Source: Vulcanimicrobiota bacterium
GTDB lineage: Bacteria > Vulcanimicrobiota > Vulcanimicrobiia > Vulcanimicrobiales > Vulcanimicrobiaceae
Reading direction: 5' to 3'
Assembly: GCA_003140215.1 (NCBI GenBank)
Contig: PLJL01000004.1
Location: 528,193-592,192, forward strand
Length of the DNA stretch: 64,000 bases
Positions 1-64,000 of this stretch are shown here, in pieces. Both the position numbers and the translations under genes were made by a program. The notes beneath the pieces were generated by a model, which was given only the letters and a program-made list of their open reading frames with translations, was not told the origin of the DNA and did not search any database. Position 1 is the stretch's first letter, and each line of letters begins with the position of its first letter.

Positions 1-248
1 CCACCGCGCCAAACGCCGGTCTCGATAAAGTCACCAGGCACTTCCCGACGCAGCGTATCTCGAGCGCAGAATTCCAAATTATCGAGGCGTTTTTGTCCAA
101 TCATGGTATGAGCGCGAACGGGCCAGTGCGGGCCCCTAGGCGTACCGGTTACTGAGACTTCATGGTCGTCATAAATGATATCGAGCAACGATCGTTTCAG
201 GAGATCGATGTAGAGGGTTACGAGCCGTTCATCGTCGGTGTAGCCCAT
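1..248 (-). CDS. TylF/MycF-family O-methyltransferase, N-terminal part only
   Basis: Reading the minus strand from an ATG at 248 gives 82 codons that stay open to the window edge. The stretch with MIGQKRLDNLEFC and then GDFIETGVWRGG is characteristic of the TylF/MycF (macrocin-type) SAM-dependent O-methyltransferase family, where the ETGVWRGG segment leads into the SAM-binding site. A purine-rich GGGG lies a few bases before the ATG. TylF members methylate hydroxyls on sugars of macrolides or surface glycans, but the substrate here cannot be judged. The remaining roughly two thirds of the protein, including the metal ligands, lie outside the window. Confidence 0.8.
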   Translation of the reverse strand, partial: MGYTDDERLVTLYIDLLKRSLLDIIYDDHEVSVTGTPRGPHWPVRAHTMIGQKRLDNLEFCARDTLRREVPGDFIETGVWRG

Positions 249-1050
249 GGAGTCCCCGCGTATCGGTTCGCGTGAAATAGTGGATCACAATTCTGCGTTG
301 GCCCCGAAGAGGGGGCTGCCATCCGCCCTGCAGAGGTCCAGCCTCATTGATTGTGGCCTACGATCCGGGCAGGTTAGCGCGATTTCTCCAACGAGCCGCT
401 GGGTTAGGGTGATTTGCGGGTTATTGTGATAGAACAACATTGCGCATCCGAGCATGTACATGCTTTATCACCCTAACCGGCGCGACGCAAACCTGGAAAC
501 TACCCGTCGCGGCGTCGAACTACGAACAGCCTCGTCCTAAAACGCTTTACCATCGGCGAAACGCGGCTGACGGAGTGCTAGGGCGACCACGCGCAAGGCC
601 GTAATTCGCTCTATCCAGAAAACCTTTTCGATGCTGCTCCAGTTCGTAATGGGCACGCTAGCCCGTTGAGGCAACGCGCACTTCAGGGTGCAACTATCAG
701 GTCTTCGAAAACAGCAGACGTGCGCGCTGCTTTATCACGATAACCCTCGTCGCGGTGACTTCGGGCGCTCATGTCGTGCGCCCGCGAAGTCGAACGCTCC
801 TTAGCCGAAGGCCATTCGATGCACTTTCTGCATGAGGGCCGCATTGTCGAGCTACCGGCTTGCGCCGCGGGTCACCCGGCGGGCTGAGCTAAAGGCTCGA
901 CGAGCCGTCGGGCCGGTTTGGACACCGTTGGGTTCGGGCGATTTCGAGCTCGGCCCCGCAGGCTCGGCTTAGGGGGATTTGACCCCTTATCGTGATAGAC
1001 CAACATCCGAGTTGCGCAGCGTGCGATCTTAGAGGGGTGTAGATACGCTT
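249..1050. repeat. Intergenic region with diverged repeats around TTATCRYGATA
   Basis: About 800 bases without a convincing gene. A block at 371-440 recurs in diverged form at 928-1006: both contain a GGTTAG/GGTTCG-like start, a GATTT, a TTAGGGkGATTT segment, then TTATYGTGATAG and AACAT. Inverted relatives of the same core occur at 463-480 and 731-745 (TTTATCAC followed by CCTAACC or GATAACCC). The core TTATC-AC-GATAA is itself palindromic. The spacing and orientation suggest decayed copies of a small repetitive element or clustered protein-binding sites. Short reading frames here overlap the repeats and look spurious. Confidence 0.5.
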
Positions 1051-2535
1051 ATGGGGTACGCCGGGCCGATCACCAACATCATCGTCGTGATGCTCGAGAA
1101 CCGCTCGTACGACAACGTTCTGGGGATGCTGTACGCGCCCGGGAATCCTGCCCCGTACAACAGCGCGCCGGCCGGCCAACTGACGCTGAACGGCCTCCCA
1201 CCGGGCGCGTCCAACGTGGACCCCGTCACGGGTCTTGCCCTGAACGCTTGGGGTGGTCCCGGCGATTCGCCGACGATCCCCGAGACCGACCCTGGCGAAC
1301 CGTTCTACGACATGGCGCAACAGATCCAGGGCGCCGCATTCAAAGAGGACGACAACCCGTACTCGTCGAGTGCGACCGCCCCCATGGGCGGCTTCATCGC
1401 GAACTACCGCGCGCAGTTCGCGGGCGGGCAGACGGCTAGCTCCGCCGGGATCGGGAACGTGCAGAACGCCGTACGCGACGTCATGCATGTCTACACGCCC
1501 TGGCTCATGCCGGTAACGGCGTACCTCGCACGGAATTTCATGGTCTGTGATGGGTGGTTCGCCTCGGCGCCGACGCAGACGTTCGCAAACCGGATGTTCG
1601 CGCACTGCGCCACTCCCGGCGGCTCGAGTACCGAAAGCTTTCTCGACGACACGCAGTATCTGTTGACGTGGGCGGCGGACGGATTTGGGACGAACAGCGT
1701 GTTCGCTCAACTCGACGCCGTGCTCGGCCTGAGTGCGAAGCCGAACTGGAAGGTCTACTTTCACGACTACTCGATCAGCATGGGCCTAGTAAAGTACGTC
1801 AACGCGGCCGCCACGAGTGCGAGCAACATCAATGTTGCCAGCTACGATCAGTCGGACTATCCCGATACGTCGTCCCTGTGGCCCGTCGGCGCGTGGCCCA
1901 ACACGTTTCTGGCCGACCTCGCGAACGGGACGTTACCGCCGTACTCGTTCGTCGAGCCGCGCTACAGCAACAGCTATCAGGATCTGCTCGATTCGTCGAA
2001 GCATGCCGTGCCCGGCCTGGCGCCCAACTCGAATCATCCGGGGCTAGCGAACTTTACGACGAACCCGCTCCCGAACAATCCGCCGATCAGCGTCGTCAAC
2101 GGTGAGCTGTTTCTGCTCGGCCTGTACTCCGCACTGCTAGCGAGTCCGCTGTGGAAAAGCTCGCTGCTCGTCATCCTCTACGACGAGCACGGCGGATTGT
2201 ACGACCACGTGTATCCGCCGAGCGTCGCGGCGGCGGCGAGCAGCGCGATCCCGCCCGCGTCGTCTTCCTATGGAAACTTCGCCTTCAACATCTACGGTGG
2301 GCGCGTGCCCGCGATCATCGTCTCGCCGTTCGTGACGGCCGGGAGCAGGCTGGTCTCGTCGGGTGCCCCGTTCGACCACACGTCGATCATCCGAACCGTC
2401 TGGGACTGCTTCAATCTGGACCAAGGCACGCACGGCGCCGCTTCCATCAACGCGTGGGATCTAAACGCGCCATCGATTCTGACCAAGTGCTCCACGACGA
2501 TCGTCAACAACCCGCCAAAACCGCCATCGCTCTGA
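1051..2535 (+). CDS. Phosphoesterase-family protein (phospholipase C / acid phosphatase AcpA type)
   Basis: A 494-residue member of the PF04185 phosphoesterase superfamily, which hydrolyses phosphomonoesters or phospholipid head groups using metal ions. Family signatures are present: an N-terminal IIVVMLENRSYDN segment (Glu16, Asn17), a DEHGGLYDHVYPP block near residues 378-390, and FDHTSIIRTVWDCF near 441. A purine-rich AGAGGGG precedes the ATG. Unusually for this normally exported family the frame begins directly at the first catalytic motif, so no signal peptide is visible and the protein may be cytoplasmic or exported by another route. It stands alone upstream of an oppositely oriented DUF1579 gene. 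Confidence 0.85.
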   Translation: MGYAGPITNIIVVMLENRSYDNVLGMLYAPGNPAPYNSAPAGQLTLNGLPPGASNVDPVTGLALNAWGGPGDSPTIPETDPGEPFYDMAQQIQGAAFKEDDNPYSSSATAPMGGFIANYRAQFAGGQTASSAGIGNVQNAVRDVMHVYTPWLMPVTAYLARNFMVCDGWFASAPTQTFANRMFAHCATPGGSSTESFLDDTQYLLTWAADGFGTNSVFAQLDAVLGLSAKPNWKVYFHDYSISMGLVKYVNAAATSASNINVASYDQSDYPDTSSLWPVGAWPNTFLADLANGTLPPYSFVEPRYSNSYQDLLDSSKHAVPGLAPNSNHPGLANFTTNPLPNNPPISVVNGELFLLGLYSALLASPLWKSSLLVILYDEHGGLYDHVYPPSVAAAASSAIPPASSSYGNFAFNIYGGRVPAIIVSPFVTAGSRLVSSGAPFDHTSIIRTVWDCFNLDQGTHGAASINAWDLNAPSILTKCSTTIVNNPPKPPSL

Positions 2536-2597
2536 CGCCGCACCGGAGGCTCCACCGGTTTCGATCATCGCAACGATTTGCGGGGGCCGCAGCTCGA

Positions 2598-3149
2598 CTA
2601 CGTTTTCTTGCGCGTGTATTTGATCTCCACGCCCTTCCACTCCGGGACCGTGCCGAAGCTCAAGTAGCTCGACGCAATCATCGCGTTGGCCGAGATGGGT
2701 CCGATGACGGTGCGCTGGTGCCACGTGTCGGCGCCGATCGGGTAGTCCGCCTTCAGCTCGAACTGCTTCGTCGTCGCGTCGTAGCTGCCGGTCTCGGCGA
2801 TGCGACTGGTGTTGGTGGTCGCGATGCGCGTAGCTTCGTACTGGTGCGTAGACGTATTGAAGCCGGTCCACGCGAGGGTCGTGAACGGCGTGCCGTTCAG
2901 CACGCCTTCGATCTTCTCTTCGACGAAGAGCCCGTCGAACAGCGGCCGGATCGTCGACGTGCCCTTGGTCAAAAGACCCGGGCCGCCGGGCCGAAACCAG
3001 AACGTCATTTCGACGTCCCAGGTGCCGACCATCGCGGCGAGGCGCGCATGCTCGGGGTCGGCCGGTGGGGCGGCGTTGGCGGTCGTCGCCGTCGCGATCG
3101 CGGTCGCGGCGACGAGTGCGGCAATCAACCAGACACGTGGACGGTTCAT
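2598..3149 (-). CDS. Secreted DUF1579-like protein
   Basis: 183 residues with a clear signal peptide (hydrophobic residues 8-22, likely cut after ATTANA near residue 26). The mature part opens with HARLAAMVGTWDVEMTF, the typical start of DUF1579 proteins, a lipocalin-like beta-barrel family described as handling small hydrophobic ligands. The function is not established for the family. It is convergent with the upstream phosphoesterase, separated by 62 bases, and is read away from the next gene. No partner gene suggests a ligand. Confidence 0.7.
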   Translation of the reverse strand: MNRPRVWLIAALVAATAIATATTANAAPPADPEHARLAAMVGTWDVEMTFWFRPGGPGLLTKGTSTIRPLFDGLFVEEKIEGVLNGTPFTTLAWTGFNTSTHQYEATRIATTNTSRIAETGSYDATTKQFELKADYPIGADTWHQRTVIGPISANAMIASSYLSFGTVPEWKGVEIKYTRKKT

Positions 3150-3275
3150 CGGACAGCAACTCCTCAGGCCACACGAGCATGGGCGTCGACAAAGCTCTCG
3201 ACGTACGCGTTTTCAACCGGCGTGCCCTGGCGCAGGGGCAAGGGAACCAGCGGCGTCCTCGATTAAGAGCCTGCC

Positions 3276-5051
3276 ATGAGGCGCGTTGCCTGGCGTCCGG
3301 TGCTGCTGGCGATTTGCGCGCTCGTGGCGCTCGTCCAAGTAGCATCCGTGCTCGACGTGATCGGGATGGGCGGCGCGCCGCCGTGGTGGGGCCGGCTGGG
3401 AGCTAGGATCGATGGCGCCGCGGGACCGGCGCATGTCGTGGTTCGCTCCGTCGAACCCGGGGGCCCGGCTGACCGTGCGGGCCTTCGTCGAGGCGATCTC
3501 ATCGACATGCGCGCAAACTCAGTTGTCGACCGTTTGGCGACGTTGAGTTTAGAGGCGCCGCTCAATGGGCGGCCGCTCGTCCTCGCGGTGCACCGGGGCT
3601 CGCTGCAAAAAGAGATTTCGCTCGTACCGGAGCCGGTTCCGGCTCAGCGATATTGGGACTTCTTGCTCGGTTCGCTGGGGAGCCTCTGGCTGCTGCTCTT
3701 TGCAGCTCTGATCGCGTGGCGCCGCGCCGACGTTCCCCAGATGCGACTGCTCTCGACGTGGTTAACCGTTTTTGTTCTCGTCGGCGCGACGACCGGTTTT
3801 GCGGCACCCTGGTCGTGGCCGTATGTCCTCTTCGGCGTCTTGAGCAGCCTAGCTTTGGCGTTGGTGCTCGCGCTGTGGGCGGCGTTCGCGAGCTGCTTCG
3901 CCCAGCCGCTCTCGCGGCCCCGTCGCATCGCGCAATGGCTGTGTTACGTGTTCGTCGCGATCTCGATCGCGAACTCGGGATTTTGGATTGCCGAAACGAT
4001 CGACCCGCAGTTCCATCCGCTCCCGCCGACCCATGGGTTTGGGTGGCTCATTGCGTTTTTGGGCGCACTTGTGATGGCAGTGGTCTGCGGGGTGCTCGCA
4101 ATTGCCGCATCCCGCGGAGTGGAGCGCCAGCGAGCGGTGTGGACGATCCTACCGCTAGCGGCCATCTATTGCTACTACACGGTGTTTGCGATTGCAACCT
4201 CGTCGTCGTCGTCATCCGCCGATTCCGATTTCTGGAGCATCGCGGCCAACCTGGTGATCCTCGTCGCTCCGCTCGCGCTGACGTACGCTGCACTCAGCCG
4301 CCGGCTGATCGACGTCGGTTTCTTCCTGAACCGCGCCGCCGTCTTCACCGTCGTTTCGACGATCGTGATCGGGACATTCGTGCTGGTCGAATGGGCTGCG
4401 AGCGAGTGGTTCGCACGTACCGGTCGCACCGCCGGTACCGTCATCAGCATGGGCGTGGCGCTGGGCCTTGGATTCTCGATGCGCTACATCCACCGCTACG
4501 CCGATCGCTTCGTCGACCGCGTCTTCTTTCGAAAGCGGCATGAGGACGAAGCCGCGCTACGCCGCTTCGCGCACGAATCTTCCTATATCACCGACCGCTC
4601 CGTCTTGCTGCAGCGGGCGGTTCGTGAGGTCAAGGCACACACCGACGCCGCCGATGCGACGATCCTGGTCCAAAATGGAGAAGCGGTGTTTACGTCGGTC
4701 GCACAAACCGGCGCTGCTCTCACGAGCGCTAACGAGAACGACCCCGGCATCCTAGCCCTGCGCGCTTGGCACAAGCCGGTCGACCTGGGGTCGCTCGAGG
4801 ATTCAGTGCTGCGCGGCGAGTTCGCTTTTCCGATGGTTTCGCGCGGCACGCTCGTGGGGGTCCTCATCTGTGAGGCAAAGCGCAACGGCGAAAGCTACGC
4901 ACCCGATGAATCGGCGGCACTGCTTGCGCTCGCACACGGCGTAGGCACGGCACTCGACGTCCTTTCCGCTCAACAAGACCGCCCCAACGAAGTCGTGCTC
5001 CGCGAGCTAGCCGAATTGCGTGAGGACGTGAAACGGATGATGCACAAGTGA
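3276..5051 (+). CDS. PDZ domain, multi-spanning membrane and GAF-like sensor protein without kinase
   Basis: 591 residues. An N-terminal membrane anchor (about 8-30) is followed by a PDZ-like domain (about 48-118, with EPGGPADRAGLRRGDLI). Next is a block of about seven hydrophobic segments (about 128-405), a short basic linker (MRYIHRYADRFVDRVFFRKRHEDE), and a GAF-like domain (about 435-570) ending in a coiled C-terminus. The order resembles membrane sensor histidine kinases of the 7TM-GAF type, but there is no H-box and no ATPase domain. It may be a receptor that works through a separate kinase, or a transporter-like regulator. No kinase is adjacent. A Ser-rich run (about residues 309-315) lies between two membrane segments. 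Confidence 0.65.
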   Translation: MRRVAWRPVLLAICALVALVQVASVLDVIGMGGAPPWWGRLGARIDGAAGPAHVVVRSVEPGGPADRAGLRRGDLIDMRANSVVDRLATLSLEAPLNGRPLVLAVHRGSLQKEISLVPEPVPAQRYWDFLLGSLGSLWLLLFAALIAWRRADVPQMRLLSTWLTVFVLVGATTGFAAPWSWPYVLFGVLSSLALALVLALWAAFASCFAQPLSRPRRIAQWLCYVFVAISIANSGFWIAETIDPQFHPLPPTHGFGWLIAFLGALVMAVVCGVLAIAASRGVERQRAVWTILPLAAIYCYYTVFAIATSSSSSSADSDFWSIAANLVILVAPLALTYAALSRRLIDVGFFLNRAAVFTVVSTIVIGTFVLVEWAASEWFARTGRTAGTVISMGVALGLGFSMRYIHRYADRFVDRVFFRKRHEDEAALRRFAHESSYITDRSVLLQRAVREVKAHTDAADATILVQNGEAVFTSVAQTGAALTSANENDPGILALRAWHKPVDLGSLEDSVLRGEFAFPMVSRGTLVGVLICEAKRNGESYAPDESAALLALAHGVGTALDVLSAQQDRPNEVVLRELAELREDVKRMMHK

Positions 5052-5079
5052 GGCGAAGCCGCATCCGCGGGATGACCGC

Positions 5080-5835
5080 TCATACCGCGGTCGTCCAAGC
5101 TGAGGGATTCTCGACGAGCGGGAACGCGAAGTCGAACTGCGCTACTCCCCACGTTCCGTCGGAGTGTCGGCGAACCGTCGCTACGGCTGGACTAGACGTG
5201 GGGTTGAGCTCGACGGCGTGGGCCTTGACGAACGGCGTCGCCCACGGGGCGTTCACCGCCGGTTCCCACGTAATGCGAATGCGCGCGGTGACGTCGTTGC
5301 GGTATGCTTTCCCGCCCTTGGACGGGCGCGATGCCCATGCGACGTCGCGGGCGTGCAATCGAGAGAAGCAGAGGTAGGGCCACGCCTCGACGTTGTTGCC
5401 AAGGTGGTTGTCTTCGTAGTAGTACCGCTCGCCCTCGCGGGTGAGGTGGTAGCGGAGCTGGCCGGGAAGCTCGTCTCGCGCGAGCAGACCCAGGCGAGTC
5501 AACTCGTCGAGGACGGCCCCGATTGCGGCCGCGTGGCGATCGTTGGTCCGGGCAGGCAAAACCGCAACCCAGAGGGCCTGGAGTGCAGCGCCCTTGTCGG
5601 TCACATCCGCGTTGTAGCCGGGGAAGTACCCGCGCCAGGGGCGGCTGTCTGGGAACCACCCGAGCGGGACGCACTCATGATACTGCGCGTCGATGGTCGA
5701 CGCGAACTGCCGCAGCACCGGCTGCGGCGCCGGCGCGGGCGCGTTGCCTCGCACGGCGATGACGATCACGTCGAGCAGGATGAGCAGGCCGAGCAGCGCG
5801 GGCGGGTTCGTGAGCAGGCGCCGCAGCGGCGTCAA
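5080..5835 (-). CDS. Membrane-anchored protein of unknown function
   Basis: 251 residues from a TTG start, with one N-terminal membrane segment (about residues 11-28) and a periplasmic-type body. A central stretch (LTREGERYYYEDNHLGNN) is rich in Tyr, and the surrounding LDELTRLGLLARDE segment is helical and reminiscent of a winged-helix-like fold, but I do not recognise the family. It lies nine bases upstream of the VOC-protein gene's stop region on the same strand, so the two probably share a transcript. No catalytic motif is apparent. Confidence 0.55.
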   Translation of the reverse strand: MTPLRRLLTNPPALLGLLILLDVIVIAVRGNAPAPAPQPVLRQFASTIDAQYHECVPLGWFPDSRPWRGYFPGYNADVTDKGAALQALWVAVLPARTNDRHAAAIGAVLDELTRLGLLARDELPGQLRYHLTREGERYYYEDNHLGNNVEAWPYLCFSRLHARDVAWASRPSKGGKAYRNDVTARIRITWEPAVNAPWATPFVKAHAVELNPTSSPAVATVRRHSDGTWGVAQFDFAFPLVENPSAWTTAV

Positions 5836-5843
5836 CGCGTCCG

Positions 5844-6218
5844 TTAGCCCGCTTTCAGTTGATGGAGACCGACCTTGTTACCCTCGGGATCTTCGAAGAA
5901 CGCCATGCGACAGCTCGGATAGTCGGCGACTTTCTCGTCGGCCGTTTTCGCATGCGTGCGCACGGCCTCGATCGTCGCGTCGACGTCATCGACCTCGAAA
6001 ACGATGCCGTGATTCGTGCCGGCCGGCTGGTCGAAGAAGCCTACCGGCAACAAGCTGAACCAGTGATCGTTGCCGATGTCGAATTCGACGAACTCCGGCG
6101 CATCCTCGCTCGGATGCACGCGCCCGACGCGCAGTCCGAGAACGTCCCGATAGAACCTGAACATCTTCGGCACGTCCGCGGCGGAGTACCACGTATAGGC
6201 AACAGATCGTACGGCCAT
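5844..6218 (-). CDS. VOC-family (glyoxalase/bleomycin resistance) protein
   Basis: 124 residues from an ATG at 6218 preceded by a strong AGGAGG; the longer frame upstream is not needed. The sequence shows the paired beta-alpha-beta-beta-beta units of the vicinal oxygen chelate fold, opening with AYTWYSAADVPKMFRFYRDVLGL and ending with FFEDPEGNKVGLHQL. The segment GTNHGIVFEVDDVDATIEAV supplies a candidate metal-binding His. Enzymes of this family act as glyoxalases, dioxygenases, epimerases or drug-binding proteins. The substrate cannot be inferred. It precedes the membrane-anchored gene at 5080-5835 on the same strand. Confidence 0.8.
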   Translation of the reverse strand: MAVRSVAYTWYSAADVPKMFRFYRDVLGLRVGRVHPSEDAPEFVEFDIGNDHWFSLLPVGFFDQPAGTNHGIVFEVDDVDATIEAVRTHAKTADEKVADYPSCRMAFFEDPEGNKVGLHQLKAG

Positions 6219-6381
6219 CGCTCGCCTCCTGACGCAGCGCTTCGTGCCCAGCCCCACCGATGTCCCCCCGGCGTGCTCACGGACCGTGGCGCTTGCGGCC
6301 AAGTCACACGTGAGAACGCTCGGGGCTCGATGTTCCGGACTTCTTCGCAGGGAGCGGACCAGCCGGCGCTACCGTGTGGGC

Positions 6382-6942
6382 ATGGAGTTATCACACGATG
6401 GCCCAACCCCGGTGACGCGCCGAGCCAACCTCGGCAGCCGCTCGCTCCGCGCGGCTCTCGTGCAGAAGCGGCGCTCCACCGCGGCAGCAACCGATCTCGA
6501 AACCGCGATCCCGCATACGACGACCTGGCGGTTCGACTCCGGTGACGCTCACTCGGCGCGTGATTCGCGCATCGCGCTGACGCACTTCATACGGCGACAC
6601 GCCGAACCCGGCGCGGACCTGTTCGCGACCGAGTTGATCCTCGGCGAGCTGCTCGCCAATACGGTCGAGCACGCGCCGGGATTCGTCGAAGTTCTCATCG
6701 AGTGGCCCGACGAGCAGCCGACCATCCGCGTCCGCGACGCGGGTCCGGGGTTCAAACTCCCGCGCCCCAGCCTTCCGGACGACCCGTACGACGAAAGCGG
6801 GCGCGGATTGTTCTTGATCCAGTCGCTGGCCCCGGACGTGCGCATCGGCCCCGCGCCGGGTTTCGGAACCGAGATCAGCTTGACGCTCCCTGTCTCCCGC
6901 ACGATGGATTCGCGGGATTTTGCGGCCGTGCGCGCTGCCTAA
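6382..6942 (+). CDS. RsbW-like ATP-binding serine kinase (HATPase_c_2)
   Basis: 186 residues from the ATG at 6382; a longer frame begins at 6244 but its extra residues are Arg-rich and unlike the family. The core is a GHKL ATPase of the anti-sigma-factor kinase type: N-box ELILGELLANTVEHAPG, G1 box VRDAGPGF, and G2-like SGRGLFLIQSL. Such proteins phosphorylate an anti-anti-sigma partner or hold a sigma factor. No STAS protein, phosphatase or sigma factor lies next to it, so the partner is encoded elsewhere. The N-terminal 60 residues are basic and probably unstructured. Confidence 0.75.
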   Translation: MELSHDGPTPVTRRANLGSRSLRAALVQKRRSTAAATDLETAIPHTTTWRFDSGDAHSARDSRIALTHFIRRHAEPGADLFATELILGELLANTVEHAPGFVEVLIEWPDEQPTIRVRDAGPGFKLPRPSLPDDPYDESGRGLFLIQSLAPDVRIGPAPGFGTEISLTLPVSRTMDSRDFAAVRAA

Positions 6943-6964
6943 AGGCCGAGGTTTGCGCCCGCCT

Positions 6965-8005
6965 CTACTCGCGGTGTCCCAACGGGGGCGTGCCGTTGAC
7001 GAAGGCGGGCGGGTTTCGGTCATCGAGCTCTGCATAGATCGAAAAGGCGCCGCTGCCGAGCCCGGTTACGTCGCGATCCGTCGCGTACGTTCCCCCCGGT
7101 GCGACATCATCGGGACGCACGGTCAGGACCTGCAGTGCGCCGCCGGCGAGGGTGACGACCTGCGGCGTCGCGTTCACCAGCTTGACGCTTACCGGCGTGC
7201 GAATTCCGGCCAGGCCCCCGATCGCGATATGCACGGAGACGCGTTCGCCGCGCATCAAGCTGGTTTTCGGCGCGGAAAGCTTCAACGAAATGACGCTGCA
7301 CGGTGCAATGACGGCGAGGCGGTTTTCGGTTAGCCGGTACTCGCTCGGGCCGGAGACATTCGGTGCCGGTGCGACGGCGAGTTTGCGCGGCGATTCGGCG
7401 AGCATCTCCGCGGGCTGTCCACCAATCGTCAACGTCGTGTTTGCGAGATCGCCATCGAAGGGACCGTGGATCGCAAGCGGCTGCCCTGCCACGACGACCT
7501 CCGGGAAGCGGAAGTCTTGCGGCTGCGGCGACGTTCCGGGCCGAGGCTGTTGCGCGTGTGCGGAGAGCGTGACGCGGCCAACGGCCTTGCCCCGCGCATC
7601 CCGAAGGATGAGCTGCATGGTCGATGCGGTGTCCGGCACGCTGAACGTGAGGACAACCAGCGGCGTGGCTAACGCGCGATGCATGCCGCCGTTCGCCTTC
7701 CTCAGTCCGGCGTCGACCACGTACCCTTGCAGCACGGAAGCATTGGCACTGCGTTCGGCATCGGTGCGACCGGCCGGTTCGGCAATGACCGTGCCGCTGA
7801 TGGTGTCGCCGGCGGCCATGTCGTCCGGAAGGTTGACGCGAATGGTCCCCGCCGGGACGCTGAACGGCGTCGAAGTCATACCCGGCGCGGCCCCCGCCGG
7901 GCGCCCCGCGGGCGGCCCGCTGCTCTGCGCGGCGCCGCTACCGGCGACCGCAACGCTGCCGGCGATGCACGAAATCAGAAAAACGGCGAGCCAACGCTGC
8001 GACAA
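6965..8005 (-). CDS. Secreted protein of unknown function
   Basis: 346 residues if translation starts at the TTG at 8005, which has GGGAGG seven bases upstream; a GTG at 8056 would add 17 hydrophilic residues with no ribosome site. The N-terminus is a signal peptide (about [22 protein letters not shown]) followed by a Pro/Gly/Ala-rich linker. The body is beta-rich and looks like two or three Ig-like modules, with repeated [15 protein letters not shown] and [10 protein letters not shown] strands. It is convergent with the ATPase gene and divergent from aqpZ. I do not recognise a family. Confidence 0.6.
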
Positions 8006-8158
8006 GAGCGTGCCTCCCAACGATCGTCCGCGCCCAGTGTACTCCTCGGTCGCCACCCGGCAAAGACTACAGGCTGGACGACGTGTACTTGGGCGTCTCT
8101 ACCGCGGGGAATTCACGAGCAGGGCGTGGCGCCGGTAGCAGAAAAGCGACCGACCACG

Positions 8159-8914
8159 ATGGTCACGCACGCCCTCTCCCGCCGTCTGGCCGCCGAGTTT
8201 TTCGGGACGTTCTGGCTCGTGCTGGGCGGATGCGGAAGCGCCGTCCTCGCGGCGGGCTTCCCGAAGCTGGGCATCGGCTTCGCGGGCGTCGCGTTGGCGT
8301 TCGGACTCACGGTGCTGACCGGCGCGTATGCCTTCGGGCCGATCTCGGGGGCCCATTTCAATCCGGCGGTTACGGTCGGGCTGTGGATCGCTCGCCGCAT
8401 CCCTTCGCGCGACGTGCTGCCCTACGTCGTGGTCCAGGTGATCGGCGCGATCGTCGCGGCGGGAGTCCTGTACGCGATCGCGGCCGGCGCACCGGGCTTC
8501 AGCACGGCGGGCGGCTTCGCCGCCAACGGTTACGGCGATCACTCCCCGGGGATGTACTCGCTCGTCGCGTGCATCGTCTGCGAACTCGTCATGACGTTCA
8601 TGTTCTTGATGGTCATCCTGGGGGCGACCGATGCGCGCGCGCCCGGCGGTTTCGCGCCGCTCGCGATCGGGCTCGCGCTCACGCTGATCCACTTGATCAG
8701 CATTCCGGTCACCAACACGTCGGTGAACCCCGCGCGCAGCACCGGGCCGGCACTCTTCGTCGGCGGTTGGGCGATCGAGCAACTGTGGATGTTCTGGCTC
8801 GTCCCGCTCGTCGGAGCCGCGCTCGCCGGCGCGATCTATCCGCGCGTGTTCGGCGCGCCGGGAATCGCCCCCGAAAAGCCGGGGCTCGGCGCCGACGGCA
8901 GCCCGGCGGGCTGA
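8159..8914 (+). CDS. aqpZ: Aquaporin Z-type water channel
   Basis: 251 residues from the ATG at 8159; the long upstream extension of this frame overlaps the divergent gene and is spurious. Six membrane segments and both half-helix NPA motifs are visible: HFNPAVT near residue 65 and SVNPARS near 187, with an Arg directly after the second NPA as in water-selective channels. The [13 protein letters not shown] loop matches AqpZ proteins. It forms a tetrameric inner-membrane pore moving water rapidly across the membrane. It stands alone, with its stop abutting the convergent subtilase gene. Confidence 0.92.
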
Positions 8915-10396
8915 CTACGGGTGGGCCGCGGCGACCGCGTTCGCCGCGTTGAGCCGCCCCGCGCCCTGACGCGTGCTCGAGACGCCGGCGATCGGGTCGG
9001 CGGTTTGCTGGAGCAGTTGCAACACGCGTGCCGGCGTGAGCGAGCGCGCTCCGCCGTGAAACGCCTCCATCAGCGCGACCGTCCCGGCGACTTGCGGCGT
9101 GGCTTGCGAGGTGCCGTTGAACAGGACCCGGCAGACGCCGCCGCTGTTGGTGCAACGATCCGCCGGCAACGCCGCGGTGGTGGTCGAATAGCCTTCGATC
9201 CAGTGCAGGACGTCGTTGTCGGAAGTCGATGACGCGTCGCCGCCCGGCGCGACGAGCGTCGGTCCGGAATTGGAGTAGGACGCGACGGTTTCGGCGACGA
9301 TCGAGGCATAGAGGTTCGCTGCCGCGTTTTGCACCCCCGACGCTCCGACCGCGACGACGCCGGGATAGGCGGCCGGAAAATCGGGCTGATTCCCGTCGGT
9401 TCCGGGAAAGTCGTTTCCGGCGGCCGCGACGACGACGACCCCTTGGGCGATCGCGAACGCGACGGCATCCGCTTCGGCCGGATCGTTGCCGCTGCTCTGC
9501 GGCGCGCCCAGGCTGAGGCTGATCACCGACGCGCCGTTCGCAACCGCGTCGCGGATGGCGAGCGCTTCGTCACCGGTGTCGGCGGTCTGACAGTCGCTCG
9601 TCGCGGTCGCCGGCGGGAACACCCGGTACGATTGCAGGTGGATCGTGTAGCCGACGCCGGCGAAGCCGTAGCCGTTGTTCGCGGTCGCCGTCGCGAGGCC
9701 GGAGACATTGGTGCCGTGACCGTTGGTGTCTTGCACCGATCCGGGCCCCGTCGCGCGCACCGAGTTGACGACGCTCTCGCGCACGTCGAACGTGAGGTCG
9801 ACGTTGGTCTCGTCGGCGCCGGTGTCGATCACTGCCACCGAGATGCCCGCGCGGCCATGCGTGAGCCCCCACGCCCCCGGATCGACGTTGGTCCGGGAGA
9901 GGTACCATTGGTCGACGTTGTCGAGCAGCGGATCGTTGGCCGACGCGTCGCCGAGCGCGACGCGCACGTGCAGCGGCTGCACGTCGAGAACGCCGGTGCT
10001 GCTCCGCAGCAGGCTCGCCGCCGCCGCGGCGTCGCTCCCCGGCGCGAGCGTGAGAATCCGGCGCGTGAGGCCGCCCTCGGTGCCTGCATCGACGGAGTCG
10101 CCGCCGCGCGCGATCGAAGCGATGGTACGAGCCGCGTTCGCCGCGCTTGCACTGCGATACGTCACGTACAGACGGTTGGGTGAGATCCACGAACTCGGGG
10201 TTCCCGATCCGCGGGCGATTCGTCCGACGGCATTCGGCTCGCGCGCCACGCTCGCACACGTCGACGGTGCCGCGGTCGGAGCGGGAGTAACCGGCGTCGG
10301 AGCCGCGCCGCTGCTGCCGCCGCCTCCGCAAGCGGACAGCACGAGCGCAGCGATGGCGATCGGTGTCGCTCGGGCGAAGGCGTCTACACGGAGCAT
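8915..10396 (-). CDS. Subtilisin-like S8 serine protease, lipoprotein
   Basis: 493 residues from the ATG at 10396. A lipoprotein signal ends in LVLSACGGGG, followed by a low-complexity Ala/Pro/Thr linker and a propeptide-like region (about 45-150). The S8 domain carries the complete triad: Asp191 in VAVIDTGAD, His227 in NGHGTNVSG, and Ser430 in FNGTSQATPQ; the oxyanion Asn lies in VVVAAAGNDFPG. This predicts an active endopeptidase anchored to the membrane and facing outside the cytoplasm. A terminator-like hairpin at 10462-10486 separates it from the secreted-protein gene read in the same direction. Confidence 0.9.
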   Translation of the reverse strand: MLRVDAFARATPIAIAALVLSACGGGGSSGAAPTPVTPAPTAAPSTCASVAREPNAVGRIARGSGTPSSWISPNRLYVTYRSASAANAARTIASIARGGDSVDAGTEGGLTRRILTLAPGSDAAAAASLLRSSTGVLDVQPLHVRVALGDASANDPLLDNVDQWYLSRTNVDPGAWGLTHGRAGISVAVIDTGADETNVDLTFDVRESVVNSVRATGPGSVQDTNGHGTNVSGLATATANNGYGFAGVGYTIHLQSYRVFPPATATSDCQTADTGDEALAIRDAVANGASVISLSLGAPQSSGNDPAEADAVAFAIAQGVVVVAAAGNDFPGTDGNQPDFPAAYPGVVAVGASGVQNAAANLYASIVAETVASYSNSGPTLVAPGGDASSTSDNDVLHWIEGYSTTTAALPADRCTNSGGVCRVLFNGTSQATPQVAGTVALMEAFHGGARSLTPARVLQLLQQTADPIAGVSSTRQGAGRLNAANAVAAAHP

Positions 10397-10461
10397 GCCG
10401 GCCGAGCGTAACGCGTATTTCTGAGGGGAGCGTGAGGTTTGTCGCGTGATCCTAAACACAG

Positions 10462-10486
10462 AAGGGGACGCCTGCGGCGTCCCCTT
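10462..10486 (-). terminator. Terminator-like hairpin
   Basis: A perfect 11-base-pair stem, AAGGGGACGCC paired with GGCGTCCCCTT around a TGC loop. It sits 23 bases after the stop of the minus-strand gene ending at 10509 and before the protease gene on the same strand. There is no long T-run, so termination could be only partial. Confidence 0.6.
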
Positions 10487-10508
10487 CGCGGATGTTGCTG
10501 CCGCTCGG

Positions 10509-10925
10509 TTACTTCTTGCCGAGTTCGCCGCAGGTCACGTAGACCGGGATCTCTTTGGTCGACTTGTGGACGTTGACCGCCAAGCCGCCGGCGACGAGCT
10601 GCGACATCGGCACGTCGAGCATCGTCGTCGACATCCCGTCGACGACCGTCGTGAGCGGATACTTCGGTTTGGGATCGAGCGTGGCGCAGCTGCCGGCGTG
10701 GACGTGCGCGGGTTGCGGCACGTCGGTCGGCGCGTTCGCGAGCGCGAGGTCGACGCGCGTCTTGTCGCCGACGGCGGTCAGCGTCACCGTGCCGAGCTCT
10801 CCCGAGCCGTTCTGCGCGGCCAGCGCAAAGATGCGGTGGGGGCCGTCGGCGGCGAGCGCGGGCAGCGCTACGGCGAGGGCGGCGATTGCGGCGAGGCCGC
10901 CCAGAAAACGGGTGGTACGGATCAC
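10509..10925 (-). CDS. Secreted small protein, CHRD/SOD-like fold suspected
   Basis: 138 residues from a GTG with an excellent TAGGAGG site five bases upstream. A signal peptide (cut near ALPALA, residue 25) leads to a mature domain with an alternating beta-strand pattern. The phrases GSGELGTVTLTAVGDKTRVDLAL and QPAHVHAGSCATLDPKPKYPL resemble CHRD or Cu/Zn-SOD-like beta domains, where HVH would bind metal. The family call is tentative. No copper or redox gene is adjacent. The product should be periplasmic or secreted. Confidence 0.55.
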   Translation of the reverse strand: MIRTTRFLGGLAAIAALAVALPALAADGPHRIFALAAQNGSGELGTVTLTAVGDKTRVDLALANAPTDVPQPAHVHAGSCATLDPKPKYPLTTVVDGMSTTMLDVPMSQLVAGGLAVNVHKSTKEIPVYVTCGELGKK

Positions 10926-11093
10926 GGATACCTCCTAGCTAAGCTCCTTGGCAACTATAGCAAGCTCATGATGAGAAAAGCATGAACCGCCTTAAACGCT
11001 CTTATCTGTTGCCGTGCCTTTGAGACGTTCCTGAGACGGCCTCCCGCTATGGTCGCGGTGGCGGGTTCCTTTTCCGACACCGAGGAGGCTCTC

Positions 11094-11285
11094 ATGGCCG
11101 TATCCGTCCGTAAGTACGTCGACTGCCGCGAATTTCCCAGCGAGAACAACTGCTCGCTCAAGATCTCCGGGACCGAGGAAGAAGTGCTGGCCGCGGCGTC
11201 CCAGCACGCCGTTGCAAGCCACGGTCACCAGGCCGGCCCCGAGCTCACCGAGATGCTGCGCTCGGGCCTGCGCGAGGAACGCTGA
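11094..11285 (+). CDS. DUF1059 small protein
   Basis: 63 residues from the ATG at 11094, which has a consensus AGGAGG at ideal spacing; a longer frame from 11049 is not needed. The sequence opens with KYVDCREFPSENNCSLKISG and ends with a helix containing ASHGH, the standard DUF1059 pattern of two Cys and a His cluster. The function of the family is unknown. The stop overlaps the methyltransferase start by one base, so the two are translationally coupled. Confidence 0.8.
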   Translation: MAVSVRKYVDCREFPSENNCSLKISGTEEEVLAAASQHAVASHGHQAGPELTEMLRSGLREER

Positions 11286-12367
11286 TGGCCGCGGCAACGA
11301 CGGCGCCCGCGCCTCTGGATGAGGCCAAGCTCAACGCGTTCGTCGGCAAGATGGTCGGCGATGTCGGCGCGACGCTGACCGGCGCCCTCGTCATCATCGG
11401 CGACCGTTTGGGCTTGTACCGCGCGCTGGCCGAGCAGGGACCGCTCACGTCCGAGGCGCTCGCGCAGAGCACCGGAACGCACGAGCGCTACGTGCGCGAG
11501 TGGCTGGCGAATCAAGCCGCCAGCGGTTACCTGGAGTACGACCCGGCGACGCGGCAATTCACCCTGCCTCCCGAGCACCAGCCGGTGCTCGCCGACGAGA
11601 CGAGCCCGGTCATGTTGTGCGGGCTCTATCAAATCGCGCAGACGCTCTACGCCGACGAGCCCGCGATCACCGACGCGTTCAAGAGCGGTCGCGGCTTCGG
11701 CTGGCACGAACACGACTCGCGGCTGTTCGCGGCGACCGAGCGGTTTTTCCGGCCGGGATACAACGCGCATCTCGTCGCGGATTGGATCCCGGCGCTCGAC
11801 GGCGTCGAGGCCAAGCTACGCGCCGGCGCCTCAGTCGCCGACGTGGGCTGCGGGCTGGGCACCTCGACGATCGTGATGGCCAAGGCCTTCCCGGCGTCGA
11901 AATTCGTCGGCTTCGACTATCACGACGGCTCGATCGCGGCGGCGCGCCGCTCCGCCGAGCGCGCCGGCGTCGGCGACCGCGTGCGCTTCGAGGTCGCGTC
12001 GGCGCAAACGTTCCCCGGCAGCGGCTTCGACTTCATCACCTGCTTCGATTGCGTCCACGACATGGGCGATCCGGTCGGCGCGGCGGCGCACATGCGCGCG
12101 GCGCTCAAGCCGGACGGCACGTTCATGATGGTCGAACCGTTCGCCAACGACAAGCTCGAAGACAACCTCAACCCGGTCGGACGCGTCTACTATGCCGCCT
12201 CGACCATCTTGTGTACCCCCTCGTCGCTCGCGCAAGAAGTCGGGCTCGGCCTGGGCGCGCAGGCCGGCGAGGAACGCATGCGGGCCGTCTTCACCCAAGC
12301 CGGGTTCACGCAGTTCCGGCGCGCGACCGAAACCCCGTTCAATCTGGTCTTCGAGGCGCGCCCCTAA
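11285..12367 (+). CDS. Class I SAM-dependent methyltransferase with winged-helix N-domain
   Basis: 360 residues. An N-terminal helical winged-helix dimerisation domain (about 20-110, with LTSEALAQSTGTHERYVREWL) precedes a Rossmann methyltransferase domain starting at ADVGCGLGTSTIVMA (about 184) with the acidic FVGFDYHDGS and a FDFITCFDCVHDMGDP motif. This is the architecture of small-molecule O- or C-methyltransferases rather than RNA or protein methylases. It is translationally coupled to the DUF1059 gene (TGATG overlap). The substrate is unknown. Confidence 0.8.
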   Translation: MAAATTAPAPLDEAKLNAFVGKMVGDVGATLTGALVIIGDRLGLYRALAEQGPLTSEALAQSTGTHERYVREWLANQAASGYLEYDPATRQFTLPPEHQPVLADETSPVMLCGLYQIAQTLYADEPAITDAFKSGRGFGWHEHDSRLFAATERFFRPGYNAHLVADWIPALDGVEAKLRAGASVADVGCGLGTSTIVMAKAFPASKFVGFDYHDGSIAAARRSAERAGVGDRVRFEVASAQTFPGSGFDFITCFDCVHDMGDPVGAAAHMRAALKPDGTFMMVEPFANDKLEDNLNPVGRVYYAASTILCTPSSLAQEVGLGLGAQAGEERMRAVFTQAGFTQFRRATETPFNLVFEARP

Positions 12368-12379
12368 CCTGCCGGTCCG

Positions 12380-15300
12380 TTAGGTCGCTGCCGAGACCGC
12401 TTCCGCGACCGCGCGGTTGAACGGCAGCGCCAGATACGCCGCGCGCGTGGCCGCATCGTCGATTGCGGTCGCGCGTGCGCGCATCACCGAGTTCGCCTGT
12501 CGCAACAGCGTGCGCGCCGCGCTGCTGCGGTCGCAGGCGAGCTCGACCTGCGCCGCCGCCCAGAGCCACTCGGTCGGCTGCGGCGCCAACTTCGGATTGG
12601 TCGCGTAGAGCGTCATGAGCTCGCCCGCGGTGCGCCGCGCGGCGTCTCGATCGCCGGCGCGCACGTAGGCCTCGGCGAGCGCGCACAGGTTGTCGCCCAA
12701 CCGCGGCGTCTCACCGGCCGGCCGGCGCAATTCGACCGCGCGGCTGAGGTGCGCGATCGCGTCGGCGTGCTCGCCCAGCCCGCTCTCCGCGGCGCCGAGC
12801 GTCCCCAGGGCGGCCGACTCGAGGTGCTGGGAGTTGATCGCGCGTGCCAGCACCAGCGCTTGGGCCGCGCAGTCCTTGGCTTGGTCGAGCTCGCCGCGCA
12901 GCCGCCGGCAGTAGCTCGAGTCGATGCGCTCGACGCAGGCCACGAACCGCGACCCGATCTCGCCGGCGAGCTCGCGCGCCCGCGCGTAGAAGTCGATCGC
13001 GCGGTCGAGCAGGCCCAGCTCGGTGTGAAACAGGCCGAGGTCGACGAAGATGCTGGCCAATCCGACGCGGTGTCCGATGCGCTCGTAGATCTCGAGCGCG
13101 CGGACGTAGTACGCGTCGGCGTCGGCGACGCGGAACGTGTACACCAGCCCGTTGGCCATCGTGTGCAGCGCCAGCGCCTCGCCTTCGCGGTCGCCGATCG
13201 CGTGGCTGACCTCGTGCGCCTCGGCCGCGAATCGCGACATCGCCGCATAGTCCTGCTGCGCGAGCGCGGCCCGCGAGAACGCGATGAGCGTCCGCACCAG
13301 CGCGCCTTGGTCGCCGTCGGATTGCACCGCGGCGCGCAGCTCGTCCAGCGCGCGGTACGCCTCGTCGAGCCGGCCTTCGTAGATATAGGTGTCGGCCAAG
13401 GCCAGACGCGCGTTGGCGTGCGCGCTGCGGTCGCCGCTGCGCTCGGTGAGCTCGATCAGCTCGCCGAACGCCGCGCGCGCCGCGGCGAAGTCGTTGATCG
13501 CGCGCCGGTACCGTGCCTCGGCCTCGAGCCAAGCGCCCAGCCGCCGCACGTCGCCCGAGCGGCGCACGCGCCGTCGCAGCAACGCCAACAAAATGCGCTC
13601 GCGCCGCCGGTCGCTGGTGACGTTCGCCAGCGCGATGCGCCGCTCCAGAACGGTGCAAACGGCATCCTCGTCGTCGATCGCCGCGGCCAGCTGCGCCAGC
13701 TCGTCGGCGATGCGCCCTTGCAATTCACGATCGCCGTCGGCCGCGGCGATCCGTTCGCGCAGCAGCAGCGCCTCGAAGCGCAAACGGCGCGAGGTGCTCA
13801 GCTCCAGCACGCGCGCGAGGTGGCGCCCCGCGTCGGCGTTGCCGTAGACCTCGAGCGCGCGCCGTGCCGCGGCAAGATAGTGCTCCGCGGCGATCTCGGG
13901 CTCGCCGCCGCGATCCCAATGCAGCGCCAGCTCGGCCGCGACGTCGTCGCGCCGGTCCGCGTAGAGCGTCGCCATCACGTGCGCGACGCGGCGGTGCCGG
14001 CGCGCGCGCGCGGCGGGTGCGACGTTCTCGTACACCAGCGCCTGGATCAGGTGGTGGCTGAACGCGTAGTCGAAGCCGCTGCGCGTGCCGCGCTCGGCGA
14101 CGATGCGGCGATCGATCAGCTCGCCCAGCGCGTCGAGCACGGCAGCTTCGAGCCAACCGGTCGTCTCGCGCAAGAGCTCGACGTCGAAACCGCGGCCGAT
14201 GACCGCCGACACCTCCGCCAACGTCTTCGCCGCGTCGCCCAGCCGGGCCAGACGTGCGGTCAGCACGCCGCGCAGTGCCGGGGGTACGCCGCCCGCGGGC
14301 TCGTCGAGCGACCAGCGGCCGGAGCTGTCGTGCAGCCGTCCGGACTCGCCGAGGTCGCGCAAGATCTCTTCGAGGAAGAACGGGTTCCCGTCGCTGCGGT
14401 CGTGCAGCGTGCGCGCCAGCTCGGCGGGATCATCGACCTCGCCGAGCGCGCGCACGAGCGCTTCGACGTGCTCGCGACCGAGCCGCGCCAGCGCCACGTG
14501 CGACGCGGCCCCTTCGCGTTCGAGGCGCCGCCGCAAGGCGCGCAGCTGATGCGCCGGTTCGAGCTCGTCTTCGCGGTAGGTGGCGACGAGCAGCACGCGG
14601 CTGCGCACGCAGCCGCGTGAAAGGTGCTCGAGCAAGCTCAGCGTCGCGGCGCCGGCCCAGTGGACGTCCTCGATGACCAGCACCACCGGCCGGCGCGTCG
14701 CGATCGCTTCCCACACCCTGGTGCAGGCCTCGAACAGGCGCAGACGCTCGCGCTCGGGGTCGACGGCCGGCAACGCCGGTACGTCACGCGCATGCGCGCC
14801 GATCGACGGAGCCAACGCCGCGAGCGCGCCCAGCCACAACGGATCGACCGCGACGCCGGCAGTCAACGGCGCGACGACTCGCAGCAATCCCACGAAGGGC
14901 TCGTAGGGGATCGTCTCGGGGAAGGTCGTTCCGGCGCCGTAGGTCTGCGCGCCGTGCGCCTCGCACTCCGCCGCGAACTCGCGCACGAGGCGCGTCTTGC
15001 CGATCCCGGCCTCGCCACCGACGAGCACCAAACCGCCGTGGCCCGCCGCTGCGGCCTCCCAGCGCTCGCGCAGGGCCGCCAGCTCTGCGGCGCGGCCGAC
15101 GAACGGCAACGACGAGATCGTGGCGCCCGAGCTGCGCAGCAACGGCTCCGGCGCCGGCGCGGGCGCCGGCGCGGCGTCGCGCGCGATCGCTTCGTACACG
15201 GCGAGCGTCTCAGCCATCGGGTCGGTCCCCAGCTCGTCGCGCAACGCCTGGGCGAACCGCTCGTACTCCGCCAACGCGCCGGCCCGATCGCCGGCTTCGT

Positions 15301-15877
15301 GGCGCAAGCGGATCAGCGTGCGCAGCACGCCCTCGCGCCACGGATCGTGCGCGAGCAGGCGCACCGCGGCGGCGATCGCCGGCGCGTAGTCGCGCGCCGC
15401 GCTCAAGCGCGCGATCAGCGTGCCCAGCGTTTGCAGGTACAGCGCGCGCAAACGGGCGCGTTCCGCGTCGAGCCACTCGTCGTCGACGTCCGCGAGCAGG
15501 TCGCCGGCATAGAGTGCGACCGCATCCGCGAGGCGCTGCGGGATCGCCGCGAGGTGCTCGAACTCGGCCGCGTCGAGCCACAGATCGACGCGCGGATTCC
15601 ACTGCAACTGGCCGGCCGAGGCCAGCAGCCAGGGCTCGACTGCGGCCGGCGGCAACACGGCGTGCAGGTAGTTGAGGTGACGGCGCAGGTTGGCCCGCGC
15701 TTCGTCTTCGCCGTCGTCGGGCCACAGGGCGTACGCGACCGCGCGGCGCGGCATCGGCGCCCGCCGGTGCACGAGCAAGTATGCCAGCAGCGGCAGGACC
15801 TTGGGCCGACCGGCGACGGAGAGCGGGTCGTCGTCGAGCAACAACCGCGGACGCCCGAACAGGTGAACCCGCAGCAT
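12380..15877 (-). CDS. BTAD-AAA-TPR transcriptional regulator (SARP-like, large)
   Basis: 1165 residues from the ATG at 15877; the frame extends further upstream but only as an antisense shadow of the ABC gene. Domains in order: a winged-helix OmpR/SARP-like domain (about 1-90), a bacterial transcriptional activation domain (about 95-245), an AAA-type ATPase with Walker A GGEAGIGKTRL near 284 and Walker B VVLVIEDVHWA near 396, then a long array of TPR-like helices to the end. Such proteins switch on target genes after ATP-dependent self-association. It is divergent from an ABC exporter across a 51-base gap, which makes that exporter the likeliest target. Confidence 0.85.
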   Translation of the reverse strand: MLRVHLFGRPRLLLDDDPLSVAGRPKVLPLLAYLLVHRRAPMPRRAVAYALWPDDGEDEARANLRRHLNYLHAVLPPAAVEPWLLASAGQLQWNPRVDLWLDAAEFEHLAAIPQRLADAVALYAGDLLADVDDEWLDAERARLRALYLQTLGTLIARLSAARDYAPAIAAAVRLLAHDPWREGVLRTLIRLRHEAGDRAGALAEYERFAQALRDELGTDPMAETLAVYEAIARDAAPAPAPAPEPLLRSSGATISSLPFVGRAAELAALRERWEAAAAGHGGLVLVGGEAGIGKTRLVREFAAECEAHGAQTYGAGTTFPETIPYEPFVGLLRVVAPLTAGVAVDPLWLGALAALAPSIGAHARDVPALPAVDPERERLRLFEACTRVWEAIATRRPVVLVIEDVHWAGAATLSLLEHLSRGCVRSRVLLVATYREDELEPAHQLRALRRRLEREGAASHVALARLGREHVEALVRALGEVDDPAELARTLHDRSDGNPFFLEEILRDLGESGRLHDSSGRWSLDEPAGGVPPALRGVLTARLARLGDAAKTLAEVSAVIGRGFDVELLRETTGWLEAAVLDALGELIDRRIVAERGTRSGFDYAFSHHLIQALVYENVAPAARARRHRRVAHVMATLYADRRDDVAAELALHWDRGGEPEIAAEHYLAAARRALEVYGNADAGRHLARVLELSTSRRLRFEALLLRERIAAADGDRELQGRIADELAQLAAAIDDEDAVCTVLERRIALANVTSDRRRERILLALLRRRVRRSGDVRRLGAWLEAEARYRRAINDFAAARAAFGELIELTERSGDRSAHANARLALADTYIYEGRLDEAYRALDELRAAVQSDGDQGALVRTLIAFSRAALAQQDYAAMSRFAAEAHEVSHAIGDREGEALALHTMANGLVYTFRVADADAYYVRALEIYERIGHRVGLASIFVDLGLFHTELGLLDRAIDFYARARELAGEIGSRFVACVERIDSSYCRRLRGELDQAKDCAAQALVLARAINSQHLESAALGTLGAAESGLGEHADAIAHLSRAVELRRPAGETPRLGDNLCALAEAYVRAGDRDAARRTAGELMTLYATNPKLAPQPTEWLWAAAQVELACDRSSAARTLLRQANSVMRARATAIDDAATRAAYLALPFNRAVAEAVSAAT

Positions 15878-15928
15878 GAGCACGCCTTTGCCGGGCCGCC
15901 GCGCTTCCCTGGCGAAGGTTCGCGCACC

Positions 15929-16849
15929 GTGGAGCAAGCGATCGTCGTCGAGCAGCTCGTAAAGCGCTACGGCAAGCTCACAGCGGTCGACGGGATCAGC
16001 TTCGCGGTCCCGCGCGGAACGATCTTTGGGTTGCTGGGCCGCAACGGTGCCGGAAAAACGACCACGCTCGAATGCTGCATCGGCATCGGGCAACCCGCGT
16101 CGGGATCGGTGCGCGTTCTGGGCCTCGATCCGACGCGGCCGCGCGACCTGGCGCGGCTGCGCCCGCGCATCGGCGTCCAGCTGCAAACCACGTCCTTGCC
16201 CGAGAAGGCCAACGTGCGCGAAGTGCTCGAGCTCTACGCCGCCTACTACGGGATTCGCACGCAGCCGCAAGCGATGGCCGCGCGCGTGGGGCTGGACGGG
16301 AAGCTGGACCGCCAGGTCGGCCAGATGTCGGGCGGGGAACAACAGCGCCTGGCGCTGGCGCTGGCATTGCAGCACGATCCCGAAGTGCTGTTTCTCGACG
16401 AACCCAGCGCCGGGATGGACGCCTTCGGCCGGCGCATCCTCTTCGCCGAGGTCGAGCGGCTCCGAGCCGCGGGGAAGACGATCGTTCTCACGACGCACTA
16501 CATCGAGGAAGCCGAGCGGTTGAGCGATCGCATCTGCATGATTCAGCGCGGTCGCATCGTCGCGCAGGCGACCGCGGCGGAGTTGGTGGCGCAATTCGGC
16601 GGCGACGCGACCGTCTCGATCGTCGCCGACGGGTTCGCGCCCGCCGCGCTGGACGGCCTCGGCACGTGGACGCAAACCGGCGGCCAGTGGAACCTCGCGA
16701 CGCGCGGCGAGCCCGGGCTCGCGCTGGCGGCGATCGTGACGCAAGCCAACGCGATGGGGGCCAAGATCGCATCGCTCGACCTGCACCGCCCGACGCTGGA
16801 GGACGCGTTCGTCGCCATCACCGGCGAGACGCTCGCGGAGACCGAATGA
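15929..16849 (+). CDS. ABC transporter ATP-binding protein (exporter type)
   Basis: 306 residues from a GTG at 15929; everything upstream in this frame is antisense to the regulator. It has all nucleotide-binding motifs: Walker A GRNGAGKTT (about 37), signature SGGEQQRL (about 133), Walker B VLFLDEPS (about 153) with a following D-loop, and the switch His in LTTHYIEEAERL. The C-terminal 80 residues resemble the accessory domain of DrrA/CcmA-like drug or polysaccharide export ATPases. Its stop overlaps the permease start (ATGA), so the two are cotranslated as one exporter. Regulation by the divergent BTAD protein is an inference from position. Confidence 0.9.
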   Translation: MEQAIVVEQLVKRYGKLTAVDGISFAVPRGTIFGLLGRNGAGKTTTLECCIGIGQPASGSVRVLGLDPTRPRDLARLRPRIGVQLQTTSLPEKANVREVLELYAAYYGIRTQPQAMAARVGLDGKLDRQVGQMSGGEQQRLALALALQHDPEVLFLDEPSAGMDAFGRRILFAEVERLRAAGKTIVLTTHYIEEAERLSDRICMIQRGRIVAQATAAELVAQFGGDATVSIVADGFAPAALDGLGTWTQTGGQWNLATRGEPGLALAAIVTQANAMGAKIASLDLHRPTLEDAFVAITGETLAETE

Positions 16850-17589
16850 CGCTGCTGCGAATGTTTGCGGTCCAGACGAAGATGCACTTCGTGTGGTACT
16901 TCCGGCGCGACGGCGAGATGATGTTCTGGACGCTCGCGATGCCGGTGTTCTTCTTGGTCTTGTTCTCGTTCGCGTTCTCCGACGGGCCCAACGCCCGCTC
17001 GTCGTCGTTTCTGGTCCCGGGGATCATCGGCGCGCAGGTCCTCAGCTCCGGATTTTGGGGCATCGGCGTGATGCTCGCCACGTTCCGCGAGAAGCATCTG
17101 TTGCGGCGGGTGTATCTGACGCCGATGCCGCCGTGGGTGTTCTTCGCGTCGCTGGTGACCTACCGGATCGCGCTGCTGGCGACACAGGCGATCATCCTGA
17201 TCGCCGCCGGCGGCCTCATCTTCCACGTCCGCATCACCGGTAATCCGCTCGAGATCCTCGCCATCCTGGTGCTCGGCACCGCGACGTTCGTCTCGCTCGG
17301 CACGATCATCGGCGCGCTCGCGCGCACGACCGAGAGCGCGAACAATATCGCCTCGGTGTTGACGGTTCCGCTGGCGTTTCTGTCCGACGCGTACGTTCCG
17401 ATCGACCGCTTTCCGCACGCCGTTGCGGCGACGCTGCGGCTGCTGCCGTCGACGCAGTTCATCGACACGTTTCGCGACGTCGCGATCGGCGGCGCCGCGT
17501 TGTCGCACTACGGCGCGTGGCTGGCCGTGCTGGGCCTGTGGACGTTCGCGGGGATGGCGATCAGCGCGCGCACTTTTCGATGGGTCTAG
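16846..17589 (+). CDS. ABC-2 type transporter permease
   Basis: 247 residues with six hydrophobic segments typical of ABC-2 exporters (DrrB/NodJ-like), including the late VPLAFLSDAYVPIDRFP segment that characterises the family. It overlaps the upstream ATPase gene by four bases and the downstream oxidoreductase gene by ten, so the three are one transcription unit. With the ATPase it forms a homodimeric or heterodimeric inner-membrane exporter. The cargo is unknown; drugs, lipids and glycans are all possible for the family. Confidence 0.88.
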   Translation: MTLLRMFAVQTKMHFVWYFRRDGEMMFWTLAMPVFFLVLFSFAFSDGPNARSSSFLVPGIIGAQVLSSGFWGIGVMLATFREKHLLRRVYLTPMPPWVFFASLVTYRIALLATQAIILIAAGGLIFHVRITGNPLEILAILVLGTATFVSLGTIIGALARTTESANNIASVLTVPLAFLSDAYVPIDRFPHAVAATLRLLPSTQFIDTFRDVAIGGAALSHYGAWLAVLGLWTFAGMAISARTFRWV

Positions 17590-18746
17590 CCGCCGGCGTC
17601 GTCGTCGTCGGCGGTGGGGTGATCGGTGCCAGCGTCGCCTATCACTTGGCGGCGCGCGGTGCGGACGACGTCCTCGTGCTGGATCGCGCGCGCGGCCCGG
17701 GTGCGGGCAGCACGGGACGCGCGACCGGCGGCTTCCGGGTGCAGTTCTCGACCGCCGTCAACGTGCGGCTCTCGTTGCTCGCGCGCGCGCAGCTCGAGCG
17801 CTTCGCCGCGGAGGTCGGCGGCGATTGCGGGTATCGCCCGGCGGGCTATCTCTGGATCGCGGAGACGGACGCGCAGCTCGCTTCCCTCCGCGCGGCGCTC
17901 GCCGTGCAACGTGGCGCCGGCGTCGAGGACGCGGTCGAAGTCGACGCGCGGACGATCGCGACGCTCAATCCCGCGCTGCAAATCGCCGGGATCGCCGGTG
18001 GAACCTATTGCCCCAGCGACGGCTTCATCCGGCCCCTGCAGATCCTCGACGGCTATCGGCTCGCGGCGCAGCGCCGCGGTGTGCGGTTCGACTGGGAAGC
18101 CGAGGTCGTGGGATTTCGGCGCGCGTCCGGCGGGGAGATCGTGGCGGTGCAAACGCCGCACGGCGAGATCGCGACCGGAGCCGTGGTCAACGCCGCCGGA
18201 GCGTGGGCCGGCGGCGTGGCGCAGCTCGCCGGCGTCGACCTTCCGGTCACACCGCTGCGCCGTCAGGTTGCCGTCACGGTACCGACCGCCGTGCTGCCCG
18301 TTGCGATGCCGATGACGCTCTACGCCGGCGACGGCTTTCACCTGCGCGAACGCGATGGGCGCGTGCTGCTGTTGCTGCCGGCGTCCGGCGCTGCGGATCC
18401 GTTCGACGACGCGGTCGACCCGGCGTGGATCGATGCCGTGGTCGCGCTGGCGCGGCGCCGGGTCCCGGCATTAGCCGCCGTGCCGATCGACCGCGCGGCA
18501 TGCTGGGCCGGGCTCTACGAGATGTCGCCCGACGGGAACGCGATCCTCGGCGCCCTGCCCGCGGTGCCGAATCTGTTTCACGCCGCCGGCGCGTCGGGGC
18601 ACGGTGTGATGCATGCGCCGGCGCTGGGACGACTGCTCGCGGAGATCTTGCTCGACGGCGCGGCGTCGTCGCTCGCCGACGTCTCGGCGCTGCGCCCCGA
18701 CCGCTTCGACGCCGCGCGCGCGCCGGCGCAGATCGACCGGCTATGA
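17580..18746 (+). CDS. FAD-dependent oxidoreductase, DAO/sarcosine oxidase-like
   Basis: 388 residues from the ATG at 17580. The N-terminus is a Rossmann dinucleotide site, VVVVGGGVIGASVAYHLA, followed by a conserved STGRATGGFRVQF segment, as in sarcosine oxidase beta, glycine oxidase and D-amino acid dehydrogenases. Near the end, LYEMSPDGNAILG and HAAGASGHGVMHAPALGRLL match the FAD-binding C-terminal motif of the DAO superfamily. The reaction is predicted to be oxidation of an N-methyl or amino group. It overlaps the ABC permease gene by ten bases, an odd partner for an exporter, so the unit may handle an amine-containing compound. Confidence 0.82.
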   Translation: MGLAAGVVVVGGGVIGASVAYHLAARGADDVLVLDRARGPGAGSTGRATGGFRVQFSTAVNVRLSLLARAQLERFAAEVGGDCGYRPAGYLWIAETDAQLASLRAALAVQRGAGVEDAVEVDARTIATLNPALQIAGIAGGTYCPSDGFIRPLQILDGYRLAAQRRGVRFDWEAEVVGFRRASGGEIVAVQTPHGEIATGAVVNAAGAWAGGVAQLAGVDLPVTPLRRQVAVTVPTAVLPVAMPMTLYAGDGFHLRERDGRVLLLLPASGAADPFDDAVDPAWIDAVVALARRRVPALAAVPIDRAACWAGLYEMSPDGNAILGALPAVPNLFHAAGASGHGVMHAPALGRLLAEILLDGAASSLADVSALRPDRFDAARAPAQIDRL

Positions 18747-18750
18747 GCGC

Positions 18751-20427
18751 CTAGCGGACCACCAGACCGGCGCTGAGCGCGCGGCTGGCGTCGGCGCGAA
18801 GATAGGACGCCGCGGTGAGCGCGTAGCGTGCGCCCAGCGGAATGCGCACGCTGCCCTCGATGCTGCCGCCCCGCAACACCAGATCGAACCGCGTCGGCGC
18901 GTCCCAGGTGAGCCAGGCGACGTCGCGGTAGAAGCGGCGGCGAATGGTGATCGTGTCGAGCGGTCCGCCCGGATAGAGCGGCGCGGTCGCATCGAGCATG
19001 TCGCCGTCGCGCACCGTCCACGCGCGCACCGAGAGGCGCGGTGCCAACTCCCAGCCCAGCGATGCGGCGAAGCCGCGGTTCACCGCCGTCGGCGCCAGGT
19101 CGCCCTCGGTGTACGACACCACCGACGCTTGCAAGCGGTGATGATCGGAAAACGCGATTCCGAACTCACCCAACGATCCCCGGGCCAGCGCGTAGCCGGG
19201 GGTGCCCAAGGTGGACGCACCGGCCCCCGCGTGCAGCGTCACGTTGCTGCCCAGCGGCGCGTCGATGCCCAGCGAGGGCAGCAGCGAGTACGCCGAGCTG
19301 GCCCCGTTGCCGTAGTTGTGCTCGTCGCCGTACGCCAGCGCGAGCGCGGCGCTGACGCGCACGACGTTGCCGCGCGCGGTGCCCAGGACGAGCGCCGCGT
19401 CGTGGTGTTGCGCGTCGGCGCTGCCGAAGTTGAGGCGCTCGCTGCGAAACCGGGCCCGTACCGCGATCGCATCGGGGCCGCGCCCGGTCGCATCGAAGGA
19501 CGCATCCGCGACGCTCCCGGAGTCGCGCGACGCACCCAGCGCGTCGGCGTTGTCGGTCGTGAGCGCGAATCGCGCCGCGATGTCGATGCGCTGCGTCGCC
19601 GTGTTGAAGTTGGCGCCGGCACCGGAGTAGTGCACGCCGGGAGCGTCGCCGACCACGGCTACGACGCCGGCGGTAACCGGGCCGATGACGTCCGAGGCGT
19701 GCGCCGCGACGAGCCGGCGCGGGCCGTCGGAATCCCACGAGGTCGCGGCCAGCACCGCGGTGCGCGTTCCGATCCGCAGCGCGGCGTCGCCGTTGGTCGC
19801 CCGCGCCGTGTCGAGCCGGTCGAACAGCCGCGCATCGATCACGCCGCCGCCGCCGCGATCGCCGTACCACGGTGCTTCGAGCGCACCGTGCACGTCGAGC
19901 GCTCCGATCGCGTGCGCGGGGAGCAGGCTCGTCGTGTCGCCGCCGTCGCCGCGGCGATAGAACGGAAGCTCCTCGACCGTGGCGACGCCGTGGCCGCGCG
20001 AGAGCCAGCGGTCGCTTACGGCCGTCGGAAAGGCCACCCGGTAGGGCACGACGGAGGCGATCGCGGCGAACGTTCCGGCCGGGAGCGCGGCGATGTCGGC
20101 GGCCGTCGGGACGCGGTCGGCCGCCCGGTGGCGGCGCACGATCCCGGCCACCGGCGAACCGTCGGCCGGGACCGCGATGCGCAGCGGCTCGGCGTTGTCG
20201 GCGGTCACCAAAACGGCCGCCGGCCGGGCGGGGGTAGCGAGGGCGAACGTACCGTCGCGGGCCGTGCGGTCGCGCGCGAGCACCGTTCCCTGGGCGTCGA
20301 GGGCCGCGACCCGCGCCCCCACGACGACCGCGCCGTCCTGGTCGCGCAGCGCTCCGACGAGCAGTTCGTCGGCCGCCGCCGGCGCCTGCGCTCCGCAGGC
20401 GAGCAGCGTGACCAGAACCCCTTTCAT
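18751..20427 (-). CDS. Outer-membrane beta-barrel protein with carboxypeptidase-regulatory-like N-domain
   Basis: 558 residues from the ATG at 20427; further upstream the frame is antisense to a secreted-protein gene. A signal peptide (cut near AAADE) is followed by a CarboxypepD_reg-like Ig domain (about 22-95), a plug-like region (about 100-190) and then a long series of alternating amphipathic strands. That is the pattern of a TonB-receptor-like barrel, although no TonB box is obvious. It probably sits in the outer membrane as a transporter or adhesin. It is divergent from the small secreted protein and TPR gene. Confidence 0.6.
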   Translation of the reverse strand: MKGVLVTLLACGAQAPAAADELLVGALRDQDGAVVVGARVAALDAQGTVLARDRTARDGTFALATPARPAAVLVTADNAEPLRIAVPADGSPVAGIVRRHRAADRVPTAADIAALPAGTFAAIASVVPYRVAFPTAVSDRWLSRGHGVATVEELPFYRRGDGGDTTSLLPAHAIGALDVHGALEAPWYGDRGGGGVIDARLFDRLDTARATNGDAALRIGTRTAVLAATSWDSDGPRRLVAAHASDVIGPVTAGVVAVVGDAPGVHYSGAGANFNTATQRIDIAARFALTTDNADALGASRDSGSVADASFDATGRGPDAIAVRARFRSERLNFGSADAQHHDAALVLGTARGNVVRVSAALALAYGDEHNYGNGASSAYSLLPSLGIDAPLGSNVTLHAGAGASTLGTPGYALARGSLGEFGIAFSDHHRLQASVVSYTEGDLAPTAVNRGFAASLGWELAPRLSVRAWTVRDGDMLDATAPLYPGGPLDTITIRRRFYRDVAWLTWDAPTRFDLVLRGGSIEGSVRIPLGARYALTAASYLRADASRALSAGLVVR

Positions 20428-20461
20428 GAACGCTTCACGAGCATGGTGTAGCATGGTCGGC

Positions 20462-20695
20462 ATGAGGAGCTTCGGGCGCTGGGCGATCGCCGGGGTGCTC
20501 GCGCTCGGCGCGTGTGCCGGTGCCGCCGCAGGCGCGGAGCTCCTGCTCGACGACCCGGCCTCGCTGGTCGTCAGCGCGCCTCCTGCGCTGCTCGGGCCCA
20601 TCAACGAAGGCGGCCGTTCCGGTTGGAACTGCCCGCCCGAACGCGCGGCGCTCGCGCGTACCGCCGCCGCCGCAGCAGCTCTCCCGCGCGAGTGA
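20462..20695 (+). CDS. Small secreted or lipoprotein-like protein
   Basis: 77 residues from the ATG at 20462 (an ATG nine bases earlier is equally possible; neither has a strong ribosome site). It is mostly a signal sequence, WAIAGVLALGACAGAAAGAE, containing a lipobox-like LGAC, followed by a short Pro/Ala-rich mature peptide with a single Cys (WNCPPERAA). Its stop lies one base before the TPR gene start, so they are cotranslated. Function unknown. Confidence 0.5.
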   Translation: MRSFGRWAIAGVLALGACAGAAAGAELLLDDPASLVVSAPPALLGPINEGGRSGWNCPPERAALARTAAAAAALPRE

Positions 20696-20696
20696 C

Positions 20697-21500
20697 ATGA
20701 GGGGCCTGGCCGTCGCGTCGCTGCTCGCGTTCGCCGTGGCGTCCGCGGTAGCATCGGCGCAATCCTACCCTGGTCCGGGCGCACCGTCCCGCTCGACCGA
20801 CGCCCGCACGCTGCTCGAACAGGCGCGCGACCGGGAGGTCCACGAGCGCTTCATGCGCGGGGTAAGCGCCGAGGAGCGGGGCGACTGGAAGGCCGCGGTC
20901 GCGGAGTTCCGGCGTGCCGTCATGCTCGACTTGCCCGAACCGCGCGGCTCGACGGCGCGCTACGACCTCGCCTTGGCCGAGATGCACGTGGGTCACGCCG
21001 ACGACGCCGCGACATTGCTCGAGGAGGCGCTCCATCGTGATCCGCGTTTCGCGGCGGCGGCGGCGAACCTCGTTGCGGTCCAACTCTTTCGCGGCGACCT
21101 GGCGGCTGCGCGCCGCGCCGCCGACCGGTTTTTGGAGATCGCGCCGAGCTCGGTCTTGGCACGTTACGGGCGCGGCCTGACCGCACTGCGCGCCGGCGAC
21201 ATGGCCACCGCGCGGACCGATTTTCGCGCGCTTATCGACGCCGACCCCGCCTACGCCCCCGCCCATTACGATCTCGCGCTGGTAGAGTTGCGCGCCGGAC
21301 GCGACGAGGCTGCACGCGCCGAGCTCGAGCACGCGCTGGCGCTTTCCCCGGGCTACGCGCGCGCGCGTTTCGCGCTGGGCACGGTGTTGATGCGCGACGG
21401 CCGGCGCGCGGACGCGCGCGTCGCATTCGATCGCTGCGCGCGCGACGCCGCAGATCCGGTGCTGCGCGCGCTCGCCATCGATCTGCGCGACAAGCTCTAA
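20697..21500 (+). CDS. Periplasmic TPR-repeat protein
   Basis: 267 residues with a signal peptide (cut near SAVASAQ, residue 22) and about six tetratricopeptide repeats spanning 45-260; typical units are WKAAVAEFRRAVMLDLPEP and AAPHYDLALVELRAG-like helices. TPR proteins act as protein-protein scaffolds. It begins one base after the stop of the small secreted protein, so the two form one unit, and it lies opposite the outer-membrane barrel gene, which hints at a role in envelope assembly. That role is inference. Confidence 0.75.
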   Translation: MRGLAVASLLAFAVASAVASAQSYPGPGAPSRSTDARTLLEQARDREVHERFMRGVSAEERGDWKAAVAEFRRAVMLDLPEPRGSTARYDLALAEMHVGHADDAATLLEEALHRDPRFAAAAANLVAVQLFRGDLAAARRAADRFLEIAPSSVLARYGRGLTALRAGDMATARTDFRALIDADPAYAPAHYDLALVELRAGRDEAARAELEHALALSPGYARARFALGTVLMRDGRRADARVAFDRCARDAADPVLRALAIDLRDKL

Positions 21501-21516
21501 CAGCCGCGGGCCGCTG

Positions 21517-22113
21517 TCAGCCGTGGCGGGACGCGGCGCGTAGGTAGCCCAGCAGCTCGCCGTCGGCGCTCGTCGAGAGCATCACCAGACGCGCCGGCAG
21601 ACCGTGCGCGTCGAGGACGTACGCGAACGTGCCGTGGAATTGCCCGTCGAGCCGCGCGACGTTGAACGCATCGAGCAGCGCGCGGACGTCCGCCGGCCGT
21701 CCGCTGGCCCAGCGCCACCGCCCCGCATCGGCGTGAAAGCCGCGCGCCAAGCCGGCCATCGCGATCGGCGGATCGTGCTCGGGGTCCAGCGTCACGGTGA
21801 GCAGGCGCGCATCGATACGACCGCGCCCCAGCGCGGCGGAGAGCCGCGCGAAGAGCGCCTCGGCGATCGGGCAAGCGTCTCCGCAGCGTGCCGCGACGAA
21901 GATCACGGCCGTCGGGCGGCGCAAGTCGCGCAGCGTGAAACGCGCTCCGTTCTGATCGATCAACGGGATGTCGCGCGCGTCGCGAGGGACGCCGGCGCCG
22001 GCGCGCGCCGGGTGGGCCGGAACCGCCGCCTGCGTCCCCGCCGGAGCCCCGAGCGACGCCGCGAACGCCACGGCGAGGGCGGCGACTGCCCGCCGGATGC
22101 GCTGCGGGAACAT
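21517..22113 (-). CDS. SCO1/SenC-family copper chaperone or thiol-disulfide protein
   Basis: 198 residues from the ATG at 22113, with GGTGGAGG upstream at good spacing. A signal peptide precedes a thioredoxin-like domain whose redox site is ARCGDACPIAEALF (Cys-x3-Cys). A matching His in GQFHGTFAYVLDAHG sits where SCO1 proteins bind copper. SCO1 loads copper into cytochrome oxidase CuA. The site order fits, although the strand before the Cys pair is short. Downstream on the other strand are a two-component pair, a cupredoxin and a cytochrome c fusion, so a periplasmic redox or copper group is likely. Confidence 0.75.
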   Translation of the reverse strand: MFPQRIRRAVAALAVAFAASLGAPAGTQAAVPAHPARAGAGVPRDARDIPLIDQNGARFTLRDLRRPTAVIFVAARCGDACPIAEALFARLSAALGRGRIDARLLTVTLDPEHDPPIAMAGLARGFHADAGRWRWASGRPADVRALLDAFNVARLDGQFHGTFAYVLDAHGLPARLVMLSTSADGELLGYLRAASRHG

Positions 22114-22249
22114 GGCTACCTCCACCGGTGAGTGCGCATCGGGCTTAGGCTAGGCACGCGCGCTGAGGCGCAGATGAAGCGATCGCCGCGGCGCTTTCAG
22201 GAAGTCTTCACACAACGGAGCTTGCGCGCAGGGAGCGAAACGACGAAGC

Positions 22250-22918
22250 GTGCGCATCCTCGTGATCGAAGACCAGCGCGAGATCGCCGACGCCGTGCGC
22301 GCGATGCTCGAACGGCGCAAGTACGCCGTCGACGTCGCCGGCGACGGTGAGAGCGGCTTCGACATGTTACTGCGCGGCACGTACGATGCGGCGATCATCG
22401 ACGTGGTCCTACCCGGGCGCGACGGTTTTGCGCTGTGCCGCGATGCACGCGCCGACGGAGTCTCCACGCCGGTCCTCTTTCTGACGGCTCGCGATGCGGT
22501 CGAGGACCGCGTGCGCGGTCTCGACGCGGGCGCCGACGACTACCTGGTCAAGCCCTTCGTCGAAGACGAGCTCGCGGCGCGGTTGCGCGCGCTGCTGCGC
22601 CGCGGCGCGCTGCCGATCCACGCCACCCTCGCCGTCGGCGACCTCGTCGTCGACCGCGGTGCGCGTGCGGTGCGCGTCGCGGGCCGCGAGGTCCCCCTGG
22701 GCGCGACCGAGTTTCGGCTCATCGAGTATCTGGCCGCCAACGCGGGGATCGCCGTCACGCGAGCGCAGATTCTCGAGCGCGTCTGGGGCGACGATTTCGA
22801 CGGGTCGAGCAACGTCGTCGACGTCTACGTCAGCGCGGTCCGCAAGAAGCTCAACGCGGTCGGCGCGCCGAACCGTATCGCGACGGTGTGGGGAGTGGGG
22901 TACTCATTGCACTCATAG
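22250..22918 (+). CDS. OmpR/PhoB-family response regulator
   Basis: 222 residues from a GTG. The receiver domain (1-115) has the acidic pocket in LVIEDQ, the phosphoacceptor Asp in AAIIDVVLPGRDG, Thr in FLTARD, and Lys in YLVKPF. The C-terminal winged-helix DNA-binding domain (about 125-220) ends in NRIATVWGVGYSLHS, the standard OmpR ending. It overlaps the downstream histidine kinase gene and is cotranslated with it. The genes that follow (cupredoxin, cytochrome) are plausible targets. Confidence 0.93.
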   Translation: MRILVIEDQREIADAVRAMLERRKYAVDVAGDGESGFDMLLRGTYDAAIIDVVLPGRDGFALCRDARADGVSTPVLFLTARDAVEDRVRGLDAGADDYLVKPFVEDELAARLRALLRRGALPIHATLAVGDLVVDRGARAVRVAGREVPLGATEFRLIEYLAANAGIAVTRAQILERVWGDDFDGSSNVVDVYVSAVRKKLNAVGAPNRIATVWGVGYSLHS

Positions 22919-23808
22919 TCGCGCGGCTGTGCGCATCCTATTTGGCGATCCTGGTCGTCGTGCTCGTCGTCGTCGACGTCGCCGCGTACCTCTACTTGGC
23001 CGCGCACCAGCGCGATCTGCTCCAGCCGATCCTGAGCACGCCCGAAGGCTCAGCCGTCTATGCCGCGCAGCTGCGCAAGATCGCCTTGGGGCTCGCGCTC
23101 GCCGACCTACCGGTGCTCGTCGTCGCCGGCGCGGCGGCTTACGCGCTGGCGCTGATCTCGGTGCGGCCGTTGGTCGCCGCCCGGGAACGTGAGGCGCGCT
23201 TCGCCGCCGAGGCGGCTCACGAGCTGCGCACGCCGCTGGCGCAGATCGCGAGCATCGCGCAGATCGCCCACGGCACCAACGCCGACGACGCTCTGGCGCG
23301 CATCGCGGCGCTGGCGCTCGATGCCTCGGGCACGATCAGCGATCTGCTCGCGCTCGTCCGTGAGGAGCGCGTCGCGCCCAAGCTCTCGGAGCCGGTCGAT
23401 CTCGGTGCGCTGGCGCGCTCGGCGGTCGAAGGGTGGCGCCGCGACGGGCTTCGCTACGACCTCACCGCCTCCGAGCAGTGCTGGGTCGAAGGCGACGAAC
23501 GGCGCTTGCGGCGCCTGGCCGAGAACTTGCTCGATAATGCCGGGCGGCACGCGCGCACCCAGGTCCTGGTGCGCGTCGCGCCCGACGGTGCACGCATCGC
23601 GCTCAGCGTCGAAGACGACGGGCCCGGGGTTGCACCCGAGTTGCGCGAGCGCATCTTCGAGCGCTTCGTGCGAGCCGACGACGACGATCGCGGTAGCGGC
23701 CTGGGACTGGCGATCTGCCGCGCGATCGCGCGCGCGCACGGCGGCGATCTCGTGCTCGAAGACCGCAGCCGCTTCGTGGCCCGCCTCCCGAGATTCGAAG
23801 TAACGTGA
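22888..23808 (+). CDS. Sensor histidine kinase, partner of the adjacent regulator
   Basis: 306 residues if it starts at the GTG at 22888, inside the regulator's last ten codons; no better start is visible before the first membrane segment. Two membrane helices (about 8-32 and 62-85) flank a very short periplasmic loop. The H-box is AAHELRTPLAQIAS, followed by the N-box LAENLLDNAGRHA, the G1 box VEDDGPGVAPE and the G2 box GSGLGLAI. With so small a sensor loop it probably senses within the membrane. Translation is coupled to the response regulator. Confidence 0.88.
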   Translation: MGSGVLIALIVARLCASYLAILVVVLVVVDVAAYLYLAAHQRDLLQPILSTPEGSAVYAAQLRKIALGLALADLPVLVVAGAAAYALALISVRPLVAAREREARFAAEAAHELRTPLAQIASIAQIAHGTNADDALARIAALALDASGTISDLLALVREERVAPKLSEPVDLGALARSAVEGWRRDGLRYDLTASEQCWVEGDERRLRRLAENLLDNAGRHARTQVLVRVAPDGARIALSVEDDGPGVAPELRERIFERFVRADDDDRGSGLGLAICRAIARAHGGDLVLEDRSRFVARLPRFEVT

Positions 23809-23875
23809 AAGCTTTCTGAAGGCGTCGCGCGATCGGCTTCATGCGGCTCTCAGGGCCGCAGTCGAGGATCGATCG

Positions 23876-24328
23876 GTGCGAATCACTTCGCTCCTCCTTG
23901 TCTTGGGATTGGCTGGTTGCACTCCCGGTGCGCCGCCCGCCGGAACCGGGACCGCCGCCGCGGCGACGACGATGATCGACGTCTCACTCACGTCGTCGAC
24001 CGCCGTCGCGACGGCGTTCGGGAGCGCGGGCGGCTTTTCGCCTTCCATCACCACCGTCGCGCTCGGCTCGACCGTGCGCTTCGTGAACGTCGACTCGTTC
24101 GCGCACACCGCATCGTCGTTCGGCGGCGCCGCGTTTCCGGCGGCGTCGCCGCTGGGCGCCGCGGCGCTCACCACCTCGGGCGCGACCCTCTCGGGCGGCT
24201 GGACCAGCGGCGCGCTGGGCGCCGGCGATGCGTCGCCGGTGCTAGTCGCCGATAAGCTCGGCACCTATCTGTACGGTTGTTTCTTCCACTACGGCGCGCC
24301 GATGCGGGGTGCCATCGTTGTGCAGTAG
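23876..24328 (+). CDS. Cupredoxin lipoprotein (plastocyanin-like)
   Basis: 150 residues from a GTG. The N-terminus is a lipoprotein signal (LLLVLGLAGCTPG). The mature domain has a blue-copper ligand set: His in DSFAHTASS, then Cys and His in YGCFFHYGAPM with the final Met as axial ligand. This predicts a type 1 copper electron carrier tethered to the membrane on the periplasmic face. The next gene overlaps its end by 20 bases and encodes a heme-containing outer-membrane protein, so the pair probably exchanges electrons. Confidence 0.82.
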   Translation: MRITSLLLVLGLAGCTPGAPPAGTGTAAAATTMIDVSLTSSTAVATAFGSAGGFSPSITTVALGSTVRFVNVDSFAHTASSFGGAAFPAASPLGAAALTTSGATLSGGWTSGALGAGDASPVLVADKLGTYLYGCFFHYGAPMRGAIVVQ

Positions 24329-25454
24329 CCGCGCCGCTCTCGCGGCGCTGAGCCTCGCCGCGGTCGCGGCATTGGCGCCGCAGCCGGCGCACGCGGTCCC
24401 GCTGTTCGCGCAGCGCTACAACCTGCAGTGCGGCGCCTGCCATTCGGTGCTGCCCGAGCTCAACGCGTTCGGCAACGCCTTTCGCGAGCGCGGCTACCGG
24501 CTCGACGGCGCGCCCAAGCACGGTACGACGATCGTGGCGCTGCGCGAGCAAGTCGGCTACGTGAAGGACCCCACCGACGGAACGACGCGGCGGGTGACGC
24601 CCGCGGGTGCGGTCCTCGGCGCGGTCGAGGTCGGGCGCGTCGAAGCCTTCGTGCACGAGAGCCTGGGCAGCGGCGGCGGCCCGTCCTCGCTGTTCTTGGG
24701 CTATCTCGCCTACGGCGATGCGCACTCGGGGGTGCTCTATCGGGCCGGATTGATGGAGCTGCCGCTGATCCATTCGCCGGGGCAGCGCAACGACACGCTC
24801 ACGACCTACGGCTACGAAGGGACCCTCACCGGCCTCAACGACCTGTCGCTGGCGACGCCGCGCTGGGGCTTCGAAGCGGAGCGCAACGTCGGCGCCGGGC
24901 GCATCAGCGCGACGCTGGCGGTGGCCAACGGCGGCGGATCGGCCTACGGCGGGAAGCCCGTCTCGACGGGGCGCTCGGAGTCGTTCGCCGCGCCGGAGCT
25001 CGGCCTGTACGCGCGCTTTCCGGTGCTCGACGACGTGCACGTCGGCGTCGACGCGCTCTCCGGCTCGCGCTCGATCGGGGTGAGCGCCCGGCCGGCGTTC
25101 GACGACCGGTACACCCGCCTGGGCACCAACCTCGAGGCGCGCCGCGGACGGCTCGAGTTTCTGGCCGAGCAATGGTGGGGCCGCGACTTCAACGCCGACG
25201 GCGGCGGCAACCGTCTCGACTCGGACGGCGGTTTCGTGCGCCTGCGCTGGCGGCTCGGCTCGCATGCGTACCTAGGGGTCCGCGAGGACGGCGCCGCGGC
25301 GCCGGCGGCGACTCGGTCGCTGCTCTGGTACGCCGAGGCGCACGTGACGCCGCATGCGCGGGTGCTGATCCAGCAGCGCCGGACCATCCCCGGCGGCCCC
25401 ACCACCCTCGAGGGTGCGCTGACCATCGGCATCCCCTGGCCGCGCGGCCAGTGA
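24309..25454 (+). CDS. Outer-membrane barrel-like protein with one c-type heme motif
   Basis: 381 residues from a GTG overlapping the cupredoxin gene by 20 bases. After a signal peptide (cut near AHA-VPLF) comes RYNLQCGACHSVLPELNAFG, a CxxCH heme c site at about residue 41. The rest (about 85-381) consists of alternating amphipathic strands ending in an aromatic-poor barrel-like C-terminus (LTIGIPWPRGQ). A barrel with a heme at its periplasmic end could carry electrons to or through the outer membrane. The gene order cupredoxin then heme barrel supports an electron-transfer role. Confidence 0.7.
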   Translation: MPSLCSSRAALAALSLAAVAALAPQPAHAVPLFAQRYNLQCGACHSVLPELNAFGNAFRERGYRLDGAPKHGTTIVALREQVGYVKDPTDGTTRRVTPAGAVLGAVEVGRVEAFVHESLGSGGGPSSLFLGYLAYGDAHSGVLYRAGLMELPLIHSPGQRNDTLTTYGYEGTLTGLNDLSLATPRWGFEAERNVGAGRISATLAVANGGGSAYGGKPVSTGRSESFAAPELGLYARFPVLDDVHVGVDALSGSRSIGVSARPAFDDRYTRLGTNLEARRGRLEFLAEQWWGRDFNADGGGNRLDSDGGFVRLRWRLGSHAYLGVREDGAAAPAATRSLLWYAEAHVTPHARVLIQQRRTIPGGPTTLEGALTIGIPWPRGQ

Positions 25455-25568
25455 AGGCGCGCGCTCTCTTAGGCCGTTTCCTGGTATAAGGCGAGCAACC
25501 GGAACGAAACCGGCTCGGTGCGCGCGGCGTCGAAGACGATGTCACCGCCCGAACCCTTGGAGCGCCTC

Positions 25569-26354
25569 ATGCTCGCGACACCAGCCCTTCGTTACATCAC
25601 GGTCGAAGCCGTCGACGGCGTTGCGGTCGTCACGCTGAACCGGCCCGAAAAACGCAACGCGCTCTCGCTCGATGTCATGGGCGAGCTGATGGCCAGCTTC
25701 GAAGCGATCGGCGCCGACCGCACGCTCAAGGTCGTGATCCTGCGCGCGCTCGGGCCGGCCTTCAGCGCCGGGCACGATCTGCGCGAGATGCTCGATCGCA
25801 GCGTCGCCGAGTACCGCACGACCTTCGACGCGTGCGTGCGGCTGATGGAGACGATCCAGACGATCCCTCAGCCGGTGATCGCCGAGGTCGCCGGGGTCGC
25901 CACGGCCGCCGGCTGCCAGCTCGTCGCGACCTGCGATCTCGCGGTGGCGTCCGCCGCCGCGACGTTCGCCACGCCGGGAGTGAAGATCGGACTGTTCTGC
26001 ACCACGCCGATGGTCGCGTTGACCCGCGCGATCGGCCGCAAGCGCGCGATGGAAATGCTGCTCACCGGCACGCCGATCGACGCGGCGACGGCGGCCGACT
26101 GGGGCCTGGTGAACCGCGTCGTCGCGTCCGAGGATTTGGAGCGGACGGTGCGCGAGCTGGCCACCGGCATCGCGTCGGCGGCCGGGTTCGTCATCGGGCT
26201 CGGCAAGGCGGCCTTCTACGCGCAGATCGATCTCGATCAGCCCAAGGCATACGCCTATGCCAAGGAAGTCATGTCGATGAACGCGCTGGCCGAGGATGCG
26301 CAGGAAGGGATGGGCGCGTTCGTCTCCAAGCGCGCCCCGGCGTGGAGATCCTGA
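25569..26354 (+). CDS. Enoyl-CoA hydratase/isomerase-family protein, ECHDC3-like
   Basis: 261 residues from the ATG at 25569, with TTGGAG seven bases upstream. The crotonase fold signatures are present: NRPEKRNALSLDVMGEL, AFSAGHDLREM (oxyanion hole), and ATAAGCQLVATCDLAVAS. The segment GVKIGLFCTTPMVALTRAIGRKRAMEM and the ending QEGMGAFVSKRAPAW match the ECHDC3 subgroup. The position where canonical hydratases keep the catalytic Glu is occupied by other residues, so the reaction is uncertain and may not be hydration. It stands alone and is followed by a structured intergenic region. Confidence 0.8.
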   Translation: MLATPALRYITVEAVDGVAVVTLNRPEKRNALSLDVMGELMASFEAIGADRTLKVVILRALGPAFSAGHDLREMLDRSVAEYRTTFDACVRLMETIQTIPQPVIAEVAGVATAAGCQLVATCDLAVASAAATFATPGVKIGLFCTTPMVALTRAIGRKRAMEMLLTGTPIDAATAADWGLVNRVVASEDLERTVRELATGIASAAGFVIGLGKAAFYAQIDLDQPKAYAYAKEVMSMNALAEDAQEGMGAFVSKRAPAWRS

Positions 26355-26387
26355 GAAGCTCGGACCTACGTATTCCTACGGAGAGCG

Positions 26388-26575
26388 GTTAAGCACTCTT
26401 AACGGTCGGGTAAGGCGACCGCAAGGAATCGCCGCCGCGGCTTCCAATGATGCGTCGTCAGGTGTGTGGGCCGCGTCTCCAACGGGGATGCTACGAATCG
26501 TCGCCCACACCCGGTAGTAGGGCAACCTGCTACGCGACGGCAGTAAGGCCCGCTTCACGGCGGGTCTTGCTGTTT
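26388..26575 (+). ncRNA. Candidate structured RNA in the leader of DUF5693
   Basis: The 240-base gap holds an unusual series of perfect or near-perfect hairpins, all in the plus sense. In order: GTTAAG/CTTAAC with a CACT loop (26388-26403); an eight-pair GTGTGGGC/GCCCACAC stem (26464-26471 with 26503-26510); an eight-pair stem closed by a GCAA tetraloop (26514-26533); and a terminator hairpin (26545-26568). A GNRA loop followed by a terminator suggests a regulatory leader or a small RNA. I found no match to the common riboswitch cores I know. Confidence 0.45.
26545..26568 (+). terminator. Terminator-like hairpin before DUF5693
   Basis: A nine-base-pair stem, AAGGCCCGC with GCGGGTCTT (one G-U pair), around TTCACG and followed by GCTGTTTG. 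It would end the transcript of the candidate RNA or of the upstream enoyl-CoA hydratase-like gene, 28 bases before the next gene. Confidence 0.6.
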
Positions 26576-26595
26576 GTGCGCGAAAGACGCGGCCC

Positions 26596-28572
26596 GTGAC
26601 CTACCGCCGCCTCTTGCTGGCCGTCCTTGCGATCGGTCTGATCGCATCGTTGTATGTCGCCGCACGGCGCGAGCGGCACGAGCACCGGGCCAACCGGGTC
26701 GAGATCGTGATGGACGACGCCGACTTCGTGTCGCTCGCGCGTTCGTACGCCTACGACCAGCGGGCGTTTCTCGTCGCGCTACGGCAGGCCGGGCTGACCT
26801 CGCTCGCGGTCCAAGAAGAATTGGGCGGTCAGGTCGCGGTCTCGCCGAGCGCGGCGCTCTACGCCGGAACGGCCTTGCTGGCCCAAGCGCGGCTGACCGG
26901 GTTCCGCGATCCGGTCTTCGCGCGGCTCGCCGTGCACGGCATCCGCAGCGACGAAGTGTACCTCGTCGCCTACGACCGCGAGACCAGCTCGCGCTACGCC
27001 CGCCAGCTCGCGCTCAAGTTTTCGAAGCGCGCGGTGCGCGTGCTGCGCGCCGGCGTTCCGGCGGTGTACGCGATCCGCACGCAACCGGATTACTTCGCGA
27101 CCGTGGGGCTGGGTTTGCCGGGCGACCGCGTCGCGCTCGCGCACGAGCTCGGCCTCAAGCTCGTCCCGCGGCTGCAGAACGACGAACGCTTCAAGCCGCC
27201 GCAGATCGCCGCGCTGCTCGGCGACGCCGTCGAGCACCACGACGCGCACACGGTCGTGTTCTTCGGTCTGCGCAACCAGGTCGTCGGCTACCCCAACGCG
27301 ATCGACGCGACCGCCGCCGTCATGCACGCCGCCAAGCTCACCTTCGGAACCGTCGAGACCTACGACGTCAAGCAGAACCAAGCCGGCAGCGAGGCGCTGG
27401 CCAAGGATCTCCCCGACGCGACGGTGCGCGTCCAGGCGATCGCCAAGACCGAACAGGACAAGCTGCGTCCCGAAGAGATCGTGCAACGCTACGAGCTGGG
27501 CGTGCGCGAGCGCAACGTGCGCGTGGTCTATCTGCGGCCGTTCGCGCACCAGTGGGACGAGCGTTCGATCGAAGCGTCCAACGTCGAGATCGTCCGGCAG
27601 ATCGCCGCCGGCGTGCGCGCGGCGGGGCTGCGCGTCGGCCCTGCCTCGCCGTTCGAGCGCTTCGTCACCCGGCCGTGGGAGATCGCGCTCGCGTCGCTCG
27701 CCGTCCCGGCGATCCTGCTGTTGCTGTTGGCCGAGTTCGGCATCGGCGACCGGCGTTGGCTGATCGGGTTTGTCATCGTCGACGTCGCGCTGGTGTTGGC
27801 GGGTTTCGCGTTGCACCACGACATGGCGGTCCGCAAGGTCCTCGCCCTGGCCGGCGGGATCGCCTTTCCGGTGGCGGCGTTCGCGGCGATCGCCCCGGCG
27901 TTCGGCGCCGCGCGGGCGAGCTCGATGGGCGGGGCGATCCTCGACGGCGTTCGCGTCCTCGTCATCGCGACGTTGGTCACCCTGTGCGGTGCGCTCGTCG
28001 TGGTAGGGCTGCTGTCGACGCCGCTGACGATGACCGAGATCGACCGCTTCAGTGGCGTCAAACTAGTGTTGGCCGTGCCGCCGCTGGCGTGTCTGCTGCT
28101 GTACTTGTTCACGCCGCGCTGGGGCTCCAAGCTCACGCCCACGACGCTGAGCGAAGCGCCGGTGACGGTGCTGCAACTCGTCGCCGGGCTCGTCCTGCTG
28201 GCCGCGGGGTATCTCGTGCTGGCGCGCAGCGGCAACCAAAGCGATATCGCGCCGTCGACGTTGGAGCTCGCGCTGCGCTCGCATCTTAGCAGCATCTTGC
28301 AAGTGCGGCCGCGCTTCAAGGAGTTCGTCGTCGGCTTCCCCGCCTTGATGCTGCTGCCCGCGCTGGTCCCGGCCGATCGCGCGCGCTGGGGCTGGCTGTT
28401 CGCGCTGGCGATCGGCGTCGGCCTGGCCGACGTGGTCGACACGTTCTCGCACCTGCACACGCACCTCTCGGTCTCGGTGCTGCGGCTGATCAACGGCGCC
28501 GTGATCGGCGTGATCGTCGGTGCGATCGCGATCGTGGCGTACCGCCGCTTCCGCCGTGGCGAGCCCACGTGA
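26596..28572 (+). CDS. DUF5693 integral membrane protein
   Basis: 658 residues from a GTG. One N-terminal membrane anchor is followed by a large soluble domain (about 35-365) and then about eight membrane segments (about 370-650). The soluble part (QRAFLVALRQAGLTSLAVQEE) is typical of DUF5693 proteins, which in Firmicutes and Cyanobacteria are found beside csaB. Here too csaB follows, its start overlapping this stop by 17 bases. The context suggests a role in export, modification or attachment of pyruvylated cell-surface glycan; the biochemical role is not established. Confidence 0.82.
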   Translation: MTYRRLLLAVLAIGLIASLYVAARRERHEHRANRVEIVMDDADFVSLARSYAYDQRAFLVALRQAGLTSLAVQEELGGQVAVSPSAALYAGTALLAQARLTGFRDPVFARLAVHGIRSDEVYLVAYDRETSSRYARQLALKFSKRAVRVLRAGVPAVYAIRTQPDYFATVGLGLPGDRVALAHELGLKLVPRLQNDERFKPPQIAALLGDAVEHHDAHTVVFFGLRNQVVGYPNAIDATAAVMHAAKLTFGTVETYDVKQNQAGSEALAKDLPDATVRVQAIAKTEQDKLRPEEIVQRYELGVRERNVRVVYLRPFAHQWDERSIEASNVEIVRQIAAGVRAAGLRVGPASPFERFVTRPWEIALASLAVPAILLLLLAEFGIGDRRWLIGFVIVDVALVLAGFALHHDMAVRKVLALAGGIAFPVAAFAAIAPAFGAARASSMGGAILDGVRVLVIATLVTLCGALVVVGLLSTPLTMTEIDRFSGVKLVLAVPPLACLLLYLFTPRWGSKLTPTTLSEAPVTVLQLVAGLVLLAAGYLVLARSGNQSDIAPSTLELALRSHLSSILQVRPRFKEFVVGFPALMLLPALVPADRARWGWLFALAIGVGLADVVDTFSHLHTHLSVSVLRLINGAVIGVIVGAIAIVAYRRFRRGEPT

Positions 28573-29689
28573 CTTGCGGTTCTTGATCAGCGGCTACTAC
28601 GGCTTCGGAAATCTCGGTGACGAGGCGCTCTTGGAGGTGATCGTCGAGCGGCTGCGAGCTCGCTGGCCCGCCGCTGCGGTCGACGTGCTCAGCGCCGATC
28701 CGGCGGGGACTGCGCGCAGCTACGGGGTGGAAGCGACCCCGCGCATGGATCTCGGGCGCGTTCGCGCCGCGATCGGCCGCGCCGACGTCGTGCTCTCCGG
28801 CGGCGGCGGCCTGCTGCAGAACGTCACCAGTCTGGGGAGCCTGCTCTACTACGGCGGCGTGATCCGCTCGGCGATCCGCGCGAGAAAACCCACCATGGTC
28901 TTCGCGCAATCGATCGGTCCGCTCGACTTTTGGGGCCGCGCCGTGGTGCGCACGTTCTGCAAGGGGCTCAGCGCGGCGACGGTGCGCGACGAACGGTCGC
29001 GCGCGCTGCTCGGCGAGCTGCTTCCCGGGACACCGGTCGAGCGGACCGCCGATCCCGTCTTTCTCATCGACCCCGCGCCCGAACCGCTGGATCTAGCGAC
29101 CGAAGGTCTGGGCGATTCCGACGCGCCGCTGGTGGTCGTCGCGGTCCGCAAATGGCAGGGCGCCGAAACGACCGCGCGCACCCTGGCGGCGGTCGTCGAC
29201 CACCTGGCCGGCGTTTACGGGGCGCGCGTCGCCTTCCTTCCCTTCGGCGGCCCGCCCGACGCCGAGGTCGCCACCACGATCATCCGGCGCTGCGCCTCGA
29301 CGCCGGTGCTGCTGCCGGACTACCCGCTCGCGCAAGCGGCCCAGGTCGTCGCACGCGCCGCGCTGGTCGTCGGGATGCGGCTGCACGCGCTGGTCCTCGC
29401 CGCGCGATTGGGCGTCCCCTTCCTCGCCATTCCGTACGATCCTAAAGTCTCGGCGCTGCTCGAAGACTTGCGCTACCCCGCCGGTCCGCTGTTCGTTCCG
29501 GGCCAGCCGCCCCCGGCGGCCGACGCGTTGCTGGCGCGTGTCGACGATGCTTGGCGGCGCCGCGACGAGCTGGCCGCGCACTTGCGCAGCGTCCGCCCCG
29601 AAATCGAGCGGCTCGCCGAGCGCAACTTCGATGTGCTTGGCGAACTTGTGACACGCACGACACGCGAGGCGGCGGGAACCGAGGGCTGA
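28556..29689 (+). CDS. csaB: Polysaccharide pyruvyl transferase CsaB
   Basis: 377 residues from a GTG at 28556 inside the end of the DUF5693 gene. The opening ISGYYGFGNLGDEALLEVIV and the central VLSGGGGLLQNVTS are hallmarks of CsaB-type pyruvyl transferases, with GMRLHALVLAARLGVPFLAIPYDPK near the C-terminus holding conserved Arg and His. CsaB adds pyruvate from phosphoenolpyruvate to cell-wall polysaccharide, creating the ligand bound by SLH-domain surface proteins. Pairing with DUF5693 strengthens the call. No SLH protein is in the window. Confidence 0.9.
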   Translation: MASPRDLRFLISGYYGFGNLGDEALLEVIVERLRARWPAAAVDVLSADPAGTARSYGVEATPRMDLGRVRAAIGRADVVLSGGGGLLQNVTSLGSLLYYGGVIRSAIRARKPTMVFAQSIGPLDFWGRAVVRTFCKGLSAATVRDERSRALLGELLPGTPVERTADPVFLIDPAPEPLDLATEGLGDSDAPLVVVAVRKWQGAETTARTLAAVVDHLAGVYGARVAFLPFGGPPDAEVATTIIRRCASTPVLLPDYPLAQAAQVVARAALVVGMRLHALVLAARLGVPFLAIPYDPKVSALLEDLRYPAGPLFVPGQPPPAADALLARVDDAWRRRDELAAHLRSVRPEIERLAERNFDVLGELVTRTTREAAGTEG

Positions 29690-29709
29690 CGCGCGAAGCG
29701 GCTGCGACT

Positions 29710-30468
29710 GTGGCGCGGCAGACTCTGACCCTGGGTCGTCTGTTCGATGTCCGCGTAGGCGTGCACGTTTCGTGGCTCGCCGTGTACGCGTTCATGACGT
29801 TCGCGCTGGCGCGTGGCCTGGGCATGCTGCCGCAGCCCGCCGCATACACCTTCGCGGCGATCTGCGCCCTGGCGCTCTTCGGCAGCGTGGTCGCGCACGA
29901 GCTCGCGCACGCGCTCGTCGCGCGCCGCTTCGGCGTACGCACCAATGCGATCACGCTGTTCCTGTTGGGCGGCGTCGCCACGCTCGAAGAAGAGCCGGCC
30001 TCGCCGCGGGCCGACGCGCTCATCGCACTGGCCGGACCGGCGCTCAGCGCGGCGATCGCGATCCTCGCGCTGGGCCTGCTCTACGCGCTCGACCGGTTCG
30101 CTCCCGGCGGCTCGCTGCGCACCGCGCTGGGCACGCTCGACACCTACGTCGTCATCGCCAACGCCGTGTTGGCGGTGTTCAACCTCGTCCCGGCCTACCC
30201 CATGGACGGCGGCCGCGTATTGCGCGCGATCCTGTGGCGCGGCTCGGGCGATCGGGATGCGGCGACCACCACCGCCGCGCGCGTGGGCATCGCGTTCGCG
30301 CTGCTGATCGTCTCCGCCGGCGTCCTGGTCGCCGCCGCGACGCACAGCCTCGTCTACGGCTGGTACGTTCTGCTCGGCGTCTTTCTGTTGCGCCATGGTT
30401 GGGCGCAGGAGCGAGCCGCGCGCACCTCGGGGCGCCGCAGCGACGCCGACGTCCCCGCCGCGGCGTAG
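29710..30468 (+). CDS. M50-family site-2 protease
   Basis: 252 residues from a GTG at 29710. Five or six membrane segments carry the zinc site: HELAH in VVAHELAHALVARRFG (about residue 63) and the distal Asp in NLVPAYPMDGGRVLRA (about 165). This is the compact SpoIVFB-like type without a CBS pair or PDZ domain. Such proteases cut substrates within the membrane, commonly anti-sigma factors or pro-sigma proteins. It follows csaB by 20 bases and may be cotranscribed. The substrate is unknown. Confidence 0.87.
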   Translation: MARQTLTLGRLFDVRVGVHVSWLAVYAFMTFALARGLGMLPQPAAYTFAAICALALFGSVVAHELAHALVARRFGVRTNAITLFLLGGVATLEEEPASPRADALIALAGPALSAAIAILALGLLYALDRFAPGGSLRTALGTLDTYVVIANAVLAVFNLVPAYPMDGGRVLRAILWRGSGDRDAATTTAARVGIAFALLIVSAGVLVAAATHSLVYGWYVLLGVFLLRHGWAQERAARTSGRRSDADVPAAA

Positions 30469-30478
30469 GCGGCAGCCC

Positions 30479-30931
30479 GTGGTCCGCTCGCTCGTGAATC
30501 GATGCGTCCTCGGCGCCGCGCTCGGCGCCCTCGTCCTCGCCGCGCCGGTGGCGGCGCGCGCGGCGATCGACCCGTGCTCGCTCATCCCGACGGCGCAGGT
30601 TCGAGCGATGACCGGCGGCACGGGCAAGGGGAGTTGGCATCATGCCGTCGGTCACGGCCGCTACGCGCAGGAGACCTGCCACTACGACGGACCGCTCAAG
30701 CGCGCCGTGCTCGTCGCCGTGCATCTCGACGCGCGGCCGTTCGCCACGGTGAAGTCGATGACCAAGCCGCTCCCCGGCGTCGGCGCCGACGCGATCTACA
30801 TGGCCGGCCCGACGAGCGTGATCGCGTTCGTGAAGCACGGGCACTACGTCTCGATGAGCTGGAACGCCGATCCCGGCAAACCGTCGCCGCAGTTTCTCGC
30901 GGCCGCGAAGGCGGCAGCCGCGAAACTTTAG
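30479..30931 (+). CDS. Secreted protein, DUF3558-like
   Basis: 150 residues from a GTG at 30479, ten bases after the protease stop. A signal peptide (cut near ARAAID) leads to DPCSLIPTAQVRAMTGG, resembling the start of DUF3558-type lipoproteins and other proteins that bind small ligands, with two further Cys-His features in ETCHYDG. The domain is about 120 residues of mixed alpha-beta. Function unknown. It is the last gene of the ordinary region before the scar at 30981. Confidence 0.6.
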   Translation: MVRSLVNRCVLGAALGALVLAAPVAARAAIDPCSLIPTAQVRAMTGGTGKGSWHHAVGHGRYAQETCHYDGPLKRAVLVAVHLDARPFATVKSMTKPLPGVGADAIYMAGPTSVIAFVKHGHYVSMSWNADPGKPSPQFLAAAKAAAAKL

Positions 30932-30980
30932 TCCCGCGGGGTTATGATTCGGCGTCGGCGATAGAGGGTCGCATCTCGCA

Positions 30981-31055
30981 TCACGATGGCGCGATGTTGA
31001 CGGGGATCGCGATCGTCGCGGAGGTGCCGTCGCTGCGGCTCGCGACGAGTGAGGC
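30981..31055 (-). pseudogene. 3' fragment of a second secretin gene
   Basis: On the minus strand 31055 to 30981 reads 24 codons and a stop, with SLVASRSDGTSATIAIPVNI in common with the C-terminus of the secretin encoded at 54338-56986. At the DNA level 30991-31053 matches 56911-56973 in inverted orientation with two mismatches. Homology stops abruptly at about 31054. It is therefore the end of a second secretin gene whose remainder has been lost, not a gene of its own. Confidence 0.8.
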
Positions 31056-31199
31056 GCAGGAGTTTCGCTTGTTGCCATGGATGCCCAAGGTATCGCCTAC
31101 GCCAGAATGCCGCCTCACGTCACTCCATTGGATGCGCTCAAAGCAGACGTGTCCTTGTGGAATGCCGGATGGGATTGGGCCGCGGCCAACTGCGGCTAG
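31053..31199 (+). pseudogene. Possible C-terminal remnant of an RHS-type toxin
   Basis: The plus frame is open from the edge of the secretin fragment to a stop at 31197. It ends in DALKADVSLWNAGWDWAAAN and CG, a protein-like, Trp-rich composition. There is a possible ATG at 31077 with an AGGAG 15 bases away, so a free-standing 40-residue peptide is an alternative. Position argues for a toxin end: secretin remnant on one side read away from it, and a small membrane protein 12 bases downstream, mirroring the intact RHS locus at 48.5-57 kb. No RHS sequence itself is left. Confidence 0.4.
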
Positions 31200-31211
31200 G
31201 TGGATAATCCT

Positions 31212-31946
31212 ATGACGTCGAGTGAAAGTCCAATGTCTGCCATCAGCAAGAAAAAATCGCTGTTGGTCTTCGCAGGAGCCGCCCTTAGCTTGGTTTGCGG
31301 CGTGTATCTTATCAGCCAGATCTCAGCGTTGGCGGCGTGGTATGCGATGTTGACTGGCGTAGCTTGCTACCTGCTCTTCAGTACAGCACTCGCGGCGAAT
31401 GCCGTAGCGAGGGCTCGGCTCGGTTGGCGTGAACGTACCCTACGCTTCGTCGGGGCCGTCTGCGTACACACCATGGCGGCCGTGCTGCTATTTGTTCTAG
31501 CTGATGCATCGAGAGGACTCGGGGCGGCGGTGCGGTGGGACCCGCAGGGGGAGCCTAGCGACAGCAGCATGTTCCCTTATGCGTGTAGCATCTCGGATCT
31601 AGCGTCCGCCTCCAATGCAAAGGGGGACACGGCTGCCGCTCGGCTTGGGGATTGCGGTTGGGGACCCTGGGCGGGGATGAGTTATGGATACATTGTCGTA
31701 GCGATCACGCGTTCCCGAGGCACCCAGAAGAGCCGAGAAGTCGTTTTGCGCTATGAGCCAACTACTTCAGAACGCTGGGCTTGGCCAAAGATGAAATGGC
31801 AGAGCGACGATATCTTAAGCGTTACGGTGGGCAATAATGCCATCGAGCAGGTATCAAAGCAGCGTTTTGATCTCGAGGGCCTGCACGTACGCTACTCCCT
31901 TGGGGCAGCGAAAAAGCCGCCGATGACCATTTGGGACCGGCTCTAG
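31212..31946 (+). CDS. Three-helix membrane protein, candidate immunity protein
   Basis: 244 residues from the ATG at 31212 (another ATG lies 21 bases later). Three membrane helices occupy about residues 13-32, 38-62 and 80-102; the rest is a soluble domain with two Cys (PYACSISD, GDCGWG). Base composition is less GC-rich than the neighbours, which suggests transfer. I do not recognise the family. It follows the possible toxin remnant by 12 bases in the same orientation, the position where RHS immunity genes lie. Immunity function is inference from position only. Confidence 0.5.
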   Translation: MTSSESPMSAISKKKSLLVFAGAALSLVCGVYLISQISALAAWYAMLTGVACYLLFSTALAANAVARARLGWRERTLRFVGAVCVHTMAAVLLFVLADASRGLGAAVRWDPQGEPSDSSMFPYACSISDLASASNAKGDTAAARLGDCGWGPWAGMSYGYIVVAITRSRGTQKSREVVLRYEPTTSERWAWPKMKWQSDDILSVTVGNNAIEQVSKQRFDLEGLHVRYSLGAAKKPPMTIWDRL

Positions 31947-32416
31947 GGAAACTCTGATGAACGAGGCGCGGGTGTCTATCGGGGCATTGAAGCGAAGACC
32001 TACGGACCTATGAGCCGAGCGTCCGCCTTGGACCGACGTCTTTCGGCGAGCCTGTATCTCTCGGATCGCGTCCGTAACGCCCGAAGTGATCGATGCAATC
32101 TTCGCAGCTCTGAACTCTCACCGAGCTGAGTCCATTTTGCTAGGACGCCGGAAAAGAGCGAGGGCCTTGCGCTTCCGGAGTGCACGTGGACACGCCAGCC
32201 GTGAGGCACCTCCCGTGACCGCGATCGCAACACGGCGCTGAACTTTGCGCGATACGCGGCCAGCGAACTTTCGTCAGCCTGTGAAGCGAAAGGCTCTCGC
32301 GATCGACGCAGACCGCCGCGAAACCAGCCGCATAGAGCCAGGAACGGTGGCCTGGAAGAGATGTCCATGCTCAGAACAGGAGCGTGTGACGGTTGCGCCC
32401 GAACGTGGGCCGTTCC
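31947..32416 (+). other. Intergenic leader upstream of ileS
   Basis: About 470 bases with no convincing gene on either strand; the minus-strand frame through here is mostly an antisense shadow of ileS. I looked for a T-box (an AGGGTGG-ACCGCG pair) because ileS is a common target. A single GGAACGGTGGCC at 32340-32351 is the closest match, without the expected antiterminator partner. Regulation of ileS therefore remains open. Confidence 0.4.
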
Positions 32417-35221
32417 ATGTCCGTGCCGCCCGAACGCGACTACCGCTGGTCCTTGAACCTGCCCAAGACCGAGTTTCCGATGCGGGCCGAGCTCCCCAAG
32501 CGGGAGCCGGCTCGGGTGCAGTGGTGGGCCGAACGCCACACCTACCTGCGCCGGCTCGAGCAGAACCGCCGCTGCGGCGGTGCGCCCTTCGTGCTGCATG
32601 ACGGCCCGCCGTATGCCAACGGCGAGCTGCACATGGGACATTTTCTCAACCGCGTGCTCAAGGACGCGCTGGTCAAGATCCATCTGCTCGACGGCGAGTA
32701 CGCCGACTTCGTTCCGGGCTGGGACATGCACGGGCTGCCGATCGAGCGCGAGACCCTGGCGCACCTCAAGCTCGACTTCCGCCAAGCCGATCCGCTGACG
32801 CTGCGCCGCGCCTGCCGTGAGCGCGCGCTGTACTGGCTGAACCTCCAGCGCGAGCAGATGTTCCGCATGGGCGTCGGCTTCGGGCGCTACGACGATCCGT
32901 ACATGACGATCGCACCGCAGTTCGAGGCCGCGATCGTTGAAACGCTGGCCGACCTCGCCGAGAAGGACTACCTCTACAAAGGGCTGCGCTCGACGCTGTG
33001 GTGCGTCTACGACGAGACCGCGCTGGCCGAAGCGGAGATCGAGTACAAGAACCACACCTCACCCTCGATCTACGTCCGCTTTCGCGCCGGCGACGCGCAG
33101 CGGCGCGCCTTGCTGAGCGCGTTCGGGCTCGATGACGACGGGACGCCGCTCTCGATCGCGATCTGGACCACCACACCGTGGACGCTGCCCGCCAACGTCG
33201 CGATCGCGCTGCTGCCCGGCGCGACGTACGGCCTCTATCGCGTCGGCGCCGAAGACGTGATCGTCGCCGAGAAGCTGGCCTCCGACGTGCTCGCGCGTTT
33301 TGGCGCGGGCCCCGGGGTGCTGCGCGCCCAGACCGACGCGGCGGCGCTCGACCGGCTCGCGGTGCGCCACCCGTTCCTGGACCGCGATGCGCTCGTCGTG
33401 CTCGCCGAGTACGTCGAGCTCGAGACCGGGACTGGTGCCGTGCACACCGCGCCCGGTCACGGTGCCGACGACTTCGAAACCGGCGTGCGCTACGAGTTGC
33501 CGATCATTAACCCCGTCGATGCCGGCGGGCGGTTCACCGCCGAGGCGGGGCCCTACGCCGGACTGCACATCTTCGAGGCCAACGCACGCATCGTCGATGA
33601 CCTGCGCGCTAGCGGCGCGCTCATCGCGGGCGAGTCCTACGAGCACAGTTATCCGCACTGCTGGCGTTGCAAGAACCCGGTCATCTTCCGCGCCACCTCG
33701 CAGTGGTTCATCGGGATGGACCGCCGGGAGCTGCGCGAACGCGCCGAGCACGCCGTCCACACGGTGCGCTGGTCGCCCGCGTGGGGCGAGACGCGGATGT
33801 CGCAGATGGTCGGCAACCATCCGGAGTGGTGCGTCTCGCGCCAGCGGGTGTGGGGAACACCGATCCCGTCGGTCGTTTGCACGGCGTGCAACGAGTCGCT
33901 GCTCGATCCGCGGCTCGCGCGCAGCTTCGCGACGGCGATGCGCGCCCGCTCGTTCGACGAAGGCAACGCGTCGGATCTGTGGTGGACCGAACCTTTGGAG
34001 CGTTTCGCACCCGCCGGCTTGGCCTGCCCGAGTTGCGGTGGGACGGCGTTCGCCAAAGAGTTCAACATCGTCGACATTTGGTTCGAGTCGGGCGTGACGT
34101 GGCGCGCCGTCCTCGTCGAGCGCGGCATGAAATTCCCCGCCGACGCCTACCTCGAGGGCGCCGACCAATACCGGGGCTGGTTTCGCTCGAACCTCATCAC
34201 CGCGGTCGCGACCCGCGATACCGCGCCCTACGAGAAGGTCATCTCGTACGGGTGGGTCGTCGACGAGCACGGCCGCGCGATGCACAAGTCGACCGGTAAC
34301 TACATCGCCGCCGACGAAGCGATGACCAAGTACGGTGCCGACTTGTTGCGGCTGTGGACCGCGTCGACCGACGTCTCGGTCGGCGACGTGCGCTTGGGTG
34401 CGACGTTGCTCGACAACGTCGCCAACGTCTACCGCAACCTGCGCAACCGGCTGCGCTTTCTGCTCGGCCTCGTCGCGGACCTCACGCCCGCGACGCGCGT
34501 CGCCCGCGCGACGATGGAGCCGCTGGACCGGCTCGCGCTCGCCGCGTTCGACGCGTTCGCCGCCGAGGTCATGGCCCACTATCGCGGCTTCCGCCTGCAC
34601 GACGCCTACTTGGCGATCCAGCGCTTCGACAAAGAGGATCTCTCCGCGTTCTACGGCGACGCGCTCAAGGACCGGCTCTACTCGTCGAGCCGCGACGCGG
34701 CACGCCGGCGCAGCGGGCAGTCGGCGCTCTTCGAGATCTTCCGCACGACCTGCGCGCTGCTGGCGCCGATCCTGTCGTTCACCGCGGAGGAGGCGTGGCA
34801 GCACCTTTCCGAGGACCTGCGCGGCGCCGACGAATCGGTGTTCGACCTCTCCTTCCCGCACGTCGACGCGGTCGATGCGGAGGCGCTCGCGGCGTGGAGT
34901 GCGCTCAAAGAGCTGCGGGCGCAGGTCGCGGCGAGCGAAGGCGTGCGCGACTTCGCGCTCGACGCGCACGTCGAGGTCGCGCCGCCGTTGTACGACCGGT
35001 TCGTCGGACTGGGCGACAACCTGCGCGAGGCGCTGGTGGTCTCCGCGGTCCGCGGCCTCAGCGCCTCGGCCGACGGGGCGTCACGCGTCGCGCTCTTCGC
35101 GGCGGCGGGCGAGAAGTGTCAGCGCTGCTGGAAGTATCTCCCGCTGGGGCTCGATCGCGAGCACCCCGCGCTGTGCGCGCCCTGCGCCGCCATCGTACGC
35201 GAGCTGCGCCCGAACGGATAG
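32417..35221 (+). CDS. ileS: Isoleucyl-tRNA synthetase
   Basis: 934 residues from the ATG at 32417, the usual length. Class I motifs: the HIGH equivalent in ANGELHMGHFLNRVLKD (about 71), GWDMHGLPIE, the editing domain (about 190-390, with TTTPWTLPANVA), and WFESGVTW. The KMSKS loop reads RAMHKSTGNYI, so the signature is MHKST. The C-terminus has a zinc knuckle, EKCQRCWKYLP, with CAPCAA. It charges tRNA-Ile in the cytoplasm. It is flanked by an accessory scar upstream and a small unknown gene downstream. Confidence 0.95.
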   Translation: MSVPPERDYRWSLNLPKTEFPMRAELPKREPARVQWWAERHTYLRRLEQNRRCGGAPFVLHDGPPYANGELHMGHFLNRVLKDALVKIHLLDGEYADFVPGWDMHGLPIERETLAHLKLDFRQADPLTLRRACRERALYWLNLQREQMFRMGVGFGRYDDPYMTIAPQFEAAIVETLADLAEKDYLYKGLRSTLWCVYDETALAEAEIEYKNHTSPSIYVRFRAGDAQRRALLSAFGLDDDGTPLSIAIWTTTPWTLPANVAIALLPGATYGLYRVGAEDVIVAEKLASDVLARFGAGPGVLRAQTDAAALDRLAVRHPFLDRDALVVLAEYVELETGTGAVHTAPGHGADDFETGVRYELPIINPVDAGGRFTAEAGPYAGLHIFEANARIVDDLRASGALIAGESYEHSYPHCWRCKNPVIFRATSQWFIGMDRRELRERAEHAVHTVRWSPAWGETRMSQMVGNHPEWCVSRQRVWGTPIPSVVCTACNESLLDPRLARSFATAMRARSFDEGNASDLWWTEPLERFAPAGLACPSCGGTAFAKEFNIVDIWFESGVTWRAVLVERGMKFPADAYLEGADQYRGWFRSNLITAVATRDTAPYEKVISYGWVVDEHGRAMHKSTGNYIAADEAMTKYGADLLRLWTASTDVSVGDVRLGATLLDNVANVYRNLRNRLRFLLGLVADLTPATRVARATMEPLDRLALAAFDAFAAEVMAHYRGFRLHDAYLAIQRFDKEDLSAFYGDALKDRLYSSSRDAARRRSGQSALFEIFRTTCALLAPILSFTAEEAWQHLSEDLRGADESVFDLSFPHVDAVDAEALAAWSALKELRAQVAASEGVRDFALDAHVEVAPPLYDRFVGLGDNLREALVVSAVRGLSASADGASRVALFAAAGEKCQRCWKYLPLGLDREHPALCAPCAAIVRELRPNG

Positions 35222-35281
35222 TTCCCGGCGCGTCCGCCCCTGTGACACGCACGTGGCACACCGAACCCGTACGCTCGTGGG

Positions 35282-35512
35282 GTGGCATATCCGTTACCGG
35301 CCGGCGTCTCGGGGCTGGTCGACCCCGATGACGAGCCCTACATCGCGATCCTCGAGGAATGCGCCGCGATGCGCCGGCGGCTCGGTTTTCCCAGCTACAG
35401 CCGGGCCGACATCGAGCGGCTCTTCGCGGTGAAGGACACGCCGGCACCGGACGATCCGCTCCCGCCCAAGGTGCGGCGACTCGCCCCGCGGCGGCGCCGT
35501 CCCAGCGACTGA
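35282..35512 (+). CDS. Small protein of unknown function
   Basis: 76 residues from a GTG 60 bases after ileS. The sequence is compact and acidic in the first half (DPDDEPYIAILEECAAMRRRLGF) with a basic tail of Arg and Pro. I do not recognise it. The frame has normal codon use for the genome and lies in the same direction as ileS, so it is probably real and cotranscribed. Confidence 0.45.
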   Translation: MAYPLPAGVSGLVDPDDEPYIAILEECAAMRRRLGFPSYSRADIERLFAVKDTPAPDDPLPPKVRRLAPRRRRPSD

Positions 35513-35632
35513 GTGCGTTCCTTTCGGCCATGGTTCGCGCATAGCGCGGTGCCGCGAGGTAGGCGCTAGGCTTCACGCGTACGCATTATCATGGCTCTAC
35601 GCGGAGCGGGTTGTCGCGCAGGAGGGTCAAAC

Positions 35633-36229
35633 GTGCCGTCGGCATCCGCGCCGACCACCGCAGTGGCATTTTTCGATGCGCTGGCATCGTTAGAACGGTA
35701 CCGCGAGCGCTTCGCAGCGGCCATCGAGGACGCGCTGCGCCTGGCGCGGACCGGCGAGGTCTCGGACTGCCGCAATGCCTTGATCGTTCTCGCCGACGCG
35801 TGCGGCAGGTCCGACGCCGAACGCGCGCTGTGCCGGGCGCTGCTTGCGCTGACCTCGCTCGCGCTCGGCGACGACCACGCGGCGCGACGTTACGGCCGCC
35901 AGGCGACCGCGGCCTGCGCTCGGCGCCGCAGACGGATGCCGGAGTACGAGCTGCGCCACCTACGCTTGGCGCGCGCGCTGTTGGCGATGCTGGCGCGCGA
36001 ACGTCGCGCGCTGCGGTCGCCGGGCGGACCGCTCACGGCGACCGAGATCGAGATCTTGAAGCTCGTCTCCGACGGGCGCAACGCGCCTGAGATCGCGACG
36101 ATCACCGGACGCAGTCCACACACCGTCAGAACGCACATCCGCAACGCCGGCGGCAAGCTCGAAGCCCGCGGCCGGGCCGGCATGGTGACGCGCGCACGGC
36201 AGTTGGGGTTGTTGCCGGTCAGAGCTTGA
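35633..36229 (+). CDS. LuxR-type HTH transcriptional regulator
   Basis: 198 residues from the GTG at 35633, which has GGAGGG seven bases upstream; the ATG at 35591 lacks one. The N-terminal 130 residues are helical, with TPR-like pairs (ALLALTSLALGDDHAARRYG). The C-terminal domain is a LuxR/GerE helix-turn-helix, LTATEIEILKLVSDGRNAPEIA followed by RSPHTVRTHIRNAGGKL. There is no receiver or ligand domain. Its last ten bases overlap the convergent outer-membrane gene. Targets unknown. Confidence 0.78.
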   Translation: MPSASAPTTAVAFFDALASLERYRERFAAAIEDALRLARTGEVSDCRNALIVLADACGRSDAERALCRALLALTSLALGDDHAARRYGRQATAACARRRRRMPEYELRHLRLARALLAMLARERRALRSPGGPLTATEIEILKLVSDGRNAPEIATITGRSPHTVRTHIRNAGGKLEARGRAGMVTRARQLGLLPVRA

Positions 36230-37046
36230 GGCGGTAGCCGATCACCGGCGCGAACCCGACGTTGCGATCGGCGAGCTGACCCGGGAAGTCGTCGTAGTGC
36301 GCGACGTAGTTCAAGTAGCGCAAACCGTAGAGCAGCTCACCGCGCTTGGACAGGCGATGGCCGACGCGTATCGAGAGATCGACTTGCGACGCGTTTTCCG
36401 GGTCGGAATACGTGTTCTCGACCTGGGTGCAACCCGGGCCGGGCGGCGGGCCCGCGCCTGGCGAGCAGCGGAAATTGAAGGTCGGGATGCGCGTGAACTG
36501 CGTGCCGCGCATGCGCGGGTCCGCCGCCGCCCACATCTCGATCCGGTCCCGTCCCGACGCCAGCACGCGGCCGGCTTCGAGACGCATCCCGGTGACGCGC
36601 GAGTACTGCGCCTCGGAGCCGTTGATGGGAACGACGTCGGGACCGCGCGTGTAGAAAAACGAGCCGTTGACGGACCGATAGATCGTGATCTGGTTGTAGA
36701 CCGTTTGCCCGATCCCGGCGAACCAGCCGCCGCCGAACGTCTGCCGATAGGTGGCGTTGAGGATGCCCAGGCGCGTCGAAATTGCGCCGGTTCCGGCGGT
36801 GTTGTAGCCGAAGGTTACCGGCGGCAGGCCTTCGATCCGAATGCTGCTGCGTTTCATGGCGACCGTGAGCTCGGCCAGCGGTACGGGCGCGAAGACGAGC
36901 TTGTCGACGTGTGCGCCGTTGACTTCGTGATGGCCGGTGAGTGGGTTCACGGTGAGCGCGAAGGTCGTCTGCACCGGATCGGCGCACGCGCTCGCACTCG
37001 TCCACGCAAACAGCAGCGCCGTCGCGCAGACCGACCCAAGCCTCAC
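36219..37046 (-). CDS. Outer-membrane or secreted beta-rich protein
   Basis: 275 residues from a GTG whose GTGA overlaps the tgt stop. A signal peptide (cut near ASACADP) precedes a sequence rich in Gly and aromatic residues with alternating strands. Examples are NATYRQTFGGGWFAGIGQTVYN-like elements, GLRYLNYVAHYDDF, and a barrel-like C-terminal VIGYRLKL. It is probably a small outer-membrane barrel. It is the last gene of the ccdA-lspA-rluD-tgt run and is translationally coupled to tgt, which seems a chance association. Confidence 0.6.
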   Translation of the reverse strand: MRLGSVCATALLFAWTSASACADPVQTTFALTVNPLTGHHEVNGAHVDKLVFAPVPLAELTVAMKRSSIRIEGLPPVTFGYNTAGTGAISTRLGILNATYRQTFGGGWFAGIGQTVYNQITIYRSVNGSFFYTRGPDVVPINGSEAQYSRVTGMRLEAGRVLASGRDRIEMWAAADPRMRGTQFTRIPTFNFRCSPGAGPPPGPGCTQVENTYSDPENASQVDLSIRVGHRLSKRGELLYGLRYLNYVAHYDDFPGQLADRNVGFAPVIGYRLKL

Positions 37047-38197
37047 GCGTCGTCCTTTGGGATCGCGCCCGCGCGCGCCTCCACGTGCGCGGCGTCACCG
37101 CCGGCTTCGAGCGCGTCGCGAAACGCGGACCAGCGATCGCTCGCGATCGCCTCGCGTGCGGCTGCGACGAGCCCGGTCAACGCCGCGACGTTGTGATACG
37201 AGAGCAAGCGTTGCGCGAGCAGCTCGCCGGCACGAAACAGATGCGCCACGTACGCCTTGGTGTGGGTGCTGCAAACGCGGCACGAACAATCGGGATCCAG
37301 CGGCCCGAAGTCGCGCACGTTGGCTGCGTTGCGGACGTTGTATTCGGCGCCGGCGCGCGTCAACACGCGTCCGTGGCGCCCGCTGCGCGTCGGGTAGACG
37401 CAGTCGAACAGATCGATCCCGCGGTCGATCCCCGCCACGAGATCGCGCACGGTCCCCACGCCCATGAGATAGCGCGGCTTGTGCGGCGGCAGCAGCTCGG
37501 CGGTGAAGCGGGCGACGCGGTCCATCTCGGCGCGCGACTCACCGACCGACAGGCCGCCGATGGCGTAGCCCGGCAGGTCCAGCGCGCACAGCTCCGCGGC
37601 GCTGCGGGCGCGCAGATCCTCGTCCAGCCCGCCTTGCACGATGCCGAAGAGCAGCGTGCGGTCCGCGTGGCGGCGCGCGCCGGCGCAGCGCTGCGCCCAG
37701 GCGCTGGTGCGCGCCACGGCGCGCTCGAGGTCGGCGGCGGCCGACGGCAGCTTCACGCACTCGTCGAACGCCATCGCGATGTCGACGCCCAGTTCTTCCT
37801 GAAACGCAACGACCGACTCGGGCGTGAAGCGATGTGCGCTGCCGTCGAGGTGCGAGCGAAACGTGACGCCGTCGTCGTCGACCTCGCGCCGCGACTCCAA
37901 GCTGAACACTTGATAGCCGCCCGAATCGGTCAAGAGCGGCCCGTCCCAGGCCATGAAGCGGTGGATCCCGCCGGCTGCGTCGAGCGTCTCGCGGCCCGGC
38001 CGCAGCCACAAGTGGTAGGCGTTGGCGAGCACGATGCGGGCGCCCAGCTCGCGCAGGTCGCGCGGTTCGAGCAGCTTGACGTCGCCCAGCGTTCCGACGG
38101 GCATGAAGCACGGCGTCGCAACGTCACCGTGCGCGGTGGTCAGCGTCCCCTGTCGCGCCGCGCCCGATGTCGCATGCAGGGAGAACTGCCCGATCAC
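37043..38197 (-). CDS. tgt: Queuine tRNA-ribosyltransferase
   Basis: 384 residues from a GTG at 38197 that overlaps the rluD stop as GTGA. Catalytic features: the nucleophile region LTDSGGYQVFSL, GIVQGGLDEDLR, GYAIGGLSVGE, and a second Asp in FDCVYPTR. The zinc site is DCSCRVCSTHTKAYVAHLF. It exchanges guanine for a 7-deazaguanine precursor at position 34 of GUN-anticodon tRNAs. The longer frame upstream of this start only covers rluD in another frame. It is part of the minus-strand operon. Confidence 0.94.
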   Translation of the reverse strand: MIGQFSLHATSGAARQGTLTTAHGDVATPCFMPVGTLGDVKLLEPRDLRELGARIVLANAYHLWLRPGRETLDAAGGIHRFMAWDGPLLTDSGGYQVFSLESRREVDDDGVTFRSHLDGSAHRFTPESVVAFQEELGVDIAMAFDECVKLPSAAADLERAVARTSAWAQRCAGARRHADRTLLFGIVQGGLDEDLRARSAAELCALDLPGYAIGGLSVGESRAEMDRVARFTAELLPPHKPRYLMGVGTVRDLVAGIDRGIDLFDCVYPTRSGRHGRVLTRAGAEYNVRNAANVRDFGPLDPDCSCRVCSTHTKAYVAHLFRAGELLAQRLLSYHNVAALTGLVAAAREAIASDRWSAFRDALEAGGDAAHVEARAGAIPKDDA

Positions 38198-39090
38198 GAT
38201 GGGGGGCGCAGCATCGCCAGCGTGGCGACGTACTCCGGCGGCGGCTCGCTCTCGAAGTTCATCATCTGTTTGGTGCGCGGGTGCTTGAAGCGCAGCCGCC
38301 ACGCGTGCAGCGCCTGACCGGGCAGCGGAAGCCGCGAATCGCTGCGCCCGTAGATCGGATCGTTGAGGACCGCATGTCCGAGTGCCGCCATGTGGACGCG
38401 GATCTGGTGCGTGCGTCCGGTTTCGAGCCAGAACGTCAGCTCGCTCGTCCCGATCAGCCGCTCGCGCAACGCATAGTGCGTCACCGACGGCTTGCCCTCG
38501 GTGCGGATGGCGTACTTCATCCGGTTGCGCGGATCGCGCCCGATCGCGCCCCGAATCGTCCCCTCCGGATCGTCCGGAACGCCGATCACGATTCCGCGGT
38601 ACTCCCGCTCGATGTACCGCGCTTGCATCGCGCGGCCCAACGTCGCGAGCGCGGCGTCGGTCTTTGCCACCAGCAGCAGCCCCGACGTGTCGCGGTCCAA
38701 CCGGTGCACCAGGCCGGCGCGGATCCGTTCGCCCGGGAGCGTCTGCACGTGGGCGAGCAGCGCGTTGACCAGCGTGCCGTCGGTGGCACCGTGAGCGGGA
38801 TGCGTCACCATCCCGGCGGCCTTGTCGACCACCAGCAGGTCGTCGTCTTCGTACACGATGTCGAGCGGCAGCTGCTCGGGCTCGGCCGACAGCGTGCGCG
38901 GCGCGTCGATCGCGTACGCGATCGTGTCGCCCGGGTCGAGCAGGGTGCTGGGCTTGCCGGCGGCACCGTTGACGGTTGCCGCGCCGGCGCGCAGCGCGGC
39001 GGCGACGTGCGAGCGCGAGAAGCCCGTCAGCCGCGTGACGAGAACGTCGAGCCGGACGCCGGCATCGGCGTTGTCGACGAGGTGCGTCAG
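38194..39090 (-). CDS. rluD: RluD-family ribosomal large-subunit pseudouridine synthase
   Basis: About 298 residues. An S4 RNA-binding domain (about 5-60, RLDVLVTRLTGFSRSHVAAAL) leads to the synthase domain with catalytic Asp in VHRLDRDTSGLLLVAK (about 132) and GRTHQIRVHMAALGHAVLNDPIYG. The start is unclear: between the lspA stop and the S4 domain there is no ATG, GTG or TTG in frame. A CTG at 39090 overlapping the lspA stop as CTGA is the best position. RluD makes pseudouridines in helix 69 of 23S rRNA. The downstream stop overlaps tgt. Confidence 0.9.
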   Translation of the reverse strand: MTHLVDNADAGVRLDVLVTRLTGFSRSHVAAALRAGAATVNGAAGKPSTLLDPGDTIAYAIDAPRTLSAEPEQLPLDIVYEDDDLLVVDKAAGMVTHPAHGATDGTLVNALLAHVQTLPGERIRAGLVHRLDRDTSGLLLVAKTDAALATLGRAMQARYIEREYRGIVIGVPDDPEGTIRGAIGRDPRNRMKYAIRTEGKPSVTHYALRERLIGTSELTFWLETGRTHQIRVHMAALGHAVLNDPIYGRSDSRLPLPGQALHAWRLRFKHPRTKQMMNFESEPPPEYVATLAMLRPPS

Positions 39091-39539
39091 GCGTGTTTCT
39101 CGCGGCGCAGCGAGGCCAATACCAGCAGCACGACGCCGACGGTGATGCAGGAGTCCGCGACGTTGAAGATGTTCGGCCAGATGTTGTGGAAATCGATGAA
39201 GTCGACAACCCAGCGGTGCTGCAGGCGGTCGACGATGTTGCCGATCGCGCCCCCGACGATCATCCCGAACGCGATGCGCACGACGTTGGAATGCTTGACC
39301 GCGTCGCGAAACGCGAAGCCGAAGACGCCCAGCACGATCAACGCCAGCACGATCAGCAGCACGGGCGAGTTCCCGAACAGCCCGAACGCGCCGTACGGGT
39401 TTTGCGTGTAGCTGAACCACAGCAGCCCCGGCACGATCACTCGGCCCGGCGCGCCGGGGACGAGATGCGCCATCACGAACGCCTTGGAAAAATGGTCGAG
39501 GGCGAAGACGCCGGCCGCGACGAGCCACAACAGGATCAC
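39087..39539 (-). CDS. lspA: Lipoprotein signal peptidase II
   Basis: 150 residues from a GTG at 39539, 33 bases after ccdA. Four membrane helices are visible, with the two catalytic Asp residues in GNIVDRLQHRWVVDFID and in IFNVADSCIT. LspA cuts the signal peptide of prolipoproteins after Lgt has lipidated the Cys. Lgt is encoded nearby on the other strand (40360), and several lipoproteins occur in this window. Its stop overlaps the next gene. Confidence 0.92.
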   Translation of the reverse strand: MILLWLVAAGVFALDHFSKAFVMAHLVPGAPGRVIVPGLLWFSYTQNPYGAFGLFGNSPVLLIVLALIVLGVFGFAFRDAVKHSNVVRIAFGMIVGGAIGNIVDRLQHRWVVDFIDFHNIWPNIFNVADSCITVGVVLLVLASLRREKHA

Positions 39540-39571
39540 CGCCGCGGGCTTCGACGCGCCCGGCGTTGTTC

Positions 39572-40297
39572 CTAAAGGCCCGGGACCGGCACGTGCCCGT
39601 AGAACCAGCCCGCCACCCGCCCGAAGGTTCCGGTGACGAGCACCAGGCCGGTCAGCACTAGGAAGACTCCGGCCCCGATCTCGATCGCGCCCAGGTAGCG
39701 TTTGATCCGGTTGAGCGCTCCCAACGCCTGCGTGATCGCGGCGGCGGTGATCAAGAACGGCACCGCCAAACCCATCGAGTAGACGAACAGGAAGAACGCC
39801 GCCGGCCCGTATTGCTGCTGTGACGCTTTGAGGATGATGAGCGAGAGGATCGGGCCGATGCAAGGCGACCAGCCTGCCGCGAAGCCGATTCCCACCAGGA
39901 ACGAGGCGAGCACGGAGCGGTTGGCGCTGCGGAACTGCAGCCGTTTGTCCATCATGAGCGCCGGAATCTTGAACAGCCCGATCATGTTGAGCCCGAGCAC
40001 GATCACCAGCGCGCCGCCGATCCGCGCGATCCAGTCCTTGTAGTCGACGAACACCGAGCCCAGCGCGCTCGCCGACAGCCCGATCGCCATGAACACCACG
40101 GTGAAGCCGGCCACGAACGCCAGCGCGTGCAGCATCACGCGGGCCCGGCTCGCTGCGTCGGACTGAGCTTTGAGCTCCTCGAGGCTCGACCCGGTGAGGA
40201 AAGAGAGATAGGCCGGGATCAGCGGCAGCACGCAGGGCGAGACGAACGAGACGAGCCCGGCGAGGAAAGCGGTCAGGACGTTGACGTTGGCGGCCAC
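39572..40297 (-). CDS. ccdA: CcdA/DsbD-type thiol-disulfide carrier protein
   Basis: 241 residues from a GTG. Six membrane helices carry two conserved Cys, one in SFVSPCVLPLIPAYLSF and one in GWSPCIGPILSL, the pair that passes electrons from cytoplasmic thioredoxin to the outside. CcdA supplies reductant for cytochrome c maturation and for periplasmic thioredoxin-like proteins. That fits the cytochrome c and SCO1-like genes elsewhere in the window. It heads the minus-strand operon with lspA, rluD and tgt. Confidence 0.9.
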   Translation of the reverse strand: MAANVNVLTAFLAGLVSFVSPCVLPLIPAYLSFLTGSSLEELKAQSDAASRARVMLHALAFVAGFTVVFMAIGLSASALGSVFVDYKDWIARIGGALVIVLGLNMIGLFKIPALMMDKRLQFRSANRSVLASFLVGIGFAAGWSPCIGPILSLIILKASQQQYGPAAFFLFVYSMGLAVPFLITAAAITQALGALNRIKRYLGAIEIGAGVFLVLTGLVLVTGTFGRVAGWFYGHVPVPGL

Positions 40298-40359
40298 GAG
40301 CCCCTATACACCGCCCAAGGGGGAGGCGGTTCCGGCCCGGCGACCGTAACCAGCCCGCG

Positions 40360-41205
40360 GTGAGCCACTGGTTCGATTATCCGCACATCGACCCGATCGC
40401 GTTTCGAGTCGGGGTCGAGTTCCACATCGGGTCGTTCACCTACCACCCGATCCCGGTCCATTGGTACGGGCTCTCGTACCTGTTCGGGTTCATCTGCGTC
40501 TACCTGTGGATGAACCGTCCCGAAGGGCGCCGCCGGCTCGGGTTGACCTCCGACGAGATTCAGGATTTCCTGGTCTACGCGCTCGTCGGCGTGCTGGTCG
40601 GGGGCCGGACCGGCTTCGTGATCGCCGACCTCATCACCAGGCACAATCTGGGCGACTACCTCGCCAACCCGGTGAACTTCATCGCGATCTGGCAGGGCGG
40701 GATGGCCTTTCACGGCGCGCTCGTCGGCGTGATCCTGGCGATCCTGATCTACCTGCGCAAACACCCCGGGCTCGCGTTCGGCGTCCTGGGCGACGAAATC
40801 GTGCCGCTGTTGTCGATCGGCATCTTCACGACGCGGCTGGTCAACTTCATCAACGACGAGCTGCCTGGGAAGCTGTGCCTGCCCGACCACCCGTACTGCA
40901 TCCTGTTTCCGGCGTATTCGCAAGGCTACCGGTACCCATCGCAGATCTTCGAAGCGATCCTCGACATCCTGACGCTGCCGATCATCCTGCTGGTGTATCG
41001 CGCGCGCCCGCCGGCCGGCGTGGTGACCTGGACGTGGTTCACCATCTACGGCATCACCCGAGCGATCGCGGAGATCTGGCGCGAGCCGGGCTTCACCGTG
41101 ATCGGACTCGACGGCGGGCAGTTCGTCGCGGTCGTGCAGATCGTCATCGGCGCAGCGCTCCTCGTCTACACGCTACGGCGCGGGACCCGCGCGCAAGCGC
41201 GGTGA
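40360..41205 (+). CDS. lgt: Prolipoprotein diacylglyceryl transferase
   Basis: 281 residues from a GTG. Seven membrane helices; the Lgt signature is IWQGGMAFHGALVGVI (about residues 109-124), with essential Arg in VGGRTGFVIAD and NFINDELPGK. Lgt transfers a diacylglyceryl group from phosphatidylglycerol to the lipobox Cys. It is divergent from ccdA-lspA across 62 bases, so both lipoprotein-processing enzymes are near one another. The yggS start follows 11 bases after its stop. Confidence 0.94.
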   Translation: MSHWFDYPHIDPIAFRVGVEFHIGSFTYHPIPVHWYGLSYLFGFICVYLWMNRPEGRRRLGLTSDEIQDFLVYALVGVLVGGRTGFVIADLITRHNLGDYLANPVNFIAIWQGGMAFHGALVGVILAILIYLRKHPGLAFGVLGDEIVPLLSIGIFTTRLVNFINDELPGKLCLPDHPYCILFPAYSQGYRYPSQIFEAILDILTLPIILLVYRARPPAGVVTWTWFTIYGITRAIAEIWREPGFTVIGLDGGQFVAVVQIVIGAALLVYTLRRGTRAQAR

Positions 41206-41216
41206 AGGATTCGCCC

Positions 41217-41897
41217 ATGTCCCTCGCCAGCGGAACGGTCGCCGAGCGCGTGGCGACAATGCGCGCTCGCGTTGGCGAGTTCGCCGTCGCAGCGGGGCGT
41301 GCGCGCGGGTCGGTCGCGATCCTCGCCGTCACCAAGTCCCAGCCGGCCGAGGCGGTGCGTGCCGCGCTCGACGCCGGGCTGTCCGACGTGGGCGAGAACT
41401 ACCTGCAGGAAGCGCGCGCGAAGTATGCGGACCTGCCCCCCTGCACGAAGCACTTCGTCGGCCACGTGCAGACCAACAAGGCCAAGGCGATCGTCAAGGT
41501 GTTCGACGTCGTGCAAAGCGTCGACCGGCTCGATGCGGGCCTGGCGCTGGCACAGGCCGCGCGCGACGCGGGGCGCCGTTTGCGCGTTCTCGTGCAAGTG
41601 AACGTTTCGCCCGGCGAACGCTTCGGAACCCGCCCCGGCGACGCGCCCGAGCTCGCCGCGCGGTTGCGCGCCGAAGGCTTGGCCGTCGACGGCGTGATGG
41701 CGATCGGGCCGCTCGAAGGCGACGTCGACGCCGCGTTCGCGACCGCCCGCACGGCGTTCGAGGCGGTCGGCGGCACGACGCTGTCGCTGGGGATGTCCGA
41801 CGACTGGGAGCGCGCCGTGCGTCACGGATCGACCATGGTCCGCCTCGGGACCGCGATCTTCGGCCCCCGTCCCGCCCGAGAGAGGAGCCCGGCATGA
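41217..41897 (+). CDS. yggS: PLP homeostasis protein, YggS/PROSC family
   Basis: 226 residues from the ATG at 41217 with AAGGA upstream. The PLP-binding Lys lies in ILAVTKSQPAEAV; further family signatures are VGENYLQEARAKY, HFVGHVQTNKAKA and LSLGMSDDWERAVRHGST. This TIM-barrel protein binds pyridoxal phosphate without known catalysis and balances vitamin B6 and amino-acid pools. Its stop overlaps sepF (ATGA). The yggS-sepF-divIVA order is a standard division-cluster arrangement. Confidence 0.92.
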   Translation: MSLASGTVAERVATMRARVGEFAVAAGRARGSVAILAVTKSQPAEAVRAALDAGLSDVGENYLQEARAKYADLPPCTKHFVGHVQTNKAKAIVKVFDVVQSVDRLDAGLALAQAARDAGRRLRVLVQVNVSPGERFGTRPGDAPELAARLRAEGLAVDGVMAIGPLEGDVDAAFATARTAFEAVGGTTLSLGMSDDWERAVRHGSTMVRLGTAIFGPRPARERSPA

Positions 41898-42313
41898 GCG
41901 CTTTCGCCAAAGTCCTGTCCTGGTTCGCCGTTCACGACGACGAAGAGGACGATCAGCTCTACGCCGACGAGGTCGCGGCGAAGCGCAACGTCGTGCCGCT
42001 CAGCGACGCGTCGCGGCGCCCGGGGGCTTCGGTCGCGGTGTTCGCGCCGCGCTCGTTCGGCGACGTTACCGAGATCGCCGACGCGCTGCGCGCGCGCCAA
42101 GTGGTGATCGTCAACGTGCAAGGCGCCGATCGCAACCTGCTCCAGCGCGTGGTCGACTTCACCTCCGGCGTCGCGTACACGATCGACGGCCGCATCCAAA
42201 AGCTCGCCGAGGCCATCTACCTCGTGGTTCCGGCCGGCGTCCAAGTCAACTCCGCCGGCGTTCGCGAGCAACTCGACAACGACGGCATCCTGGGAATCAA
42301 GGATCTCCGCTGA
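41894..42313 (+). CDS. sepF: Cell division protein SepF
   Basis: 139 residues. An N-terminal amphipathic helix (MSAFAKVLSWFAV) probably anchors it to the membrane. A DDE-rich linker follows, then the SepF core (about 48-130) with APRSFGDVTEIADALRARQ, LLQRVVDFTSGVAYTIDG and IYLVVPAGVQV. SepF links FtsZ filaments to the membrane and takes the place of FtsA in many Terrabacteria. It overlaps yggS upstream and divIVA downstream, so all three are translationally coupled. Confidence 0.9.
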   Translation: MSAFAKVLSWFAVHDDEEDDQLYADEVAAKRNVVPLSDASRRPGASVAVFAPRSFGDVTEIADALRARQVVIVNVQGADRNLLQRVVDFTSGVAYTIDGRIQKLAEAIYLVVPAGVQVNSAGVREQLDNDGILGIKDLR

Positions 42314-42879
42314 TGGCGAAAATAACGATCGTCGACATCCAGCACAAAGAGTTCAAGAAGTCGCTGCAAGGATACGATCGCAACGAGGTCAACGAGTTCC
42401 TCGACGAGATCATCGAGGCGCTCGAAGACGAGAACCAGGTGCGCACGGCGCTGCAAGGTGAGATCGCCGACTTGCGCGAGCGGCTCTCACACTTCAAGGC
42501 GATGGAAGAGTCGCTGCAGTCGACGCTGCTGCTGGCGCAGCGCACCGCCGACGAAGTCAAAGCCGCGGCGCACAAGGAAGCCGACCTCATCAAGCAGGAG
42601 GCGCGCATCGTCGCGGAGCGCGAGATCTCGTCACTGTCCGACCGCATCGACGAGACGCGCCGCGACGCGCAACGCCATCAGGACACGGCCGAAAAGGCGA
42701 AGAGCGAGCTGCGCTCGCTGCTCATGTCGCACCTGTCGCTGCTCGAGCGCAATCCCAACGCGCCGGCGGTGGAACCCGCGCCAAGCGCTTCGACCGACGC
42801 GACCAACACCGAAACCGACGCCATCGAACAGCTCCCGCTCAACAACGGCGCGGGCACGACCCACAAGATCGTTCAGTAA
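42313..42879 (+). CDS. divIVA: DivIVA-domain cell-pole/septum protein
   Basis: 188 residues; its ATG shares one base with the sepF stop (TGATG). The N-terminal membrane-curvature domain has the DivIVA motif HKEFKKSLQGYDRNEVNEFL, followed by a continuous coiled coil (about 28-135) and a flexible acidic tail. DivIVA marks negatively curved membrane at poles and septa and recruits partners. The tail is short, so this is a compact form. Convergent with the next gene. Confidence 0.9.
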   Translation: MAKITIVDIQHKEFKKSLQGYDRNEVNEFLDEIIEALEDENQVRTALQGEIADLRERLSHFKAMEESLQSTLLLAQRTADEVKAAAHKEADLIKQEARIVAEREISSLSDRIDETRRDAQRHQDTAEKAKSELRSLLMSHLSLLERNPNAPAVEPAPSASTDATNTETDAIEQLPLNNGAGTTHKIVQ

Positions 42880-42889
42880 GCGCGCCGCG

Positions 42890-43516
42890 CTAGGCGCGGG
42901 CGAGTTGCGCTTTCATCTCCTTGGACCCGAGCGGCTCGTTGTAGATCGGTGAACCGGGCTGCTGCTTGCGCCCGCCCTCGACGAGTCCGCCGTTGTCGAC
43001 GGCGTCGAAGCCGATCTCGTCGATCAAGTCCATCACCACGCGCTTGGCCGCGGGGTCGTCCGATGCGACGGGGATCGCGAGCCGGCCGCTGGTACCGCCG
43101 GGTTTCCCTTCGGTCGCCAGCCGCTTGTAGTAGATCGTGTTGAACGCCTTGACGACGCGCGCCCCGGGGACCAGCGCGCGCGTGAACTCGGTCGAGGTCT
43201 TCGAGCCGAGGTCTTCGATCTCGAAGTCCTCGGTGTACGCGTTCATCGCGTCGATCACGATCTTGTCGTCCCAACCCTCGATCTCGCCCAGCGCCTCTTC
43301 GCGCTTGGTCCACGGAACGGCGATGAGCACGACGTCGCTCGAATCGACAGCATCCTGTGCGTTGGCCGCCTCGGCGTTGGGGCCGATCTCCGCGACGAGC
43401 GACTTCAGGGACGCCGGACCGCGGGAGTTGGCGATCCGTACGTGATGGCCCGCGGCGGCGAATACGCGCGCAGCATTCGCTCCGATGTTGCCGGAGCCCA
43501 AGATCCCGATCTGCAT
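42890..43516 (-). CDS. NADP-dependent reductase, F420/NPD oxidoreductase family
   Basis: 208 residues from the ATG at 43516; a longer frame upstream overlaps the promoter region of the next gene. The Rossmann motif is MQIGILGSGNIGANAARVF, followed by HVRIANSRG (the NADP-binding Ser-Arg) and VVLIAVPWTKREEAL. The pattern matches the NADPH-dependent F420 reductase-like family, many members of which do not use F420. The substrate is unclear. It ends 11 bases from divIVA, convergently. Confidence 0.8.
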   Translation of the reverse strand: MQIGILGSGNIGANAARVFAAAGHHVRIANSRGPASLKSLVAEIGPNAEAANAQDAVDSSDVVLIAVPWTKREEALGEIEGWDDKIVIDAMNAYTEDFEIEDLGSKTSTEFTRALVPGARVVKAFNTIYYKRLATEGKPGGTSGRLAIPVASDDPAAKRVVMDLIDEIGFDAVDNGGLVEGGRKQQPGSPIYNEPLGSKEMKAQLARA

Positions 43517-43642
43517 CCCATCCTCATCCGGCGGGGGAGACCGCTCCCGCCGCCGCTCCCCGGGTTTACGCCACCGAGGAGGCAGCGTCCCGGCACCGGC
43601 GCCCGGGCCAGGCGCCACAGCCAAGCGGTATGGGTTATGCGG

Positions 43643-43666
43643 AATTGAATAAGCTAGTTTACAATT
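43643..43666. promoter_or_regulatory. AT-rich inverted repeat, candidate operator of the TA pair
   Basis: An AT-rich island in otherwise GC-rich DNA, 50-74 bases before the antitoxin ATG. It has outer arms AATTG and CAATT around a CTAG centre, and a TACAAT that could be a -10 element (43660-43665). Antitoxins of this HTH type usually bind a palindrome over their own promoter. A matching -35 is weak (TTATGC, 19 bases away). Confidence 0.4.
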
Positions 43667-43716
43667 ATGGGAATCGGTGCTACCCTTTTGGTCCACCCCG
43701 CCAAGGAGCCTACGCA

Positions 43717-44100
43717 ATGACTGTCGCTTCCGCACGCGCTCCGGCGCGGGAGGTTCTCCGTGTCAACGTCATCGTCTGGCGGGCAAAGGCTAGACTCTCC
43801 CAAGAACAGCTCGCGGATCGCGCCGGGATCTCCCGGCCAACCCTCTCCCGCGTTGAACGTGCGGCGGGCGATGTTGGGCTCGATGTTATCGAACGAATCG
43901 CCAGCGCGCTCGGTGTCGCCGTCGCGGAGCTCCTCGTTCCGCCGAGCGAAGCTCGCGTGGACGACCGCGAGCTGGCGCGGCGCGCGGCCGCAGCGGAAGA
44001 CGAGTTTGTCGATGCCGACGCGCTTCTCGAAGCCATCGACGAAGCCGCCGGACCTATCGAACGCTACAGCCGCGCCGGACGACCGTCTTTGGCGCGTTAG
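43717..44100 (+). CDS. XRE-family HTH antitoxin-like protein
   Basis: 127 residues from the ATG at 43717, with AAGGAG eight bases upstream. The helix-turn-helix (about 15-70) reads RLSQEQLADRAGISRPTLSRVERAAG, followed by a short dimerisation helix and an acidic C-terminal tail. The toxin frame begins inside its last 30 codons. Gene order antitoxin then toxin, overlap, and a palindrome upstream fit a type II system. The HTH size resembles HigA or MqsA-like antitoxins. Confidence 0.75.
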   Translation: MTVASARAPAREVLRVNVIVWRAKARLSQEQLADRAGISRPTLSRVERAAGDVGLDVIERIASALGVAVAELLVPPSEARVDDRELARRAAAAEDEFVDADALLEAIDEAAGPIERYSRAGRPSLAR

Positions 44101-44377
44101 GCTGCATCGCGAAGTCCAGAAAGTCGTGGCCCTGCACGGACAAGACTCTGAGATTTTTCGGCCGACCATCGGGCAGCTCATCGACGCGCTGAAGTCGAAC
44201 CCAAAACAGTTCCCGAAGAAGAACGGCCCGCTCAAAGACGCCCGCGCTGCAGATCTTAGGTTCGCGAACGGTATCGTATGGCGCGCCGTCTTCACGGTAT
44301 ACGAAGCCGACCGAACCGTGAAACTGTTGCTGGCTCGGCACGACGACGCATACAATGAAGCGATGCGTCGCATTTGA
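44012..44377 (+). CDS. RelE/HigB-like type II toxin
   Basis: About 121 residues if it starts at the ATG at 44012, overlapping the antitoxin by 89 bases; a start nearer the antitoxin stop is possible but has no ATG or GTG before GTG-AlaLeuHis. The core KNGPLKDARAADLRFANGIV then WRAVFTVYEADRTVKLLLARHDDAYNEA is typical of RelE-superfamily toxins that cut mRNA in the ribosome (Gp49-like branch). The order and overlap suggest tight translational coupling. The exact start is uncertain. Confidence 0.7.
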   Translation: MPTRFSKPSTKPPDLSNATAAPDDRLWRVRLHREVQKVVALHGQDSEIFRPTIGQLIDALKSNPKQFPKKNGPLKDARAADLRFANGIVWRAVFTVYEADRTVKLLLARHDDAYNEAMRRI

Positions 44378-44414
44378 TTGCTAGCGGGCTGCGAGTCTCT
44401 TAGCCTCAGCGCGT

Positions 44415-44586
44415 CGCGCAGCGCGCCTTCGAGACGCCGCAGCGGACCTTGCTCGCGATCGACGCAACGCGCGAAGAGTCGGCCAACGACGTGGCGCGCG
44501 TCCAATGAACGGCGCCATGTTCGCGGCGGCCAGCGGGATGGCGGCGCCAGCAGACGCAGCTCGAGATCGTCGCCGACAACCTCGCC
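44415..44586 (+). pseudogene. Duplicated flgF-end/flgG-start fragment, frameshifted
   Basis: These 172 bases match 47023-47193 (junction of the two flagellar genes) with seven mismatches and one inserted C. The first part reads the C-terminus of the FlgF-like protein up to its stop, the second the first residues of the FlgG-like protein (MNGAMFAAASGMAA), after which the extra C destroys the frame. It sits directly behind the toxin gene and is clearly a decayed duplicate. Confidence 0.85.
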
Positions 44587-44635
44587 GCAGGCATTCGGCG
44601 TTCACGCGGCGGGGCACCGTCGGCCGCGGGGCGGA

Positions 44636-45406
44636 TCAAGTCGGCGCGTTGATCGGCTCGGGGGCACTCGCCCTGGTCCGGTTCGGGACCGAAGCGCGCA
44701 TCACGAAGGGCTTGGCCGGCTCATTGGTGACGTCGGCGACGTCGACGAAACCCACCCCGCGTGTGAGGTTCTTGGCGCACTCCGGCGTCGGGACCCAGGC
44801 CACGGTCGGATCCCACAGGCGCGCCCCCTCAGGCCCGCTTTCAATGCCGGAAGGGTGGAACAACGCCAGCGAGAGGTCGCGGTACTTCGGATCGTCGGTC
44901 ACCAGCGTTTGCAATAGCATGTCGCCGCTGCACACGTCGAAGATCTTTTCGAGCGCGTACCAGGGATGTCTGAGATGGTACAGCACCCCGAAGAACATGA
45001 CGAGGTCGAACGTTCCGAACGTCCGCGGCGAGAGGTCGTACACACTGCAGAGATAGGGGTCGACCTTCGATCCGATCGCATCGCGCACGATTCCGAAGCG
45101 CTGGATCGCGGGCGCGAACGAGTCGATGGCAACGACTTCGGCGGCACCCCGGCGCTCCGCTTCGAACGAGAAGAAACCCTCGGCGCAGCCGACGTCGAGC
45201 ACGCGCATGCCGTCCAGGCGTTCGGGAAGCCCGTAGTACGGCAGCTTCTCCACGACCGGGTCGGACCAACCCGGCGTTATCAGATCGTCGTAGATCTGAA
45301 TGCGGTGGAACCAGTGCGGGTGTTGCGCGACGCGCGCCTCCACCCATGCTCGAAGAGGCTGAGCGGGATTCGCGCTAGTCATGCGAGTGAGCGATTCGTT
45401 CGGCAC
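44636..45406 (-). CDS. CmoB/DUF1698-like SAM-dependent methyltransferase
   Basis: 256 residues from the GTG at 45406, which has AGGAA seven bases upstream. The stretch HPHWFHRIQIYDDLITPGW is typical of CmoB-like enzymes. It is followed by the SAM motif MRVLDVGCAEGFFSFEAERRG with acidic VVAIDSF, and FDLVMFFGVLYHLRHPWYALE. CmoB itself alkylates tRNA wobble uridines, but many relatives act on sugars or unknown substrates. It lies between the two copies of the flagellar repeat. Confidence 0.78.
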   Translation of the reverse strand: MPNESLTRMTSANPAQPLRAWVEARVAQHPHWFHRIQIYDDLITPGWSDPVVEKLPYYGLPERLDGMRVLDVGCAEGFFSFEAERRGAAEVVAIDSFAPAIQRFGIVRDAIGSKVDPYLCSVYDLSPRTFGTFDLVMFFGVLYHLRHPWYALEKIFDVCSGDMLLQTLVTDDPKYRDLSLALFHPSGIESGPEGARLWDPTVAWVPTPECAKNLTRGVGFVDVADVTNEPAKPFVMRASVPNRTRASAPEPINAPT

Positions 45407-45439
45407 GGCACACTTCCTCGGCGCGTTAAGCTGCCCGGT

Positions 45440-46429
45440 TCACTTCGCTTCCGTCAAAGTGACTCGATCGAGCCGATACGCTCCTGATTGGGTGGCAACT
45501 GTCCAGGTGCCGACATATCGGCTGGTGACCGTCCCGCTGCCGGTGTGGTCCGTCGATACGATCTCGACGCCGATCGCCATTGGTTGACCCGTGACCATCG
45601 TCTTTGTGGAGATGCTGACGACCGTCGAGTGCGACCGTTCCCACGCCGCATAGGGGTGCGCCGCCCGGTAGCCATTGGAGAGAAGCGCGTACGCCTCGTG
45701 CAAGCGATGGTGGTTCCAGAGCTCGTAAAACGTCCGTACGACCGCCGCGGCTCCAGGCGAAACACGCGCTGCATGCACCGAGCAGTTGTAGATCGGGAAC
45801 TTGCACACATCGGAAGCAGGCACTCCCTGCAATCGCAGGTCGTCGCCGCTCATCGCGCCGCCCCCGCCGGCAACGTGCTTCCACGCCTTACCTTCATGGC
45901 GATAGAGCGAGTCGCCGCCGCCGGCCCCGTAATGTTCCGTAACGGCGTAATCACCGATCACCACAGCGTAGGGCACGAACGGTGCGTCTTCTTGCGCACG
46001 GACGGCAGCGACGTCAGCGACCGGGCCGATGTCCCGGTCGTCACGCGCACATTCGGGACTGACGCTTTTGATGACCGGCATCCCGCGGAGCAACCGGGCG
46101 CGGACCGTCGGCGGAAGCTGGTCGACGACCTTCGCTGCGCAAGGACTTTGGAACGTGTCAACGGCCTGCCACCCGAACGAATATCTCTTCAAGAGAATGA
46201 CGGCGTCGCTGTTGGTCTGACCCTCCATACTTCCGCCCCGGATCTCGGCGATCGCGTAGGAGCCGACAACGTTGGTGCGAACCGCGCGTGGTGTCGATGT
46301 GCCGGCATAAAACACGTTCGCCGCCGCCGCTTGAGCAGACGCGTACCGACGGGCTTCGGACGCGCCGGATAAGCCACACAGACGAGCCGCCATCACGAGG
46401 GCGGCAAACACGATAAAGACCGGTTTCAT
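45440..46429 (-). CDS. Secreted protein of unknown function
   Basis: 329 residues with a signal peptide (hydrophobic MKPVFIVFAALVMAARLCGL). The first half has a beta-rich, Gly-containing pattern with two Cys pairs. The C-terminal 100 residues (AAVVRTFYELWNHHRLHEAYALLS) look like an NTF2/SnoaL-type helical-sheet domain. I do not recognise the whole. It is on the same strand as the methyltransferase and ends 33 bases upstream of it, so the two may share a transcript. Confidence 0.55.
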   Translation of the reverse strand: MKPVFIVFAALVMAARLCGLSGASEARRYASAQAAAANVFYAGTSTPRAVRTNVVGSYAIAEIRGGSMEGQTNSDAVILLKRYSFGWQAVDTFQSPCAAKVVDQLPPTVRARLLRGMPVIKSVSPECARDDRDIGPVADVAAVRAQEDAPFVPYAVVIGDYAVTEHYGAGGGDSLYRHEGKAWKHVAGGGGAMSGDDLRLQGVPASDVCKFPIYNCSVHAARVSPGAAAVVRTFYELWNHHRLHEAYALLSNGYRAAHPYAAWERSHSTVVSISTKTMVTGQPMAIGVEIVSTDHTGSGTVTSRYVGTWTVATQSGAYRLDRVTLTEAK

Positions 46430-46528
46430 CCTGGACTAGCATAGCGCTAAGAGCCGTCGGCGCAAAGCTGCATCGTCTGCCATACGGCGTTCACAGGCCG
46501 GCAACCACACGCTGCCTAGCATCGGGGC

Positions 46529-47116
46529 ATGGACGGACTGGAATGGACGGCCAGCGCGATGCGTGCGGCTCGGGCGCAGCTCGACCTCGCCACGCACAAC
46601 CTGGCCAACGCCTCGACCGACGGTTACCGTAAGGCTGTCGCCCACGTCGCGCTGACCGCGCGCGGCCTCGCGGTCGCGTCGCAGGTCACCGACGAACAGG
46701 GCGCGGTCCGCACCACCGGGCGGCGCTTCGATCTCACGCTGCTCGGCGCGGGTGCGTTCCGGGTCGGCCAGGGCTCGACGCGCGAGGGCGCGTTCACCCG
46801 CAGTCGCGACGGCTTGCTGACCGACGACCGCGGGCGCGCTTTGCACGGCGCGTGCGGCGCGTTGCGCGTCTCCGCGGAAGCGACGATCGCCGCCGACGGC
46901 AGCGTGCTCGACCACGGCCGCGTCGTCGACCGCATCCCGCTCCCGGCGGGAACGCACGTGCTCCCCGGCGCGCTCGAGTCGAGCACTGTCAACCCGATCG
47001 ATGAGACGCTGGCGATTCTGGGCGCGCAGCGCGCCTTCGAGACGGCGCAGCGGACCTTGCTCGCGATCGATGCGACCCGCGAAAAGTCGGCCAACGACGT
47101 GGCGCGCGTCCAATGA
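46529..47116 (+). CDS. FlgF-like flagellar basal-body rod protein, short
   Basis: 195 residues. It has both family ends: ARAQLDLATHNLANASTDGY at the N-terminus and NPIDETLAILGAQRAFETAQ at the C-terminus. The central beta domain is shortened (FlgF is usually near 250). These proteins form the proximal rod that crosses the periplasm. It overlaps the FlgG-like gene by four bases (ATGA). No other flagellar gene is in the window, and the downstream partner is truncated, so it may be a relic. Confidence 0.78.
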   Translation: MDGLEWTASAMRAARAQLDLATHNLANASTDGYRKAVAHVALTARGLAVASQVTDEQGAVRTTGRRFDLTLLGAGAFRVGQGSTREGAFTRSRDGLLTDDRGRALHGACGALRVSAEATIAADGSVLDHGRVVDRIPLPAGTHVLPGALESSTVNPIDETLAILGAQRAFETAQRTLLAIDATREKSANDVARVQ

Positions 47117-47193
47117 ACCGCGCCATGTTCGCGGCGGCGAGCGGGATGGCGGCGCAGCAGACGCAGCTCGAGATCGTCGCCGACAACCTCGCC
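47023..47193 (+). repeat. Direct repeat partner of 44415-44586
   Basis: 171 bases at the flgF/flgG junction, repeated about 95% identically in the same orientation 2.6 kb upstream. The repeat encloses the methyltransferase, a secreted-protein gene and flgF. Its left end falls in the codons for LGAQRA, a motif that both flagellar proteins share. Confidence 0.85.
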
Positions 47194-48054
47194 AATGCCG
47201 ACGTCGCCGGTTTCAAGGGTGCCAGCGCGACCTTCGCCGACGTGCGCGCCGGCGCGCTGGGGTTGGGGACGACCAGCGTCGGCAAGCACGCCGTGTTCGC
47301 GCAAGGAAAGCTCGTGCGCAGCGGCGGCCCGTTCGATCTGGCGATCGACGGACCGGGCTTCTTCGCTGTGGAGCGCCACGGCGCGCGCGGTTACACCCGC
47401 AACGGCGAGTTCGCTCGCGACGCCGACGGAACGCTGCGCAATAGTGCCGGCTGGGCGCTCTCGGGCGTGCGCATCCCCGCCGGCGCGCTGGCTGCGCGGG
47501 TCGAGCGCGACGGGCGCGTCGTGATCGACACCGCGGCTGCGAAGGGACGCACCGTTGCGCATTTGCGCCTAGCGGCCTTTGCTTCGCCTGAGGCATTGCG
47601 CCCGCTCGGTGCGACGCTGTTCGCGGCGACCGAGGGATCGGGACGCGCGCGCCTGTTCGCGCCCGGCGCGCACGATGGTCCGTCGATCGCGTTCGGGATG
47701 CTCGAACGCTCCAACGTCTCGATCATCGACGCGATGATGCAGATCCTCGGCGCGCAGCGGGCTGTGCCGCGTAATTCGACGCGTCGCTGCCGACAACGCG
47801 AACTGCCCCAAAACGAAGAGGCCGTGCCTCAGAATGCTTCGACCGGGGGGACGTTACAAGCGTTCTGCAGCGATCTGTCGCGAGCTTGTCAGCTTCGTCG
47901 GGCCGAATCAAGTTTTTGTCACGTCTGCAGGGCCGCGGAATCCGACGTGCCGGCCTACCGACGTACCGCGCTTTACCGTTTAATCTTGATATCCGTGATT
48001 GGCGCGGACTCCGTCAGGAATATCCGTAACCTGAGGCGCGAGCGCAGGGACTAA
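47113..48054 (+). pseudogene. FlgG-like rod protein, C-terminus lost
   Basis: The first 217 residues are a good FlgG-like protein (MAAQQTQLEIVADNLANADV, AIDGPGFFAVER, ERSNVSIIDAMMQILGAQRA). After LGAQRA at 47763 the similarity ends and the frame runs on for about 96 unrelated residues rich in Arg and Cys. The normal terminal helix needed for assembly is missing. The break lies at the same conserved motif that begins the direct repeat, which suggests recombination there. A non-functional or altered product is expected. Confidence 0.75.
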
Positions 48055-48191
48055 CCGCGCCGCGTTTCGCCACCGCGCCGGGGCGGCCGTACCGCCGGTC
48101 GGAGCACTTCTGTCGCTGGAAACGGTCGCTTCTGAGCGGGAAAAGAACGGGCCACAATCCTCAGCTAATCGTAGCGTTCCTAACTATGCGC
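47764..48191. other. Junction region between flagellar relic and RHS island
   Basis: About 430 bases with no recognisable gene; the flgG frame crosses the first 290 without similarity to anything I know. Base composition falls from about two thirds GC to a more mixed level to the right of here, consistent with an island boundary. I see no integrase, tRNA or att-like repeat. Confidence 0.4.
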
Positions 48192-48545
48192 TCAGGCAGG
48201 GTATGAGGCGATCAGCTCGATGGAACCGACTATTGCGCTATTGAATGCGTTTAGGTCCTCAGCCGGTATCCAGCGCTCGCGATGGATGGATGCACCGACC
48301 TTACGCACGGGATAGCGCTCCAGAAAAGCTGCATCCACAGCAAACCGTACGACGTGCCCTTGGCCGCTACTTCTAACATTCCAATCGCGCGCGATTTCCG
48401 TCGCGTACTCGACGGTTTCAACCGGGTAGAATATGGGCTGCTCGGGCAATCTCGGCGGAAAGCGCGTCCACCCCGACTCGCGTATTAACTCCAGCTCGCG
48501 CGGACCAACAGGCCTATAGCAGGTTATCGTGCCAGGCGTGCACAC
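48192..48545 (-). CDS. Orphan toxin-tip domain related to the RHS C-terminus
   Basis: 117 residues from a GTG with GAGG ten bases upstream. It shares with the RHS protein's last 100 residues the opening R-x-VGP-x-ELE-x-I-x3-G, a following I-x-Y segment with a regularly spaced Ala-rich helix, and a V-x-F-x-VD strand. The pattern resembles ADP-ribosyltransferase-like toxin domains (the Arg of the first strand, Tyr/Thr-Ser of the second). It has no RHS or signal sequence. It may be a displaced alternative tip that can recombine onto the RHS gene. Confidence 0.5.
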   Translation of the reverse strand: MCTPGTITCYRPVGPRELELIRESGWTRFPPRLPEQPIFYPVETVEYATEIARDWNVRSSGQGHVVRFAVDAAFLERYPVRKVGASIHRERWIPAEDLNAFNSAIVGSIELIASYPA

Positions 48546-48571
48546 GTATCAGGCCTCAATCCCCATTTAAT

Positions 48572-49069
48572 TCAATGAGCACTTGCTCCGAGTTCACCGA
48601 AGAATTCCTGTTCAGCACCGAATAATATGTCCGCTGCTCGGGAAGGGGCAATTTCCGCCAACCGTATCATTTCCGTGGGCACCTTAACTCTCAAAGTGCC
48701 CGAACTTCTCGCTGACTTCGAAGCGGCGAGCAAAGCGCGAGCCCAGGTCCTGAAGGCCGTCTCGGCGTCAACTGCGTTCGGTGCACTCAGCACCAGGCCG
48801 GCCAAAATATAGTCAGGCCACCCCTCCGCTCGATCAGCTCCGCTCGTTTTGACCACTTGAACAACGTCTTCGACGGGTCGAACGTTCCAACGTTCAGTTC
48901 CAGCCAGCGGCCAATAGAGCGCGTCGAATCCGGGTATGCTCTTCATTCCATGGGTCGAGTACGCGACCGAAAATAGTCGAAGTCCGACGTCACGAAAGGC
49001 TCGCGCGTAGTGTTCTACGGAACGCTGGTCCCCCTCGAAAAGAACTACCTCGGGCTTAACTGAAGTCAT
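48572..49069 (-). CDS. Probable immunity protein of the RHS toxin
   Basis: 165 residues; its ATG overlaps the RHS stop (ATGA), the position and coupling expected for the cognate immunity gene. It is cytoplasmic, with no signal or membrane segment, mixed alpha-beta, with VVLFEGDQRSVEHYARAF and FDALYWPLAGTERWNVRPV. I do not recognise the family. Because the toxin looks like an ADP-ribosyltransferase, a binding or de-ADP-ribosylating protein would make sense, but nothing in the sequence proves that. Confidence 0.6.
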   Translation of the reverse strand: MTSVKPEVVLFEGDQRSVEHYARAFRDVGLRLFSVAYSTHGMKSIPGFDALYWPLAGTERWNVRPVEDVVQVVKTSGADRAEGWPDYILAGLVLSAPNAVDAETAFRTWARALLAASKSARSSGTLRVKVPTEMIRLAEIAPSRAADILFGAEQEFFGELGASAH

Positions 49070-52000
49070 TTATGGATAGTGACCGGTCCGTGCGGGAAAT
49101 GGCTCGCATCCAGTATGTATTGCCCTTTCCCGGGCACCCCAAGATCCTGGAGGAGCGGTGGCAACCTATCGACATGAAACACCGCAGAAGTGATTGTGTA
49201 CGATTCGCCGTCCTTTGCGAAGAACGCTGCATAGTGTTGAGCGGCTTCCAATGACGGCGTAAGATATTTTATCTCATTTCCGCGACCAAGTCGATAGGTT
49301 CCCGTGGCTGCGATGTCCTCCAGTTCACCCGGGCCTACCGCGCGGAAGAGGGTCACGGTGGCCTCGGCCCCGCCCCCGCCCATTTTGAACGGCGTGAGCG
49401 CTCCGAGCAAGAGCAAGGTATTCGGTAGGAACTGTTTGCCGTCGAGCGGGTCGAGGTTGAACCGCTGTAGCAGCTCTGCCGCTTCTTTGGGCGACATTGT
49501 CGGTTTTGGTAACGCCGCGCAATTCACCAGCGGCGTTAAGGGGTGATCACGACAATCTCGGCCTTCGTATCCGCTTGGGTCCTGATATCTATATGGGTTG
49601 TTCCGATCATACATATATGGCAGTTGCGACGCCGGATCTGCCGTCGCGTTTGCTAGCGCGTCAGGCGTAGTCCAGTGGCCGAGGGAGGTATCAACGCCGC
49701 GTACGCCTTGGACGTTAAATCCGGCATAGCCAGAGATATTCTCCGGCTTCGGCTCGCTGATGACGATGCATGGCGGCCCAGCACCGTATGCATTGCATTC
49801 CGCCAAGACTACTCGCGACGGATCGCCGAACGTGTCGTTATACGAAATGTTGGACGTGCTCCAGCTCGTCGTATGTGCGTCTAGGATTACTCCTGAAGCA
49901 TCCCGATCATAAACAGCCATATTCCCATCGGCCGTGGTCACTTCGGCAAACGCGCCGATCTTCACGTCGTCAACGCCGGCAGACGGCGAGCTGGTTGTGA
50001 AAAGCAGCGAGTCGCCGTCCCAATGCATGTACTCGTTGAAAGTACTCGAGTTTCCTGACGTGACGCCTAGTTTGAACGGGTGACCCCCTGTGCCCCAAGA
50101 GATCACGTACGTCCAGTACGACGCCAATGGTCCAAAGGAACACGCCGTGCCCGAAGATGTTTGGACCCCCAACCCCCCGATGAATTCGGATGTTGTATGG
50201 TCTTCAGCATCGTACGTGAACCGCTTCTTGTCTTCGGAGCCCGCTGCAGTATTGAACTGGTAGCTGGGTGTGCACTGTTGAAGGTCCGAGCTCACAAATC
50301 GCCCGGATGCGTCGTACGTGATGTTGCTCGTGTAGTTCGTCGGGTCGTTTCCGTTTGCGTACTGGCCGGCACTTGAAATTTCAAAGCCGTCGAGTGGATT
50401 TAGTGGCAGATTCGGAGATGAGCCGATCTGCCCGAGCGGGAAGCCAAATACCGTGTTGCGCGCTGGAGGCCCGCCTGAATACGCACCGGTCATGCCCGGC
50501 AACTGGATACCACTGGCGTACTCGTTAATCGTGGTGCTGCTAACGTTTGTGCTGGTAGGCCCTTCGAACGCGACCTCGTCACGGTTCGAGAACTTGCGCG
50601 GCGCAGACACATGCGATCCTATGTACTGGACGCTCGCGGCGTTATACGTCGTACTATCGAGCTCCGACGACTGGTTTCCCTCGAGATCGGTCGAAATGCC
50701 ATTGACAGTGTATCCGTTACTGTACGTTACTGCGGCTCTATTGCCAAAAGCATCATAGGCGTTTGTCAACGGGTGAAATGTGCTGGCGAAGCCGCCTCGC
50801 GGACTTGTTCTCGGATCTTCATTAACAGCGTTGCCGTTAGCGGGGTCAGTCCGCTGTAGCAGCCTGCCGCCTGTGCTGTAGGTCCAGACGAATGACTTCC
50901 AGCCGCCATTGTTTACTTGCTGCTGCGCCGGCAATCCATCGGCACGATAGCTGTAGGTGAAAAGTTGCTGGTTGAGGGCGCCGGAAACGCTCAGCGCAGT
51001 TCGCCATCCGTTTGCCGCGTAACCGTATGAAATTGTGTTACCGCCCTGGCCGACTGGCTCAGTCGCGGCAAGCACGTGGCCCACCGCGTCGTACGCATAG
51101 GACTGCGTTCCGAGAGCCGACGTGATCGAGGCGACGCGCGCCCCCGAGTCGTAGGTGTACGTTCGCGACGGTGCTACTGCAGAAGACGGCGAAGGCGGAG
51201 CACCGCCTGGATATGCAATGGTGGTCGACGCCAAGTTGCCTTCGGCATCGTAGTCCGTAGTGATTGACTCTCCCGTCGCTTTGGTGTCGGACGACTGGCG
51301 ACCCCACGTTGTCTGAGTTTGATCGTAGAGGCGTTGATGCTGTGGAGTTACCCCGACAGCCAGATCATAGCTTGCGGTTGTCCGGTCGAGGGCATCGTAC
51401 GCCGTTCCTAGATGGTCGACCCATTGCGGAGCGCTGTCGTTTGCCGAAAATCCTAGATCGGCGTAGCTTCTGGTGTCGTAGAGGTTACCATATGCTCGGA
51501 ATGGCGCCGTTGACGTTGCCGTCGTAATCGACGACGCCGGAATCGTGAGAGTCTGCGTTCCACCCGCCGATAAGTCGTAGAGGTGCTGCGTAAGCCATTT
51601 GTAGGGATGATAGTCTACGGTCGCATCATACGGCTGCATAGTCTCGACGAGGCGATCCGCGCCATCGTACCAGCTTGTGGTTACACCGGCGGAGCAATTC
51701 GTAATCGTGACACATCCGTGATGATGCGCCTCAGTGATCTTATCTCCGTCCAAGTCATACGTAAAGGATACCGCTGCGTCTGTTGAGCCCGCGGCGACAT
51801 CTGCCGCATGCTGCGCTGACGTCTCAGTATATTGGACCTGGCCGTCCGGAAAGTAGTGAGTGTATTTGGCGGTTTGGTACGATGATGAAGTCTTGCCGCA
51901 TCCTGGAATGGCGTTGTCGTCGGGGTCGGCAAGCGCGACCTGCCGGTTGAGGTTGTCGTACTGGGAGAGCCAGCTACCTGTACCATTGAAGTAGCATATC

Positions 52001-54183
52001 TCATTCCCGTTGAGGTCGTACTGAAATGTTTGGGAGGGCGAAAGGTTCGCAGGCGCTTGTCCTGCGGGATTCTGCACGATTGGATCGCCGACGACGCTAG
52101 TCACCAAACCGTAGTCAGCGCCACCTTGCGAGCTCGGTTGGTATGAGTACGTGTTGGTATAGCCGTTTGGGGCGGCTGCGGTTGCTGGCGTAGTACTTGA
52201 GGCCAGCTCGCCAAACGGCTCGATCGTTGTCGTGGCCCACTGGAATCGCGACGCATAAGGCGATTGCGGACAGAGCCCTTGACCTGCCGGGGGTGGCGTA
52301 GGGCGGACTGTCCAGTCGCCGCCCGGCACCGACGAGTGGGTTGCCACCGGATCACAATAGGCAGTTACGTTGTTGTTCGAGTCGTACGAGTACAACTTCG
52401 TTCGCCGAAATGTACCCTGCGATGTCGCAAACGGCGGCCCTGCCACAGCAATCGGATTGCCGTTCCCATCATACGCGTAGTCGGTCTCATTTCCTCGCGG
52501 ATCGAGTTCGGCTACAAGATTACTATTGGCATCCCAGCTCTCGTTGGTGGCCAGCATCGTCCCAGTGCACGTCCAAATTCCAGTAGTCGCGGTGCATTCT
52601 TGTGTCTGGGTCGGGCGGCCCAATCCGTCAACGACCCAATTCGTATAGTGCCCATCCGAGTCGCGGTAGGTCGGCGTCGTAACGCCCGTTTGGTACCACT
52701 CGTATAGATACACCATCGGGCCGGTGGTGTAGCCGCTCTGCAAACCCCCGGAACTGACGCCGTCGGGGACCGCTGGGTTCATGACACCGACGTGTGCCAA
52801 GCCGCTCAAGGTCGACGACGGAACGTCAGCTCCAGCAAAGGCCAGAGCGATGTAGCCCCCGTCCGATCCAGTCCAACGTGGCGTGGTTGCGTACCACATC
52901 ACGTAGCCCGTGCCGAGCGCCTGATAGCCGAACCCTTGCGTCGGTCGCGTTCCAGCCGTGTTATTGGGCGGGTGCGACACGCTGGTGAGATTTCCGTTGG
53001 CATCATAGGCGTACTGGACCGTAGTTCCCGGTTGGCCAGGCCTGTCGTCCGGAAACGTGATCTTCTGCAGTAGGCGAAGATTCGAGGGACCAACGTTTGC
53101 GAATGTAAGCGTTGTACTCATCCCGGACTCGGCCTGTACCGAGATGGTGTTGATCTTCCCGGTGGAAGACGCGTCGCCGTTGTCCCATGTATAGTTGAAG
53201 GTCAGATACGTGTTGCGATTGCGGCCAATGATTTGATAGAGACGCCCGGCATAACCGCCAACAGAGCCGAGCCACGGACACCACAGCGTAGGGTTGCCGC
53301 CGTAGAAGTAGTACGACGTTCCGGACTTCTTGGTCCAGAGCCAGCCGCACGATCCATCGAAAACGAGGGTGGCATGCTGCCCGGGCGTGAGGGGGGTCAA
53401 CGGGGTTCCGGCCGGGTTTCCGGGCGGCGAATAGTAGTCGTAGCGCGCACCGTCGATGTCGTAGATCGTTTTTAGCGTGGACGACATCGAGAGGAAGTGG
53501 GCATCGAACGTGTTGGTCCAGCCGTTGCCGTACAGGCTCGTCCAGCTGCCGAACTGGTGAGGAACGCTCGCAGCGCTCTGCGAGTTGTACGTACGCCGGA
53601 AGGCCATGGCGATGCCCTTGTGAGGCACCACCATGTCGTCGTCTTGCAGCAAAAGGTTACCGGTCCCGACGTTGACCATGAGGCGCCCGCCACCGGGAAC
53701 GCCTTGTTCCTGATACCGCCACCACGGATTGATCCCGGTTCCCGAGGCGGTGGAATCACCCGGGAGCGACTGCGCGCGGCGCGTACCCGGCTGCGCGGCC
53801 GCACCCGGTGCAGCGCGCCGTACGCTGCCCGCAGGCTTCACGGTGATTTCCGCCGGCACCAATGCGCGTCGGCGCGCTGCCGCCTTGATTACGGCATCGA
53901 TCTCGGTTGGCAGCGCCATCGGCGGACCGGCGACGTGCACGCCGGTGGGCGGCCGAACGGCGGGGACGACCTTCGGACGCATCGCACTTGCCGGCGGCAT
54001 GGACGCTCGCGCGTGCGGGGGCTCCGGGACGTGCACCCGGACGGGGGGAGCGGCAAGTGCGACCGTGGTCGGCTGCAGCTTCGCTGCTCCGCGGGCCTCG
54101 GAGGGTGCCATGGCCGCTGGCAGCGGGGCGACAAGAGACAGGCACAGCACGACGGCGACCGTGGTCCGAGGGCGCAAAGGCAT
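49066..54183 (-). CDS. RHS-repeat toxin with N-terminal signal peptide
   Basis: 1705 residues from the ATG at 54183, which has GGGGGAG eight bases upstream. A Sec-type signal peptide (TTVAVVLCLSLVAPLPAAMA) and a Pro/Ala-rich linker (to about 150) precede a DUF6531-like region (GGGRLMVNVGTGNLLLQDDD). Many YD repeats follow, for example YDANGNLTSVSHP and YDAVGHVLAATEP. The RHS core ends in YMYDRNNPYRYQDPSGYEG near 1580. The final 100 residues form the variable toxin tip, starting TLFRAVGPGELEDIAATG. No VgrG or PAAR domain is seen. It is divergent from the orphan secretin, and its codons are less GC-biased than the neighbours. Confidence 0.9.
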   Translation of the reverse strand: MPLRPRTTVAVVLCLSLVAPLPAAMAPSEARGAAKLQPTTVALAAPPVRVHVPEPPHARASMPPASAMRPKVVPAVRPPTGVHVAGPPMALPTEIDAVIKAAARRRALVPAEITVKPAGSVRRAAPGAAAQPGTRRAQSLPGDSTASGTGINPWWRYQEQGVPGGGRLMVNVGTGNLLLQDDDMVVPHKGIAMAFRRTYNSQSAASVPHQFGSWTSLYGNGWTNTFDAHFLSMSSTLKTIYDIDGARYDYYSPPGNPAGTPLTPLTPGQHATLVFDGSCGWLWTKKSGTSYYFYGGNPTLWCPWLGSVGGYAGRLYQIIGRNRNTYLTFNYTWDNGDASSTGKINTISVQAESGMSTTLTFANVGPSNLRLLQKITFPDDRPGQPGTTVQYAYDANGNLTSVSHPPNNTAGTRPTQGFGYQALGTGYVMWYATTPRWTGSDGGYIALAFAGADVPSSTLSGLAHVGVMNPAVPDGVSSGGLQSGYTTGPMVYLYEWYQTGVTTPTYRDSDGHYTNWVVDGLGRPTQTQECTATTGIWTCTGTMLATNESWDANSNLVAELDPRGNETDYAYDGNGNPIAVAGPPFATSQGTFRRTKLYSYDSNNNVTAYCDPVATHSSVPGGDWTVRPTPPPAGQGLCPQSPYASRFQWATTTIEPFGELASSTTPATAAAPNGYTNTYSYQPSSQGGADYGLVTSVVGDPIVQNPAGQAPANLSPSQTFQYDLNGNEICYFNGTGSWLSQYDNLNRQVALADPDDNAIPGCGKTSSSYQTAKYTHYFPDGQVQYTETSAQHAADVAAGSTDAAVSFTYDLDGDKITEAHHHGCVTITNCSAGVTTSWYDGADRLVETMQPYDATVDYHPYKWLTQHLYDLSAGGTQTLTIPASSITTATSTAPFRAYGNLYDTRSYADLGFSANDSAPQWVDHLGTAYDALDRTTASYDLAVGVTPQHQRLYDQTQTTWGRQSSDTKATGESITTDYDAEGNLASTTIAYPGGAPPSPSSAVAPSRTYTYDSGARVASITSALGTQSYAYDAVGHVLAATEPVGQGGNTISYGYAANGWRTALSVSGALNQQLFTYSYRADGLPAQQQVNNGGWKSFVWTYSTGGRLLQRTDPANGNAVNEDPRTSPRGGFASTFHPLTNAYDAFGNRAAVTYSNGYTVNGISTDLEGNQSSELDSTTYNAASVQYIGSHVSAPRKFSNRDEVAFEGPTSTNVSSTTINEYASGIQLPGMTGAYSGGPPARNTVFGFPLGQIGSSPNLPLNPLDGFEISSAGQYANGNDPTNYTSNITYDASGRFVSSDLQQCTPSYQFNTAAGSEDKKRFTYDAEDHTTSEFIGGLGVQTSSGTACSFGPLASYWTYVISWGTGGHPFKLGVTSGNSSTFNEYMHWDGDSLLFTTSSPSAGVDDVKIGAFAEVTTADGNMAVYDRDASGVILDAHTTSWSTSNISYNDTFGDPSRVVLAECNAYGAGPPCIVISEPKPENISGYAGFNVQGVRGVDTSLGHWTTPDALANATADPASQLPYMYDRNNPYRYQDPSGYEGRDCRDHPLTPLVNCAALPKPTMSPKEAAELLQRFNLDPLDGKQFLPNTLLLLGALTPFKMGGGGAEATVTLFRAVGPGELEDIAATGTYRLGRGNEIKYLTPSLEAAQHYAAFFAKDGESYTITSAVFHVDRLPPLLQDLGVPGKGQYILDASHFPHGPVTIHK

Positions 54184-54265
54184 GAGCAAAGCTCCCCCGC
54201 CCGGAAGGCGGAGACGAAAAAGACGCCTGCTCCGATAGTCTAGGCCAGTATGCGTCTAGTCATAC

Positions 54266-54295
54266 CGGTACCTTGACCAAAAGTACAGGGTACCG
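54266..54295. promoter_or_regulatory. Inverted repeat framing the secretin promoter
   Basis: Perfect seven-base arms, CGGTACC (54266-54272) and GGTACCG (54289-54295). They extend to ATAC(C)GGTACC and GGTACCGTAT with one bulged base. The left arm abuts the -35 box and the right arm abuts the -10 box. This placement is typical of a repressor or promoter-distorting activator site. It lies between two divergent genes and could control both. Confidence 0.55.
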
Positions 54296-54301
54296 TATAC
54301 T
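54273..54301 (+). promoter_or_regulatory. Sigma-70-type promoter of the secretin gene
   Basis: TTGACC and TATACT separated by exactly 17 bases, each one mismatch from consensus (TTGACA, TATAAT). Start of transcription would be near 54308, leaving a leader of about 30 bases to the GTG at 54338. It is one of the clearest promoters in the window. Confidence 0.7.
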
Positions 54302-54337
54302 AAGCGCTCATCGCTCGCCCCGTCAAGTAGGCCAACC

Positions 54338-56986
54338 GTGAATTTCCGCACCGCGCACCGCTGGAGCAGGTGCGCGATTCTGTGCCTCGGGCTGGCTTTG
54401 GCGGCAGCGCTCGACGGCGCCCCGGCGCGAGCGGCCGAGCCGCTGCGAACGAGCGTCACGCTGCACGCGCAGAACGAGCCCGTGCGTGCGGTGCTGCTGC
54501 GGCTGGCGCACCAAACGGGTGCCAACATCGCGGTCTCGGACGGCGTGAGCGGGTACGTGACGCTCGAACTGCACGGGGTTACGCTCGCGCAAGCGCTGCG
54601 CGCGATTCTCGAGCCGCTAGGCGCCGGCTATCGGCTTCGCGACGGCGTGTACGACATCGCGGCATCGAACGGCCCGGCACGCACCGGTGCCGGCGGACCG
54701 GTCGTCATCCCGCTGGCGCTCGTCACGGCCAAGCGTGCGGCCGCGCTGGTGCGGCCGCTGTTTCCACAAGTCTCGTTGCGTGAGGACGAGCGCGCCAACG
54801 CCCTCATCGTCACGGCCGCACCCGCCGACGTGCAGGCGATCCGCAGCGTGGTCCAGGGCATCGACGTGCGCGACCCCACGACAGCGACTACCGAAGCCTT
54901 GCCGTTGCGTGTGGCGCGTGGCAGCACGCTCGCGGATCAGCTACGCAAGGCCTTTCCGAAAGCACGCTTCGGCCTCGCCGGCGACAAGCAGCTGCTCGTC
55001 ACGGCGAGCCCGGTCGAGATGGCGCAGATCAAGACGGCCGTCAACGCGTTGGACGCGCCCAACGTGACGCCGCCGCCGGTCGCAATGTCGACCGAAGCCG
55101 TCCCGGTGTCGCGGCGCGCGCCGCGCGACGTCGCGCGCGCGCTCGCGGCGCAGGTGCCGGGATTGCACGTCGCCGTCTCCGGCAGCGCTGTGGTCCTGTC
55201 CGGGCCGCCCGACGCCGTGCAGCGCGGTAAGGCGCTCGTCGCACAACTCGATCTGCCCAGCTTCGGCGAACGCTACACCCAGGTCTATCGTATCCGGACA
55301 CTCGATGCGTCTTCCGTCGCGGATCTCTTGCGGCGCAGCTTCCGCGACCTCGACGTCACCGTGGACGCGTCGCTCAACGCGATTGCGGTGACGGCTACCG
55401 CCGCACAGCAGCAGCGCATCGCGGACGCGGTCACCCAGCTCGACGCGCCGCCGAATACGCAAACCGGTCAGGTGGGGCAAGGCGTCCCGCCCGGCAACGG
55501 CTCGACCGACGTCGTCACGCTCAAGTCGTACATCCCGGGCTCGGCGCAGGGCGGCGTCGATGCGGTCACGGCGTTCACCCAAGCGCTACAGATCGTTACG
55601 CCGGACGTACGCGTCGTGCAACTGCCGACTCCGGGGCAGATCGCGCTGCTGGGTCCACCCGCCAGCGTGCGCTCCGCGCGGCAGTTCATCGACAAGGTCG
55701 ACGTCGTCCCGCCGCTGGTCGTGCTCGACACCGAGGTGCTCGAAGTCGACGAGAGCGTGGCCAAGAACCTGGGCCTGCAGCTGGGCACTGCGGCGCTAAG
55801 CACCACGTTTAGCGAAATGCCGGCTCAGCCGAACGCAGACGGTACGACCGGGCGCCTGGGGCAGTTCCAGGCGCTCACCCGAACGCCGATCTCCTTCACG
55901 GCGCAGCTCAATCTGCTCGTGCAGAATGGCAAAGGACGGGTGCTGGCCGACCCCCGCATCACGACGCTTTCCGGACGGACCGCGTCGATCCGAGCCGGCG
56001 ACACCATCTCGATTTTGACCACCACCTCCGGCAACGCCGGGACGATCGCCACGACCCAGGTGCAGAGCTTTCAGACCGGCGTTACGCTGGACATCACCCC
56101 CTCGGTCACGCCCGACGGCGGCATCAACGTCACGCTGCATCCCGTGGTGAACAGCCTCATCGGGACCAACAACGGCGTGCCCCAGATCAGCACTCGCGAC
56201 ACCCAGACTACGGTGCACTTGCACGACGACGAGACGCTCATCATCGGCGGCCTGATTCAAGAGAACGAGACCCGCACGACCACTAAGCTGCCGCTCTTAG
56301 GCGATATACCCTTGATCGGGCGCATCTTTCGCAACGACTCCGTGCAAGGTCAACGCAACGAGCTGATCATCGTGGTCACCCCGCACATCGTCAAGCCGGG
56401 TGCTCCCGCACTGCCCGGGCCGGCGCTGCATTCCATCCCCACGCCTGCCCCGCTGCCGACGCTGCCGCCGAACACGCGGCTGCCCGCGCCCAACGGACAG
56501 ATTCCGCACGCGCGAGCCGCCGCATCCGCACGCGGCGTCGCGCCGGCACCGACGGCATCGCCGCCCGCGATCGCCGCGCCGGTCGGGCTCGTCACCGCGT
56601 CGCCGGCGCCGCTCTCGCAGCCGACGGCGTTCGCGCAGACCAACGTGTTCACGTTCGGCTCGGCCCCGCAGAGCAACTTCGCGCGCCCGACCGATCCGGT
56701 CCAGATCTTCTACGCCACGCTCGCGCCGACGGTCGTGTCCAACGGCACGCCGGTACGCATCGCCGCCGTCACGACCTCAAACGCCAACACCGTGAAGCTC
56801 CAGGTCGGCACCCAGACGATCAGCCTCGTCCAGACTGGGCCAGGCCAGTGGCAGGCGGCATTTCCGTTCCCGCTCAGCGCTGTCCCGGTCGGCCAAGCGA
56901 CGTTGCAGACCTCACTCGTCGCGAGCCGCAGCGACGGCACCTCCGCGACGATCGCGATCCCAGTCAATATCGCCACACCGCCGTGA
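54338..56986 (+). CDS. Orphan secretin (GspD/PilQ-type) with extra C-terminal domain
   Basis: 882 residues from a GTG. A signal peptide (cut near ARAAEP) is followed by an STN/N0-like domain (about 35-110, SVTLHAQNEPVRAVLLRLAHQTG). Three or four N1-type KH-like modules come next (NALIVTAAPADVQAIRSVV, SLNAIAVTATAAQQQRIADAV). The secretin channel domain (about 445-690) ends in DDETLIIGGLIQENET and LLGDIPLIGRIFRND. A Pro/Ala-rich tether and a beta-sandwich-like domain of about 90 residues follow. Secretins form giant outer-membrane pores for type II, III or pilus systems, yet no partner gene is here. It is divergent from the RHS toxin. Confidence 0.9.
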   Translation: MNFRTAHRWSRCAILCLGLALAAALDGAPARAAEPLRTSVTLHAQNEPVRAVLLRLAHQTGANIAVSDGVSGYVTLELHGVTLAQALRAILEPLGAGYRLRDGVYDIAASNGPARTGAGGPVVIPLALVTAKRAAALVRPLFPQVSLREDERANALIVTAAPADVQAIRSVVQGIDVRDPTTATTEALPLRVARGSTLADQLRKAFPKARFGLAGDKQLLVTASPVEMAQIKTAVNALDAPNVTPPPVAMSTEAVPVSRRAPRDVARALAAQVPGLHVAVSGSAVVLSGPPDAVQRGKALVAQLDLPSFGERYTQVYRIRTLDASSVADLLRRSFRDLDVTVDASLNAIAVTATAAQQQRIADAVTQLDAPPNTQTGQVGQGVPPGNGSTDVVTLKSYIPGSAQGGVDAVTAFTQALQIVTPDVRVVQLPTPGQIALLGPPASVRSARQFIDKVDVVPPLVVLDTEVLEVDESVAKNLGLQLGTAALSTTFSEMPAQPNADGTTGRLGQFQALTRTPISFTAQLNLLVQNGKGRVLADPRITTLSGRTASIRAGDTISILTTTSGNAGTIATTQVQSFQTGVTLDITPSVTPDGGINVTLHPVVNSLIGTNNGVPQISTRDTQTTVHLHDDETLIIGGLIQENETRTTTKLPLLGDIPLIGRIFRNDSVQGQRNELIIVVTPHIVKPGAPALPGPALHSIPTPAPLPTLPPNTRLPAPNGQIPHARAAASARGVAPAPTASPPAIAAPVGLVTASPAPLSQPTAFAQTNVFTFGSAPQSNFARPTDPVQIFYATLAPTVVSNGTPVRIAAVTTSNANTVKLQVGTQTISLVQTGPGQWQAAFPFPLSAVPVGQATLQTSLVASRSDGTSATIAIPVNIATPP

Positions 56987-57091
56987 CTTCGCGACAACAG
57001 ACAATCGCTGCGTTTCGCAGCGGAACCACACTACTCGGCTTTTCAGGGGCGCGCGGCGCGAAGCGCAACGTGCATCCCCAAGACCCACCGC

Positions 57092-57628
57092 CTAGGCGGC
57101 CCTCTTACGAACCGCCGACTTGCGCGCAGACCGGCGGCGTTCGGCCTTGCGTATGGCCTTTCGCCCACCAGTCTTCTTGCGGCCGGCGGCCTTCTTGCGG
57201 CCACCAGTCTTCTTGCTGCCGGCGGCCTTCTTGCGGCCGGCGGCCTTCCTGCGGCCACCGGTCTTCTTGCGGCCGGCGGCCTTCTTGCGCCCGCCAGCCT
57301 TCTTGCGGCCTCCGGCTTTCTTCGCGGCCTTCTTGCGCCCGCCAGCCTTCTTACGGCCACCGGCCTTCTTCGCGGCCTTCTTGCGCCCGCCAACCTTCTT
57401 GCGGGCAGTGCCGTTGCGTGCGGCTTTCTTGCGCGGCGCCGCCTTGGCGCGACGGCGACGAGAGCCCCCGCCTGACGCTGTGGCGGACGGTTCGGACTTT
57501 CCGCCGCGCCGCCGTCGGCGAATCGGCTTGACGATGAGCACCTCTTCGATTTCGAGGGTCTCGCCGGCGTCCGTCGCCTTTTTCAAGATATCTTGCAGCT
57601 TATCGTTAGTAGGAGAAGGCACGTCCAC
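57092..57628 (-). CDS. Histone H1-like Lys/Ala/Gly-rich DNA-binding protein
   Basis: 178 residues from a GTG (a second GTG two codons later has better spacing to CGGAG). The first 35 residues are acidic-amphipathic, with VEIEEVLIVKP-like strand, then the chain becomes almost entirely GGRKKA and AAKKAGGRKK repeats, with an Arg-rich end. It resembles eukaryotic histone H1 tails and the bacterial H1-like proteins of Chlamydia and Bordetella. Probably binds DNA or RNA non-specifically. The repeats make the length prone to change by recombination. Confidence 0.7.
   Translation of the reverse strand: MDVPSPTNDKLQDILKKATDAGETLEIEEVLIVKPIRRRRRGGKSEPSATASGGGSRRRRAKAAPRKKAARNGTARKKVGGRKKAAKKAGGRKKAGGRKKAAKKAGGRKKAGGRKKAAGRKKTGGRRKAAGRKKAAGSKKTGGRKKAAGRKKTGGRKAIRKAERRRSARKSAVRKRAA
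57170..57410. repeat. Low-complexity tandem repeats in the H1-like gene
   Basis: The coding strand repeats 15-18 base units for Ala-Gly-Gly-Arg-Lys-Lys with small variations; on the plus strand this shows as recurring CTTCTTGCGGCC. Unit order is irregular, so expansion and contraction have occurred. Confidence 0.7.
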
Positions 57629-57648
57629 GCTCCGAAAGACGAACGCCG

Positions 57649-57957
57649 TCAGTACTGCTTAGGAGTGGTTCCTTCGACCACGGCCACTACGGCACCCTTT
57701 GCAATGAAGGCGATTATGATCCACATTATTGCCCAAATGATCGTTGGCAAGATGTTGTAGATGTTCGCCTCAGTCTGTACGGCCTTTTCACGTTCGCCTT
57801 GCAAGGTGAATGCCAAGCACTGGCAATTCGGTACGATCGGCACACACGCGCGCGCAGACATCGTCGGGGTCGGTTTCGCAGTCGCGGCAGCAACCGCGGC
57901 GTGCATCGGGACGATCGCGAGCAAGACGAGGGCGAATCCAAAGAGTTGTGCACGCAT
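57649..57957 (-). CDS. Small exported membrane protein, unknown
   Basis: 102 residues from an ATG with AAGGGA upstream. A signal peptide is followed by a short Cys-rich segment (ARACVPIVPNCQCLAF) and one strong membrane helix near the end (TIIWAIMWIIIAFIAKGAV). Topology would place the Cys part outside. It ends 20 bases upstream of the H1-like gene and starts 11 bases after the 351-residue gene, so the three may be cotranscribed. Confidence 0.55.
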   Translation of the reverse strand: MRAQLFGFALVLLAIVPMHAAVAAATAKPTPTMSARACVPIVPNCQCLAFTLQGEREKAVQTEANIYNILPTIIWAIMWIIIAFIAKGAVVAVVEGTTPKQY

Positions 57958-57967
57958 GGTCCCTTCT

Positions 57968-59023
57968 CTAACCGGCCTTGAGACCGAACTTCAGCAAGAG
58001 ATACGCGAGGAGCACGGCCGCAAGCAACCGGATGAACTCCTGGGTTGATGATGACGTGACATTGTCCCAGAAGGTCTCCAAGCGGTTTGCCGAGAGCCCG
58101 CGAGACACGTAGAGGTCGTAGTCGAAGACCTTCTTCAGCACGGATGCTACGGAATCGCTTTTCGTCGTGTCGCCAATCCACGTGTGATCGATGATCGACA
58201 GCAGCGCGACGAGCTCGGCCTCCCGGCCGGCTTCGATTGCGGTCCGACGGCACGACTCGCAGACGTCACCCACGAGAACCATCAGCCGCGCGTCCTGGAT
58301 GTACTCGTTATAGTCGAAGAGGCAGCCTTTCGTGAAGTAGTGCTCACTCGGGACGCCGAGAAAGAACTCCGCAGTTGCTGCCTGCGTCATCCGTAAGATG
58401 AACTCCAGCGCGGACGGCGGGGCCATTGCAGTGCGCCAACGGCCCAGACTAACGACCACTAGGTCGTCGGTGGACGACGAATAGTAGTTGTTGAGAAACC
58501 GTGTTTCGGTGAAGATGATCCATTTGGCCGGGACGGTCGTGGTCTCGAGATCCTCCGTGCGCACCTCACGATCGACGTAGCGCCGAGCGAGCCTTACGAG
58601 CGCGAGCGCCCTGTCCACATATTCGTCGATGTCGACTCCGTCGTTTGCCGGGGCTTCCGCTCCGTCGTCCGCTTGGGCTTCCACGCCCTGCGTCCCGTCT
58701 GCGCCGGCGTCGCTCGGCGGGACGTCGCGCGAGGCAGGAATCAAGCCCGTCAGAAGCTCGCGTTCCGTTTCGTCGACGAACATGTGATTCACAGGCTTCG
58801 CTACCTCGACCCGCATTCGGTCGAGGTTGAAGACACTAAACTCGAACACACGCTGTAATCGGTTCTGCGAAAGGATGAGATAATTCGCCGCCCTCTGTGC
58901 CACCGTGTGGCAATCGAGGAACGCGACACAGACGCGCCGCACGTCCGGCACCGCTGGCTGCGCCGTCGCGTCGGACTGCCCAGGAGTGACGGCCGGAGTC
59001 AGAGTCACGTCAAAATACGACAA
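57968..59023 (-). CDS. Tail-anchored protein with CxxC, unknown family
   Basis: 351 residues from a TTG (a GTG 15 bases later is possible). The body is soluble, with an acidic linker (about 103-132), and the C-terminus is a membrane helix (FIRLLAAVLLAYLLLKFGL). A segment near residue 230-260 reads YFTKGCLFDYNEYIQDARL then VGDVCESCRRTA, a GC..D...CxxC pattern that looks like a zinc or redox site. I do not recognise the family. It is divergent from the HExxH gene across about 310 bases. Confidence 0.6.
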   Translation of the reverse strand: MSYFDVTLTPAVTPGQSDATAQPAVPDVRRVCVAFLDCHTVAQRAANYLILSQNRLQRVFEFSVFNLDRMRVEVAKPVNHMFVDETERELLTGLIPASRDVPPSDAGADGTQGVEAQADDGAEAPANDGVDIDEYVDRALALVRLARRYVDREVRTEDLETTTVPAKWIIFTETRFLNNYYSSSTDDLVVVSLGRWRTAMAPPSALEFILRMTQAATAEFFLGVPSEHYFTKGCLFDYNEYIQDARLMVLVGDVCESCRRTAIEAGREAELVALLSIIDHTWIGDTTKSDSVASVLKKVFDYDLYVSRGLSANRLETFWDNVTSSSTQEFIRLLAAVLLAYLLLKFGLKAG

Positions 59024-59336
59024 CGCTTACGTTACCGAGCATCGCGCGTTGAGCGCACCGTCGGAAGAATAAGTCGCCGGGCCGCAAGACGTCGCCTCGT
59101 CCTACCACGCTGAAAAACGGTCGTCGCGGAGTATCGCGGATCATCAATGCTCGCATACCCTTTCACAGCGCGTGTTCATCCACGCTGTAAAACCCGCACT
59201 CAAACGAGAGGCCAGCCGTCCCACCCGTTCTATTTCGTAAACCGCACTATAGCGCGGAACCCTAGGGTCTGTCTATGGGACAAGACCGACCGAGGCTGGA
59301 GATGGCCGGGCGCCAAGCTCAGGGCATAGCTCGCGG
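59024..59336. other. Divergent intergenic region before the defence-like cluster
   Basis: About 310 bases without a gene. It has a TTTCACAGCG...CACGCTGTAAAA imperfect hairpin at 59161-59192 and a second CCACGCTG copy at 59106-59113, so a regulatory or terminator role is possible. No good -35/-10 pair was found for either flanking gene. Confidence 0.35.
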
Positions 59337-60059
59337 GTGTCGCAGAGTCTCAGAAGTTCGTACCCCGGCCACGTCCTTGTGGCCCGAGATGACGCGGGAG
59401 AGCGCTACAATATCGCAGAATCTGACACGACGTTCGACAAGAGTGCGCCCATGCTAAACGTGCTGAAATTTCCGACGACCGCGATGTTCGCCTTCTACGT
59501 CATAGCCGGACTAAGGACGCCGGCATTATCGCTGACGCTTCCTAACGGCACGACGAAGACCTGCACCGTGATAAGCGGCGGTCGACCCTTGGTGGTTCGC
59601 GAAGAGTCGGATCCAAGGGACACCGGTCTTATCGGCTCGACCAACTGGCCGGCCGGCGGTGGCGGTGACTATCGCATTACGTACTACCAAGGGACGATGT
59701 TGAGGCTTTATCCGCTCATGGATGAGGCTGCTCGCCAAATCAGCGGAGGAGCTCCCGGCCCACAGACAAATGCGCGCACGCTCGTCATGCTCTTTGCCGC
59801 GTATCACGAGTGTGCGCACGCGCGGCTGCAGTCGGGCGACGAATTCAAAGTCAATTGCGAAGCGCTGATCCAAATGCGGCACTTTGCGGTTCAGGCCGGA
59901 TCGCTGACAGAGGGCGTGCTCGCCAACTGGCACTACGACCTTGGCGCGACCAATTCAGGGGTCGACGGAGCGACGTATTGGCAGAGAACCGTGGAATGCG
60001 CGAACAGGTATCCCCAGCCAGCTGCGGGCTGGGATACGGGATGGGCAAAGACCTTTTAG
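59337..60059 (+). CDS. Putative HExxH metallopeptidase-like protein
   Basis: 240 residues from a GTG (an ATG at 59451 is an alternative). A segment AAYHECAHARLQSGDEFKV carries HExxH followed by Glu and, further on, NCEALIQM, resembling the short M48/M78-like zinc peptidases in which Cys and Glu follow the motif. One hydrophobic stretch lies before it (MFAFYVIAGLR). The gene ends 57 bases before the SIR2-SLOG gene in the same direction, so the two probably share a transcript. Whether it is a defence protease is an inference. Confidence 0.6.
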   Translation: MSQSLRSSYPGHVLVARDDAGERYNIAESDTTFDKSAPMLNVLKFPTTAMFAFYVIAGLRTPALSLTLPNGTTKTCTVISGGRPLVVREESDPRDTGLIGSTNWPAGGGGDYRITYYQGTMLRLYPLMDEAARQISGGAPGPQTNARTLVMLFAAYHECAHARLQSGDEFKVNCEALIQMRHFAVQAGSLTEGVLANWHYDLGATNSGVDGATYWQRTVECANRYPQPAAGWDTGWAKTF

Positions 60060-60115
60060 TTAGAGGGTTTGCCGCCCACTCCCCAGCACTTTCCGCTATT
60101 GTGGGTGGTGACGAT

Positions 60116-61510
60116 ATGCTCCGCATGCGGCGGCAGCTTATCGAGAACTTCGGCTCGGCATTGCGACGGCGTTCCGCTGCTGCGTTCCTCGGTGCGGGCT
60201 TATCGCAAGGTGCAGGATACCCGACCTGGCAAGGGTTGCTCAAGGATGCGGCGCTCGAGCTCGGCCTCGACGTCCGCCAAGATTGCGATCTGGTCGACGT
60301 AGCGCAGTTCGTGGTCAATGAAGACGGCGGAGAGCGGGCGCGGCTCAACCAGCTCATCAAAGAGTCGTTCGAGACCATCAAGCCGGTCCCCGAGGCGATG
60401 AAGGTACTCGCACGGCTCCCGTTGGCCAACATCTGGACGACGAACTACGATACGCTGATGGAGCGCGCGTACGCCGAGGTTCGGCGTTCGGCCCCGGAAG
60501 TGAAGCGGCACCATGGCGACCTGACGCTTCGCCACCATGCTCAAACCGTGCTGTACAAGATGCACGGATCCGTCGAAACTCCCGAGTCGTGCGTGATCAC
60601 GAAGCACGACTTCGAGACGTATGCACGAGACCGAGCCGGGTTTCTGCACCTCCTGGCGGCCGACTACATCGAGAAGACGTTCTTGTTTCTCGGGCTTTCG
60701 TTCAGGGACCCGAATATCAACTATCTCCTTGCTACGATACGCTCGGTTTTTCGCGGTGGAGCGCCGTCGCACTACGCGGTGATGCAGTACCCGCAGAAGA
60801 AGGCCTATTCCAGTTCGTCTCGCTACGAGCACGATTTCAACCGCTTCAAGCGCTGGACGGGTGACATGACGCGGTACGGGATCAACGTCTTTGCGTTCAA
60901 CGGCTTCGACGAGATCGATCAGCTGCTCGATGACATCACCATCGAACATAGACGGGAGAGCAGCCGGCACAGCGTCTACGTCAACGGCAGCTTCGGGCCG
61001 GACTCGGCCGGCCGTTTGAAGATGGAGAGATTGTGCCGCAGCATCGGCGAGTTCTTGGCAGATCGTCAGAAGCGGTTGGCGACGGGACTGGGGCTGGTGG
61101 TCGGCGCGTCGACGTTGAGAGGCTTCATCGAAAGGCTGGATGATCAAGGCAATCCGATGCACGGTCGCCTCTTCGTTCGTTCCATACTGAAAGGACATCC
61201 GCTCGAGCTGGAACGGCGTCGAGACCTGATGATGCAGTGTGAGACATGGATCTTGATCGGAGGCGGCTCGGGTACGGAGGCCGACGTCGGTGTGGCGCGA
61301 TCGTTGTCGGACGGGCTGCTCATCCCGATTCCGGGAACCGGCGGAACGGCAGACGTCGTCGCCAGGGAGATTCTGAACGGGCCGAAGTCGACTCGCGAAT
61401 ACCGAGTCGTTGCTGACCTCAAGAAGGCGAAATTCTCGGTCGCTCGCGATGGAGACGACGATATCAGCGCCGTCGTCGCCGCGCTTAAGCGCCACCTTAC
61501 GGTTGACTGA
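60116..61510 (+). CDS. SIR2-SLOG effector, Thoeris ThsA-like
   Basis: 464 residues from the ATG at 60116; the upstream extension of the frame is spurious. The N-terminal SIR2 domain (about 15-280) has FLGAGLSQGAGYPTWQGLL, WTTNYDTLMERAY with Asn110, and YKMHGSVETP with His150, matching the catalytic Asn112 and His152 of Bacillus ThsA. The C-terminal SLOG domain (about 285-460, SVYVNGSFGPDSAG and LIGGGSGTEADVGVARSL) is the nucleotide-sensing part. ThsA is 476 residues. On infection it destroys NAD when a TIR-made signal binds SLOG. No TIR gene is adjacent; a DUF4062 gene is. Confidence 0.82.
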   Translation: MLRMRRQLIENFGSALRRRSAAAFLGAGLSQGAGYPTWQGLLKDAALELGLDVRQDCDLVDVAQFVVNEDGGERARLNQLIKESFETIKPVPEAMKVLARLPLANIWTTNYDTLMERAYAEVRRSAPEVKRHHGDLTLRHHAQTVLYKMHGSVETPESCVITKHDFETYARDRAGFLHLLAADYIEKTFLFLGLSFRDPNINYLLATIRSVFRGGAPSHYAVMQYPQKKAYSSSSRYEHDFNRFKRWTGDMTRYGINVFAFNGFDEIDQLLDDITIEHRRESSRHSVYVNGSFGPDSAGRLKMERLCRSIGEFLADRQKRLATGLGLVVGASTLRGFIERLDDQGNPMHGRLFVRSILKGHPLELERRRDLMMQCETWILIGGGSGTEADVGVARSLSDGLLIPIPGTGGTADVVAREILNGPKSTREYRVVADLKKAKFSVARDGDDDISAVVAALKRHLTVD

Positions 61511-61519
61511 GGAAGAAGC

Positions 61520-62170
61520 GTGAAAACGTAGTACTTCACGCTCGTGCCTATCCCGTTTCCGAAGCGGAGGGTCTCGCGCGCGGTCGCGGCCGAGGAGCTC
61601 GCGATCCTGGAGCGGACCTAGAGCCGCACGTCGACGATGGCCTCACCGAAATCCGAAGCGCTCCCGCCGAAGAGATTCACGACGAATCGTCGGACTCCGT
61701 GCTTGCGGAAATTCAGAGTCGGACGGCAATCTGGAAGATCACCCCGTTAGCGGTGGTCGGCTTTCTCGCTCTGGCGATCGCGTGGACTTCGCTGGGATGG
61801 TCGGCCGGATTCCTCGTCCCGATCATCGCGATCCCGACGCTGATCTGGACCTATCTACGTGATGAAACCAGGCGCACGACGGTCCTCATGTACGATCTGG
61901 AACCTGACGCGGTGGAGGCCGACGAGCGGTTCCACGAAGGCCTCGCGGCCATGCAAGCGGCGTATCTGGACCGTCGAGGCGTCCGGAGCAAACGCTGATT
62001 ACAAATATCACGCCGGGGCGAGCCAACTGCAGCGGTGCAAGAAGACCAACTTTACCGCGGCGCAGCCGCCCGGGATCAAGACGAACGTCCCAGTTGCGGC
62101 CCTCCGGCTGAGCTCCGAAACGCTCTACTTCTTCCCCGAGCGCGCATTCGTGTACGGGCCATCGGGCCGC
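61520..62170 (+). pseudogene. Decayed two-helix membrane protein gene
   Basis: A GTG with GAGGAAG upstream reads MKT then an in-frame TAG, and continues in the same frame for about 30 more residues (VPIPFPKRRVSRAVAAEELA). The sense then moves to another frame with two membrane helices (ITPLAVVGFLALAIAWTSL and GFLVPIIAIPTLIW) and VLMYDLEPDAVEADE. It moves again to YKYHAGASQLQRCKKTNFT, ending near TLYFFPERAFVYGPSG. One amber and two frameshifts thus break what was one gene. The last intact frame (61699-61998, 99 codons) could still be expressed. Confidence 0.6.
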
Positions 62171-62285
62171 GCCACCTCGCCGATGAATGCGCGACAACCA
62201 TGCGGTTTTTTCGTTGCGAGCCGTCGATTCCGTCACAATTCCGTCAACTTTACTGAGCTGGCTGGAATCGCGACCGGAATCGACG

Positions 62286-63800
62286 TCAACGTAGTGCGGG
62301 CGGCAGATCAACGCCCTTCTGCGCGAGACGCATTGCAACCAGTCGGAGGCCCAGGAGCTGATCGAGCAGACCCGCCTCTATCGCCACGTCGCTCGCCCCC
62401 GCCAACTGCTCCACTGCCGCTTGGAAGTCGCCCGTTTCGACGTAGCCGATCGCAAGTTTCCGCTTCGCGCGTACGAGCAGGCCGGGTCGATTACCGACCT
62501 TGGTGAGTCTTTCGACTCCGCATTCTTGATATGCGACACCCTTCGTTCGCCCGCGCCCCGAGAGCATCGCAAACCCCAGCTCCGATTCGGCGTCACCGAT
62601 ATAGTCGCTGCCCTCTGACTCAGCGGTTCGAATGGATAACACGCGTCGATAGTCGGCGACCGCTCTCGCGACATCACCGCGGGCAAGTCTGATGCTGGCC
62701 CGAATCGAGAGTTGTCCGGCGCGGTCGCCGCCGCGACGTTTCAGCGCGCCATCGATGTGCTCGCCAGCAAGGCTGAGCGCGCTGTTATGCCATTTGCCGG
62801 GTGGCAGATATTTCGCCATGGCGTAAAACTCGCTCGCTAGCGCGCCGTGCGGTGCGATCCTGAGCGAATCCGGCATGGTGACCTTCGAGTCGCGCAACGC
62901 GGCGCGAACGCGTTCCATGCTGCCGAGCGCTGCCAAACAGCCCATGTACAGGTGCGCGTGCAATCCGAACCACGAACCGGCGTTGGCCCATTCGCCCAGC
63001 GCGGCGTTCCAGAGGGGCAGGAAGCCGTCGAATCCGCGCTTCCCGTACGGAGCGCCGGCAAGTTCGCGAATCGCAATCCACAGGCGCGTAAGGCGCTCTA
63101 GCTTGTTCGATTCCGCCCTCGCTTCCGCGATCGCCCGCTCTACCTTAGCAGCCTCCGGCGCCGTGTCGGCCTGGAACCGCCCACCCAAGAGTTCGAGCTC
63201 GGGACGATCCGTCAGGTGCGTTCGGCCACTTCCCCGACCCCGCGCGAACGACCGCACAAGCCGCCTGATGGACTCGTATTGACGCGGCGGCGAACTATCG
63301 ACCTTGTTCGGGAGCACGTCGCCGGCGAGCAGTCGTTCCACTTCCTTGACAATTGCGTCGTCCGACCGGCGTCGGTCCGGCAACTTGAGCGCTGGACCCA
63401 ATGTGTTGAGCAACTCCTGCAGCGGCTGCTCAGGCGCGAAGATGTCCGATTCGAATACGTAAATCGGCTTGCCGAGCAAAACCGCTTCGAATATCTCCAG
63501 TTCGAAGTACGAAGCGCGCCATTTCTCGGTCGTGCCCGGAATCTCAACGCTACTTCCATGGCGCTTGTGCAGCAGGCAGATGAAAATCTGGGAGCGCTGG
63601 ATGTTCCGAAGGCACTCGTCGAGCCTATCGAGCGAAGCCAGCCCGCTGAGTCGCGCCCGGCGCAGCGGCGGGAAGTCAGCGGCCCAAACAGGTCGGCCGT
63701 ACGCTTCCCCAAGAGCCCAGATGCGCTGCCGAATTGGTAGCGGCTCGTCCTTTGGATCTTCGAAGACCGAGGAGAGAAACGCGAAAGGAGGTCGTTCCAC
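62286..63800 (-). CDS. DUF4062 (TIR-like fold) plus TPR-like protein
   Basis: 504 residues from a GTG with no strong ribosome site. The N-terminal domain (about 5-150, FAFLSSVFEDPKDEPLPIRQ and ICLLHKRHGS, KWRASYFELEIFEAVLLGKPIYVFES) is DUF4062-like, a fold related to TIR domains and common in signalling and defence genes. The rest (about 195-500) is helical and resembles TPR repeats, with Ala-rich pairs. It faces the SIR2-SLOG gene across the decayed membrane gene, so it is the candidate signal partner in place of a TIR ThsB. Function is inferred. Confidence 0.65.
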   Translation of the reverse strand: MERPPFAFLSSVFEDPKDEPLPIRQRIWALGEAYGRPVWAADFPPLRRARLSGLASLDRLDECLRNIQRSQIFICLLHKRHGSSVEIPGTTEKWRASYFELEIFEAVLLGKPIYVFESDIFAPEQPLQELLNTLGPALKLPDRRRSDDAIVKEVERLLAGDVLPNKVDSSPPRQYESIRRLVRSFARGRGSGRTHLTDRPELELLGGRFQADTAPEAAKVERAIAEARAESNKLERLTRLWIAIRELAGAPYGKRGFDGFLPLWNAALGEWANAGSWFGLHAHLYMGCLAALGSMERVRAALRDSKVTMPDSLRIAPHGALASEFYAMAKYLPPGKWHNSALSLAGEHIDGALKRRGGDRAGQLSIRASIRLARGDVARAVADYRRVLSIRTAESEGSDYIGDAESELGFAMLSGRGRTKGVAYQECGVERLTKVGNRPGLLVRAKRKLAIGYVETGDFQAAVEQLAGASDVAIEAGLLDQLLGLRLVAMRLAQKGVDLPPALR

Positions 63801-63923
63801 GATCGTTATTTGGACGATCGCCGCGCCGCGACGAGTACCCGAGGTCGGCCCCTGTGCCGGGGGAGGCGACTATGAACGTCCTCGCGCCGTGTGTCCCTCA
63901 ATGCAGCTTGCATCGATGAAGAT

Positions 63924-64000
63924 TCACGCACTGCTGGGGTTCTTGTAGAACTCACCCGGATTGAGGTCGAAGAACGCATTCCGATACGCAAACGACTTGA
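63924..64000 (-). CDS. Partial gene, C-terminal end only
   Basis: Minus-strand translation from the window edge gives 24 codons (SFAYRNAFFDLNPGEFYKNP then SSA) and a stop at 63924. The composition is protein-like. It reads toward the DUF4062 gene in the same direction, about 120 bases away. The family cannot be told from so little sequence. Confidence 0.4.
   Translation of the reverse strand, partial: KSFAYRNAFFDLNPGEFYKNPSSA

Follow-up and report, generated by a model that had tools for sequence, protein, structure and literature searches.

We identified a family of structured RNAs whose member in the window, as we call the whole 64,000-nucleotide stretch of DNA analysed, lies between a gene of the enoyl-CoA hydratase/isomerase (ECH) family and a gene for a DUF5693 protein. 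Comparison of relatives brings out the family itself, its P3 and terminator helices, the co-occurrence of a GUGGG motif with the core and the arrangements of the loci, and on this basis the family almost certainly exists as a conserved structured RNA. We tentatively propose, at a probability of roughly 0.45, that it is a short RNA ended by a terminator and, at its main locus, also a gate for the DUF5693-csaB operon. Structured RNAs and terminated leaders are of a known kind; the family itself we could not find recorded, and its combination of features is unusual.

Structure and conservation of the RNA

The ECH gene, 5′ of the RNA, occupies positions 25518–26354 of the plus strand (Pfam PF00378, E = 1.7e-59). 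On the same strand follow the gene for the DUF5693 protein at 26596–28572 (PF18949, E = 5.2e-131), whose sole start candidate comes 18 nt after the end assigned to the terminal hairpin, and a gene for a polysaccharide pyruvyl transferase (CsaB-like) at 28520–29689 (PF04230, E = 3.8e-39). The DUF5693-csaB pair named in an earlier, sequence-only reading of this DNA is thus borne out by Pfam. CsaB-type enzymes are thought to produce a pyruvylated surface polymer. No tRNA or tmRNA was found in the whole window.

The interval examined by folding, 26388–26575, lies between the ECH and DUF5693 genes and has a folding energy of −95.6 kcal/mol, as against a mean of −72.3 for 200 dinucleotide shuffles (z = −5.29), none of which matched the native energy. 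The four stems noticed in the sequence-only reading are all present in the computed fold, with bounds refined by alignment: a dyad at 26388–26403, a stem region at 26404–26442, a composite helix at 26453–26539 and a terminal hairpin at 26541–26572; the stem said to be closed by a GCAA loop is the hairpin at 26514–26533 inside the composite helix. The RNA had been taken to begin at 26388. Its 3′ half, about 26466–26575, is indeed conserved, but the conserved core begins only at about 26453–26466, and the first two stems (26388–26442) probably lie outside the conserved RNA and resemble promoter or operator DNA.

From 5′ to 3′, the core consists of GUGGG, a variable hairpin, helix P2, the bulge CCACACCCG, the P3 hairpin, which is closed by a GNRA loop, and lastly a terminator-like hairpin. 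In the window, all on the plus strand, these correspond to GUGGGC at 26466–26471, the proposed 5′ strand of a pseudoknot; a variable hairpin with linker at 26472–26498, in place of which other genera have a hairpin, P1, with GUGGG in its loop; the P2 5′ strand CGUCGC at 26499–26504 (helix 1 of the covariance model R1 described below); the nearly invariant 9-nt bulge at 26505–26513, whose CCAC could pair with GUGG; P3, GUAGUAGG-GCAA-CCUGCUAC, at 26514–26533; the P2 3′ strand GCGACG at 26534–26539, placed by the model-fitted alignment; and a terminator-like hairpin of 13 bp followed by UUU, at 26541–26575.

Alignment of the same interval from relatives, the check suggested with the sequence-only reading, revealed strong compensatory change in P3 and the terminator helix. 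In a first alignment of 51 members, 98.4% of the cells pair, and both-sided changes number 155, compared with 36 in column shuffles. In a second, model-fitted alignment, which comprises 72 matches taken from 71 chosen loci (65 distinct rows) and is fitted to the structure itself, 99.4% of the cells are paired, with 214 both-sided changes against 40 in column shuffles, and the covariation signal is lost when the partner is slid by 1–3 columns. Taken separately in these 65 rows, P3 has 99.4% of its cells paired and both-sided changes in six of its eight pairs, and the terminator-like hairpin has 99.6% paired and both-sided changes in 12 of 13 pairs.

P2 behaves differently: two of its six pairs show one-sided change and one pair shows both-sided change among the 65 distinct rows. 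This near-absence of covariation arises partly because most members were gathered via an exact 18-mer, which fixes the bulge along with the P2 5′ strand and thereby accounts for part of the invariance of both segments. The copies found by the model, with no exact pattern (L139–L144), retain GCCCACACCCG, and in two of them (L141 and L142) P3 has diverged with compensation (GGUAAAC...GUUUACC); the bulge is altered in the diverged L147 and L148. In the source species, the unconstrained minimum free energy structure combines an upstream CGUC strand with a nested GUGGGC:GCCCAC helix, and forcing P2 on a shorter stretch yields −61.2 rather than −70.8 kcal/mol, a penalty of 9.6 kcal/mol in which the pseudoknot contact is uncounted. 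Because of this cost, P2 is a family-level proposal, and the nested fold may be the resting state in the source species.

In 16 of the 63 distinct loci, including those of genera g44, g9 and g12 (by coordinates shared with model hits), the GNRA loop of P3 is swapped for a longer element around CCCGACAAAAAGGG. The element takes the form CCC-GACAAAAA-GGG with an A-rich loop (L026, L032, L059, L071, L082 and 11 other loci), and 13 of these 16 long-P3 loci are also without a clear U-run past the last hairpin.

Upstream of the core, GTGGG followed by C or T is located 18–55 nt away in all 59 distinct main-locus members, compared with 3.1 in shuffles. GUGGG would be able to pair with CCCAC of the bulge across P2, forming a possible pseudoknot, a contact that covariation cannot test because GUGGG varies too little. 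CCCAC is also kept where GUGGG is missing from its expected place, namely in L061 (two copies), L070 (the record of L146) and L140, which points to another constraint on the bulge. When P1 was tested by constrained folding against shuffled flanks, 48 of 50 sequences from genera other than the window's, three orphan copies among them, had GUGGG inside a hairpin apical loop, where the shuffles gave 32.6; the mean z was −1.29, and 15 of the 50 reached p ≤ 0.05. Within the window's genus, GUGGG is loop-enclosed in 4 of 12 sequences (7.4 in shuffles). Here a second, genus-specific 5′ strand, CGUCGUC at 26453–26459 of the plus strand, could replace 26499–26504 against GCGACG: CGTC or TGTCG occurs no more than 22 nt upstream of GTGGG in 11 of the 12 genus sequences, compared with 1.4 expected, and in 6 of 42 sequences of other genera, where 6.0 are expected and there is no trend.

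Distribution and relation to known RNAs

A search with the DNA as query matched 21 of 60 genomes (own genome counted), chiefly over 26496–26575. Scanning a collection of species genomes for the exact core 18-mer returned 76 stretches. The remaining core, judged by a pattern for P2 and P3, is held by 54 of these, all with titles naming Eremiobacterota, Eremiobacteria, WPS-2 or only “bacterium”; one (L055) is cut by a contig end, and none of the other 21, titled as other phyla, passes the P2/P3 pattern. The family's phylum is represented in the collection scanned almost only by metagenome-assembled genomes. The covariance model R1 (84 positions, 27 pairs), run with stricter filters on 149 Eremiobacterota genomes, matched 72 at E ≤ 2.1e-8, of which 71 belong to the window's family and the remaining one, G039, to another family of the same order; the genome of the source species holds one strong copy. 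The best match in any remaining genome has E = 0.001, and at E ≤ 1 matches extend to 98 of the 149 genomes, most of those beyond the strong 72 presumably being due to chance. The diverged L147 and L148 match at E = 1.1e-5 and 1.7e-4, too far removed for their context to be read. Several genera of the window's family are without a strong R1 match although DUF5693 is present, and 22 of 23 genomes picked for having no strong main-locus copy still encode DUF5693.

The sequence-only reading had found no match to common riboswitch cores, and Rfam offers no family either. Rfam 15 returned no match at the gathering cut-off in the whole window, and between 26300 and 26650 at E ≤ 10 the only hit was Ms_AS-1 on the minus strand, with 13.3 bits against 37. 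In 16 relative loci searched at E ≤ 1, nothing fell at the RNA save a weak match to SraL/RyjA (sraL, RF01408) in L020 alone (24.9 bits, cut-off 39, E = 0.15); as it lies below the cut-off and occurs in 1 of 16 loci, we take it as chance and reject this identity. Like the family described here, 6S RNA (RF00013) and small SRP RNA (RF00169) are small structured bacterial RNAs, and both were rejected as candidates. 6S RNA has no match in the window, and the single match that it has in the source genome at E ≤ 1 lies elsewhere (C4:37255-37439, E = 0.37, below cut-off); the source genome's small SRP RNA, over the cut-off, is at C4:2109297-2109395 and not at the RNA, and SRP RNA is over the cut-off, away from the RNA, in all 11 genomes tested. 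Separately, full-length 6S matches below the cut-off were obtained in 8 of 11 Eremiobacterota genomes (L180–L187, E = 1.2e-5 to 0.37), the best reaching 36.3 bits against a cut-off of 46.4 (matches include G085:C7:1357182-1357367 and G000:C4:37255-37439); these are perhaps divergent 6S RNAs of Eremiobacterota.

The raiA-motif RNA (ModT) is described as a structured noncoding RNA of bacteria (PMC11706538). Rfam gives no match to the raiA-motif at the RNA studied here. The two RNAs differ in structure. A pseudoknot beside a terminator is a common riboswitch layout, and as a kind, pseudoknot riboswitches with intrinsic terminators share with the present family a compact core, a near-invariant unpaired segment and a terminator-like hairpin before an operon. 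In contrast to them, this family matches no Rfam class and has free-standing copies without a downstream gene. A description of the family was not found in the part of the open-licence literature covered. The window's element has no blastn match in phage and plasmid collections, and 78 viral contigs with the exact 15-mer gave no strong model match (best two, E = 0.0042 and 0.0088). These negatives speak against an origin from mobile elements, though L061 shows local duplication.

Genomic context and candidate functions

Conservation of the interval upstream of DUF5693, on which the leader idea of the sequence-only reading turned, is evident for the 3′ half of the RNA: DUF5693 is close downstream (projected start ≤ 400 nt) in 55 of the 63 distinct loci and distant in one (L009); it was not found despite room in three (L061 twice, L070) and is not visible for want of sequence in four (L012, L023, L036, L037). 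ECH is close upstream, likewise in 55 of 63, not near in seven, and one locus has too little sequence. The pairing of RNA and DUF5693 is kept where a different gene precedes the RNA, as with the ADH gene of L017, the GGDEF/HD gene of L022/L045 (same core) and L051, and, in L031, what resembles by eye an ABC-type permease gene of a transporter operon. The GAF-GGDEF-HD genes between ECH and the RNA are at L045:4812-7100 and L051:3434-5533. In L037/L154, a same-strand alpha/beta hydrolase gene is inserted.

With the hairpin end placed by a fixed offset, which makes spacings accurate to within a few bases, and starts treated as candidates, a start candidate lies 17–21 nt past the hairpin in 26 of the 56 loci with DUF5693 (18 nt in the source species). 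The first candidate is within 21 nt in 31 of the 56 loci, at 22–60 nt in 19 and beyond 60 nt in six. A hairpin-to-start distance of 18–20 nt leaves no room for a promoter, and the operon of the source species would therefore be fed by the read-through fraction; the same is predicted for about half of the loci. The terminator-like character ascribed to the last stem survives in part: it is a covarying hairpin, but its U-tract is weak here (UUUGUG), and a simple terminator scan flagged no terminator at the source-species hairpin. Across the 63 distinct loci, a run of at least four T follows the hairpin in 38, that is, in 35 of 47 with a short P3 and 3 of 16 with a long one.

That DUF5693 starts so soon after the RNA in many loci, and that the two stay together where the upstream gene differs, would both be expected of a purely cis-acting, riboswitch- or protein-gated attenuator of DUF5693-csaB, in which GUGGG would pair either with CCCAC, letting the terminator form, or with CYCGC of the terminator 5′ arm as an antiterminator. 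Also in line with such an attenuator are the pseudoknot-plus-terminator layout common in riboswitches and the two 5′ strands that compete for GCGACG in the window's genus. However, no Rfam class matches, and the orphan copies and G129, described below, do not fit an element acting only in cis. The complementarity to CYCGC is unspecific, being present in 10 of 12 of the family's own hairpins caught by the scan but also in 9 of 20 other terminator-like hairpins (some of these 20 are model-hit copies), and because CYCGC is so common there we dropped the GUGGG:CYCGC antiterminator as evidence. We consider a purely cis-acting element unlikely, and favour a terminated RNA with a gating role in addition.

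Upstream of the RNA, promoter-like sites were found. The dyad GTTAAG-CACT-CTTAAC (26388–26403, no strand assigned) is probably operator or promoter DNA and not part of the RNA. GTTAAG-N4-CTTAAC has a best match with 0–3 mismatches of 12 in all 12 same-genus sequences, followed after 19–20 bases by AAGGAT (0–2 mismatches in the 12); the gap from AAGGAT to TCCAAT is 14–15 (0–1 mismatch) in nine of the 12, and this second element is only weak in L007, L008 and L023. The corresponding genus-conserved elements of the window, AAGGAAT ... TTCCAAT, span 26423–26448 on the plus strand in the same-genus comparison. These motifs, chosen by eye and without a chance control, perhaps represent an alternative-sigma promoter with an activator site. 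In a sigma-70-type scan, scores beat shuffles at p ≤ 0.05 in 12 of 68 sequences (3.4 expected) and at p ≤ 0.1 in 18 of 68 (6.8 expected), but no sequence of the window's genus reached p ≤ 0.05. Some of the top-scoring sites, spread over several genera, end about 50–63 nt before the core; promoter-like examples are TTGACG-17-TATTCT in L013 and TTGAAA-18-TAGAAT in L142, the sole orphan scoring above shuffles, which carries a terminator-like sequence as well.

Nine strong copies lie off the main locus: L139–L144, L061 twice and L146, the sole copy of G039. No credible same-strand gene follows within about 1 kb in six of the nine (L139, L140, L142, L143 and both copies of L061), a judgement on reading frames in which we disregarded those overlapping the RNA (L139, L140) and short ones lying antisense to a longer frame (L061). 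Opposite-strand genes confirmed by Pfam encode a TonB receptor (L139), a catalase (L140) and an alpha/beta hydrolase (L142); the L143 frame and one tested L061 frame have no Pfam family. In L144, a CarboxypepD_reg protein is encoded 440 nt downstream, and in L141 another at 679 nt, preceded by a small frame of uncertain reality; L146 has small frames only nearby. In G129 (L036/L153), what comes after the RNA is an alpha/beta hydrolase gene on the opposite strand, then a further frame and, about 2 kb away, DUF5693 (by eye), and the model finds no second copy of the RNA in this 90% complete genome. From the gene-less copies it would seem that the RNA product has importance of its own, unless they are remnants, against which their paired, partly compensated helices argue. 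The choice between a leader and an independent small RNA, left open in the sequence-only reading, thus divides: nearness to DUF5693 favours the leader, and copies without a downstream gene favour the small RNA.

In L061:235-7848, two core copies without GUGGG each stand directly behind a related small protein gene, with two resolvase-like genes nearby (one Pfam-confirmed), an arrangement that resembles a duplicated cassette. Such copies, along with those behind unrelated genes, would suit a terminator module that is conserved but has no regulatory role, and that duplication or mobile elements have spread. Yet the core with its invariant bulge exceeds the needs of termination, GUGGG accompanies it in 59 of 59 distinct main-locus members, and the blastn searches of phages and plasmids and the model search of the 78 viral contigs speak against such spread, which makes this explanation highly improbable.

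A purely trans-acting role has more in its favour. The RNA would then be a small RNA gene that occupies the gap between ECH and DUF5693 by chance, with DUF5693 expressed via incidental read-through or, gap permitting, from its own promoter. The orphans, one of them (L142) with a good promoter-like site, and G129, where the one copy detected faces an opposite-strand gene, are consistent with this. Moreover, L159, L167, L168, L169 and L174 have DUF5693 a short way after ECH and lack the RNA, and the operon can therefore dispense with it. However, the RNA stays with DUF5693 where the preceding gene is not ECH, and in 26 of 56 loci the start codon lies too near the hairpin for the operon to be transcribed other than by read-through. 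We hold a role in trans alone to be unlikely, though slightly less so than a purely cis-acting element.

Conclusions

The reading that we prefer is of a short RNA, ended by a terminator, with the additional role of gating DUF5693-csaB at the main locus. Transcription, termination, the pseudoknot itself, a partner and both functions, as we infer them, would fit together as follows. A promoter between ECH and the core would start a transcript of roughly 110–150 nt, the 5′ part of which would present GUGGG, and CCAC of the P2/bulge/P3 core would pair with GUGG. Most transcripts would stop at the terminator hairpin, near 26575, and form a discrete small RNA. With about 20 nt between this hairpin and DUF5693-csaB at the main locus, the read-through fraction would set expression of this cell-surface operon, and a partner (protein, metabolite or target RNA) recognising the CCACACCCG bulge could shift this fraction. 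The role of the free-standing copies would be one in trans: they could be regulators, or decoys for this partner. Several observations count against this reading: sigma-70-type scores beat shuffles in only 12 of 68 sequences and in none of the window's genus; the U-run is present in only 38 of 63 loci, and the terminator scan flags none here; about half of the loci leave at least 22 nt before the start, a few of them enough for a promoter; P2 nearly lacks covariation and, in the source species, costs 9.6 kcal/mol to form; CCCAC is kept in some copies that have no GUGGG in its expected place; and strong matches are missing from several genera of the family that have DUF5693, which in five loci closely follows ECH. 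A bolder version, which we regard as speculative and on balance improbable, is that the family represents a new class of RNA that senses a ligand or a protein, so far confined to one uncultured lineage, in which a pseudoknotted sensor would serve as the gate of DUF5693-csaB and free-standing decoys would titrate the same partner.

To conclude, this work adds an RNA family that is well supported and matches nothing in the curated library, upstream of an operon whose first gene belongs to a family of unknown function. Leader-like and free-standing copies together make a direct test of dual cis and trans use possible. If the read-through model is true, the partner or ligand would provide a handle on how this lineage controls its pyruvylated surface polymer.

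Follow-up and report, generated by a model that had tools for sequence, protein, structure and literature searches.

Positions 30981-31946 of the window, the 64,000-nucleotide stretch of DNA analysed here, probably hold what is left of a secretin-RHS-immunity unit that was inserted upstream of ileS and subsequently lost its centre, with a stub of the RHS gene and an immunity gene left in place. This deletion reading is likely and is supported by two comparable junctions, one elsewhere in the same genome (L007) and one in a sister species (L095). The scar comprises the following features:

30932..32390, no strand: insert, approximate extent, with a DUF3558-like gene on one side and ileS on the other
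30981..31054, minus strand: final two dozen secretin codons, reading outward, stop codon TGA at 30981-30983
31053..31199, plus strand: 3' stub of an upstream gene, 48 codons, open from the junction, TAG at 31197-31199; probable RHS toxin tip
31212..31946, plus strand: 244-aa protein, three membrane helices at its N terminus and the C-terminal part soluble, from Shine-Dalgarno sequence, hydropathy and a single-sequence model; probable orphan immunity protein

Results

The unit to which the scar was compared lies intact in the same window. The original prediction had given its order as the secretin end outermost, then a divergent RHS gene and then the immunity gene, and coordinates and Pfam matches agreed with this order:

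54338..56986, plus strand: intact secretin, the reference unit (Pfam Secretin 2.3e-45, Secretin_N, STN)
49066..54189, minus strand: intact RHS gene with signal-like N terminus, repeats, core and toxin tip (Pfam RHS_repeat 3e-17, DUF6531 9.9e-9)
48572..49069, minus strand: putative immunity gene, 165 aa, overlapping the RHS stop

NCBIfam recognised a YD repeat and, weakly, Rhs_assc_core in this RHS protein, while the 165-aa putative immunity protein fell into no family of Pfam or NCBIfam. Beside the secretin end, a minus-strand open reading frame (57092-57628) runs over repetitive DNA, whose repeats suggest a Lys/Arg/Ala-rich protein resembling histone H1.

The unit had been proposed to have existed twice. 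It existed more often than that: the genome contains three RHS-bearing units (that of the window, L006 and L050), together with the remnants L007 and L134. The units and remnants outside the window are located as follows:

L006, C7:34-42 kb: further unit, same genome
L007, C4:1.64 Mb, same genome: secretin codons 702-882 joined to an RHS core end
L050, G000:C4:2276000-2292000, 7930-10379: secretin cut at codon 819
L134, G000:C4:1070000-1088000, 7588-11757 (C4:1.08 Mb): RHS gene without its first 336 residues

Across the family, an RHS gene stood beside the secretin, nearly always in divergent orientation, at 13 of 18 loci with enough flanking sequence, the 18 having been picked by similarity and not being an unbiased sample. 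The RHS N-termini resemble Sec signal sequences as judged by eye, and VipB, the sheath protein of the type VI secretion system (T6SS; PF05943), was found in none of 11 genomes of the genus, with a positive E. coli control. A secretin paired with an RHS gene that encodes a signal sequence was observed in the window (48572-56986) and at L006, L050, L053, L055, L056 and L058, and again at L059, L099 and L101-L104, in a genus with no detectable T6SS sheath gene. It is possible that such pairing provides a dedicated export route.

Comparison of the window with itself aligned positions 30991-31054 (minus strand) to 56910-56973 (plus strand) with 62 of 64 bases identical (E 2.65e-25), an alignment that establishes the secretin origin of this end of the scar. 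The two differences from the intact gene are both silent (CCA/CCC and AAT/AAC). Read on the minus strand, the scar gives SLVASRSDGTSATIAIPVNIAPS before its stop codon, compared with SLVASRSDGTSATIAIPVNIATPP (closing in NIATPP) for the intact secretin. Since the final few codons differ between the two, about 24 secretin codons remain in the scar and not the 25 originally counted, although the match with its two mismatches was reproduced. The same self-comparison bore out that secretin homology breaks off at 31054, and an outward-reading secretin 3' end thereby forms one border of the scar. When the whole genome (Candidatus Eremiobacterota) was searched, the 64-base element matched secretin 3' ends only, and the scar copy also matched those at C7:34090 and C4:1639900; a widespread repeat unrelated to secretins was thus not seen. 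The idea that these 64 bases form a functional DNA element was rejected, as conservation at synonymous sites is unexceptional (in full-length secretin comparisons, the rank of the 21-codon window at the 3' end varies between the top 22% and the bottom 16%) and no RNA family matched. Also rejected was an origin of the scar by splitting of L050: the secretin there breaks off at codon 819, whereas that of the scar starts only near codon 858, and L050 has its own tip and immunity gene as well.

The insert is 1.46 kb in length and its right end lies just upstream of ileS. An M50-type gene is separated from ileS by only 25-128 bases in seven of ten congeners. Among the others, G001 has two DUF3558-like genes between M50 and ileS, with ileS about 17 bases after the last of them, G006 has an unrelated insert in the interval, and G003 showed no M50 gene next to ileS. 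Adjacency of M50 and ileS in most congeners therefore identifies the scar as an insertion relative to them, at a site that is empty in most of them. Different inserts are seen in the M50-ileS interval of G001 (L085), of G006 (L084) and of the window (30469-32390), and the interval may be a tolerant insertion site. The plus-strand genes of the scar are co-directional with both neighbours. Neither coding signal nor match was obtained for the roughly 440 bases between the membrane protein gene and ileS (31947-32390), and a promoter and terminator scan gave nothing beyond chance.

On the right of the junction, the stub frame, whose product ends in GWDWAAANCG, opens at 31053, directly after an in-frame TGA, and contains no RHS core motif, its start coinciding with the junction. 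Composition alone would produce a 48-codon open frame with a chance of about 21%, and the open frame by itself is therefore weak evidence. In codon use it outscores the other five frames, yet its score is borderline for coding sequence (11th percentile of true frames). The next gene has a good Shine-Dalgarno sequence, AGGTGG at 31198-31203, which overlaps the stub stop, as expected for coupled genes. GC content is 60% in the stub and 58% in the membrane protein gene, similar to the 55-60% of the tips and immunity genes in the other units, whereas the window as a whole has 67% and the secretin 69%. The stub also occupies the place in the scar that the RHS tip occupies in L007. Polymorphic toxin tips commonly lack detectable relatives; none was found for the stub in 149 genomes of the phylum, plasmids, Pfam or NCBIfam, an absence that counts as weak evidence where polymorphic tips are concerned. 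Likewise, a full RHS gene ending in this tip beside this membrane protein, which in a relative would have confirmed the original prediction, was sought among the relatives and did not turn up. Given that the scar has no RHS core, the identity of the stub rests on gene order, composition, Shine-Dalgarno overlap and the L007 precedent, which together suggest that it is probably an RHS toxin tip.

The membrane protein gene begins with an ATG at 31212, 12 bases past the stub stop, and hydropathy placed three hydrophobic helices within residues 8-106 of its product, in agreement with the three-helix membrane protein originally noticed at this distance. A single-sequence model of the protein reached a mean pLDDT of 50; its helices were the only usable part and were confident no further than about residue 100. 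Relatives were found neither in 60 related genomes, plasmids, Pfam and NCBIfam nor in genome_contigs and viral_contigs, the latter two having been searched with exact short peptide-pattern seeds that distant relatives would escape. No stand-alone operon of stub and membrane protein lacking an RHS link, the outcome that would have spoken against the prediction, was found either. The gene is probably that of an orphan immunity protein.

Two further junctions indicate how such a scar can arise. At L007, which retains 181 secretin codons, the match to the secretin extends to 9425 and that to the RHS core runs from about 9429-9432 (WTTSDAY...YMYEGNNSYAYSDPSGY); to the right of the core follow a tip and a gene that overlaps the tip stop and is weakly DUF695-like (E 3.9e-4). 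The left neighbour of L007 had no close counterpart in congeners in the synteny check. At L095, in the sister species G008, the last 28 or so secretin codons abut sequence from upstream of an RHS gene that is still intact. Read against L053, a complete paralogue in the same genome that has kept its whole secretin, this junction has secretin homology as far as 7499, and homology to the RHS-upstream region already sets in at 7496, so that the two share a microhomology of about 4 bases. The two junctions therefore indicate that deletions within the unit do leave an outward secretin end beside RHS sequence, and RHS sequence is present across both of them, whereas none is recognisable in the scar of the window.

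The secretin ends at 30981-31054 of the window and 7412-7499 of L095 have similar lengths (about 24 and 28 codons), in different species and at different sites; this may reflect chance, a site prone to breakage or a first deletion common to both. L095 additionally carries a second RHS C-terminal half (13598-14974) downstream of its intact RHS gene, a displaced tip of the kind seen in classical rhs arrays. The secretin of L050, 95% identical to that of the window, continues in frame into an apparent MBL-fold hydrolase gene, which makes L050 another rearranged unit. L134 has no secretin nearby and adds one more damaged unit to those of this genome.

Discussion

We propose that a secretin-RHS-immunity unit was inserted between the DUF3558-like gene and ileS, and that a deletion reaching from the secretin 3' end to the RHS 3' end, presumably via illegitimate recombination, would have removed both gene bodies, some 7-8 kb for a unit of typical length. 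Such an event would leave two dozen secretin codons, a start-less toxin-tip stub and the intact downstream immunity gene. As this gene lies between the M50/DUF3558-like genes and ileS and on the same strand as both, read-through transcription is possible, and the orphan immunity gene would persist, probably protecting against kin that still make the toxin. That the stub is an RHS tip, that the gene confers immunity and that it is expressed we infer. With respect to the original prediction, the secretin match, the deletions of the same kind at L007 and L095 and the site found empty in most congeners uphold a second unit that stood here and lost its centre, but the identities given to toxin and immunity gene were not confirmed.

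It could be argued that the secretin remnant is real while everything to its right is unrelated cargo, namely a lone membrane gene that joined later, next to a stub that is no toxin tip. Such a view would accommodate the missing RHS homology, the lack of homologues for both tip and membrane protein, the one-in-five chance of the 48-codon frame and the unassigned 440 bases or so to the right of the membrane gene. However, gene order, the shared GC class and the overlap of the Shine-Dalgarno sequence with the stub stop argue against it, as does the parallel at L007, where the RHS core is still recognisable, and we consider unrelated cargo unlikely.

Deletion in place would not be needed if the unit had arrived already reduced, as a small cassette with the secretin end serving as its border or recombination site. 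We judge this very improbable. The window and L095 do retain almost identical stretches of some two dozen secretin codons, and between units at different sites homology is lost no more than about 12 bases from the secretin stop, but synonymous sites in the secretin 3' end show no unusual conservation, the 181 codons kept at L007 and the lost end at L050 indicate that there is no fixed border, and the junction at L095 is a simple microhomology one. Misassembly of repeated units, by which a secretin end would have been joined here wrongly, is a concern in a draft genome of 7 contigs that is 87% complete and contains several similar secretins. No other secretin end in the genome is identical to that of the scar, tip and membrane gene are unique, and both flanks agree with congeners, all of which makes such an artefact scarcely credible.

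By deletion, the scar would join known products of toxin locus decay. In E. coli EC93, orphan immunity genes were expressed and the toxin fragment was not (Poole et al. 2011, PMC3150448). The orphan rhs-CT/rhsI and cdiA-CT/cdiI modules described there are like the scar in that a start-less toxin fragment precedes a small gene that is intact, away from any full-length delivery gene; unlike these modules, the scar is separated by 18 kb from the nearest full RHS gene, sits beside ileS and has a secretin 3' end attached. Most rhs orphans are also marked by the RHS core end before the variable tip. This core end is absent from the stub, which therefore would only work like an orphan rhs-CT/rhsI module and is not a proven member of that class. 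For Vibrio, it has been proposed that old immunity genes are retained and that illegitimate recombination is involved (Kirchberger et al. 2017, PMC5361080). In these T6SS orphan immunity arrays, as in the scar, the immunity gene outlasts its effector; there, however, the effector is displaced by a new module, whereas the scar would result from deletion inside a unit, in a genus in which VipB was not found. The closest counterparts are L007 and L095, where a secretin 3' end is joined directly to RHS sequence, followed at L007 by a tip and an immunity-like gene, although L007 has 181 secretin codons and an RHS core end, and L095 a whole RHS gene. The scar is an ordinary kind of remnant left by a known decay process in an unfamiliar secretin-RHS setting.

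More tentatively, the scar could be one of several traces of a unit that is mobile and multi-copy in Eremiobacterota, with a polymorphic RHS toxin that has a Sec-type signal, is accompanied by its own divergent secretin and is exported independently of a T6SS; the scar would add an orphan immunity gene maintained through read-through from its neighbours; this broader picture is possible, and we hold it with reserve. If it is true that the secretin exports the RHS protein, this would constitute a delivery route without a description found in the literature searched. The scar itself is a modest example of polymorphic-toxin locus decay that leaves immunity genes behind. Its value is that of a pointer, which led to several secretin-RHS copies and remnants in a single genome and to a pairing of the two genes across the family.
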